41,373 nt of DNA from Bacteroidota bacterium. Lineage in GTDB: Bacteria > Bacteroidota > Bacteroidia > Chitinophagales > Chitinophagaceae. The stretch covers positions 1 through 41,373 of the forward strand of contig JAKQJH010000383.1 in the NCBI GenBank assembly GCA_029561255.1. Direction: 5' to 3'. The position numbers were made by a program, and so were the translations under genes. The notes beneath the pieces were generated by a model. That model had not been told where the DNA came from and did not search any database. It saw nothing but the letters and a program-made list of their open reading frames with translations. Below, piece by piece: positions 1 through 41,373 of this stretch; within the stretch, counting starts at the first letter, position 1; each line of letters begins with the position of its first letter.

Positions 1-449
1 TTTTTGAACTCATAAATCCGGTCAAAGCCCAGTGTGTATTGTTCGGCCCGTAAGCCCTTGTTATGGCTGTGAAAATCAATATCATCGAATTTCCATTCGA
101 GTGTGCGGTGAATATTGGTATTGGAAACACTGATCAGGAGATAACGCATATCCCTGGCCTGCCAGGAGCCCTCACTATTATTATAAATCCCTTTGTTATG
201 TTTACCAGCTCTCCAGTAACCGGTGAGTGTATCGCTTCCTTCGATATAGGTTGCCAGTCCGTTATCATCGAGCTTAAACAGACCATCTTCATAGCCAGTT
301 CGGAAAGGAGAGGTCCCGGTTGACAATCTGCGGGATGCTTCTTCCAGTTTCCAGGTACCGGTCATGCGGTCTTCCAGGTTTTTGGAACAAGAGGAAAATA
401 ATCCTCCGATGAACAAAAGTCCTGCTATGGCTGTGATCCATTGGCGCAT
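1..449 (-). CDS. Lipocalin-like lipoprotein, 3' part cut by left edge
   Basis: An open frame starts with ATG at 449 on the minus strand and runs off the left edge without a stop (149 codons visible). The N-terminus is a signal peptide ending in a lipobox (FSSC, lipid cysteine at residue 21). The mature part begins with MTGTWKLEEA, typical of the lipocalin-like families of small Bacteroidota lipoproteins, followed by alternating polar and hydrophobic strands such as GLFKLDDNGLATYI. It probably sits in the outer membrane or periplasm; the ligand is unknown. It follows the dehydrogenase gene by 46 bases on the same strand and may be co-transcribed. The lipoprotein call is firm; the lipocalin assignment rests on the short opening motif. 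Confidence 0.7.
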   Translation of the reverse strand, partial: MRQWITAIAGLLFIGGLFSSCSKNLEDRMTGTWKLEEASRRLSTGTSPFRTGYEDGLFKLDDNGLATYIEGSDTLTGYWRAGKHNKGIYNNSEGSWQARDMRYLLISVSNTNIHRTLEWKFDDIDFHSHNKGLRAEQYTLGFDRIYEFK

Positions 450-495
450 AACGGCCGGTTTAAAGGTTTAAAATACTCCCTGAATTTACGAAATT

Positions 496-1428
496 TCAGG
501 ATATCCTGATTCCAAGTTTTTCGAGCAGTACGGCTGCCATCTTATAATTGGCTTCTTCGCTGTAGCCGGCAATATGCGGGGTGATGATCACATCGGGTCT
601 TGCCAGCAGCCAGTTCAGTTCTTCCTGCTCTTTTTCAGTATAGGTCGACAGCTTTTCATTGGGCAATACATCAAGGCCGGCACCGCTGATCCTTTCTTCT
701 TTCAGAGCCTTTATCAGGGCATCAATCAGGATCACTTTCCCGCGGGATGTATTGAGTAGTACGGGTTTACGTTGAAGGGTCTGGAAAAAATCATCATTGA
801 GCATGCCGGTGGTTTCCGGTGTTTGTGGAACATGCAGACTGATTACATCGGCATAACGGGCTATTTGTTCAAGACTGGCTTCTTTGATATATCCTTTTCC
901 AAAACCATACTTGTATTTATCAAAGGCCAGTACGGTGACACCGAAGGGTTCGAGTAAGCGGGCAAAACTGCTGCCCGTATTACCAAAACCAATGATACCC
1001 ACGGTTTTACCACTTAGTTCCGTGCCGGTATTCTCCACTCTTTTCCAAAGACCTTTTTTCACTTCTTCCTGGGCAATAGACAACCGGTTCAGCAGGTTGA
1101 GCAATAAACCCAGATTATGTTCAGCCACTGCGTTGCGGTTGCCCTCCGGACTGCTGATGCATTGGATACCACGGGATTCGGCGTAGGACTGATCGATCAG
1201 TTCCATACCGCTTCCAAGGCGGCCGATCCATTTTAAACGTACAGCTTTATCCAGCAGTTGCTTATTGACCGGAATTCTTGTAGTGACCACCAATCCATCT
1301 GCATCTGCAATCAGGCCACCCAGTTCGCCAGCGCTTATATCAGGCATATCAAGTACTTCGTACCCTTGTTTTTCCAGCGAATCTTTCAGTACGGGATGAG
1401 CCCGGCCGGTTATTATTATTTTCTTCAT
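496..1428 (-). CDS. D-2-hydroxyacid dehydrogenase (phosphoglycerate dehydrogenase-like)
   Basis: A 310-residue NAD-dependent D-2-hydroxyacid dehydrogenase. The nucleotide-binding motif GFGNTG lies at 147-152, and an aspartate about 18 residues later (FDK, D170) suggests NAD rather than NADP. The catalytic triad of the family is present: R229 in NTSRGK, E258 in LPNE and H285 in TPHIAG. The length fits the short SerA-like class without a C-terminal ACT domain. It could oxidise 3-phosphoglycerate at the start of serine synthesis or reduce another 2-oxoacid; the sequence does not decide. Its ATG overlaps the rsmA stop by four bases (ATGA), so the two are translationally coupled. Confidence 0.9.
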   Translation of the reverse strand: MKKIIITGRAHPVLKDSLEKQGYEVLDMPDISAGELGGLIADADGLVVTTRIPVNKQLLDKAVRLKWIGRLGSGMELIDQSYAESRGIQCISSPEGNRNAVAEHNLGLLLNLLNRLSIAQEEVKKGLWKRVENTGTELSGKTVGIIGFGNTGSSFARLLEPFGVTVLAFDKYKYGFGKGYIKEASLEQIARYADVISLHVPQTPETTGMLNDDFFQTLQRKPVLLNTSRGKVILIDALIKALKEERISGAGLDVLPNEKLSTYTEKEQEELNWLLARPDVIITPHIAGYSEEANYKMAAVLLEKLGIRIS

Positions 1429-2177
1429 CTCATTTTACAAATAAGGGAGGCAAATTGTTCAATGCTGAGTTGTTCTGCTCTTTTATTAAACAGTTCATCC
1501 TCGAGAATTGCTGCATCGAAGAGACCTTTTACCGCATTACGGAGGGTTTTGCGTCGCTGGTTAAAGGCGGTTTTTACCAGCAGGAAGAATTTCTTTTCAT
1601 CGGTCAGTTCCAATGGTGTTTTCCGTGGCAGCAGGCGGATCACCCCGCTCTTAACTTTGGGGGGCGGATTGAAGCATTGTTCGTTTACATCAAAAAGATA
1701 TTCTACGTCAAAGAACGCCTGTATCAATACACTCAGTACGCCGTATACTTTGTTGCCTTCTTTGGCAGCTACCCGTTGGGCCACTTCTTTCTGAAACATA
1801 CCTACCATGCATTCTACCTGATCGCGCCAGTCGAGCAGCTTGAACAGGATCTGTGTGGAGATATTATAAGGGAAATTCCCGACCACAGTAAATCGTCCCT
1901 GGTAAGGTGTATCAATATCGAGGAAACTCTGGTGAATGATTTTTCCTTCGAGCACCGGATAGGTTTGCAGGAGCCAGTTTACTTTTTCGTCATCCAGCTC
2001 CACCGCTTTAAAATCAATATCCGGCAATTGTACCAGGTATTTAGTCAATGCCCCTCCACCCGGTCCCACTTCAAGCAATTGGGTATACGGATGTTCCTGC
2101 AGCGCTGCAATGATCTTGCGGCAGATATTTTCATCGCGCAGGAAGTGCTGACCGAGTGATTTTTTGAGGGTGTACAT
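1425..2177 (-). CDS. rsmA: 16S rRNA (adenine-N6,N6) dimethyltransferase RsmA/KsgA
   Basis: A 250-residue SAM-dependent methyltransferase that dimethylates two adjacent adenines near the 3' end of 16S rRNA during 30S maturation. The start shows the family signature KKSLGQHFLRD. Motif I is LLEVGPGGGALT (34-45), the acidic SAM ribose ligand is E60 and the catalytic motif NFPY lies at 101-104, followed by NISTQIL. The C-terminal part has the usual FNQRRKTLRNA segment. Length is normal. The 3' end overlaps the dehydrogenase start by four bases. A possible promoter box lies just upstream. In many bacteria rsmA neighbours pdxA; here pdxA lies 16 kb away, beyond a block of secreted-protein genes. Confidence 0.97.
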   Translation of the reverse strand: MYTLKKSLGQHFLRDENICRKIIAALQEHPYTQLLEVGPGGGALTKYLVQLPDIDFKAVELDDEKVNWLLQTYPVLEGKIIHQSFLDIDTPYQGRFTVVGNFPYNISTQILFKLLDWRDQVECMVGMFQKEVAQRVAAKEGNKVYGVLSVLIQAFFDVEYLFDVNEQCFNPPPKVKSGVIRLLPRKTPLELTDEKKFFLLVKTAFNQRRKTLRNAVKGLFDAAILEDELFNKRAEQLSIEQFASLICKMR

Positions 2178-2182
2178 ATGTA

Positions 2183-2218
2183 CAAAAGTAACAGGAATAG
2201 GGAAAGGAATAAAACAAA
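2183..2218 (-). promoter_or_regulatory. Possible Bacteroidota promoter for rsmA
   Basis: The minus strand carries TACTTTTG at 2190-2183, matching TAnnTTTG, with TTTG at 2218-2215. The 24-base spacing is slightly long, and the box is only about six bases from the rsmA ATG, so transcription would start nearly at the start codon. Confidence 0.3.
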
Positions 2219-2232
2219 GCCTGTTGCTATGG

Positions 2233-4248
2233 TCAGTTCTTATGCAGAATACGTGCTGAACTGATGCGGTTACCGGTTGCCAGTACTATCTGATACAAGC
2301 CTTCAGGTAATCCTGTCATACAGTTGAACTGGAAGCTGGAAATCCCTTTCTGCAAACTGATAGTGGTGGTAAATACCCGTTTGCCGGACTGATCAAACAG
2401 GCTCAATGTACCCGGTGCTGCATGCTCTGCGCGGATCATTAATTGTAACTGATCTTTTACCGGGTTGGAGAGTACACGGATAGGATTATTGTCGGTGCGG
2501 CTATTGCCAAATTTGATCACAGAACTCAACAGTTGCACATTGCCGCTTTCGATCATACGGATGCGGTAATAGACAAAGGGTGTATTCAGGCCGGACAGAT
2601 CATCGGTTGTATTATAGATCGCTTCGCCTTCCCAGCCGGGACGTGGCGATTCCATTCCGATCGTAGTGAATGTTGTACCATCCGTACTTCGTTCAATGTA
2701 GAACGCACGGGCCAATGCATTATTCAGCACTTTCCATTCGAGACGGACGGCAGGGTTTGTATACGATCCTTTAAAATTAATCAGGTTATTGGCCAGTACA
2801 TTACAATCCGGCAACCGCCCAACTGTAATAGTATCTGTTGCATAGGCCCCGCAGGAAATCTGGAGGTATTGGGTAACTATATACACACCGGGGGTATCCA
2901 CAAAAACGGATGGTCCTGTTGCCGGGCCAACAAATCGTCCGTTGGGCGTAGTCCACTGATAAATGGATGTCGGGATGGGATTCGTCACATAGATATTACT
3001 AAGGCTGCCGGTATCACAGATCATCGGAGTGGCCGTTTCGATCTGAGCGGCTGGCGCAATAAAGAAATCGAAGGGGGCCACAAAGTCTTTTAATTCCGCT
3101 GTAAAAGATGTAGAGGCCCTGGTTTTGACAATTACCCTGCGGAAGGGCATCAAACAGTCATCGCCACCAAAGATCTTTGCATTATCCAGTCCAAGCTTGG
3201 TCATGTTCACCGAAAACTCCATGAACTGACGGGCTGCATAGTTGGTGAGTTGACTGTTATCGCCGAGGATCAGGGAGAAAGGACCGGCCCAGGTATTGTT
3301 ACTGCTTTGTAATCCAGTATAAAATGCCCCGGCTGTTTCGGGTTGTATCCCGGCATAGCCATATTGGGAGCCGGAACTCGCACCATCGAAGCTGCCTGAC
3401 CAATTAAATCCTACCGGATTAATCAACAAGTCGGCACGGTCGATCCAGATACGGGCTTCCACCATAGTCAGTGCTGAGCTGCTGTATTCAGCAGTCAGGA
3501 TTATATCCCCAGGTGCCAACATATTGCCGGCTGCATCGAATTGCCAGCGGGTATGTCCTGCATCCGGACCATAGTTATTAAACTTCCGGGTTGCCCGGTC
3601 ATAAAAAATATCAGTCTGGTATAATTCGAAATCGAAGTAGCGATTACCGGTCGTATTCTCGATAGAGATACCACCAAATAACCACATGGAGTCTGTGATA
3701 TTGGGTCCTGCTTTGCGAACATGTATCATCACATCCAGTATCTCGTTCTTATCCGGGATGGATTGAGAGACGGGACAGGACCAATTGCCAGGACTCATCC
3801 CGTTCTTATTGGAACCGGAGGCAAAAATGGTGGAATCATCGCCGTGATAATCCCTAACAAAATAAGCGTCTACCAGCAGCCGGTTATTGACAACGGTATA
3901 TGGCGGAAAACGCATATTCTTATAAAATGGCAGTTTGCGGCTATCAGGGTTACTGGCGTAGTTGGCCAACAGGTTGGCCGCGCCGGTGGTATCGATCACA
4001 AATTGTCCGGCACCCGGTGTACCGGGAAAGAGGAACCAATCGTCGTTACCAGACTGTACGAGTCCGTTGAAGAAATTGGAGCGCAGATCGGCTTCCACGC
4101 CAAAATTTGCTTTGATAATCGGATAGGTGATCTGGGCCTGTGAAAGATTACAGGTGAAGATCAGGAAACATAATATGCGCAGTGGCGTTTTCAAGGGTTG
4201 GAATGAGGTATGGGAATCGGAAAATTTCAGCAACTGTGACAACAACAT
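2233..4248 (-). CDS. Secreted protein with Ig-like domain and T9SS type A sorting domain
   Basis: A 671-residue secreted protein. The hydrophobic signal (LRILCFLIFTCNLSQAQ) is preceded by an unusually long n-region, and an in-frame TTG at codon 19 would give a more ordinary signal peptide, so the start is uncertain. Residues 40-390 are an unrecognised beta-rich region. Around 405-485 lies an Ig- or PKD-like domain (YQWTTPNG, GVYIVTQY). Around 490-580 is the Fn3-like domain that recurs in this window (RLEWKVLNN...FYIERSTDGTTF). The last 80 residues form a T9SS sorting domain with SNPVKDQ and LPEGLYQIVLA. The ATG follows the stop of the small upstream gene directly (TAAATG), so the two are coupled. 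The function is unknown; adhesion or matrix is a guess. Confidence 0.85.
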   Translation of the reverse strand: MLLSQLLKFSDSHTSFQPLKTPLRILCFLIFTCNLSQAQITYPIIKANFGVEADLRSNFFNGLVQSGNDDWFLFPGTPGAGQFVIDTTGAANLLANYASNPDSRKLPFYKNMRFPPYTVVNNRLLVDAYFVRDYHGDDSTIFASGSNKNGMSPGNWSCPVSQSIPDKNEILDVMIHVRKAGPNITDSMWLFGGISIENTTGNRYFDFELYQTDIFYDRATRKFNNYGPDAGHTRWQFDAAGNMLAPGDIILTAEYSSSALTMVEARIWIDRADLLINPVGFNWSGSFDGASSGSQYGYAGIQPETAGAFYTGLQSSNNTWAGPFSLILGDNSQLTNYAARQFMEFSVNMTKLGLDNAKIFGGDDCLMPFRRVIVKTRASTSFTAELKDFVAPFDFFIAPAAQIETATPMICDTGSLSNIYVTNPIPTSIYQWTTPNGRFVGPATGPSVFVDTPGVYIVTQYLQISCGAYATDTITVGRLPDCNVLANNLINFKGSYTNPAVRLEWKVLNNALARAFYIERSTDGTTFTTIGMESPRPGWEGEAIYNTTDDLSGLNTPFVYYRIRMIESGNVQLLSSVIKFGNSRTDNNPIRVLSNPVKDQLQLMIRAEHAAPGTLSLFDQSGKRVFTTTISLQKGISSFQFNCMTGLPEGLYQIVLATGNRISSARILHKN

Positions 4249-4662
4249 TTAGTGCGCCACAATATGTTCTGTGGAAACAGGTGAAACAGCTATTTCCGTA
4301 TTGCCATTCATAACCCGAACCCGGTAGGAAATAAATCCGGGTGTAACATTGGTATTGGTTACTTTATAGGAACGGGCACCTGTATGAGCAACAATGGCCA
4401 CTGTTTCCCAGGATGCATACGGATCGGTCGCATCTTCGTAGGTTCTTTCCACGATATAGCCTGTTATAGTACCGCCGCTATAACCCCAGGTAGCAGTGAT
4501 GCCATCTTTTCCCTGGCGATGTGTTCTGAAAAAATCAAAACCGGCAAAAACCGTATTTGCATTGTAGCCATTTTTACTCCTGGTAACATCAGATGAAATG
4601 TTGTTAAATGAAGAAGCCATAACAATAACCAGGAGTAAGAGACAAGCATTCAGGTGTTTCAT
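4249..4662 (-). CDS. Small secreted Fn3-like protein without sorting domain
   Basis: A 137-residue protein with a signal peptide (CLLLLVIVMASSF) and one Fn3-like domain: ITATWGYSGGTITGYIVERTYE, then a YKVTN strand and FISYRVRVMNG. The domain resembles the one placed just before the sorting domain in the neighbouring large proteins, but the chain ends (STEHIVAH) without any T9SS domain. It would therefore be released in the periplasm unless carried by a partner. The stop abuts the ATG of the downstream 671-residue protein, so they are probably made together. The role is unknown. Confidence 0.75.
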   Translation of the reverse strand: MKHLNACLLLLVIVMASSFNNISSDVTRSKNGYNANTVFAGFDFFRTHRQGKDGITATWGYSGGTITGYIVERTYEDATDPYASWETVAIVAHTGARSYKVTNTNVTPGFISYRVRVMNGNTEIAVSPVSTEHIVAH

Positions 4663-4753
4663 AGTAAAATTGTTTCTATAAAATTAAGCAATCCATTAAT
4701 TGTTGACCTATGAAAAAACACCTCATCTTCCTGTCACGGAAAATGCGGTCACA

Positions 4754-4766
4754 GTAGTAATACTAC
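4754..4766. promoter_or_regulatory. Palindromic GTAGT-AAT-ACTAC site, candidate operator
   Basis: Five-base arms around AAT, about 90 bases upstream of the 4662 start. A similar palindrome lies at 28354-28367 upstream of another minus-strand secreted-protein gene. Function is inferred only from the resemblance. Confidence 0.25.
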
Positions 4767-4784
4767 GGTACTTAGTTATTCCAA

Positions 4785-4814
4785 TAAAAAAGCCTCCCCT
4801 ATGAAGGGGAGGCT
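4785..4814 (-). terminator. Intrinsic terminator of the Asp-box protein gene
   Basis: A perfect 10-bp stem (4791-4800 with 4805-4814) and a four-base loop. On the minus strand it is followed by a run of six T. It lies 46 bases after the stop at 4860. Confidence 0.9.
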
Positions 4815-4859
4815 TGCAGGAAATTCCTGCGGTAATAACCAGCTACCGAGTTTGAAATA

Positions 4860-7800
4860 TTATTGCTTTATGACTTTTATTGCTATGCTTTTCCCTTCCA
4901 TATCAAAACGGGCTACATATACACCTGCAGGTATACCTGTCAGATTATTGATTGAATAAGTACCTGTTCCGGTAGCGGCGATCAGTTCTTCCCGGCGAAC
5001 TATCCGTCCCTGGAGATCTGTAAGCGCAATGGAAAGTTTTCCTGTACGGCTGGTTGTATAACGGATGGTAATGGACTGCGAGAACGGATTTCCCAGTACT
5101 TCAAATTTTTGTCCATCATTGATCCGGATTGCCACGATCTCTGAATAAGTATAGGAACCATCCTGATCTATTGACCGGATACGATAATAATATACCGGAG
5201 CGGGATTCTGTCCAAGCGGATCAAGGATTGAATAGGTGGTCTGTATCGCGGAATTTCTGGCTGTAACCTGTTTAACGGCGGCAAAACTGAATCCGTCCGT
5301 GCTTCGCTGCACTTCATAGCGTGACAGGTTGCTTTCCTGATCCACTACCCATTTCAGGTTATTGTTTTTACCGGCATTGGCACCTTCAAATGATATGAAG
5401 TTAACGGGGAGCGTAACCATACCATCCCAGCGGGCAGTTTCAAAAACACCTTTACCGTGGGTAGCTGCCCTGAGTTTATTACCGGGTGTAATAGCCAGGT
5501 CCATTACCAGTGTGGCATCCCATAAATTGTTATTGAAATCATACCAGTTGGCACCGCGGTCTGCACTCACATAGACTCCAAAATCGCAACCGGCATACAA
5601 AATCTGCGGATTAGCCGGATCGATCAGGATGGTATTGAAAGGAACATCCGGAAGTCCGCTGCCACGGGGTGACCAGGTTGATCCACCATTGCCGGTGACA
5701 TAGATATGGGTGGTTCCGAATCCGCTGAGGGTAACAAAAACACTGTCATGATTTGTCGGGCTCACTGCAAAATCGGTCACCACGCGATCAGGCAGACCGG
5801 TCGTAACGGTAGTGAAACCACCACCACCATTGGTACTTTTTCTGATTGTTGCAGGCGGGTTGTAATATAGTCCATCTGTCAGCAGGTTCTGTGCAAAAGG
5901 TGAAACTGAAACATAAAGGACATCTGCATTTGAATAGGAAACACCGATAGCAATCGCGGGTTTGTGAAAGGCTTCGATATAGCTGGTACCCGGCACTCCT
6001 GCAACGTCGCCACTGAATGTCACCCCGGCATCATTACTCACATGAATATTGTCCGAACCCACATACCATCGATTCGTATTGGATGGAGCGACCACTACAG
6101 GTGCACAGAAAGCGGTACGGTCATCATCCCCGTTCGGAATATTGCCAAGATAACTCATTACTGATGTCGGGAAACTTGTACCTCCATTAGTAGAACGGTT
6201 AACGCCCCTCGTATCATTTGATCCGAGGACAATAAGTTCATTATCGGGCTTGAAAGAAACGGTGGTGCCATCCCCTCCGATTACCCGGGCCCAACCCGTT
6301 CCATTATAACGGATAACCCCGTTATCCTGTAAACCACCGATCGCCAGGTTGGCTGTGGTTTGTGATTGAGCAATGGTGGGATAGAATTGTTGTGCGTATA
6401 ACCCACCGTTACAGGAAACAAATGTCATCCCCGTAATGGGTGAAGCATTGGCATTTGTGGTCCGGTAAACCCCTCCGTCTGTGGCCCAATATGCAGTAGT
6501 CGTGCTTCCCGGAACGAATTGTACATCATGTACATCATCGTGTACGTATGTTGTACTTCCCTCCTGACTGCCATCTACCAGGTAACTGGAACTGGCGGCT
6601 CCCGTAGCAATATTTGTCAATGTCCCGGTCGTGGCCGGTGTTCCGGACATGACAAGTACATGTTTTTTTACGCCAAACATGAATATTTTATTTGTGCTGC
6701 CTGGGAAAGCAGTAACCCCGTGCGCAAACCAGGACTGCCATTTAGCATGTGTGGAATTCGACACAGAGGCCCAGTTTACGCCAAAGTCATCTGAGCGGTA
6801 TACTTCGCGTTCATTATAAGTTCCGTTATTATCGATATCGCCAACGCCTACACTGGCAATAATCGTATTGGTACCCAGGATGGTGAAATTCGTCGAGCCT
6901 TTAAATTGAGCGGCTGTGGGGAAACCACCTGCTGTAACCTGTGTAAATGTGGTGCCTCCATCGGTTGACCTCCACACGCCTTTGGGACTATTGGTTACAT
7001 TACCAGCTGCAATAACGATCTGGTTGACATTTGATGGATTGATTACAATATCACTGCAATATGTTCCGGACCAGATCAGCGACCAGGTAACACCGGAATC
7101 TGTTGATTTATATAACCCATCGGTGGCACAGGCGAATACAGTTCCGGTGATTGTGGGATGATACTTGATTTTCTGAATCCCAAACAGATCTGATTGTGAT
7201 TTTATCAGTACCTGTGTCCAGGTCAGGCCTGCATCGGCACTTCTAAGGATCCCGACTCCATAAGTTCCCCTTGCCTTCCATGCATTACGTCCGATATTAC
7301 TTACCTGATTGGATGAATAAGGAGAACTGGAATAATTTTCAATCCGGTAAGACTCACCGGTTCCGGCCAGGATGATACTGGTATCTGTCGGATGATATAC
7401 CATACTAGACACACCTAAAACAGCAGTATTGGTTATTACAGGCTGCCAGGCAGATGCTCCTATACCCGATACATAGGTTTTCCAAATACCCCCTCCGGCA
7501 CTGCCTGCAAATATGGTACGTTGACCAGCGGCATTAACTTGAGGGTTTATGGCCAGACAAAGTATACGTCCACCAAATGCCTTCGGTCCTACATAGGACC
7601 AACTGCCCATACCCTGTAAACGGGTAGCATACTGCTGAAAGGGTGATCTTTTTTTGAGCTCCAGAAATTCTTCCCAGGCAGCGGCATATTTCTGAGTGAG
7701 GTTACTGGCATCGGGATAGCCTTTTGACTGAAACCAGGCAGAAAGTTGCTTATCTGCCCCGTTCTGTTCTTCTTCTTCATTTTCCTCTTCTTCTTCATTC

Positions 7801-7916
7801 TCTCTTTCCTCAGTCTCAAAGTAGCGCTCATCACGCAGCCCGCAGGAAGTAAGACAAACGGAAGTGAACTGCATAGTGGCAAGGATAAGCGCCAGGCTTA
7901 ATAAACGGTTCTTCAT
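4860..7916 (-). CDS. Asp-box (BNR/VPS10-like) beta-propeller protein with lipobox and T9SS domain
   Basis: A 1018-residue exported protein. The signal ends in LTSC (cysteine 25), a lipobox, followed by a very acidic stretch at about 29-50. Residues 100-810 carry at least nine Asp-boxes, for example RSADAGLTW, KSTDSGVTW, RSTDGGTTF, VSNDAGVTF and VSADRGANW, the hallmark of sialidase, sortilin and GH74-type propellers. The catalytic residues of a glycosidase cannot be assigned, so an enzyme function is not claimed. Around 830-925 is the recurring Fn3-like domain, and the last 80 residues are a T9SS sorting domain (LGNPFSQS, IPAGVYVARF). A lipobox together with a T9SS domain is unusual. It lies 81 bases behind the GEVED gene and ends at a strong terminator. 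Confidence 0.87.
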   Translation of the reverse strand: MKNRLLSLALILATMQFTSVCLTSCGLRDERYFETEERENEEEEENEEEEQNGADKQLSAWFQSKGYPDASNLTQKYAAAWEEFLELKKRSPFQQYATRLQGMGSWSYVGPKAFGGRILCLAINPQVNAAGQRTIFAGSAGGGIWKTYVSGIGASAWQPVITNTAVLGVSSMVYHPTDTSIILAGTGESYRIENYSSSPYSSNQVSNIGRNAWKARGTYGVGILRSADAGLTWTQVLIKSQSDLFGIQKIKYHPTITGTVFACATDGLYKSTDSGVTWSLIWSGTYCSDIVINPSNVNQIVIAAGNVTNSPKGVWRSTDGGTTFTQVTAGGFPTAAQFKGSTNFTILGTNTIIASVGVGDIDNNGTYNEREVYRSDDFGVNWASVSNSTHAKWQSWFAHGVTAFPGSTNKIFMFGVKKHVLVMSGTPATTGTLTNIATGAASSSYLVDGSQEGSTTYVHDDVHDVQFVPGSTTTAYWATDGGVYRTTNANASPITGMTFVSCNGGLYAQQFYPTIAQSQTTANLAIGGLQDNGVIRYNGTGWARVIGGDGTTVSFKPDNELIVLGSNDTRGVNRSTNGGTSFPTSVMSYLGNIPNGDDDRTAFCAPVVVAPSNTNRWYVGSDNIHVSNDAGVTFSGDVAGVPGTSYIEAFHKPAIAIGVSYSNADVLYVSVSPFAQNLLTDGLYYNPPATIRKSTNGGGGFTTVTTGLPDRVVTDFAVSPTNHDSVFVTLSGFGTTHIYVTGNGGSTWSPRGSGLPDVPFNTILIDPANPQILYAGCDFGVYVSADRGANWYDFNNNLWDATLVMDLAITPGNKLRAATHGKGVFETARWDGMVTLPVNFISFEGANAGKNNNLKWVVDQESNLSRYEVQRSTDGFSFAAVKQVTARNSAIQTTYSILDPLGQNPAPVYYYRIRSIDQDGSYTYSEIVAIRINDGQKFEVLGNPFSQSITIRYTTSRTGKLSIALTDLQGRIVRREELIAATGTGTYSINNLTGIPAGVYVARFDMEGKSIAIKVIKQ

Positions 7917-7952
7917 AAATTGGATTTAAGTAGTGGTTATAGGATCGTTGGT

Positions 7953-7982
7953 CATACGGGGAGTTTCAGCAGTCCCCGTATG
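7953..7982 (-). other. Intercistronic hairpin between two T9SS cargo genes
   Basis: A perfect 10-bp inverted repeat (7953-7962 with 7973-7982) and a ten-base loop lie in the 81-base gap. The minus strand has no T tract after it, so it is not a standard terminator. It may stabilise or attenuate the message. Confidence 0.5.
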
Positions 7983-7997
7983 TTCAGTATTCGCTCT

Positions 7998-10604
7998 TTA
8001 TTTGGTTATTACAAGTTTTCTATTAATAACAAGGTCCTCAGCAACCACCTGGATCAGGTAAGTGCCTTTCGGGTACTTCTCCAGGCCATTCAGCTGGATC
8101 ACATTCTCACCCGGATTCAGTGCTGTTTTGATCGTCTGCATGGCACGGCCCGTCATATCCATCACTTTTATCGTGGCTGCAATATTCGCTGTACTGCTGA
8201 GATGCATACTGGTTGATGCTTGTGCGGGATTTGGCACGAGGGTTAAATTCTGTACAACATCCTCAATCCGGATTGCCCTTGTCTCACTGAACCTGGACGT
8301 AACCGGGTTAATATCTGTCAGCTTGAGCCGGTAGTAGGACTGCCCTTTGAGCGCCTGCTGATCAATGAATTCATATGTATTGCTGCCAGTATTGTTATTT
8401 CCCTTAGCATCTGCAAAACCAATATTGGTCCAGTTAACACCATCTGCACTCCGCTCAATACCGAAACCGGAAAGCTCTGATTCATTGATCGTTTTCCAGC
8501 TCAGCTTTGCCGTCCTGCGTCCAGTAGCTTTTGCATCAAAAGAAAGCAGGTTTACAGACAAGGGGAAATTATCGACCAGTACGCGATAATCCTCCACTTC
8601 ACCATTATTAAAATAGCCGGTTGGATTTGACGTGGTCATACTGTTTGAGGAGGATGTTAGGCGCAGACGCAAGTAGGTATATGTTCCATTGGCGATCGTG
8701 GAACTGATACCTGACCAATGTAAATAGTGTTGCTGAACAACCGGTGAGCTGGCTATGGTAATCGGGGCAAGTGCTTCACTTGCATCGTACACCCCGTTGC
8801 CATTATAGTCAAACCAGGCAATTAATGTGGCATCCGCTCCGGTGTTATTATAAATATTTGCCTGTACAAGATAATTACCAGTGGTTTTATCAAAGACAGA
8901 CACATAGGTCAATCCGTCATTATCATCCACACCATCCCCGCTGGCATCGGAAGATGTTTGCTTGTCCCATTCCCAGTCCCAATCGTTGGTAAAAACATTA
9001 CCCAGGAAAAGAGCGGTATCCTTCTCGTGCAATGCAGGAGACAGTGCTACCGGATCATATGTAGAAGGCGCATCACCAAAATCTGCTTTGGGTCTGAACG
9101 CTTCCCCCGCATCTCCTGCAGGGCCGACCCAGGTTACCGATTGTGGCGAACTTAAAATCCGGCTCTTACCAGTGACTGTATTCGCAACAGTACCATTGAA
9201 TACGCCGATAGAATCAGCCACCCAATAAATAGTTCCATTCCACGACTGTGCAGTCTGCGCAGGTCTGTTAGCCAAAATATTAGGTACAACTGTTGAAGTT
9301 GTCGTATTTGATTGCATGTTTATCTGCCAATACTGCCCTCGACCACTGCCAACAGCCGTGGAAGAATTGAAATCATAAATAACACCGTCTTTCAGACCAA
9401 AATCCGCATAGTCATGGATATTATTCGATCCGTTGTCAACCGGAGTCCCCCAAACCTGACAAGCCTTGGATGGAGTAATTGAATCCGAAGCAAATTCAAT
9501 TCGCCAAATAACTGTCTCCCTGCCCGAATTTTTGGTCCCGCTCAACTTATAGCCTTCCACCCCGACATAAAGATCCGCATCATAAAAAGCTGCACCACCA
9601 GATTCAAGCCCGGCATGAAAAGTGGGAATATTAAAGGGGGCCGTCTTTACATCACTGATCAATGTTGAAATCGTTTCAGTATTCATATCGTACTTCTTGA
9701 TATGCCGGATGGAATCAGGTGACCCCGCCGGAGTACATCTTTCCAACCCATCTACCGAATAATAAATAATTCTTTTATATGGATCATATGCGATATTATT
9801 TATCTCACGTACCCGTGGATCAGGGTCCGTAAAAATTGAAACCGCCCTTCCATTTGCCGGATTCACATAAAAAACCGTATTTAAATCATGTACCACCATT
9901 ACATAGGATGGCTGACCTGTAAATGGTTGAGCTATGACATAATAATTGGTGGCAAAATTCCTGTAAACACAGGCCTGAATATCTGAAATCCAGAAATCTC
10001 CCGCTGTACCAGCAAAGACAAGGGTAATTGATGTGACTGGGCCTGCAACTGCTACATTCAGCGTTGCGTTAGATGAAGACGAAGCTATCCCTCCGGCGGG
10101 GCCTGTTCCAATATTCCCAACAATCGTCACAGTGCCGCCGACAGGCTTGGTCAAAACCGGTACTCTCGGAGTAACCCCTTCAAAAGCCGTAACTGTAACA
10201 TTCTGACTCAGGTCAAGATCAAAAATAGAAAACTGAACATTTGAAACAGCAGTATCAAACGTTAATGTAATTGTACCATTCCCAGTAAAATTAATATCTG
10301 CACCAGAACCAAAGGACCCGGTTTCTCCGGTATGAGAAGTGTTATCCCCCAATATTCCGTTTGCCGGATAGTTTGAAGATATGGTGACTGCATTCGTACC
10401 TATAGCAAACCGTTGCGACTGTACCAAGTTGGCAAACAAAGTAGGCGTATTAATAAATGTCGTGTAATTAGTATTTCCATTGGTGATGAAATACTCCAGA
10501 TTATCCCAATTCACATTGGCATTCGTACATTGTGCTGAAACCTGACTGGTAAATGAAGAGCAGATAAATGCCGCTGCTAACAACCGGTGGTAAAGCTTTT
10601 TCAT
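7998..10604 (-). CDS. Secreted GEVED-domain protein with T9SS sorting domain
   Basis: An 868-residue protein with a clear signal peptide (to about residue 25). Residues 30-215 form a beta-rich domain ending FWISDIQACVY. Residues 220-500 look propeller-like, with phrases such as NNIAYDPYKRIIYYSVD and a description-like loop structure. A GEVED domain spans about 505-680: DFGDAPSTYDP, GDGVDDNDGL, WFDYNGNGVYD and NNGEVEDYRVLVDN. The acidic loops probably bind calcium. Then come the Fn3-like domain (LSWKTINE...FGIERSADG, 690-780) and a sorting domain with LVPNPAQAS and KGTYLIQVV. It is likely exported by T9SS and anchored on the surface. The role is unknown. Confidence 0.87.
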   Translation of the reverse strand: MKKLYHRLLAAAFICSSFTSQVSAQCTNANVNWDNLEYFITNGNTNYTTFINTPTLFANLVQSQRFAIGTNAVTISSNYPANGILGDNTSHTGETGSFGSGADINFTGNGTITLTFDTAVSNVQFSIFDLDLSQNVTVTAFEGVTPRVPVLTKPVGGTVTIVGNIGTGPAGGIASSSSNATLNVAVAGPVTSITLVFAGTAGDFWISDIQACVYRNFATNYYVIAQPFTGQPSYVMVVHDLNTVFYVNPANGRAVSIFTDPDPRVREINNIAYDPYKRIIYYSVDGLERCTPAGSPDSIRHIKKYDMNTETISTLISDVKTAPFNIPTFHAGLESGGAAFYDADLYVGVEGYKLSGTKNSGRETVIWRIEFASDSITPSKACQVWGTPVDNGSNNIHDYADFGLKDGVIYDFNSSTAVGSGRGQYWQINMQSNTTTSTVVPNILANRPAQTAQSWNGTIYWVADSIGVFNGTVANTVTGKSRILSSPQSVTWVGPAGDAGEAFRPKADFGDAPSTYDPVALSPALHEKDTALFLGNVFTNDWDWEWDKQTSSDASGDGVDDNDGLTYVSVFDKTTGNYLVQANIYNNTGADATLIAWFDYNGNGVYDASEALAPITIASSPVVQQHYLHWSGISSTIANGTYTYLRLRLTSSSNSMTTSNPTGYFNNGEVEDYRVLVDNFPLSVNLLSFDAKATGRRTAKLSWKTINESELSGFGIERSADGVNWTNIGFADAKGNNNTGSNTYEFIDQQALKGQSYYRLKLTDINPVTSRFSETRAIRIEDVVQNLTLVPNPAQASTSMHLSSTANIAATIKVMDMTGRAMQTIKTALNPGENVIQLNGLEKYPKGTYLIQVVAEDLVINRKLVITK

Positions 10605-10727
10605 GATACAGATTTTGGTACTGGTTTTCTGGTATTGGATTATAATTAGAAAAAACTTCGGTGTTTACTTATACGATTGAAATAATACTCTTATAACACC
10701 TAAATATTTTCCTGTGCTAAATTCAGA

Positions 10728-10739
10728 GTATTTACTTAA
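10728..10739. promoter_or_regulatory. 12-base motif shared with the 17939 site
   Basis: GTATTTACTTAA occurs here and again at 17939-17950, each time upstream of a minus-strand secreted-protein gene. The rest of the 305-base gap 10605-10909 is AT-rich, with no gene seen and no convincing TAnnTTTG box near the 10604 start. Confidence 0.25.
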
Positions 10740-10851
10740 AAAGAAAACTGAAACGTAGGTTTTCACGAAGGATCAGGTACTAATCCTGAATGCGGAAAGG
10801 AGTTTTACGATATTATAAAGCAAAAGTATCGGGAAAGTACCCGGGGAGAAT

Positions 10852-10872
10852 AAAAAAACCCGCTTTTGCGGG
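10852..10872 (-). terminator. Intrinsic terminator after the 10910 gene
   Basis: A five-base GC stem (10859-10863 with 10868-10872) and a TTTT loop. On the minus strand it is followed by seven T. It lies 38 bases after the stop of the 1434-residue protein gene. Confidence 0.8.
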
Positions 10873-10909
10873 CTTTAAAATCAAATTATAAAAAATAAGG
10901 CATGAAATT

Positions 10910-13900
10910 TTATTGCAGCTTATTGAATTTACGGGTCAGTATCATTCCGTTGTATTGTACACGAAAAATATACATGCCTTCCGGGAGATTTACGGCATGG
11001 TTCAGTTCAATTGTAGTATTCCCTTTTACCAAAACCTGGCTGGCGCGGAAATGTATACGGCCATTCAGATCAATAATATCCATGACGGCCCGGGCATTGC
11101 TGGATACACTTATACCAACCGTCATACTGCTTCTGACCGGGTTCGGAAACAGGGAAATACTATCATTCGGCTTGTTAACCTGTAAAACCGGAATTACTGC
11201 AGAATAATTTACTTTACCTGAAGTCAATACCGTTTTCAACCTATAATAAAGTACCGGTAGTTGAGTGTTCAGGGACCTGTCAATTACCTGGTAGGCCTCT
11301 TCTTCATGGATGACTGATCGTGCTTCTACTCTTTGCACACTATCAAAATGCTGACGATCAGCACTTCGCTCAACAATAAAGTAAGCTGGCTGCTGACTGC
11401 ATCGCACTGTCCAGTCAACCCTGACATACTGCCCATCGGCATTGGCTTCAAAGCGGGTATACTCACAATTCAGCAAATAAGGTATACAACGCCAGTCGCG
11501 CTCTGACGCACAGCCATAAGCAATAATTGTATGCTGAACCGTTGTAATTGAACCCGGGGTTGGATCACCAGACGTGGTACCACCATCGCCCATATAAGCA
11601 GAGGTTGATTCGGCGTTACTGTTGTTGTTATCAAACCGGTCATCGAGCCCATCCCCATCTGTATCCACACCGGTCAGGGTAACAAGGTCATCCACAATTC
11701 CGTTGAGGTTCAGGTCATTTCCTTCTATAATATCAATTAGTCCGTCGCCATCCGTATCACTGTCGAGGTAATCGGGTGTGCCATCCCCATCTATATCGCA
11801 AGGGTGGATGCCATCTCCGCCAAAACCAACATAATTATCATAGCGGTCATCAATTCCATCTGCATCGCTATCTGTAGCAGCCGGCAAAAGATAACCTGCT
11901 GTTGTTAATCCTTCCACATTATCCGGAATACCATCATCGTCTGAATCGATGTCATACAGATCGGCCCTGCCTGTTGCATCGCGATTCGCCAAAACCATGG
12001 ATCCGAGAGCAGCCAGCACAGTGTTTCGTCCGTCAGCATTTACCGCACCATCCACCCGTCCGTCCCAGTTTGCATCCGTCAACTGGGTTTCCTTTACATC
12101 AGTAATTCCATCACCATCACTGTCCAGGTCATACGGATTGGGCTTGCTGTCATTGTCCATATTCTTATAAGGCCAGCTGTCTGCACGTCCATTGTTGTCT
12201 GCATCAGTACCGGTACGTAACAAAGCAGCAGCAGCATTTTCTGCAACTGTATCATTCCCCACATCGCCATCATAGCTATCGGTTATTCCATCGCCATCGG
12301 TATCTGTAAATACACTGACTTTAGCGCTGTTAGATGCATCGGCTCCATATACTTCAATAATATCCGGTATACCATCATTGTCACTATCCAGGTCAAGGTA
12401 ATTCGGCAACCCATCCCCATCGGTATCCAGTGCACCGAGGCCTGTTGATGAACCGCTGACACCTGTATTATTGGCATCCACGTTCTGGGAAAAGCCATCA
12501 TTGTCCGTATCAGTATAGTTATCAATCCGTCCGTCGCCGTTCGCATCCACCCCAAAACTCTCCACGGTATCCGGAATTCCGTCATTGTCACTATCCAGAT
12601 CAAGATGGTTAGGAATGCCATCCAGGTCCTTATCCATATTATCATTCACGCCGTCGCCATTGCTGTCCACATAACCGGAAAAATCCGGATCATAAAAATT
12701 GAGGATACCATCGTTGTCACTATCAGCACTTGGATCAAAATTATCATTGAACCCATCTGCATTATTATCGGTAAAGCCCGGATACTGCGCATCATTCCAG
12801 TTGGGTGTACCATCACTGTCATGATCCTGTAGTGCCACCGGGTTATTAAGTTCGAGGTAATCGGGCAATCCGTCGTTGTCATCATCGATATCCGGACAAG
12901 CCAGAATATAGACATTCAGTTGCAATGTATCATCACAGGAACCCGGGCCATCATACCAGGCATAGATCACACGTGTTGTGGTAATTGCCACTGCCGGATC
13001 GTAAAGTGTACCTGCACCAAAGGGCATTCCGGTATAAAAACGATAGCCGCCATACCTGCCTGCGGGGAGGGTTACTGAAGAAGCCGGACAACTATTTGTC
13101 AGGATCGTATCGCCCAATGGCATACAGGAACCAGTGAGTGTTGCGGTTACCGGACCCAGTACTGTACAACCACTCACATCCACACCACTTGAATCGTACA
13201 ATGAAATACCGGATAAAGCGCCGGTATAGTTGATCCGGGCACTGTTGCTGATTGTAGAAGAACAGGAAACCAGTAAGCAGGAAGAAGGCGTATAAACATC
13301 AAATTCAATATAACCGCTTGCTCCGATAGCGAGTGCACCACCGGTACTTCCATTGGCCCCTGTACCGAGTCGGAAGAGTACCCGGTTATTGGTGAAATCA
13401 TACTCTGCCTGATCGTCGGACAATGCATCCGTTTTACTAACCCCATTTATTACAAGACTGCCCGGAACATAAGTGGTGCCTGTGGGGATATTATCATAAA
13501 TAACCGACTGATTACTGGCGTCATTACCATTATTGTGATAGTCTACCCGGTAACGGATCACATCACCCGGCACCAGGCTGCCGCCGTTCACATCAGTAAG
13601 CGATTTCACCAGGTTGAAAGAAGGTGTGTATTGTGAAATGGCGGTGGTTGCCACCTGCAACATATAGTTTTCAGAAGGCGAACTAAAACGGATACTGGCA
13701 GAGGTCTGACTGTTTCCTAAAACCGCATTCAGTGTATTGGGCACGATCAGGATATCAGCATCATAACCTAAAGTATTATTATGAGCCGGACTCCGGGTGG
13801 TAACCACGGCTCCATATTTGGAGATCGTACTGTTCCACATATCGTTCAGGTTCGCAGTGGCATTGGGTGTAAGACTGGTGTACACACCCACCAACGGATT

Positions 13901-15214
13901 GGAGTTCTGTTTGAAAGAATATTCATCGGTCGATACCCTGTCCCCGTCAAATACCACGGCCCCCAGTTCACAACTCACCGGTCCGGAAGGAGGTGTAAGG
14001 AAACCATCTATCGGGATATGCAGGGCCGGGTCGCCGCCATTCATGATGGCTGAGCCATCGAATATGGTAAGGTTACGCAGAATGGTTGAAGGGTCAGAAT
14101 AGGCAATAACAATTGTCCAGCCACCTGCTGCATTCACAATACCGGCCGGGCTGCAGACATTCGCAACGGTGTATGTACCATCAGGACTGGTTGTATTCAT
14201 CAATGCGGTGATATCAACAAAGCAACGGTACCCAGTATGCGGTAATCCGGGAACAAGTGTGTTGTTATGATAATCCGTTTGCGTAGATACCAGATCTGTA
14301 TACGTTGACGAACCGGGCAGTTTCAGTTTGACGTTAGTTTCATTGGTAATCCAGGACACATTGATACCATCTGTACCCTGTGTAGCACCCCAGTAAAGAC
14401 CGGCGAAGAGGACTTGCGAACAGGATGGCAGACTCAGATCGGCAGAGGAACTGTTGAAGATCACGCCATCGGTGCAGGCCAGTTGCAGGTTGAATGACAG
14501 ATCGGAACTGCTTGCATTCGCCTGGTGAATTTCTACCGCAATGGTATTATTGCCCGTAGCAAAATAGGTATTTGCAATACTGAATGTAATAACAGCGTCT
14601 TCAATAGCAGAAGACGCCAGGGTATTGTATGCCACTGCGCCGGCAGGCATATTATTGCGGGCCACTTCCACACCGTTCACATAAACCACATAGCCGTCGT
14701 CACGTTCCACACTGAACTGGTAGGATGTATAAGCCGTGGGAGACGGAATATTAATTGTTTTACGGAAATAACTGGTCAGGTATTTATTACCTGTAGGCAG
14801 GCAAAGTGTACCTCCACCGCCGGAGGGGATACAGGTGGTTTCATCTCCATCGCCATACCCCAGTTCGCCGTTTCCGGATGACCAGGCTGCGTCGTTATAA
14901 CCAAGGTCTTTCCAGCTACCAGCAGGGGCTGCTCCTGCAGAATAATATTTCCAGGATGAACCAAATGGGATCAGCGTATCTGCATCAATATTGATATTGG
15001 CCCCGGTATTCCCGTTATTTACTGCAGAACCACCAGGAGGCGCTTCGGTCGTAGAAACCCCGGAAGAAGTGATGATATTATTGGCAACAAATGTGATATT
15101 ACCGTTCACCGATGAATTAGAATACCGGGGTGTGAACGTTCTCAATACCTGGGCATTTATCCGGGTACTGATGAAACCAGTCAGCAGAAATAATATGATC
15201 AGCTTAAACTTCAT
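10910..15214 (-). CDS. Large secreted protein: jelly-roll, DUF11, thrombospondin-3 repeats, T9SS domain
   Basis: A 1434-residue protein with a signal peptide cut near residue 22. Residues 80-250 are a jelly-roll-like domain (SSWKYYSAG, ELGYGDGDE, RDDGYVVYVNGVEV) nearly repeated in the upstream neighbour. Residues 265-540 have the AGLYWGATQG and GWTIVIAYSDP motifs common in such adhesins. A DUF11-like domain follows (VPGDVIRYRVDYHN). About 785-1195 holds roughly twenty calcium-binding thrombospondin-3 motifs of the form DxDxDGxxD (DTDGDGLPN, DSDNDGIPD). It ends with an Fn3-like domain (YFIVERSADRQHF) and a sorting domain (LFPNPVRSS, LPEGMYIFRV). Six bases separate it from the phosphatase gene, so they form an operon. 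Confidence 0.88.
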   Translation of the reverse strand: MKFKLIILFLLTGFISTRINAQVLRTFTPRYSNSSVNGNITFVANNIITSSGVSTTEAPPGGSAVNNGNTGANINIDADTLIPFGSSWKYYSAGAAPAGSWKDLGYNDAAWSSGNGELGYGDGDETTCIPSGGGGTLCLPTGNKYLTSYFRKTINIPSPTAYTSYQFSVERDDGYVVYVNGVEVARNNMPAGAVAYNTLASSAIEDAVITFSIANTYFATGNNTIAVEIHQANASSSDLSFNLQLACTDGVIFNSSSADLSLPSCSQVLFAGLYWGATQGTDGINVSWITNETNVKLKLPGSSTYTDLVSTQTDYHNNTLVPGLPHTGYRCFVDITALMNTTSPDGTYTVANVCSPAGIVNAAGGWTIVIAYSDPSTILRNLTIFDGSAIMNGGDPALHIPIDGFLTPPSGPVSCELGAVVFDGDRVSTDEYSFKQNSNPLVGVYTSLTPNATANLNDMWNSTISKYGAVVTTRSPAHNNTLGYDADILIVPNTLNAVLGNSQTSASIRFSSPSENYMLQVATTAISQYTPSFNLVKSLTDVNGGSLVPGDVIRYRVDYHNNGNDASNQSVIYDNIPTGTTYVPGSLVINGVSKTDALSDDQAEYDFTNNRVLFRLGTGANGSTGGALAIGASGYIEFDVYTPSSCLLVSCSSTISNSARINYTGALSGISLYDSSGVDVSGCTVLGPVTATLTGSCMPLGDTILTNSCPASSVTLPAGRYGGYRFYTGMPFGAGTLYDPAVAITTTRVIYAWYDGPGSCDDTLQLNVYILACPDIDDDNDGLPDYLELNNPVALQDHDSDGTPNWNDAQYPGFTDNNADGFNDNFDPSADSDNDGILNFYDPDFSGYVDSNGDGVNDNMDKDLDGIPNHLDLDSDNDGIPDTVESFGVDANGDGRIDNYTDTDNDGFSQNVDANNTGVSGSSTGLGALDTDGDGLPNYLDLDSDNDGIPDIIEVYGADASNSAKVSVFTDTDGDGITDSYDGDVGNDTVAENAAAALLRTGTDADNNGRADSWPYKNMDNDSKPNPYDLDSDGDGITDVKETQLTDANWDGRVDGAVNADGRNTVLAALGSMVLANRDATGRADLYDIDSDDDGIPDNVEGLTTAGYLLPAATDSDADGIDDRYDNYVGFGGDGIHPCDIDGDGTPDYLDSDTDGDGLIDIIEGNDLNLNGIVDDLVTLTGVDTDGDGLDDRFDNNNSNAESTSAYMGDGGTTSGDPTPGSITTVQHTIIAYGCASERDWRCIPYLLNCEYTRFEANADGQYVRVDWTVRCSQQPAYFIVERSADRQHFDSVQRVEARSVIHEEEAYQVIDRSLNTQLPVLYYRLKTVLTSGKVNYSAVIPVLQVNKPNDSISLFPNPVRSSMTVGISVSSNARAVMDIIDLNGRIHFRASQVLVKGNTTIELNHAVNLPEGMYIFRVQYNGMILTRKFNKLQ

Positions 15215-15220
15215 TTCGTT

Positions 15221-17866
15221 TTATTGCACTACTGCTTTTTGTTGAACCGCTTCTCCGCGACTGTTTCGTAACTCACATATATACCATCCGGATTTAAGTT
15301 CTATTACTTTCCGGGTTGTTCCTTTTTGCAATGACAGATCTGTCTGACTGACTTTTACCCCATTGACAGTGTAGATCGTCAGGCTATACTGATCATCGGT
15401 AGCTGTACTGCAATCCAAAACAATACTACTCGTCACCCCTGTCCGTATTTCAAGGTCAAAGCCTGTATGTGTGTTACCATTGAGTTTCCTGATGCCGAAA
15501 TAAGTCTGTGCGGTACCGGCACCTGTTGCAGAAAGCCGGTAAAAAACGGTGCCCGGAACCGGTTGGTGGTCGGTGTAACTATATTGCTGCTCACCAGAAC
15601 CTGGAAACACATCAACGGTACCCAGTATCACAAAGTCACGGCCATTGAGCGAACGCTCTATTAAGAATTGCGCTGCCGTCTGATCCGCAACAATGGTCCA
15701 GTTCAGTTGAACAACTGCATCCATCCGTCTGACATCGAAGGTTTTCAGTAAAACTGGCAGAGTACTGGAGGTTGTTACATTGAACTGATCAGTGATGCAA
15801 CCATACTCATCTTCCACCGTATAATTGGTTACTGCATTAATGGGCGGGGTTACACTTATGGAACGGGTGGTAGCGGCGGTACTCCAGCTGTAGTTTCCCG
15901 GCCAGGATGCAGTCAATGTTTTTGAACTGCCATTGGAAATGGTATAATTCGTTGTTTTGTTTACATCCTTGATAATAGTGAACTGATCAAAAATGGTTCC
16001 GTTACGACGGAGCATCTTTGCATCAAGCCGATTATCCTCCACTTCAAAATAAAAAACACCACCATCATTCAGGGCATAAGGCATTGGCCCGGTACCAAAG
16101 CCGGTATTCATAGTACCACTGGCCCCTGCTGATCCGGATACCACGTATACGGTACCATGATTGGCGGGTGCAGAATTATAAACATACGGACAGGTTGCAC
16201 TACTGGTATAGGTTGCACTGGAATTACTCACTGCATGCGTACCTGCGTTGAAAGAAGCCCAGGATCCGGTATAGTTTTTAATAAGATAGCCCCGTTCATA
16301 GTTATGACTGTGTCCACAAACGATCATATCCACACCGCGGGTTTCGAGAAAACTGATAAAGTTCTGCCGGATATTCACAAGGTCTGACTCCGAATCGGAG
16401 TTGTGACTGCCCTTTGTATAGGGCGGGTGATGCCAGTAGGCGATTGTCCATTTTTTTGTGTTCGCGGCAAGATCATTGGTCAGCCATGTTTTCAGGGCGC
16501 TGCCACCAGCTGTTTCAATACTGGTGCCATCGCTTTCGGTACCATAGGAGTCAAGTGAAAGAAAATGAATATTACCGATGTCAAAAGAATAAAAATTCTG
16601 TTTGTTAGACGCTACACCACCAGATTCACCGGATTGGGGTACAGTAAAACTGTTGTGATAAGCCATGTTCCGCAAAGCCTTATTCGCCGCACTGTTACCA
16701 TAGTCATGATTGCCCGGAGCAGGATAAAGCTTATGGTTTTTCAACATGTTACTGCCATAGATATTAAAGAAGTTGGCCGTGAATTCTGCATCCGTTCCTG
16801 AGTTATACGCATTATCGCCCAATAATAACCATGCATCGGCTGCGTCAATGCTATTGGTTGTGAGATAGTCCAGATAGCTGGCCAGGCTTTCGTCCTGGTA
16901 GGCAACATTACCCCGTCCACAATCCCCAAAGGCGATCACCCGGATCTTACGGGTCGTATTGAATGCCGGCAAGGTTGTAAAAAACTGATTGGCATCCGGC
17001 AACTGTGAATCGGTTGAGTTACCTATACGATAATAATATTTGGTATCTGTTGACAAACCAGTTACCCGAACAACATGCTCTGTTACTGAACTGGCATCAT
17101 TCACCACTATCGGATAGCTGCCATAGCTTGTTCCTACTTCTACTTTGGAATTCTGTGCAGTTGCTGTTCTCCAGCGGATGGTTATTCCATCCTGACTACC
17201 TGATTGCAGGTAAGGGCCGCGGCTCAGTCCGGCTGAAAAAGCATCATTGGCCAGCAATTGCAGGTTGAATGAAATATCGCTGCTGGTTGAAACAGGTGGT
17301 GAACCGGACACGGATGCCTGATGCATTTCCACCGCAATTGTATTGTTACCTGATACAAAAGCGGACGTAGCAACTGTAAAACTGATGATCCCATCTTCAA
17401 CTGCTGTCGTTGCGGATGTACCATAGCTGACAGCACCGGCTGCAATATTATTGCGTGATACTTCCACCCCGTTCACATACACCACAAAACCATCATCCCG
17501 GTCAATATTAAAACTGAAATTGGTATAAATTGCCGGATCCGGAATATTAATCACTTTTCGGAAATAGTAAGCAGGCCATTTATTACCAGTTGGAGTACAA
17601 AGTGTACCAGCTACAGGGCTGGCCGCCGGAATACAGGTAGATTCATCTCCATCTCCATAACCCAATTCACCGGTACCAGATGGCCATGCACTATCATCGA
17701 AACCGGTCGTATGCCAGTTGGCCGGATAATTTGCCTGGCTATTTGCCCAGTATTTCCAGCTACTGCCATAGGGAATAACAGTGAGCTGAGCACCAGCTAT
17801 TTCATGGAGTAGAAAAAAAAGGAGGCAGAGTGAAAGGGATTTAATGTAAAATGGTATGGCTTTCAT
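15221..17866 (-). CDS. Secreted purple-acid-phosphatase-like metallophosphoesterase
   Basis: I take the ATG at 17866, which gives a standard signal peptide (to about residue 27); an ATG eight codons upstream falls in the promoter. The 881-residue chain has a jelly-roll domain (30-205), an Fn3-like purple-acid-phosphatase N domain (213-300) and a metallophosphoesterase domain (308-525). The metal motifs are intact: FGDCG (D315), GDNAY (D351, N352), GNHD (386-388), WHHPP (H479/H480) and GHSHNYER (H519, H521). It should hydrolyse phosphomonoesters or diesters outside the cell, useful for phosphate scavenging. The C-terminus has the recurring Fn3-like domain and a divergent T9SS-like end (SGWYICELRN) lacking the usual PNP motif. 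Confidence 0.9.
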   Translation of the reverse strand: MKAIPFYIKSLSLCLLFFLLHEIAGAQLTVIPYGSSWKYWANSQANYPANWHTTGFDDSAWPSGTGELGYGDGDESTCIPAASPVAGTLCTPTGNKWPAYYFRKVINIPDPAIYTNFSFNIDRDDGFVVYVNGVEVSRNNIAAGAVSYGTSATTAVEDGIISFTVATSAFVSGNNTIAVEMHQASVSGSPPVSTSSDISFNLQLLANDAFSAGLSRGPYLQSGSQDGITIRWRTATAQNSKVEVGTSYGSYPIVVNDASSVTEHVVRVTGLSTDTKYYYRIGNSTDSQLPDANQFFTTLPAFNTTRKIRVIAFGDCGRGNVAYQDESLASYLDYLTTNSIDAADAWLLLGDNAYNSGTDAEFTANFFNIYGSNMLKNHKLYPAPGNHDYGNSAANKALRNMAYHNSFTVPQSGESGGVASNKQNFYSFDIGNIHFLSLDSYGTESDGTSIETAGGSALKTWLTNDLAANTKKWTIAYWHHPPYTKGSHNSDSESDLVNIRQNFISFLETRGVDMIVCGHSHNYERGYLIKNYTGSWASFNAGTHAVSNSSATYTSSATCPYVYNSAPANHGTVYVVSGSAGASGTMNTGFGTGPMPYALNDGGVFYFEVEDNRLDAKMLRRNGTIFDQFTIIKDVNKTTNYTISNGSSKTLTASWPGNYSWSTAATTRSISVTPPINAVTNYTVEDEYGCITDQFNVTTSSTLPVLLKTFDVRRMDAVVQLNWTIVADQTAAQFLIERSLNGRDFVILGTVDVFPGSGEQQYSYTDHQPVPGTVFYRLSATGAGTAQTYFGIRKLNGNTHTGFDLEIRTGVTSSIVLDCSTATDDQYSLTIYTVNGVKVSQTDLSLQKGTTRKVIELKSGWYICELRNSRGEAVQQKAVVQ

Positions 17867-17887
17867 AGGTAACGGGTATAACTTTTG

Positions 17888-17918
17888 CAACTATAAAATT
17901 CGCTCAATAAAGCGGCAA
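17888..17918 (-). promoter_or_regulatory. Bacteroidota promoter for the phosphatase operon
   Basis: On the minus strand TTG (17918-17916), a 20-base spacer and TATAGTTG (17895-17888), one mismatch from TAnnTTTG. It lies just upstream of the ATG at 17866, and supports that start over the one at 17890. Confidence 0.5.
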
Positions 17919-17938
17919 TAACAATCGGTATTAATACT

Positions 17939-17950
17939 GTATTTACTTAA
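17939..17950. promoter_or_regulatory. Second copy of 12-base motif GTATTTACTTAA
   Basis: Identical to 10728-10739. Here it lies 21 bases upstream of the -33 element of the phosphatase promoter, a position suited to an activator or repressor site. Confidence 0.3.
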
Positions 17951-18081
17951 GCAAAAGGCAAACAGGTACTACACAATTACCCTTAATCCTACACTCCCAT
18001 CCGTAACCCTGAATGGCAAAAAAGAAGCGAACGATTTACAGCTGCCTTCAAATCCCGGAGCACTCATTTTAAAATAAGTGA

Positions 18082-18114
18082 TTGACTTCAATCCTTTTAA
18101 AAATCGTACTTTTA
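18082..18114 (+). promoter_or_regulatory. Probable promoter for pdxA
   Basis: TTG at 18082-18084, a 22-base spacer and TACTTTTA at 18107-18114 (one mismatch from TAnnTTTG). It lies 20 bases before the pdxA ATG. Confidence 0.4.
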
Positions 18115-18134
18115 ACCCCTAAGTACTGTTAACC

Positions 18135-19217
18135 ATGAATACGAATAAACCTGTCATCGGTATTTCCTGCGGCGATGTGAACGGCATCGGGACCGAACTG
18201 ATCATCAAGACCTTTTCCGATAACCGGATCCTGGAACATTGCACACCGGTGATCTTTGCCTCCAATAAACTGATCAATTTTTACCGGAAAACGATGCCGG
18301 AGCTGAACCTGAATTACAGCAGTACTAAGGAATTCAACCGGATTAACCACAAACAGGTGAACCTGTTCAACTGCTGGGAGGAAGAGATCCAGGTAACGCC
18401 CGGTCAGCTCACCGAAACCGGTGGTAAGTATGCGATCCTGTCTTTACAGACCGCAGTAGCTGCCCTGAAACAAAAACATATCGATGGTCTCGTTACCGCG
18501 CCGATCCATAAAAAGAATATTCAATCTGCCGAGTTTAATTTTACCGGACATACTCCCTATCTCAAAGAAATGTTCGGGGTAAAAGATGTGGTGATGATGC
18601 TCTGTGCCGGTGATTTCCGGGTGGCCCTGGTAACCGAACATGTGCCTGTTGGTGAAGTAGCACAGTATATCACAAAAGAAAAAATCCTGAGTAAACTGGC
18701 TCTGATCAACCAGAGTTTGCAAAAGGACTTCGGGATTGAAAAGCCGAAAATTGCGGTACTCGGACTCAATCCGCATGCCGGAGATGAAGGATTGATCGGT
18801 AAAGAAGAAGAGTCGATTATCAAACCTGCGATCAAAGAAGCCAAGAATAATAATATGCTGGTAGTAGGGCCCTATAGTGCCGATGCCTTTTTTGCCCGCC
18901 GCAGTTTTGAGCGCTTTGATGCAGTACTGGCTATGTATCACGACCAGGGACTGATTCCCTTTAAAACGCTGGCTACCGGCGAAGGAGTGAACTTTACGGC
19001 CGGATTGCCTGCTGTTCGTACATCCCCCGACCATGGAGTGGCATTTGATATTGCCGGAAAAGATAAAGCTGATCCATCCTCGTTCATGACGGCCATATTT
19101 GAATGTATCGATATCATTAACCGGAGGAACGGTTATCACGAAAGCCGGAAAAATCCGTTACGCAAGATGACCCCGTCCATTCTGGCCAATGCCAAGGACG
19201 AGATCATTGAAGAGTAG
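18135..19217 (+). CDS. pdxA: 4-hydroxythreonine-4-phosphate dehydrogenase PdxA
   Basis: A 360-residue cytoplasmic NAD-dependent enzyme of pyridoxal phosphate synthesis (DXP-dependent route). It oxidises 4-phosphohydroxy-L-threonine; the product decarboxylates and is used by PdxJ. It opens with IGISCGDVNGIGTELI. The divalent-metal histidines are H169 (TEHVP), H214 (NPHAGDEG) and H269 (YHDQG), with the 45- and 55-residue spacing of the E. coli enzyme. GHTPYL and TSPDHGVAFDIAGK are further family motifs. Length is slightly above the usual 330. It is transcribed away from the T9SS block and converges on the LolA-like gene, with only two bases between the stop codons and no hairpin there. Confidence 0.97.
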   Translation: MNTNKPVIGISCGDVNGIGTELIIKTFSDNRILEHCTPVIFASNKLINFYRKTMPELNLNYSSTKEFNRINHKQVNLFNCWEEEIQVTPGQLTETGGKYAILSLQTAVAALKQKHIDGLVTAPIHKKNIQSAEFNFTGHTPYLKEMFGVKDVVMMLCAGDFRVALVTEHVPVGEVAQYITKEKILSKLALINQSLQKDFGIEKPKIAVLGLNPHAGDEGLIGKEEESIIKPAIKEAKNNNMLVVGPYSADAFFARRSFERFDAVLAMYHDQGLIPFKTLATGEGVNFTAGLPAVRTSPDHGVAFDIAGKDKADPSSFMTAIFECIDIINRRNGYHESRKNPLRKMTPSILANAKDEIIEE

Positions 19218-19219
19218 GT

Positions 19220-19912
19220 TTAGTTAAAGGCTGAATCCGGCACCCCTTTGTTGATCTCATAGGAGGAATAATCGATTTCGACCTTCCCCTTCTGATTTTT
19301 TGTATCTCTTGGCTGGCCCTTGCCGGTGCCATTGTCGTAATCTATGGTCACCCCTTTGGGTAATTTATAATCACGGGTATTAAAGCTCAGTTCCACTTTA
19401 TCCGGCAAGCCCCATTCCGCGTATTTTTTATAGGTCATCAGTAATTCATACGTGCCGTTTTCACGTGTGCTGATTACCGATTTGATCATCAGTAAACGGG
19501 CTTCATCAATATAGAGTGTGGCGCGGGTAATATTCTCCTCATCACTCAGTGGAAAGATCTTGATCACTTTGCAGTTGATGCCCGCCACTTTTTCCGTACC
19601 TGATTCCACGGCCTCAAAATTGGAAAGACCCAGTACATTGTTCATATTCACATTTGCCGATCCTTTAGGAATAAACGACACGCCATTTTCATTCTTGATC
19701 TTTAGTTTATCAGGCTTCTTATAGTAGACCTTGATATTGGCAATCGGCGCTTTGATAAAGATCACATTGGTCTTCATCTTGCCGGTGGCCGTATAATCAT
19801 TCACTTTATCATACTTGGCTTTTACTTTCTGCAACAGTTCCTTGGCAGCTTGTGCCGGCAGTTGTGTGCAGAACAGTGAAAAAGCAAAAAAGAACAGGAG
19901 ACGTTGTTTCAT
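19220..19912 (-). CDS. LolA-like periplasmic protein
   Basis: A 230-residue exported protein: signal peptide to about residue 22 (LFCTQLPAQA), then the LolA/LolB-type half-barrel pattern (LLQKVKAKYDKVNDYTATGK, IKVYYKKPDKLKIKNENG, ATLYIDEARLLMIKSVI). LolA carries lipoproteins across the periplasm, but Bacteroidota have many LolA-like proteins with unknown ligands. The gene lies nine bases behind the ABC permease and is the last of a three-gene operon, so it may bind the molecule the transporter handles. I do not assign it as the housekeeping LolA. Confidence 0.75.
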   Translation of the reverse strand: MKQRLLFFFAFSLFCTQLPAQAAKELLQKVKAKYDKVNDYTATGKMKTNVIFIKAPIANIKVYYKKPDKLKIKNENGVSFIPKGSANVNMNNVLGLSNFEAVESGTEKVAGINCKVIKIFPLSDEENITRATLYIDEARLLMIKSVISTRENGTYELLMTYKKYAEWGLPDKVELSFNTRDYKLPKGVTIDYDNGTGKGQPRDTKNQKGKVEIDYSSYEINKGVPDSAFN

Positions 19913-19921
19913 AAAACGGTA

Positions 19922-20806
19922 TTAACTGAGAATATCTTTTTTATTGAAGCCGCGGATACTGATCGTAAGGAACAGAACAATATAACCGAGGAGGATGAGT
20001 CCGCTGCGAACGAGGGCAGCCGGGTTTTCAATCGAGCCCGGAATAGTAGCCCCTTCCGCATTTTTTTCTACATAAAAGAATCCCTTCCAGCCCAGCATGT
20101 GGGTGGTGAAGGACCAGGGATTGATGGTTTGTTCAAATACCGGCACCTGCAATTGCTGTACAATGGTGAATACGATAACTACACAAACGGTGGCCACAAT
20201 CGGACCGAGTGAGTTTTCCGAAAACACGGAGAACATCAGGGCCATGGCAGCGATGGTGGTCAATGCGAGTGCGGCAAAAACAAAAGCCGCAAAGAAACGC
20301 CAGATCACATCTCCTGATTTCATGATATGCATATCGGTTTCTTTAAATACCACCAGGTCTTCGGTACCAAAGATGATCATACTTCCAAGGAGTGCGAAAA
20401 AGGCCATGCATATCAATAACAAAATCACATAAATAGTACTGGCCCAGAATTTAGCCATGATCAGTTGAGTACGGGTAACAGGTTTGCCGGCCAGCAGGCG
20501 GAGTGTGCCGAGATTTGCTTCTCCGGAAATCATGTCACCGGCAATCAGGGCCACCAGCAGGGGCACATGGATCAGGATCATGTGCAAAACGGCCACACAT
20601 ACAAAGTAACCATTCAGTATTTTATCAAAGGGAATATCAAATGTATCGGCCTGGCTGTCGGTATAAAATTCCACAAAATCCTTTCCGTTTACTTTCAAGG
20701 CAAACTGTACCAGTAAGATGATCACTGCAATGGCCCCGAACGCAATGAAAGTGCGCGGGCGCTTGAAGATCTTGTACAATTCTATTTTAAGCAGTTCGAT
20801 AAACAT
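19922..20806 (-). CDS. ABC-2 type transporter permease
   Basis: A 294-residue inner-membrane protein with about six predicted membrane segments (near 20-38, 66-88, 117-140, 166-190, 198-217 and 268-284). It begins MFIELLKIELYKIFKRPRTF, the usual cytoplasmic amphipathic start of ABC-2 permeases next to a BcrA/NatA-type ATPase. The loop GDMISGEANLGTLRLLAGKPVTRTQLIMAKF is the conserved ABC-2 coupling region (SGE...R..). The ATG follows the ATPase stop directly (TAGATG), so the pair is translationally coupled. The substrate is unknown; export of a lipid, peptide or drug are possible. Confidence 0.88.
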   Translation of the reverse strand: MFIELLKIELYKIFKRPRTFIAFGAIAVIILLVQFALKVNGKDFVEFYTDSQADTFDIPFDKILNGYFVCVAVLHMILIHVPLLVALIAGDMISGEANLGTLRLLAGKPVTRTQLIMAKFWASTIYVILLLICMAFFALLGSMIIFGTEDLVVFKETDMHIMKSGDVIWRFFAAFVFAALALTTIAAMALMFSVFSENSLGPIVATVCVVIVFTIVQQLQVPVFEQTINPWSFTTHMLGWKGFFYVEKNAEGATIPGSIENPAALVRSGLILLGYIVLFLTISIRGFNKKDILS

Positions 20807-21715
20807 CTACACTTTGGTTAAGGATAAGAAATAGTCTTCCAGCGAATTTAAAGGACGCAGACTTTGCACCGGTATACCTTTTTCCACGAGGTATTTATTC
20901 AATGCAGGTATTTCGTTGCGATTACATTCAAGTCTGACCGTACCTTTTACCGGTTCTTTCAGGTGGCGTTGCCAGGGACCTGACTTGAATTCAGCAATCG
21001 CTGAATTTATATCCGGTGTGAGGAGTTCCACCATTGTCTTTTCAGGATCGAGGAGTTCACTCACTTTTCCTTCCACCACTTTTTCTCCTTTATGAATGAT
21101 CAGCATGTGATCGGCCACCATTTCCATTTCGCTGAGGAGGTGAGAGGATACCAGCAAGGTTTTGTGCAGGTCGCGGCTCAGGTGAAGGATGAGCTGACGC
21201 ATGTCGGCAATCCCCTGCGGGTCCAGACCATTGGTAGGTTCGTCGAGAATGATCAGCCCGGGGTTATGTACCAGGGCACAAGCCAGTCCCAACCGTTGTT
21301 TCATACCTTGTGAGTAGGTCTTTACTTTACTGTCGGCACGACCGGCCAGTCCCACCAGTGAAAGCTGATCCATAATCTGCTTCTCAGAGGCCTTAACACC
21401 ACTCAAGCGTGAAAAGATGCGGACATTCTCTTTAGCCGTAAGGTATTTATAGAGATCGGGCTTTTCAATGATGGCACCGGTCTGGCGGAGAATTTCCTTC
21501 CGGTGTTTGCGCAGGTTCATTCCGAAGATTTCAATCTCACCGCCGGTAGGTTCGATCAGGGTCATCAGCATCCGGATGGTCGTGGATTTTCCGGCACCGT
21601 TCTGTCCGAGGAAGCCATAGACCTGCCCCTCTCCCACGCTAAATGAAAGTTGCTGTACTGCTTTCAGCTCACCAAAATGCTTACTTAGGTCTTTGACCCG
21701 GATTACATCGCTCAT
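20807..21715 (-). CDS. ABC transporter ATP-binding protein (BcrA/NatA type)
   Basis: A 302-residue ATPase. Walker A is GQNGAGKST (37-45), the signature is YSQGMKQR (134-141), Walker B is LIILDEP (154-160) followed by TNGLDP, and the switch histidine is H192 (SSHLLSE). The last 80 residues form the extra C-terminal domain common in this class. With the next gene it makes a complete ABC-2 exporter, two ATPases and two permeases. A consensus -7 box lies just upstream. First gene of the operon 21715 to 19220. Confidence 0.95.
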   Translation of the reverse strand: MSDVIRVKDLSKHFGELKAVQQLSFSVGEGQVYGFLGQNGAGKSTTIRMLMTLIEPTGGEIEIFGMNLRKHRKEILRQTGAIIEKPDLYKYLTAKENVRIFSRLSGVKASEKQIMDQLSLVGLAGRADSKVKTYSQGMKQRLGLACALVHNPGLIILDEPTNGLDPQGIADMRQLILHLSRDLHKTLLVSSHLLSEMEMVADHMLIIHKGEKVVEGKVSELLDPEKTMVELLTPDINSAIAEFKSGPWQRHLKEPVKGTVRLECNRNEIPALNKYLVEKGIPVQSLRPLNSLEDYFLSLTKV

Positions 21716-21732
21716 TCGGGATAGTTAACGGA

Positions 21733-21740
21733 CAAATGTA
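21733..21740 (-). promoter_or_regulatory. -7 box for the ABC transporter operon
   Basis: The minus strand reads TACATTTG at 21740-21733, a perfect TAnnTTTG, ending 18 bases before the ATG. No TTG lies at the expected upstream spacing, so only half of the promoter is clear. Confidence 0.5.
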
Positions 21741-21804
21741 TTAAAGGTTCGTCCCTGTTAATGAAGTATTTACCTATTTGTCTAAAAAAATTATCTAAAA
21801 ATAC

Positions 21805-21835
21805 TTGCAATTATTACGTACAAGGATTAGGTTTG
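21805..21835 (+). promoter_or_regulatory. Consensus Bacteroidota promoter for 22007-22572
   Basis: TTG (21805-21807), a 20-base spacer and TAGGTTTG (21828-21835), a perfect match. Transcription would begin near 21840, leaving a leader of about 165 bases before the ATG at 22007. The leader holds a short CCTT...AAGG hairpin but no coding frame I trust. Confidence 0.6.
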
Positions 21836-22006
21836 TTTGCGATTCGGAAAACCACATTTAACCACGTAAAACTACGATATTCGTCCGTACCCGGGCCACC
21901 ATCCGCTCCACCTTCCGGGAAGGCCGTTTAAAGCAAGTCTGCTGGTAAATCTGCCGAAGCATCCAATATTTCTGTGGGCTAACAAATGAAATTAAAAGCC
22001 TGAGAA

Positions 22007-22396
22007 ATGTCTATTAAATTTTTATCCGTTTTTGCCCTTTTCCTGCAGCTGTCCACCGCGGCACAGGATCAATCCCTGCATGTATCCCCTTTTACAAGCA
22101 CCACCACCGTTGCAACGGTTCCGGCCATTGTGGAACTGAAAGCTGTTGTAAACAATCAGAAGGTTCAGCTGAACTGGAAAACAGAAGAGAATCAGCAGGT
22201 CAACCTTTTTGAAGTGGAGAAAAGCACGGATGGCAAAAACTTCAGTATGGCCGCCCTGGTATTCAGTACGGATAAGACAGATGCTGAAGAGTATTTCTTT
22301 TTTGAAAAAAATACCGGGAAGAAGACGGTGTACCGGGTAAAAATTATCAGTAAGGACAAACAGGTATATTATTCAGCCCCGGTAACAGCGGGCTAA
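22007..22396 (+). CDS. Small secreted Fn3-like protein without sorting domain
   Basis: A 129-residue protein with a signal peptide (FLSVFALFLQLSTAAQ). The mature part is a single copy of the Fn3-like domain that precedes T9SS sorting domains in this window: VELKAVVNNQKVQLNWKTEE, FEVEKSTDGKNFS, then VYRVKIISKDKQVYYS. It stops where a sorting domain would begin. It could be a cut-down cargo protein or a free domain partner. It heads a two-gene unit with its own promoter and terminator. Confidence 0.75.
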   Translation: MSIKFLSVFALFLQLSTAAQDQSLHVSPFTSTTTVATVPAIVELKAVVNNQKVQLNWKTEENQQVNLFEVEKSTDGKNFSMAALVFSTDKTDAEEYFFFEKNTGKKTVYRVKIISKDKQVYYSAPVTAG

Positions 22397-22428
22397 AGAA
22401 TGCTGCATTCAACCATTAACTGCATACC

Positions 22429-22572
22429 ATGAAACAAAAAATCAATAACGCCTTAAAAGAGCAAACCGACCGTTTGAAAAAAGCGGTAGAGCGTATGCTG
22501 AATATCCCCGCAAAAAAAGCTCCGGCCTATGTGTTGCAACCTGTCCGGAATCAACACCGGTTTCCCCGGTGA
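22429..22572 (+). CDS. 47-residue basic peptide, unknown function
   Basis: ATG at 22429, stop TGA at 22570-22572. The product (47 residues) opens MKQKINNALKEQTDRLKKAV and ends in HRFPR. It has twelve Lys/Arg against three acidic residues and a likely amphipathic helix over the first 28 residues, without a signal peptide. It starts 33 bases after the Fn3-like gene and is followed within 35 bases by an intrinsic terminator, so it lies inside a tidy transcript. I do not recognise it. Nucleic-acid or membrane binding is possible from charge alone. Confidence 0.5.
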   Translation: MKQKINNALKEQTDRLKKAVERMLNIPAKKAPAYVLQPVRNQHRFPR

Positions 22573-22606
22573 TAAATCTTTCATACACTTAGAGTATCCA
22601 AAAGAG

Positions 22607-22641
22607 ATGAGGCCCTTTTTCTAAAGGGCCTTCTCATTTTT
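22607..22641 (+). terminator. Intrinsic terminator of the 22007-22572 unit
   Basis: A stem of GGCCCTTT (22611-22618) with AAAGGGCC (22623-22630), extended by ATGAG/CTCAT with a small bulge and followed by five T (22637-22641). Confidence 0.85.
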
Positions 22642-22761
22642 AATGAGTAATGAATAATCAGTAATGAGTAAGAGTGGAAAAATCTTTACAGATTTGAAAC
22701 TGTCTCTAAACTGTCGCGTATTTACCCGAGCTACTCATTACTGATTACTCATTACTCATTC
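22641..22761. repeat. Two facing arrays of a 7-base repeat (TAATGAG)
   Basis: The plus strand has TAATGAG, TAATGAA, TAATCAG, TAATGAG and a partial unit at 22641-22674. The minus strand has four more units at 22761-22734. The arrays form an imperfect inverted repeat (22643-22670 with 22732-22759, one mismatch in 28) around a 61-base spacer. The left array begins at the T tail of a terminator; the right one supplies the stop codon of the regulator gene. No coding role is seen. Confidence 0.85.
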
Positions 22762-23045
22762 CTTCCCCCCAGATACCCCTGCAAACTCGCTACATACTCT
22801 TCAAAAGCCGCAATACCGGCCGGGGTGATATGACATAAGGTCTGCGGGTAGTTGTCGCGGAATTGTTTGACGACTTCGATATAGCCGGCTTCTTTCAGTT
22901 TCTGGATCTGTACACTGAGGTTGCCGGCCGTGGCATTGGTTTTCTCTTTGATAAAAGTGAACTCCGCTTCCTTCACACTGATGAGGAGTGACATTACCGC
23001 CAGGCGCAGCTGCGAATGTAATATGGGATTGAGGTCTTTAAACAT
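22752..23045 (-). CDS. Winged-helix transcriptional regulator (MarR/ArsR-like)
   Basis: A 97-residue regulator taken from the ATG at 23045; the frame is open further upstream but the extra residues overlap the neighbour and do not fit the family. It begins MFKDLNPILHSQLRLAVMSLL and has the recognition part TNATAGNLSVQIQKLKEAGYIEV, then a wing (FRDNYPQTLCHITPAG). This is the single-domain HTH type found in Bacteroidota next to small membrane-protein genes. It overlaps the membrane-protein gene by eight bases (ATGTTTAA), so the two are coupled. The last codons and the TAA lie in the heptamer repeat, hinting that the C-terminus was reset by the repeat. Confidence 0.85.
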   Translation of the reverse strand: MFKDLNPILHSQLRLAVMSLLISVKEAEFTFIKEKTNATAGNLSVQIQKLKEAGYIEVVKQFRDNYPQTLCHITPAGIAAFEEYVASLQGYLGGRNE

Positions 23046-23712
23046 GCTGTGCCCCCAACTCTTTTTTGGCTTTACGATAATCCTTTTCCAGTATGACCCC
23101 GGGAATAAACCAGGCAAAAAGGGCGGAAATGGCTGTCAGGATCAGGTCGATTTTTACAGGCGTGTATACAGCCGCCAGGCAACTGATCCAGCAAATAATT
23201 CCACCCAGAATCATAGGTTTGAATTTCATGCTAACCCCGGTGACAAAAGTGGGCAGCCCGTAAAGCATCAGGAAAAAAGAACCCATGTATTCATACAAAA
23301 TGTATAACAGGTTCTTACCGGTTGCCAGTTCCACACTGTCTTTCATCGGCCGCAGTTCTGCAAACAGTACATTCATGATAAATGAAAGCAGGAAAATGCT
23401 GATGCCGAATGCCAGCCAGGTATTGTCAATAAAACTATCCTTATAGCCTGTCACCCTGCTCTCTTTCTTTTGTTTAATAGAAAAGTAAATGGTAGGCGCT
23501 ATCGCGATGACAGTAAGTATGTAAATATCAAATGGCAATCTGAATTCAAAATGAATCTCGGCCAGTTTTACGATGGAGCATATCATAATCACCAATCCCC
23601 ACATTATAGAGGTGAGACCTGTGCTGTGATTCACATCCTTGGCACGGTTGATCATAGACGTGATCAGCGCCAGGCTCTCCTGTTCGGTCATGGGCTTTTC
23701 GGCTTCTTTCAT
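23038..23712 (-). CDS. Multi-pass membrane protein, unknown function
   Basis: A 224-residue protein with about six hydrophobic segments (near residues 35-50, 63-78, 98-117, 136-160, 168-185 and 190-207). The N-terminal 25 residues are soluble (MTEQESLALITSMINRAKDV). An alternative ATG lies at codon 8. It overlaps the winged-helix regulator and probably acts with it, for example as a sensor or target, as such pairs often do. No catalytic motif is visible. Confidence 0.75.
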   Translation of the reverse strand: MKEAEKPMTEQESLALITSMINRAKDVNHSTGLTSIMWGLVIMICSIVKLAEIHFEFRLPFDIYILTVIAIAPTIYFSIKQKKESRVTGYKDSFIDNTWLAFGISIFLLSFIMNVLFAELRPMKDSVELATGKNLLYILYEYMGSFFLMLYGLPTFVTGVSMKFKPMILGGIICWISCLAAVYTPVKIDLILTAISALFAWFIPGVILEKDYRKAKKELGAQHV

Positions 23713-23735
23713 AACTGCAGTTTTGTGCTGGTTAA

Positions 23736-24383
23736 TTATTTACATCCTTCTGCTTCTCTCTGACAAACCTGAAGGCCCCAGTTAGGATGGATATCACTGG
23801 CCGGTTTGAAAGCTGCATAAAGCTCAAGGGCTTTGTCAAAGATTGGTTTGGCTGTACCACAACCGCCGCCAAATTGTTCGGGTGTATTTTTAAGTGAAAC
23901 CCCGCTGAAATAATGCGGACGCGGATTGGTTGGATCCTGGGTCATTGCATCCTGGGTGTACTGTTGCACTTTGGGGCCATACTGCTGCCAGCGCTGCATG
24001 GGATTCACCAGCATCCGCAGGGATGTGTTCATGGCCTTCAGCAGGCTCAGTTCACTGTTTTTGGGTTGCAATGCTTCTGCTTTAGCGATCAGCTGGTCCA
24101 CTTTATCGGCTATGATATCGTTATTGGCCACTTCGTTTTTAACATAGGCGAGTGTCACCTGGCAATAAGCCGCATAATAGTAAGGCAGCCACTGGGTCTT
24201 TTCTGCATCGCCGATCCGCTCAAAGGTAGCGGCGATATCGTTCAGCCGGTTCATTTCATTGGATTTGAAGATACTGTCGATTTCTGCGATATTCTTTTTC
24301 ATAGCACCGGTGAATTTTTCACTTTGAGCAAATACCGGTTGTAAAAAAAGGGCTGTCAATGCCAGGAAGAGTAACTTTTTCAT
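23736..24383 (-). CDS. Periplasmic TPR-like protein
   Basis: A 215-residue exported protein: signal peptide ending PVFAQ (about residue 19), then helical repeats (WLPYYYAAYCQVTLAY, ADKVDQLIAKAEALQP, SELSLLKAMNTSLRM, YTQDAMTQDPTNPRPHYFSGV) resembling tetratricopeptide units, and two C-terminal cysteines that may pair. It lies 32 bases after the TonB-dependent receptor and before the membrane-protein gene. The role is unknown; a periplasmic adaptor for the receptor is a reasonable guess. Confidence 0.75.
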   Translation of the reverse strand: MKKLLFLALTALFLQPVFAQSEKFTGAMKKNIAEIDSIFKSNEMNRLNDIAATFERIGDAEKTQWLPYYYAAYCQVTLAYVKNEVANNDIIADKVDQLIAKAEALQPKNSELSLLKAMNTSLRMLVNPMQRWQQYGPKVQQYTQDAMTQDPTNPRPHYFSGVSLKNTPEQFGGGCGTAKPIFDKALELYAAFKPASDIHPNWGLQVCQREAEGCK

Positions 24384-24415
24384 ATTGATTACTTTTTAGG
24401 TTTTATAGTTAACTA

Positions 24416-26674
24416 TTAAAGTCCGTTGTCAATTACTTCATTGGTGCGGTCGATTCCAAAACTGATAAAGGCGCCGATGTACACGAACATCCTCGAAGTA
24501 GGCAGGATCGGTTCTTTCCGCATTCCGTTATACGAGTACTGGTAACCGTAAGTTTGTTTGATATTGAAGATATTGCTCACCTGCAGTACATACACTGCAA
24601 AGGATTTAGCGTCTTTCTTCCCGATCGTCGGCAGGTAATTCAGGGCAAAACTCACATTGTGAAAATCCGGAATAGTGCCCCGGTCGGTGAATTTGTAGGC
24701 ATTGCCTTCGTAGCTGATATTATAATAGGGTCGTCCGCTACTGTACGTGTATGACATATTGAACTGGGTCTTGATCTTCTGTACAAATTTTTTGGTAACA
24801 ATAGAGCCATTGTGTTTGGCAGCGAAATTGGGCGTGATCGCGAACGGGAAGTTCAGAAAATCGCGTTTGGTATCGAGGAAGGAATACGTGATCCAGTAAT
24901 CGAAGTTCTTAATAGTCTTTTTATCGCGCCAGAAAAACTCGATCCCTTTTGCATCACCAAATCCATTGGTACTGACCGCCGCTTCGGTGAAGCCCACAAA
25001 ATCGGTCTTGATGAGGTTATGGTATTTTTTATAAAACACTTCAGCACGGAAAGATTGCTGATTCAGTACTTTCTGATATTGCAGGATATAGTGCGCTGCC
25101 TTCATGAAGGATAAATCATTGGGCGAAGGCAGGTAACGGCGTTCGGGATTCTGATAAAAGACCCCATAGGCCAGGGATGCCTGACTGCCTTTACCAAGTT
25201 TATACGCCAGCGATGCGCGGGGCGCCAGATTAAATTTACCGAGGTACTGTGAATGTTCCATCCGGAGCCCACCTTTCAGGGCCAGGTCGTTGGTGACATA
25301 TACATCGGATTCAGCAAACAAAGAGCTGATGGATTCCCTGAGTCCACCGGGATAGTTCTGATTGTTGAATGCCGTATATACTGATTTGTCTTTACTGAAA
25401 TTATATTCCGAACCAAAGCGGATACCGCTGAGTCCTTTAAACCTCTTTTCGAGCACCAGTTTGGCGTTGAAGTAATTCCCTTTATTATCCAGTTGAAAGG
25501 TTTTGGCTTCGAGTCCGGATAATTGTACTTCATTGCCGGCATTGTTTTGCATAGCACTGCGGATATCATCCTGGTTATTGGTGTACGAAAGACCTGCATT
25601 GATCCGCCATTTTTTCGGAAGATTCTCCCGCCAGGAAAGATTATGAAAATGATTGGTATTGCTGATGGCAAACTCATCACGGTAGCCCAGTGAATCAATA
25701 CTGTTCACTGTAAAAGCAAGTTTATTGCTGCTGAAGTAACCATAGTATTTCAGGAAACCGGTCTTTGAGGTCTTGATCCGGAAATTGGCATCGGCATTAT
25801 GGTAATTGGGAACAGTGGAATAATCCTGTCGCTGTTTGATCACCGCAAATGCGGGCGCCAGGTTGGTATAGGAATAGCTCGCACCGAAAGAGGATTTATT
25901 ATTTTTTGACAGATGCTGGTATCCGGCACTGCCGCCGATCACACTCAATCCGAGATTGGCTGATGTACGTTCAGGCAGATCGATTGACTCAAGTATCAGT
26001 GCGGAGGATAAGGCCTGACCATATAAAGCGGAATAACCTCCGGTGCTGAAGACCGTACCTTTAAAAATAAAGGGAGAGAAGCGACCAAACTGGGCAATAT
26101 TGGGCACACTGCTGAAGAAGAAATTATTCACGAGGGTGCCATCGATAAAGGTCTTGGTCTCGGCGGCGGTACCTCCTCTTACAAACAATCCTTCACTCTC
26201 TCCTACCTGTTGGGCACCGGGCAGTGTTTTTAAGGCCTGGGTAATATCGCCATTTGCACTCGCGGTGGTCACGATATCGATCGGATCGAGTACCGCGGCG
26301 GCTCTTTTGCGATCGCTGGCTTCAAAAGTACCTGCTGACAATACTACGGCAGTGAGCTCGCTGATTTCCTGCCGGATTACTACATCCACTGTAAGTGTGG
26401 CGCCTTCAAGTTTTATAGATTGTTCTGCTGTTTTGTAACCAATACTGGTCACCTGTAATACCTGTTGACCTCTCTCAGTTGTCTTAAATGAATAGCGTCC
26501 GGCCGAATCGGAGGTTGTTCCATCGTAGCTGTCTTTTATGGATATACTGGCTCCGGCTACCGGGTTGTTTTTATTGTCTTTTATCACGCCTTTGATAGTT
26601 ACTTGTGATAGTACCGGAAGGCCGGTAATAACAAGGACAAGGGTGAAGAGCAGGTTAAGGTTTCCGCGTCTCAT
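24416..26674 (-). CDS. TonB-dependent outer membrane receptor with carboxypeptidase-like N domain
   Basis: A 752-residue outer-membrane receptor. After the signal peptide (to about residue 24) comes a CarboxypepD_reg-like domain (25-105: VTIKGVIKDNKNNPVAGASISIKD, then SAGRYSFKT), a plug domain (about 115-225, with LKTLPGAQQVGESEGLFVRGG) and a 22-strand-type barrel (230-752). It is shorter than SusC proteins and has no SusD partner beside it, so it belongs to the non-SusC class. It would import an unidentified substrate using TonB energy. The gene has a consensus promoter and heads the operon that ends with the regulator. Confidence 0.92.
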   Translation of the reverse strand: MRRGNLNLLFTLVLVITGLPVLSQVTIKGVIKDNKNNPVAGASISIKDSYDGTTSDSAGRYSFKTTERGQQVLQVTSIGYKTAEQSIKLEGATLTVDVVIRQEISELTAVVLSAGTFEASDRKRAAAVLDPIDIVTTASANGDITQALKTLPGAQQVGESEGLFVRGGTAAETKTFIDGTLVNNFFFSSVPNIAQFGRFSPFIFKGTVFSTGGYSALYGQALSSALILESIDLPERTSANLGLSVIGGSAGYQHLSKNNKSSFGASYSYTNLAPAFAVIKQRQDYSTVPNYHNADANFRIKTSKTGFLKYYGYFSSNKLAFTVNSIDSLGYRDEFAISNTNHFHNLSWRENLPKKWRINAGLSYTNNQDDIRSAMQNNAGNEVQLSGLEAKTFQLDNKGNYFNAKLVLEKRFKGLSGIRFGSEYNFSKDKSVYTAFNNQNYPGGLRESISSLFAESDVYVTNDLALKGGLRMEHSQYLGKFNLAPRASLAYKLGKGSQASLAYGVFYQNPERRYLPSPNDLSFMKAAHYILQYQKVLNQQSFRAEVFYKKYHNLIKTDFVGFTEAAVSTNGFGDAKGIEFFWRDKKTIKNFDYWITYSFLDTKRDFLNFPFAITPNFAAKHNGSIVTKKFVQKIKTQFNMSYTYSSGRPYYNISYEGNAYKFTDRGTIPDFHNVSFALNYLPTIGKKDAKSFAVYVLQVSNIFNIKQTYGYQYSYNGMRKEPILPTSRMFVYIGAFISFGIDRTNEVIDNGL

Positions 26675-26691
26675 ATTCTTGATTTGAAGAC

Positions 26692-26723
26692 AAACGTAAA
26701 GTAGTTTATAATATAAACCAAAT
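26692..26723 (-). promoter_or_regulatory. Consensus Bacteroidota promoter for the TonB receptor operon
   Basis: On the minus strand TTTG (26723-26720), a spacer of 20 bases and TACGTTTG (26699-26692). Both elements match the consensus; the start codon is at 26674, so the leader is about ten bases. Confidence 0.65.
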
Positions 26724-26732
26724 ATTTTTTAC

Positions 26733-26766
26733 AAAAAAGAACCGTCCCGCTTTTGGCAGGACGGTC
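26733..26766 (-). terminator. Intrinsic terminator after the 26793 gene
   Basis: A ten-base stem (26742-26751 with 26757-26766, one wobble pair) and a five-base loop. On the minus strand it is followed by a T-rich tail. It separates the 440-residue protein gene from the receptor promoter. Confidence 0.88.
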
Positions 26767-26792
26767 GGAACCCCTATGAAAAATATTGTTTA

Positions 26793-28115
26793 TTAATGTT
26801 TTACGATCTTCTGCTGGGCTGTTTGGCCATCACAGCTAACCCGCACAATGTAGAAACCGGGAGCCAGGTTGCTGGTGTTGATTGTCTCTGTCTGGTTGCA
26901 GCCGGTAGTGGCTTTGCGGCTGGCGATCTGTCCATTCGCATTGAACAGTTCGAAAACAGTCTGCTTATTCTGCCAGTTGTTGGGTACAGTTACCCGCAGT
27001 TCATTCATGACCGGATTGGGATAGGTCAGCAGGCTGATACTGTTGGCCTGATCTTTTGCCAGACGGATGATGCGTGTTTCTGAGATTTCACTTTTGCCAT
27101 CAATATCCACTGAACGGAGACGGTAGTAAACCACTGGTACCTGGAAGGAGGCCACATTATCACTATAAGCATAGTTGGCTTTTGTATCGGCTGCACCATA
27201 TGAAAACACCATCGCAGCCTGGGAGAAATTAACACCATCCGTACTGCGCTCGAGTTCAAAATGACTCACGTTGATCTCAGAAGCAGTTTCCCATTTCAGG
27301 TTTACTTTATCCTTAGCTAAAGAGGCGTTGAAAGCCGTCAGCTTAACTGGCAGTGTGCTAATCGGAGCGATGTAAGCAAAATTTTTGAACCATACAGAAT
27401 ACATACGGTTGGCATTGCTGGCAGAACCGGTAGTGGTTACACCGAGGCGGATCACCATCGTACTTGTATTAGTATACTTAACGGTTGTCATGACATCAGT
27501 AGCAGCAGTATCAATATTGTTACGGTCAGACTGTGAGCCCAGGAACTGTTTACCATTCAGTAAAGGCAGATTCAGTGTACCCAACAGATTTGCTACAGTC
27601 AGCTGAGAATTATTCTCCAAAGTATATGATGCACCACCATAGAAGGCATCCCACTCACGCAGGCGGCTGCCATTGCCATCAATATCCAGACCGGTTACAT
27701 GAAACTCACTCATTTGTGCAGGAAGCTTTGTACCCTTGTTTACAAACTGAAACTGGAACTCGATCCACCATGAACCCGCACTGTTGATATTTCCATTGTT
27801 GTAACGGATTTGCGGTTGAAAAGCCTTATTAAAACCATTTCCGGTCAGATCCAGATTGTTGATCACTACCTGCGATGAAGAACGTCCTGTGATGGTCATT
27901 ATAGCATCCATCTGAGGAGTCACATTCGAGAACCGGTATTCTGCTCCATTGGCTGTACCAGTTGCGACTGAAGTAGGCTCAAGGGCAGGATTCTCAAATG
28001 TCATTTCACCGATTGCTTGTGAGGTTTGGGCGGAAGCAGTTGCGGTAGCTGCAGAAATAACAGTCAGCACCAGGAACTGACGGATAGCACGGTTAATGTG
28101 TAAAGTTGTTTTCAT
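26793..28115 (-). CDS. Secreted protein with Fn3-like and T9SS sorting domains
   Basis: A 440-residue protein with a signal peptide cut near residue 29 (ATASAQ). Residues 30-250 form an unrecognised beta-rich domain (EMTFENPALEPTSVATG, WWIEFQFQFVNKG). About 255-350 is the Fn3-like domain (VNLKWETASEINVSHFELERSTDGVNF). The sorting domain starts at about 362 with YPNPVMNE and ends LAPGFYIVRVSCDGQTAQQ. It stands alone between a strong promoter and a terminator, with a leader of about 160 bases. The lack of any enzyme motif suggests a binding or structural role. Confidence 0.85.
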   Translation of the reverse strand: MKTTLHINRAIRQFLVLTVISAATATASAQTSQAIGEMTFENPALEPTSVATGTANGAEYRFSNVTPQMDAIMTITGRSSSQVVINNLDLTGNGFNKAFQPQIRYNNGNINSAGSWWIEFQFQFVNKGTKLPAQMSEFHVTGLDIDGNGSRLREWDAFYGGASYTLENNSQLTVANLLGTLNLPLLNGKQFLGSQSDRNNIDTAATDVMTTVKYTNTSTMVIRLGVTTTGSASNANRMYSVWFKNFAYIAPISTLPVKLTAFNASLAKDKVNLKWETASEINVSHFELERSTDGVNFSQAAMVFSYGAADTKANYAYSDNVASFQVPVVYYRLRSVDIDGKSEISETRIIRLAKDQANSISLLTYPNPVMNELRVTVPNNWQNKQTVFELFNANGQIASRKATTGCNQTETINTSNLAPGFYIVRVSCDGQTAQQKIVKH

Positions 28116-28281
28116 TGCTCAGGGGTTACAGATTATTAAAGGGTAAGAACCGGATAATCTCAGATCGCAATGAAACCCGTAAAAAGAAGTTGAAACGTAC
28201 CGGGAGTAATATCCCGTTTAAGAAGAAGTAGTTTCAGGGTCGGATTTCGATTGTTTTCTTAGGATTTGTTCGATTCTGATA

Positions 28282-28312
28282 CAAACATAATACGCAGTTT
28301 TTTTACTTGCAA
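28282..28312 (-). promoter_or_regulatory. Consensus promoter for the 28115 gene
   Basis: On the minus strand TTG (28312-28310), a 20-base spacer and TATGTTTG (28289-28282), a perfect match. The leader to the ATG at 28115 is about 160 bases and holds a short CGGGA/TCCCG hairpin (28201-28216). Confidence 0.65.
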
Positions 28313-28353
28313 GTATTTCACGCATTTTTTCGTAAAAAATACCGTAAATGCTG

Positions 28354-28367
28354 TAGTAATATTACTA
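28354..28367. promoter_or_regulatory. Perfect 14-bp palindrome upstream of promoter
   Basis: TAGTAATATTACTA reads the same on both strands and lies about 40 bases upstream of the -33 element. It resembles the site at 4754-4766. A dimeric regulator could bind it. Confidence 0.35.
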
Positions 28368-28458
28368 AGTAATAAATTAATCTGTTGATTATCAATATAT
28401 AAAGAAAATAAAGTTTAATCCGGGAAGTAGAAAAAATAATCATTTTCCCCGGAATTCT

Positions 28459-28517
28459 CCGTGGATATACTTCGTCGGACTACGTGAATTTCCGAACCGC
28501 TACGGATAAATCCACGG
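28459..28517. other. Inverted repeat between two secreted-protein genes
   Basis: CCGTGGAT (28459-28466) pairs with ATCCACGG (28510-28517) around a 43-base interior with shorter complementary pieces. It could fold in RNA. The gap 28116-28589 holds no gene that I can support; it also contains the promoter, palindrome and terminator listed separately. Confidence 0.3.
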
Positions 28518-28536
28518 GATACAGCTGCAGTAAATG

Positions 28537-28568
28537 AAAAAGGGCTGTACAATCTGTACAACCCTTTT
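28537..28568 (-). terminator. Intrinsic terminator after the SdrD-B gene
   Basis: A 14-bp stem (28538-28551 with 28555-28568, one wobble) and a three-base loop, 22 bases after the stop at 28590. The minus strand ends in a run of T. Confidence 0.88.
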
Positions 28569-28589
28569 ATACGTTTATCCAGTACTATT

Positions 28590-31500
28590 TTACTTCATCA
28601 CTTCGAGCCGGCTGGTTTCGCTGTATCCGGCAGCAGGGGCCTTTAACTGAAGGATATACTGGCCGTTTGCCAAACCATTCAACTTCAGTTGTTCTGTTTG
28701 TCCGGCCGCTGCCAGGTAAACACGGGTTACCTGTTGACCATTCAGCGCATAAACCGTTATCGTAACACCTTTCCCAACGATCTGTTCAGGTAAACGTACA
28801 TACACCAATCCGTTGACACTAGGGTTGGGATAAACGAGGAGCGAGTTGCCTTTTTGCAGATATACACTCCTCACTTCGGTGAATTTGTAAGAAGCATCTG
28901 CATCCACCACTCTGATACGGTAAAAGTTGGCTCCTTTTATGGGTGAAAGGTGCAGGTAACTATACTGCTCAGCCCCCGTTGCCGCTACACTACCTAATAC
29001 AGTCCAGTTGCTGGCATCCGAACTATACTCCACGATATAGGCGGCCACCAGTTGTTCTTCTGATACTTTCCATTTGAGCTGTACCGTTTGACCGGCAGGC
29101 ACTGCCGTAAATGCCTGAATAAATACAGGAAGTGTTACGGCATTGAGCAGGCCACCATCAAAAGTGAGATTAGTAGTGGTAGTGCTTACTGTAATTCCAG
29201 GGATGGTAGCTCCGGATACATCGCTGTCCGCTGCATCATCACCGCCAGCGTCCGCTGTGGTAAATGTGACAGCAGCAGGCAGGTTGGTAAACTGCATACT
29301 GTAAGTGCCGGGGGCTACATTAGGGAACTGGTACCAGCCCTGAGCATCTGTTATGGTCGCCGCTACTGCCACGCCAAGGTTATTAAACAAGGTAATCAGC
29401 ACACCGGCAAAGCCGCGCTCATCCGGATCCTGAATACCGTTGCCATTTGAATCGGACCAGATATAGTTACCAATTACAGCTCTGGGTTTAAATAATCCGG
29501 CATCAGCAGAAAGGTCCGTTTCACCGGCACTCAGTGTAATGGTTCCTGTAAGACCTGTCGCCGGGTTGGCATCGCTGTCGAGTGCATCATCGCCACCTGC
29601 ATCATTGGCAGTGAATACAAGTCCGGCTGGCAGGGTACCGAACTCCAACTGATAATCGCCAGGCAGCAGATTACCAAAACGGTATTCACCATTCTGGTCG
29701 GTGATCATACTCGCTACCGGTAAGGCATCATCGCTGTTACCGGCAATACCATCGGGACCGAATCCGGGACGATACACGGTAACGGTAACTCCCGGAACCG
29801 GAGGTTCTGAGCCATCATTATCCTGGATACCATTCCCATCTGTATCAAGCCAAACATAATTTCCAATGACGGCCCTTGTACTGATGAGACCGGCATCCAG
29901 TGTACGGTCATTACGGTTACCAGCATTGAGAGTCACAGTCGTTGTGCGTCCTGTAGCGCGGTTGGCATCACTTCCCGTTGCATCATTAGTAGCGGAAGGA
30001 GTACTGAAATCAAATCCTGCAGGCAGATTCGTAAAGCCCACGCTATAACTTCCATCAGCAAGACCGCTGAAAAGGTATTCACCATTTTCATTCGTAACGG
30101 TTGTTGCCACCGCTGTACCGCTTCCGTTGTATAAAGTAACCAGTATACCGGTCATCCCCTGTTCACCAGCTTGTAATCCGTCATTATTGGCATCAAACCA
30201 TACCAGGTTGCCCAATGAGTTGGTACCTGCGGGAGGCACAAGTCCTAGATCCACTGACATATTATCCTCCCCTTCTGTGAGACTCAATACGGCCGTTCTC
30301 GAAGCACCGGCAGGTGCTCCACCTGTACCAATGGCACCACCATCGCTGTCACGGGTATCATCAGCACCGGCATTTTGTGTAGTTGCAGTATAAGAGGCCG
30401 GCAATGTGCTGAATTGAACAGCATAATTACCCGCAGGCAGATCGGTAAAAATATATTCTCCTTTTGCATTGGTGATCGTGCTGCGGGTACTGCCATCGTC
30501 CCCGTTACCCACAATACCATCCGCTCCAGCATCCAGCAGACTGACTGTTACACCGGGCACGCCTGTTTCACCGGCATCCTGCACACCGGACGTTCCGCCT
30601 GTAATATCATACCATACTTTATTTCCTATGGAACCAAGTCCTGCTGCAATACCTGCATATAAACCGGCATCCACATCTGTTTCATTTTCGCCTGCACTGA
30701 GGCTGATCAGCGCTGTTCTACCCGTTCCGGGGTTTACATCACTGTTCGTGGCATTTGCATCATCGGTAGACCAGATGGGAATAAAGCTATAACCTGCAGG
30801 AAGATTGCTGAAACCAACACTATAACTTCCGGCAGCAAGTTGTACAAACTGATAATTGCCGTTTGCATCTGTCGTAGTACTTGCAACTGCTGTACCGCTG
30901 CTATTATACAAAGTAACGGTAACACCAGCGATGCCTGGCTCGGTGGCATCCTGTACACCATCCGCATCGGCATCAAACCAGACTTTATCACCAATCCTTG
31001 AAGTTCCGGCAGGAGAAGACAGCACAAGTCCCGCATCGAGTGAGAGATTGCGCTGACCGGGAAGTAATCGATAAGCAATGGTACGCCCTGTTGTGGCATC
31101 GGCATCACTATCAACTGCATCATCGGCACCCTGATCGGCAGTAGTACGGGTATAGCCGGCAGGCAACACAAACTCCACCTGGTACAGACTGCCCGTACTT
31201 ACGGCGGCAGTAAGATTGTTAAAAATATAATGCCCGTATGCGTCCGAAACAGTTGTACTGAATGGCGTGGCAGCTTCAGCTCCACTGATCGATCCGTCGC
31301 CATTACTATCACGGTAAAGATTAACCGTAACTCCGGCAATTCCGGGTTCAGTGGCATCCTGTACTCCGGCCGTACCACCCGGGATATCCAGCCAAACACG
31401 GTCGCCGATAACGGCACTGGCTGCGGGTTGAGTAACAAAACCAGCATCGATTCCTTTTACCTGGCTGCCGGCGGTTCCACTACTCACCAGTCCGGTTTTT

Positions 31501-34500
31501 CCGGTACTGCTACTAAAATCACTGTTAACGGTATTATTCGCCCCGGTTGTTCCGCTGCTGCTGGTCAGCAACAGGCCTGCAGGCTGTGTGATACCCAGTA
31601 CATAATCAGTAGAAGCGGGAAGGCCTGTAAAGTTAAACTGACCATTTGCATCGGAAACAGTTGTTGCAATAACAGTTACCCCGTCTGAAGCATAAAGCGT
31701 AATGGTCACACCACTAAGACCGGGCTCAGTCCCGTTCTGAGAACCATTTCCATCGAGGTCGAGCCAGATACGATCTCCGATACTATTGGTCAGCGAAGGT
31801 GTATAAATAATACCTGCATCAATCTGTTGTTGATTTTCAGCAGCAGATAAGGTAATCGCAGTAGTCTTTCCGGTGCTGCTGCTCACATCACTGTTGGTGC
31901 CATCTGCTTCGCTGGTACCTGTGCTGCTGGTAAACTGGTAATTCACCGGTAAGGTTACACCAATGATATAATTACCTGCCGCGAGCTGGTCGAAATAATA
32001 ACTGCCATATGCGTCTGTGGTGGTGGTGGCCAATACGGTTGTACCATCGCTTGCATAAAGGGTCACGGTTATGCCGGCCACGCCGGGTTCGCCGGTATCC
32101 TGCACGCCGTCCTGATCATCATCGCGCCAGACTTTATCCCCTACCCTTGCCAGGGGGGTGAATCCAAAATCAAGATCATGGTTATTTTGTCCGGCAGCAG
32201 CGATCGTCAGACTGATCATGGGAATATTACCACTGCTGAGTGATGCGTCGTTATCGCTAAGGTCCGCTGCCCCTGCACATAATTTATCGGTTACAGATAA
32301 CCGGTAGTTAGCCAGATCGCCGGTACCGGCGCCGCCGGTCCAGTCGGCACTGCCCACCCGTATATTATAGGGTATACCCGGTTGTGGCCCTGCCTGATTA
32401 CCGCCTGTAGTTGGATCTCCATCTGTAACATTGCCTGTATTAAAGTACCATTCACCCGAACCATTGGTAGTGGTGGTGCCCAGCAATTGATCATCGCCGG
32501 TACCCGGCAGCCCATCCACCCCGTTACTATATAATTCAAGGGTGACATTTGCCAATCCGCTTTCCCCGGCATTCTGTATGCCATCGCCATTCGCATCATT
32601 CCATAAGCGGTTACCCAATTCCGTTGGTGCTACCGCACTCAGCAGTTCAATATCACCAAGCCCATTGGCCTTACCTGTTGCGCCGACTGCAGGTGCGGGG
32701 AATGTGCCTGCTCCGGCACCGGCAAACATTTCATAGTCCCGGCCATTGTCACCACCGGCACTGCCAAACCAACTGATACCGGATGACCAGGCACGGAGCG
32801 GGTCCATGGTGGTTACCACCACACTGTCTGTTCCTTTGATTATCGCCAGCGCTCCACTCACCGTATTCAGGTGAAATGTGCCCACAGTAGCGCCGGTATT
32901 CGCATTATACACTTCATCCCTGTAATAAAACTCCCCGTTATTGGTGGTATAATTGCTCGGACCATCGCCATTATTGGCACCCGCCGTAGCCACTTTGGGA
33001 CTGGAAGGTCCCTCTTTCGCATTTTGTTCTAATTCAAAAACGCAACTGCTGCTGTTATAATAAGCCCGGTACATATCACCCATGGCCTGACCGGCGAATC
33101 GCACAGTACCATTGAGGCCGCTCTGATCATAACCCGACTGATCACCAAAACGGTCGCGGAAACCGAGTATCATCGTTCCATCACTGTCGAACTCAATATC
33201 GCTGAACATGGGTTGCTGGTATTGCGAAAAACCTGGTGCTGTACCTGTCCAGGGAGAAGGCAGCGTGTTCGTCCAGGGTCTCCAGGTTTCAGATAAACCG
33301 TCTCCGTTAGTACCCCGGTTGAAGTTGAGCGGAAATTGCAAAACAGGAGTAGAGGTAAATGTACCGGAGGTGGGATTGAATTCCCACACATAGGCCCAGA
33401 GATCGGTATATTCCGGATTACCGGTATTATTATCTTGTGTACTTACGGCTCCGGTTCCCTCACCAGTTGTAACAGATCCGATATATAATTTACCTCTTGA
33501 GTATTTCAGGGCAAACGGACGTTGCAATCCGCGGGTGCCATCATAAAAATTAGTTCCATCACTGGCACCGGTGTATGTAGCTGCTGCAGACGGAATGCCG
33601 GATGTGGAACGTAATGGCGGATTGGGCAGGCTCCAACTGTTCACTACCGTTGCAGATGTCGGATTCTTTACATTGTTCAGCTGAAGCTGATATAACTTAC
33701 GATCATAGAAATTGGTTACGAACAAAAACTGCCCGTCATCGCTGATCTCCATATCACCCAGACTCACTTTACCTACCTGACCAAAAGCAGCCGGGTCATT
33801 GCTGCGGGTTGTACTATCATTGGGTAAGCCCCTGTTCACATTGGTTCCGATTACACCAAGACCATTGGCCGGATAAGAAACAGTAGCCCCATATCCGGTT
33901 CCGGTAAGTGTATATGAAGTACCGGCGCCATAAGCTGGAGACCCGGTTGAGTTATGTGTGGGATAACCCAGGGCATCCAGACTGGAAAAGTAGGATGCTG
34001 CACCTGTTCCCGCTGTCAGATTGGGATTAATCATATAAATGGCACCCGGTGCATTATTAAATGTGCCATTTGCCGGCCCCAGACCGTTATGACGTTTTAA
34101 AAAAGCAGAAGTAAATACACGGTCCGCTTGTTTACTGTATGCAATACCATAACAGGTGCCGATCTGCGCATTGGTGGCGAGTAAACCAGAAGCAGGTAAA
34201 GTGGTTTGTCCCTTAACGGTGTAACTCATTTTATAAAAAACACCACCGGCTGCTGATGTTCCCGAACCGGTTGCATTACCTGAATGATAACGGTTGGTAA
34301 ATAAAAAAGCAGCGGTGAAGGGAGCAGCGGTTGAGAGATAGTCATTCGGATCGTTGATTGCAAAGTTGATATTAACCGCGCCGGCACCGGCTGTCAGAAA
34401 ACGAACTGCAGTACCATGCGTGGCACCGGATCCGGATGCAAAATCAAATGCGGAATTCACGAGACAGGATCCGGAAGACGGGATCGTAAACTCAAGACGG

Positions 34501-34763
34501 ATCGCTGTACCTGACGGAATTTGTCCGGCTGTAAATGAATAGGCGCCAACACTACTGGTTGTGGCAGATGCGAGCAACACTTCAGCTGCATTGTATGCCC
34601 GAACTACCACACCTTGCACCAGTGGCTCTGTATAAGCTGTCGCGGCCTGTCTTGTGCCATTTCCATTATAATCTCTGAAAACAATGCCCGAAACCTGGGC
34701 CGATACAACTTGATGCAGGAATACAGAGGCTACTAAAAGCAGCAGATAGTTGGTTTTATTCAT
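28590..34763 (-). CDS. Giant SdrD-B repeat adhesin-like protein with T9SS sorting domain
   Basis: A 2057-residue secreted protein. The signal peptide ends near residue 22 (VVSAQ), followed by one SdrD-B-like unit (VSGIVFRDYNGNGTRQ). Residues 140-710 look propeller-like (MEISDDGQFLFVTNFYD, FALKYSRGKLYIGS, SDIEFDSDGTMILGF). From 714 to about 1865 come nine further SdrD-B units of about 120 residues, with consensus IGDxVWxDxDxDGVQDxxEPGIAGVTV; the acidic loops probably bind calcium. Then follow the Fn3-like domain (LKWKVSEEQLVAAYIVEYSSD) and a sorting domain (VYPNPSVNG). It probably forms a long rigid surface stalk. Start: ATG at 34763, eight bases from a large inverted repeat. Confidence 0.9.
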   Translation of the reverse strand: MNKTNYLLLLVASVFLHQVVSAQVSGIVFRDYNGNGTRQAATAYTEPLVQGVVVRAYNAAEVLLASATTSSVGAYSFTAGQIPSGTAIRLEFTIPSSGSCLVNSAFDFASGSGATHGTAVRFLTAGAGAVNINFAINDPNDYLSTAAPFTAAFLFTNRYHSGNATGSGTSAAGGVFYKMSYTVKGQTTLPASGLLATNAQIGTCYGIAYSKQADRVFTSAFLKRHNGLGPANGTFNNAPGAIYMINPNLTAGTGAASYFSSLDALGYPTHNSTGSPAYGAGTSYTLTGTGYGATVSYPANGLGVIGTNVNRGLPNDSTTRSNDPAAFGQVGKVSLGDMEISDDGQFLFVTNFYDRKLYQLQLNNVKNPTSATVVNSWSLPNPPLRSTSGIPSAAATYTGASDGTNFYDGTRGLQRPFALKYSRGKLYIGSVTTGEGTGAVSTQDNNTGNPEYTDLWAYVWEFNPTSGTFTSTPVLQFPLNFNRGTNGDGLSETWRPWTNTLPSPWTGTAPGFSQYQQPMFSDIEFDSDGTMILGFRDRFGDQSGYDQSGLNGTVRFAGQAMGDMYRAYYNSSSCVFELEQNAKEGPSSPKVATAGANNGDGPSNYTTNNGEFYYRDEVYNANTGATVGTFHLNTVSGALAIIKGTDSVVVTTMDPLRAWSSGISWFGSAGGDNGRDYEMFAGAGAGTFPAPAVGATGKANGLGDIELLSAVAPTELGNRLWNDANGDGIQNAGESGLANVTLELYSNGVDGLPGTGDDQLLGTTTTNGSGEWYFNTGNVTDGDPTTGGNQAGPQPGIPYNIRVGSADWTGGAGTGDLANYRLSVTDKLCAGAADLSDNDASLSSGNIPMISLTIAAAGQNNHDLDFGFTPLARVGDKVWRDDDQDGVQDTGEPGVAGITVTLYASDGTTVLATTTTDAYGSYYFDQLAAGNYIIGVTLPVNYQFTSSTGTSEADGTNSDVSSSTGKTTAITLSAAENQQQIDAGIIYTPSLTNSIGDRIWLDLDGNGSQNGTEPGLSGVTITLYASDGVTVIATTVSDANGQFNFTGLPASTDYVLGITQPAGLLLTSSSGTTGANNTVNSDFSSSTGKTGLVSSGTAGSQVKGIDAGFVTQPAASAVIGDRVWLDIPGGTAGVQDATEPGIAGVTVNLYRDSNGDGSISGAEAATPFSTTVSDAYGHYIFNNLTAAVSTGSLYQVEFVLPAGYTRTTADQGADDAVDSDADATTGRTIAYRLLPGQRNLSLDAGLVLSSPAGTSRIGDKVWFDADADGVQDATEPGIAGVTVTLYNSSGTAVASTTTDANGNYQFVQLAAGSYSVGFSNLPAGYSFIPIWSTDDANATNSDVNPGTGRTALISLSAGENETDVDAGLYAGIAAGLGSIGNKVWYDITGGTSGVQDAGETGVPGVTVSLLDAGADGIVGNGDDGSTRSTITNAKGEYIFTDLPAGNYAVQFSTLPASYTATTQNAGADDTRDSDGGAIGTGGAPAGASRTAVLSLTEGEDNMSVDLGLVPPAGTNSLGNLVWFDANNDGLQAGEQGMTGILVTLYNGSGTAVATTVTNENGEYLFSGLADGSYSVGFTNLPAGFDFSTPSATNDATGSDANRATGRTTTVTLNAGNRNDRTLDAGLISTRAVIGNYVWLDTDGNGIQDNDGSEPPVPGVTVTVYRPGFGPDGIAGNSDDALPVASMITDQNGEYRFGNLLPGDYQLEFGTLPAGLVFTANDAGGDDALDSDANPATGLTGTITLSAGETDLSADAGLFKPRAVIGNYIWSDSNGNGIQDPDERGFAGVLITLFNNLGVAVAATITDAQGWYQFPNVAPGTYSMQFTNLPAAVTFTTADAGGDDAADSDVSGATIPGITVSTTTTNLTFDGGLLNAVTLPVFIQAFTAVPAGQTVQLKWKVSEEQLVAAYIVEYSSDASNWTVLGSVAATGAEQYSYLHLSPIKGANFYRIRVVDADASYKFTEVRSVYLQKGNSLLVYPNPSVNGLVYVRLPEQIVGKGVTITVYALNGQQVTRVYLAAAGQTEQLKLNGLANGQYILQLKAPAAGYSETSRLEVMK

Positions 34764-34770
34764 ATGAAAT

Positions 34771-34842
34771 TGATATAACTAAGTTTACTAATTTTACACC
34801 TAAATAAATATAGGTGTAAAATTAGTAAACTTAGTTATATCA
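34771..34842. repeat. Perfect 32-bp inverted repeat with 8-base loop
   Basis: The arms 34771-34802 and 34811-34842 are exact reverse complements, very AT-rich, with loop AATAAATA. The repeat fills most of the space between the lipoprotein stop (34880) and the SdrD-B ATG (34763). There is no T tract after it on the minus strand. It could be a terminator or attenuator, a message-stability hairpin, a dimer-binding site, or a small mobile element remnant. Confidence 0.9.
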
Positions 34843-34879
34843 GAAAATTATAAAACTCAAACTAATCAACGTTAGTGCG

Positions 34880-35788
34880 CTATTTACTGATCCAACTTTC
34901 GGATCCGGCGTCATACAGAAAAGAATAGACAGTCTCTTTTTTCTCCCGTTGTGGTATGAGATTATAGTTGAAAGACATCCCGTAAACAAACAAATTACCC
35001 ATATTGTCTGTCCGGATCCGCCGCACTTTATCATCTCCCGATGGACCCATCCCCGCGATAGAAAATACCTTTTCCGGCTTACCGGAAAACCGGCCCTTAC
35101 TATCCAGCTCAACCGAAAACACATCACTGCTTCGCCCGGTACCATAATACAGACAACGCTTGCCGGTGATATAGGAAATGCCCATCCCCATTGCATCTGT
35201 GGCCATAAGCTGATCGGTAATTTTTCCGGTCACTGCGTCGATCGCGTATATACCTCCCCGTTCATATAACCGGTCACTGCCAGCCAGGGTAGATGCATAT
35301 AAAGTATTAGTCTCACACAAAAAGGCCAGCCCGATGATCCCAAACGGGTGCTGAAGACTGGTATCAGGCATCGGCAATGCAATAAACGGATCCATTACCC
35401 CTGTTGAACCATTTACTTTCCAGATCGTGTTTTGTCCGGCTATCGGATTATTGAGCACATTAATAAATGGAGCTGGTGCTGTAAAGAGATTGCCTTTATT
35501 GTCCAGTTGTATCGGAGCCAGCCAGCCTGCTTTTCGCCAGGATGGATGCTGATAAGATTTTTCAACCGGTGAAGCCGGGTTGCCCTTTTGCTTTGATTGA
35601 TTTAGCACCAGTCCCATCGTCCGGATATCGGATGTACTGAAATAGGCAAATTGCGGCTCATAGCCGAGGCTTTCCACAAAGGGCGGATTCACGGAACAGC
35701 TATTGACTGAAAATTCCGTCTCTTCCTCTTTACAGGATGAAAAAAAGAAGACCAACAACAGCAGGGATACTAAACAGTTCCTTTTCAT
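34880..35788 (-). CDS. Surface lipoprotein with propeller-like repeats
   Basis: A 302-residue lipoprotein: signal ending FFSSC (cysteine 19), followed at once by KEEE, which resembles the lipoprotein export signal that sends Bacteroidota lipoproteins to the cell surface. The mature part has repeats typical of NHL/SMP-30-type propellers: LDNKGNLFTAP, LAFLCETNTLYAST, GGIYAIDAVTGKIT, ISYITGKRCLYYGTG and RTDNMGNLFVYG. It starts three bases after the amine-oxidase-like gene, so the two belong to one operon. A partner role is plausible; in methylamine dehydrogenase the subunit bound to the quinone protein is also a propeller, though that comparison is loose. Confidence 0.8.
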   Translation of the reverse strand: MKRNCLVSLLLLVFFFSSCKEEETEFSVNSCSVNPPFVESLGYEPQFAYFSTSDIRTMGLVLNQSKQKGNPASPVEKSYQHPSWRKAGWLAPIQLDNKGNLFTAPAPFINVLNNPIAGQNTIWKVNGSTGVMDPFIALPMPDTSLQHPFGIIGLAFLCETNTLYASTLAGSDRLYERGGIYAIDAVTGKITDQLMATDAMGMGISYITGKRCLYYGTGRSSDVFSVELDSKGRFSGKPEKVFSIAGMGPSGDDKVRRIRTDNMGNLFVYGMSFNYNLIPQREKKETVYSFLYDAGSESWISK

Positions 35789-35791
35789 GTA

Positions 35792-37606
35792 TTATTGTTT
35801 ATACGGAATGAACATAGGGCCGGCAAAACAAGGATAGGTCCTCGTTTGCCACACGCCATTCTCCAATACATTTTCCGCCCAGCAATATTCATTTCCCTTC
35901 CGGTCATCATTGCGCATTTGTGCCACATACCAAAGCACCAGTGATCCCTGACTGATATCTTCCGGTGCCGGTTCAATAAACTTATCCGGACCCTGGTGAT
36001 AATCCGTATTACAACAGGGACCAATCGTAACCAGGTCGTTCTCGCCTTCATCGCGGCCAGCCGTATGCTTTGTAACATATACATAGGCAAAATCACCCCT
36101 GCCTCCATCAGCAAACTGCCCCTTGCCCGGTTCCATATAATAACCAGCCGCTCCTTCTCCGATTCTGTACTGATAACCTTCCGGAGTATACTGCGTCAGA
36201 CTACCCTGCAACTGCCATTGTTCTTTCTGCCATTGCAGCCAGCTATTCTCCTTATACTCATAAAAGCTATTGCGTGCTCCTTCAAAAGCGATCCGGAATA
36301 CCGGCCGGTAGGTACCTGTATTCCCACAGCCCCTGCCGATACTGGCACAGGACACACGGAACCGGCCATCCAGGTAAAATTCATAGCGTTGGCGGTAATT
36401 ATAATTACAGGGTGTAGGCCAACCCTCACTGCGGAATGTTTGCTCCAGCACAAAGCCCACTACTTTATTCTGCTCATCTTTCAAGGCCGCCACCTGCGGC
36501 ACTTCCCAGGCTACCACAGCGGCCTGGCTGAAATAAGGACAACCTACCGCATCACTGTAACCAAACCCATCCGTACCACTATAACTCACATGCCAGTCTA
36601 CGAGTTTCGCACTGCGTAAAACCGGTTTCCCGTTATATTTTACTTCACTGATACGCAATCCGTCACTCCCGGTCAGCATATACTTCATTTCCCAGCCATC
36701 TTTCTTTAATGGCTGTTCTACTTCACAATAACAGGAAGTGATTTTATCATCCTGGAGTTTGCGTTCAGTTACCAACGGTACAGCGGCACCGGGCTCTCCA
36801 ACCGTGGTCCAGCGGATACCAACCAGGCGGTGATCAGTGAGGTCCACTATGGCCCAAAGCGCTTTATCACCCTTCACAAAAGTGGGTGCCACACAAAGAT
36901 GCCGGCTGCGTTCACAACGGCTACGGTTAAGCGCAGTTTTGGTACTGGCCATCAGGGCTGCGGTTTCACCGGGTTTAAAGCCAAGCGCTTCCTGTACCTC
37001 CGGTGACTCCACCGCAATTTTTACCGCCAGGTCGCGTAGACGTCCTGAAATGTCCGGTTGTACTTCTTCCTGGTGATAACCGGCCAGTACCCGTTGTTGT
37101 GTTATATCGACCATAGCCACAGAAGTCAGGTTCAGGGCATAATTGTACATTTCAACCCGGTACACGGATGATAAGATATAAGGTTCCTTTACAGTAACCA
37201 GGTCGCTTTGCCGCGCCGGATACACTCCGAAAATTTCATTGCGGAAAGGCTGACGGGTCTGCGGATCCAAAACATGTCTGGTGAAATCCGTATTGCGGAG
37301 CGCAATCATTTCAGCCAATTGTTGCTGACTGTTCATACTATCCCGGCAAAGCAGCACCGGAATCGGCTGAGCCAATGCCAGGGTAATCTCCTTCACCCGT
37401 TCCTGGATAAAGGGCTGTTTGCTGAAACTGTCAATGGGTAACAAAACCGCATTCTTTGCATCATCATTATAAGCAGGCCATTCTTTGGAAGCCGGTCCGG
37501 CATTTCCGCAGGCATACAATAACAGCAGGGCCATATACAGTACAACAGGCAACAGTATCAACCGATGCAAACCGGTCTTACCGGAACGGATTAGCATATT
37601 GTTCAT
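35792..37606 (-). CDS. Copper-amine-oxidase-like lipoprotein lacking copper ligands
   Basis: A 604-residue protein with a lipobox-like end to its signal (LYAC, cysteine 33). Residues 145-210 resemble the amine oxidase N3 domain (VAMVDITQQRVLAGYHQEE, SPEVQEALG). Residues 310-604 resemble a shortened catalytic domain: GLRISEVKYNGKPVL (316-330), the TPQ-site motif TPCNYNY (398-404) followed by RYEFYLDGRF, YVYVTKH (508-514) and LVLWYV (556-561). The candidate cofactor tyrosine is Y402. The normal His-x-His copper pair is absent (no HxH occurs anywhere), and the third histidine region after LVLWY reads AQMRNDD. The catalytic aspartate is unclear (D337, D346 or D352). There are thirteen cysteines besides the lipid one. 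It overlaps the di-heme gene by 29 bases. Confidence 0.8.
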   Translation of the reverse strand: MNNMLIRSGKTGLHRLILLPVVLYMALLLLYACGNAGPASKEWPAYNDDAKNAVLLPIDSFSKQPFIQERVKEITLALAQPIPVLLCRDSMNSQQQLAEMIALRNTDFTRHVLDPQTRQPFRNEIFGVYPARQSDLVTVKEPYILSSVYRVEMYNYALNLTSVAMVDITQQRVLAGYHQEEVQPDISGRLRDLAVKIAVESPEVQEALGFKPGETAALMASTKTALNRSRCERSRHLCVAPTFVKGDKALWAIVDLTDHRLVGIRWTTVGEPGAAVPLVTERKLQDDKITSCYCEVEQPLKKDGWEMKYMLTGSDGLRISEVKYNGKPVLRSAKLVDWHVSYSGTDGFGYSDAVGCPYFSQAAVVAWEVPQVAALKDEQNKVVGFVLEQTFRSEGWPTPCNYNYRQRYEFYLDGRFRVSCASIGRGCGNTGTYRPVFRIAFEGARNSFYEYKENSWLQWQKEQWQLQGSLTQYTPEGYQYRIGEGAAGYYMEPGKGQFADGGRGDFAYVYVTKHTAGRDEGENDLVTIGPCCNTDYHQGPDKFIEPAPEDISQGSLVLWYVAQMRNDDRKGNEYCWAENVLENGVWQTRTYPCFAGPMFIPYKQ

Positions 37607-38747
37607 TTTTTATCAAAGCAGTGTCGGACAGACTGTAAAGAAATGAAATCAGGTCTTCCCGTTCAGCTGCGGTTAATGTAAATCCTTTTATCAGTTCATG
37701 CTTATAGGGGTTTGACCGGCCATCTCCCCCGGGTTGTAACCGCCCTCCCCGCTCATACACCCTGATCACATCTGCGAGTGACAAAGCACTGCCATCGTGA
37801 TAATAAGGCGCGGTAAAAGCCAGGTTACGCAATGTCGGCACCCTGAACTTTCCTTCATCGGCCACATTACCGGTTAATTGGTACAATCCCCGGTCAGCTG
37901 CAGGATAACCACCCTTGCCGCCAATATTATACAATCCCGTATTAAAATAAAAATCCGTTTTGCCAGACGCCTCTTTTAGTACTGGCGTTGAGAAATTAAT
38001 ACCTGCATGACAGGAATAACATTGCAAGGCAGGTGAATAAAACAACTGCCTGCCTCTTTTCGCTGCGGCACTAAGCGGGTACTGACTGCTGTCACGCAGG
38101 TACCTGTCCCATGGCGCATCTGCACTTATAATTGTTTTTACAAATACGGCTATTGACTGCCGGATATGCTCCCAGCTGACCGGATCAGCTGCGTCAGGAA
38201 AAGCAGCCGCGAACAAACCAGGGTACCGGGTATCTTCCCGCAAACGGGAAAGTATATGCGCTTCTTTTCCTTTTACACCCATTTCCGGCGGGTGTTCATT
38301 CAATAAGGGTAACAACATCTGGGCTTCGGGAAAATGAAGCGTACTGTCAGCCCCCGTCAGGTACCGGTTATACACAAGGTTGATCAGGGGACGACTGTTG
38401 CGCTGATGCAGGTCACCATACACTCCGGCAGAGCGGGTATAGTTATCAGTAAAAGAATACTCCTGTGCATGGCAACTGGCACAGGCTTTTGTATTATTAG
38501 CCGATAAACGATTATCATAAAACAGGTAACGGCCCAGTACCCTTTTTTCTTCACTGTATGGATTTGCGGGGTCGCTATAAACACTATCCCTGTGTTGTTC
38601 CGGTAACCAGGACAAGAAGTCTTTAACCCGCGACTGTTTTGTCTGGCAACTGTTCAGCCCGGCAATACAACATGCAAACAGCAGAACAATCGTACCTGAA
38701 ACAGTACGTATCAGTTTTACAGCAAAAAGTGATTTCACTTCTTTCAT
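37578..38747 (-). CDS. MauG / cytochrome c peroxidase-like di-heme lipoprotein
   Basis: A 389-residue protein taken from the ATG at 38747; a TTG three codons upstream is less likely. The signal ends in LNSC (cysteine 34), so it is a lipoprotein. Two heme-c sites are present: CASCH (89-93) and CYSCH (243-247). Family motifs include GRYLFYDNRLSANNTKACASCH-type spacing, PPEMGVKG and VPTLRNLAFTAPYYHDGS. There is no methionine anywhere after the second heme, where bacterial cytochrome c peroxidases place their axial Met; Y331 in VIRVYERGG is at about the position of the MauG tyrosine ligand (84 residues after the heme histidine; 89 in MauG). It heads the lipoprotein operon and overlaps the amine-oxidase-like gene. 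Confidence 0.9.
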   Translation of the reverse strand: MKEVKSLFAVKLIRTVSGTIVLLFACCIAGLNSCQTKQSRVKDFLSWLPEQHRDSVYSDPANPYSEEKRVLGRYLFYDNRLSANNTKACASCHAQEYSFTDNYTRSAGVYGDLHQRNSRPLINLVYNRYLTGADSTLHFPEAQMLLPLLNEHPPEMGVKGKEAHILSRLREDTRYPGLFAAAFPDAADPVSWEHIRQSIAVFVKTIISADAPWDRYLRDSSQYPLSAAAKRGRQLFYSPALQCYSCHAGINFSTPVLKEASGKTDFYFNTGLYNIGGKGGYPAADRGLYQLTGNVADEGKFRVPTLRNLAFTAPYYHDGSALSLADVIRVYERGGRLQPGGDGRSNPYKHELIKGFTLTAAEREDLISFLYSLSDTALIKNEQYANPFR

Positions 38748-38761
38748 CCGGTTCAATCATT

Positions 38762-38796
38762 AAAAAAAGGGCTCTACCCGCAGGTACAGCCCTTTT
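38762..38796 (-). terminator. Intrinsic terminator of the ATP synthase operon
   Basis: A 14-base stem with one C-C mismatch (38765-38778 with 38783-38796), loop CGCA and seven T on the minus strand, 20 bases after the atpA stop. Confidence 0.9.
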
Positions 38797-38815
38797 GCAA
38801 CATCATACTGATGGA

Positions 38816-40393
38816 TTATTTATACTGAGGAATCAGTCCGTTGGCCAGTTCGACCATCTTCTTGAGTCCTTCTTCCGGCAGGTTACCTTTCTTGAACTCA
38901 GCCAGCACATCGGGCAGTTTGTTCTCCATTTCCATCAGGAAATGCTCTTCAAACTCTTTCACGCGCTTCACCGCTACTTCCTTCAACAGTCCGTTGGTAC
39001 CCAGGTAAATGATCGCTACCTGTTTTTCCACGGAGAACGGAGAGTATTGGGGCTGTTTCAGCACTTCCACGTTACGGGCACCTTTATCGATTACATTCTT
39101 GGTAGCCGCATCGAGGTCACCACCGAATTTAGAGAAGGCTTCCAGCTCACGGTAAAGGGCCTGGTCCAGTTTCAGCGTACCGGCCACTTTCTTCATGGAT
39201 TTGATCTGAGCGTTACCACCCACACGGCTAACCGAAATACCTACGTTGATCGCCGGACGGATACCGGAGAGGAACAGGTTCGTCTCGAGGAAGATCTGTC
39301 CATCGGTAATAGAGATCACGTTCGTGGGGATATAGGCAGATACGTCACCCGCCTGTGTTTCGATGATCGGAAGAGCGGTCAGTGAACCACCCCCTTTGAT
39401 CAGGTGACGGATACTGTCGGGAACGTCGTTCATATTCTTAGCTACCGCATCGTCATTGATCACTTTCGCAGCACGCTCGAGCAGACGGCTATGCAGATAG
39501 AATACGTCACCAGGATAAGCTTCACGACCTGGAGGGCGACGGAGCAGCAGGGATACCTCGCGGTAAGCCACGGCCTGTTTGGACAAGTCATCATAGATGA
39601 TCAGGGCCGGACGACCGGTATCACGGAAGAACTCACCAATCGCCGCACCGGCAAAGGGAGCATAGAACTGTAACGGAGCGGGATCAGAAGCAGAAGCGGC
39701 AACGATCACGGTATAATCCATGGCGCCATTGTCCTGCAGGGTTTTCATCACACCGGCAATGGTGGATGCTTTCTGACCGATCGCTACGTAGATACAATAT
39801 ACAGGCTTACCTGCTTTGTAGAATTCTTTCTGATTGATGATGGTATCGATACAGATAGCTGTTTTACCGGTCTGACGGTCACCGATCACCAGCTCACGCT
39901 GACCACGGCCGATGGGGATCATCGCGTCGATCGCCTTGATACCGGTTTGCAGGGGCTCTTTTACCGGCTCACGGAAGATAACACCGGGGGCTTTACGCTC
40001 CAGCGGCATTTCATAACGCTCACCAGTGATGGGGCCTTTACCATCGATCGGCTGACCGAGGGTATTTACCACACGGCCTACCATGCCTTCACCTACTTTA
40101 ATAGAAGCGATTTGTCCGGTACGTTTTACTTTAGAACCTTCCTGGATACCGGCGGTTTCACCCATCAGTACCACACCCACATTGTCTTCTTCGAGGTTCA
40201 GGGCGATGGCACGCACCCCTGTTTCAAACTCCACCAGTTCACCATAACGCACATTACCCAGACCATACACACGGGCAATACCGTCACCAATTTGCAATAC
40301 AGTACCAACTTCTTCCAGGTCGGCGTTGGCGTTAAAGTTGCTCAGCTGCTGGCGCAGGATGGCACTTATTTCATCTGGTTTAATTTCAGGCAT
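38816..40393 (-). CDS. atpA: F1Fo ATP synthase alpha subunit
   Basis: A 525-residue F1 alpha subunit. Walker A is GDRQTGKT (171-178). Other signatures are [43 protein letters not shown] and the arginine-bearing [17 protein letters not shown]. It forms the alpha3beta3 hexamer on the cytoplasmic face of the inner membrane; the alpha sites bind nucleotide without catalysis. It lies 27 bases after atpH and is followed by a terminator. The gamma gene, usually next in Bacteroidota, is not here. Confidence 0.98.
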
Positions 40394-40420
40394 ATCTGTC
40401 TCTTTTTATTACTTTAAAAA

Positions 40421-40984
40421 TTAGCGGATCTTATAAATAAAATCGTTGTTCTCAAATTGCTTGGCAATGGCACGCAGGTCATAGGCCACACTGGCATCTA
40501 TCAGCTGATCACCTACCTGCAGCACAAAACCGCCGATCAGTTCCGGATTCACTTTCTCTTCCACTTCTACTTTCTCAAAACCGGCAGACTTTTTCACTTG
40601 CTCCACGATAGCACTACGCATACTGTCGGTTACAGGCGTAGCTGTAGTCAGTTGTACGGTACGGATCTTATGATGTGCTTTATATGCCGCAATAAAGGCA
40701 TTCACAATCTCGGGCAGGAAACGCTCCCGGTTCTTGGCCACCAGCAGGCGGTTGAACCCAGCCGTCAGTTCGCTGATATTACCGGCTGTTACAGCTTCAA
40801 TGATCTTTCTTTTTGTATCATTCTTAATGATCGGACTGCGGAGCAGGTTCACAAAATCACGGTTGCTCTTGCAGACCGCCTGCAGCCATTGCATATCCGC
40901 ATAGACTTTCTCCAGCTCACCTCTTTCGATGGCCAGATCCAGGATCGATTTCGCGTATCTTGATGCTAAACGAGGATTCTGCAT
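40421..40984 (-). CDS. atpH: F1Fo ATP synthase delta subunit
   Basis: A 187-residue delta (OSCP-like) subunit linking the b-subunit stalk to F1. It begins with the family's helical start (PRLASRYAKSILDLAIERGELE) and ends with the beta region VNPELIGGFVLQVGDQLIDASVAYDL, typical of the C-terminus. It lies between atpF and atpA in the usual order. The gap upstream to atpF is 113 bases, long for this operon, and is filled with 7-base repeats. Confidence 0.96.
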   Translation of the reverse strand: MQNPRLASRYAKSILDLAIERGELEKVYADMQWLQAVCKSNRDFVNLLRSPIIKNDTKRKIIEAVTAGNISELTAGFNRLLVAKNRERFLPEIVNAFIAAYKAHHKIRTVQLTTATPVTDSMRSAIVEQVKKSAGFEKVEVEEKVNPELIGGFVLQVGDQLIDASVAYDLRAIAKQFENNDFIYKIR

Positions 40985-40993
40985 ATTGTTCGG

Positions 40994-41035
40994 TTGAGAG
41001 TTGAGAGTTTTGAGTTGAGTGTTTAGAGTCTTGTG
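40994..41035 (+). repeat. Period-7 repeat array, TTGAGAG type
   Basis: Six consecutive 7-base units: TTGAGAG, TTGAGAG, TTTTGAG, TTGAGTG, TTTAGAG and TCTTGTG. The copies decay along the array. It lies between atpH and atpF. Confidence 0.75.
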
Positions 41036-41062
41036 ATCAGGGTTGAATGGTCATCCTAAAGG

Positions 41063-41090
41063 ACTCGTAGCTCGTACCTCGTAACTCGTA
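41063..41090 (-). repeat. Period-7 repeat array, TACGAGN type
   Basis: Four exact units of NCTCGTA on the plus strand (ACTCGTA, GCTCGTA, CCTCGTA, ACTCGTA), that is TACGAGN on the minus strand. It faces the TTGAGAG array across a 27-base spacer. Confidence 0.85.
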
Positions 41091-41097
41091 CCTTTTC

Positions 41098-41373
41098 TTA
41101 ATTCAGTTTTACGCCATCCACCAGTCCCTTGATATGGGCTTCCTGGGCTTCTTTATTACCGAGTTCTTTTCTCAGTACTTTCTCACTTACTTCGATCACC
41201 AGTTTACCGACCTGGTTTTTCACTTCGGTAAGGGCGGCCATTTTCTGGGCGTTGATCGCAGCTTGTGCTTCTGCCACTACTTTTCCTGCTTCCACTTTGG
41301 CCTGTTCCTTGGCTTCGTTGATGATACGATCCTTGGTCTCACGGGCTTCTTTCAGCAACTGGGCTCTTTCCTC
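41098..41373 (-). CDS. atpF: F1Fo ATP synthase subunit b, 3' part cut by right edge
   Basis: The last 91 codons of an open frame that enters from the right edge. The sequence is a long charged helix (EERAQLLKEARETKDRIINE, AKVEAGKVVAEAQAAI) ending VSEKVLRKELGNKEAQEAHIKGLVDGVKLN, typical of the C-terminal half of subunit b, which forms the peripheral stalk and binds delta. The membrane anchor lies outside the window. Operon order atpF-atpH-atpA is standard. Confidence 0.93.
   Translation of the reverse strand, partial: EERAQLLKEARETKDRIINEAKEQAKVEAGKVVAEAQAAINAQKMAALTEVKNQVGKLVIEVSEKVLRKELGNKEAQEAHIKGLVDGVKLN

Follow-up and report, generated by a model that had tools for sequence, protein, structure and literature searches.

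An amine-oxidase-fold protein without copper ligands is encoded beside an MbnH-type di-heme enzyme in Bacteroidota

In several described bacterial systems, among them MbnH/MbnP (TIGR04039/TIGR04052), MopE/SACCP and CorA/CorB, a MauG-like di-heme enzyme is encoded beside an exported partner protein. The known chemistry of MbnH yields kynurenine, from a Trp of the partner protein, and not a quinone. In copper amine oxidases, the metal normally converts a tyrosine of the protein into topaquinone. For MopE, PMC3621798 describes a change of Trp to kynurenine in a surface-associated protein, which provides a precedent for a di-heme enzyme with a partner at the cell surface. Here we analyze a locus in which the neighbor of the di-heme enzyme has the fold of a copper amine oxidase.

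The window, by which we mean the whole stretch of 41,373 nucleotides that was analyzed, carries the locus on its minus strand in the order ATP synthase alpha gene, hairpin, H, A, P, inverted repeat and S, where H denotes the di-heme protein, A the amine-oxidase-fold protein, P the beta-propeller protein, and S the giant surface protein (Table 1). The genes for H and A overlap by 29 bases and those for A and P are separated by 3 bases; an earlier note, made from the sequence alone, had given these spacings and the gene coordinates correctly. The note had also described H, A, and P as lipoproteins. Inspection by eye did locate a lipobox-like Cys in each of the three, but this Cys is not conserved: at C33 of A, 62 of 91 distinct relatives have a Cys in the alignment. 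The hairpin that precedes H is probably a terminator, and the inverted repeat may be either a terminator or an operator.

Table 1. Positions of the genes, repeats and selected codons of the locus within the window.
Feature	Position	Strand	Basis or remark
H: MbnH-family di-heme protein, 389 aa, two CxxCH	37578-38747	minus	TIGR04039 387.1 bits; 6e1c E 5.8e-77
A: copper-amine-oxidase fold without copper histidines, 604 aa	35792-37606	minus	PF01179 25.8 bits; AF2/Foldseek
P: beta-propeller, lactonase-like, 302 aa	34880-35788	minus	AF2 mean pLDDT 90.3; Foldseek E 5.1e-7
S: giant surface protein, 2057 aa	28590-34763	minus	PF17210 792 bits, PF18962 39.2 bits, TIGR04183
Inverted repeat between P and S, 35-nt arms	34771-34842	.	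97% complementary, 2 nt between arms
Hairpin between ATP synthase alpha gene and H, 14-nt arms	38765-38796		93% complementary, 4 nt between arms
C292 codon of A	36731-36733	minus	oxidizable residue that best follows H; confounded with phylum
Y402 codon of A	36401-36403	minus	opposite the topaquinone tyrosine, Y496 in TynA precursor numbering (three MAFFT runs, hhalign)
Y433-R434-P435 codons of A	36302-36310	minus	conserved; region where the HxH copper ligands are expected
N566 codon of A	35909-35911	minus	third copper-histidine position, H719 in TynA precursor numbering (three MAFFT runs)

The score of A against PF01179 falls under the cut-off of 27, and a sequence search of A against PDB chains returned chance matches only. 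Of 60 relatives of A, 50 matched PF01179 at E 0.001 or better. The amine-oxidase fold that the earlier note had suspected was found in the predicted structure: with the AF2 model (pLDDT 84.0), Foldseek gave 157 matches at E 0.001 or better, the best 50 of which were all copper amine oxidases. The lowest E-value was 5.5e-20, and TM values for the multi-domain chain were about 0.42-0.48. In a profile comparison by hhalign, A aligned over its full length with copper amine oxidases, five from Bacteroidota plus TynA of E. coli, with a probability of 89 and an E-value of 2.4e-7 that refers to a single pair.

These alignments place Y402, within the sequence T-P-C-N-Y402-N-Y, opposite the tyrosine that becomes topaquinone. 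After removal of 11 duplicates and shorter fragments, 91 distinct A sequences were available, and this residue is Tyr in all of them; the preceding Asn is kept in 83. The three MAFFT runs also concur on N401 and on Y342, which corresponds to TynA Y399. Besides Y402, the residues Y404, Y342, Y350, D352, H339, C356, C400, C531, and C532 are invariant among the 91 relatives, and 10 Cys columns of the family are occupied in at least 85. The copper ligands present a different picture. The HxH of TynA finds no aligned partner in A in any of the three MAFFT runs, and the region where it is expected instead holds Y433, R434, and P435, conserved in 91, 90, and 91 relatives, respectively. An HxH occurs in 4 of the 91, in none of these within the catalytic part, and the position of the third histidine is Asn in 88. 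The earlier statement that A carries T-x-x-N-Y-N-Y and lacks the HxH pair is confirmed. With Y402 and Y342 invariant and both the HxH and the third histidine absent, the family has retained the tyrosine pocket but lost the copper site. The catalytic-base Asp of TynA, D413, lies opposite a gap in the alignment of A; judging from the alignment, the invariant D352 close by could take its place.

H contains two heme motifs, C89-x-x-C92-H93 and C243-x-x-C246-H247, and scores 136 bits against the PF03150 CCP_MauG profile, in line with the earlier description of a MauG/CCP-like di-heme protein. Its type is that of MbnH, however, and not MauG proper: H passes the curated TIGR04039 cut-off of 362.85, while its TIGR03791 score of 131.1 against a cut-off of 443.85 led us to reject assignment as MauG itself. 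H is therefore of a kind of enzyme known to oxidize residues of partner proteins. Its closest PDB relative is the di-heme enzyme 6e1c, which is MbnH. Among the A-linked relatives of H, some score just under the TIGR04039 cut-off (for example 357.8 and 356.9), and 19 of the 19 sequences of set A4 match the model at E 1e-10 or better. In the PDB search alignments, Y331 of H is paired with the last aligned Met of the peroxidases, their axial ligand; at this position 53 of the 67 members of the H branch have Tyr and 10 have Phe. The neighbor of H is A and not MbnP. The MbnP-like gene of the source genome is on another contig, where it lies beside an MbnH-like fragment.

The AF2 model of P is a beta-propeller, as the earlier note had proposed in drawing a parallel with methylamine dehydrogenase. 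The parallel did not hold beyond the fold. The best Foldseek match was a propeller lactonase, and lactonase, Drp35, DFPase, and PON types all scored above aromatic amine dehydrogenase, which came at rank 36 with an E-value of 1.2e-4; identification of P as a methylamine-dehydrogenase propeller subunit is consequently not favored.

The distribution of A is sporadic. With the source genome counted in each case, A was detected in 9 of 195 genomes of the family, 16 of 298 of the order, and 5 of 395 of the phylum. Scanning a single genome for each species yielded 189 relatives, the best 80 of which were fetched and belong mainly to Bacteroidota and Chloroflexota; among plasmid records, none encodes a relative of A. 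Gene neighborhoods were counted for the 57 fetched relatives whose contigs extend 2.5 kb or more to each side of A. P was near A in 54 of these loci, a di-heme gene in 38, and both in 37, frequencies indicating that the arrangement is not due to chance. The order H-A-P was found 21 times and A-P without H 17 times, and in 15 loci A had both P and H on its upstream side; A-P-H and H-A without P were each seen once, and two loci had neither gene. In 36 of the 38 adjacent cases, H and A were within about 100 bases of each other. Pairing of A with a di-heme enzyme recurs in many bacteria.

The association of H with A is not confined to operon position. We built a profile of the H branch from 19 A-linked H proteins and, with a threshold of 268 bits chosen after the score list had been seen, detected the branch in 12 of the 16 genomes of the order with A and in 0 of the 282 without it (Fisher 2e-18, without correction for relatedness), the A counts and H-branch counts being taken as covering the same 298 genomes. 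The next score under the threshold, 264, came from a genome without A. In 5 of the 12 genomes H is unlinked from A, lying on another contig in four and 193 kb away in the fifth (G416). The co-occurrence in Bacteroidota that the earlier note had suggested testing was observed, and it includes H genes that are apart from A. In phylogenetic trees the A-linked H proteins form a branch of their own (support 0.65 to 0.77). Seven unlinked H copies fall inside it, some of them from genomes in which A is at a contig end, and the H of G416 falls just outside (placement support 0.77 and 0.79). A canonical MbnH encoded beside an MbnP-like WxW protein (L114) is placed next to the branch, and one di-heme protein that adjoins A (L027) is outside it and was not counted within it.

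On the basis of these observations we tentatively favor, at somewhat less than an even chance, a reading in which H, A, P, and S constitute a module of the envelope or cell surface and H oxidizes one or more residues of A. In this module A would be an amine-oxidase-fold protein that lost its copper site and retained the tyrosine pocket, P a propeller encoded beside it, and S a giant SdrD_B surface protein that co-occurs with it; in Bacteroidota A would be served by di-heme enzymes of the MbnH type that form a branch apart. By analogy with the action of MbnH on MbnP, and with that proposed for SACCP on MopE, H probably oxidizes A, with C292, W396, Y402, and others as candidate targets. The fold, the residues kept and lost, the gene neighborhood, and the co-occurrence are observed; that the target of H is A, and not P or S, and that H works by oxidizing a residue, we infer.

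H does not accompany A in every lineage. Three Herpetosiphon species (aurantiacus, giganteus, and llansteffanensis) encode A and P and gave no match to the H profile or to TIGR04039; the same searches found none in two Chloroflexota drafts with A and P, and a draft labeled Burkholderiales with A and P had no match to the H profile. The four remaining A-bearing genomes of the order lack the H branch and contain other members of the di-heme family. Since the Herpetosiphon genomes carry A proteins with the same conserved residues and no di-heme match, H is not indispensable to A, and any change made by H cannot be essential to all A proteins. The invariant residues of A are identical in the groups with and without H, and Y402 and W396 are conserved equally with and without an adjacent H. 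A search of A and P for a Trp or Tyr confined to H-bearing genomes gave no clean case. The largest differences between the groups, at C292 and Y473 of A and at Y288 of P, all follow phylum. C292 is Cys in 60 of 65 A proteins labeled as with H and in 1 of 23 labeled as without (L003, L057, and L082 were omitted, and L102 and L104 were labeled as without H absent any genome search), and this Cys equally marks Bacteroidota. Cysteine parity of A, used as a sign of a free Cys, gave a mixed outcome. These lineages fit an alternative in which A has, in every lineage, a catalytic or binding role particular to itself and H is an electron-transfer partner or a consumer of peroxide and no maturase: in Chloroflexota A works, if at all, without H, H belongs to the cytochrome c peroxidase superfamily, and the H/A pair is translationally coupled through the gene overlap. 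We consider this alternative unlikely, given that partner proteins are the targets of the closest named relatives of H (PMC3621798).

S consists of an N-terminal region of ~750 aa, SdrD_B repeats, and a type IX secretion tail. Its N-terminal region was found in 16 of 16 genomes of the order with A and in 62 of 282 without (Fisher 1.4e-10), so S is more widespread than A, and most occurrences of A are accompanied by S. Among 30 further genomes with A, hand-chosen and including 15 Chloroflexota that all carry A, 27 had the region, the 15 Chloroflexota among them; the three genomes with no match were one Saprospiraceae and two Dyadobacter. In 33 of 57 loci, the fetched flanks of A contained SdrD_B or the N-terminal region of S. 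P and S are thus steadier partners of A than H is: A and P, in most cases with S, make up the core, to which Bacteroidota have added H as a component tied to A. The loss of the copper ligands, together with this partnership in most lineages, could also mean that A is a non-catalytic scaffold that binds or presents S together with P, and that H modifies S or P. Such a role for A is again improbable, as a tyrosine pocket kept in 91 of 91 relatives is unusual for a dead fold, S occurs without A and hence does not need it, three of the 30 further genomes with A gave no match to S, and H adjoins A and not S.

The earlier note had proposed that Y402, alone or together with a Cys or Trp close by, may be converted by H into a quinone or a cross-linked cofactor, so that A would be an amine oxidase or dehydrogenase that needs no copper. 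The loss of the copper ligands while Y402, the preceding Asn, and Y342 are kept makes a self-made topaquinone unlikely, and H, which belongs to the MauG-like superfamily, is associated with A. Y402 is just as invariant, however, in Herpetosiphon, where no di-heme match was found, and the kynurenine chemistry of MbnH points elsewhere. We therefore regard a heme-made quinone at Y402 as possible but unsupported, and the cofactor proposal as a whole as quite unlikely. The boldest version, that A is the first copper-free quinoenzyme with an amine-oxidase fold, in which an MbnH-branch enzyme converts Y402 (perhaps with C292 or W396) and A acts on the SdrD_B protein, is very unlikely; were it true, A at the cell surface might oxidize or cross-link lysines of the giant protein, and the cofactor would have to arise in some other way where H is lacking.

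The favored reading, in which H oxidizes A, concerns a conserved case of an amine-oxidase fold without copper, its tyrosine kept, beside a family that oxidizes residues of partner proteins. It makes directly testable whether a di-heme enzyme can replace copper in the making of a protein cofactor, with the Herpetosiphon proteins as natural controls without H, and it connects enzymes of the MbnH type with a partner that is not MbnP. In the openly licensed PMC literature we found no paper on such a pair of a di-heme and an amine-oxidase-fold protein.

Compared with the systems described, the locus resembles MbnH/MbnP, MopE/SACCP, and CorA/CorB in its general plan and differs from the first two in the partner, which here is an amine-oxidase-fold protein and not MbnP or MopE. 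With MauG and methylamine dehydrogenase it shares the di-heme superfamily and a propeller protein nearby, but H is far from the MauG model (131 versus 443.85) and P is nearest to lactonase-type propellers. With copper amine oxidases such as E. coli TynA (PF01179), A has in common the fold, the topaquinone tyrosine, the preceding Asn, and the Tyr equivalent to TynA Y399; it differs in the absence of the HxH and of the third copper histidine and in a Pfam score below the cut-off, and is set apart by its 10 conserved Cys columns.

Tyr103 of the di-heme protein H is a Tyr in all 65 members of the H branch, the A-associated branch of MbnH-type proteins, that have a residue at this alignment column, and the column varies among the other di-heme proteins aligned. 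Chloroflexota di-heme proteins L115-L119, whose reading frames are long (755 to 790 amino acids), fall outside the H branch.

The N-terminal region of the giant SdrD_B surface protein S (~750 amino acids; also L182 and L187) matched no family in a Pfam search, and genome searches found it across Bacteroidota and Chloroflexota.

Coordinates of features in the window and on contig C376 of the same genome
Feature	Location
Codon of H Tyr103	window, about 38439-38441
S, including its N-terminal region	window 28590-34763 (-)
Inverted repeat between P and S, 35-nt arms, almost perfect	window 34771-34842
Several more large genes whose products bear a type IX secretion tail or sortilin-like repeat	window 4860-15214 and 26793-28115
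MbnP-like protein and adjoining MbnH-like fragment	C376, loci L011 401-1231 and L016 25-246

The MbnP-like protein on C376 scored 41.8 bits, below the cut-off of 140; it carries a Y-W-G-W stretch. Together with the adjoining MbnH-like fragment it forms a second pair, of the more usual kind, alongside H and A in one genome.
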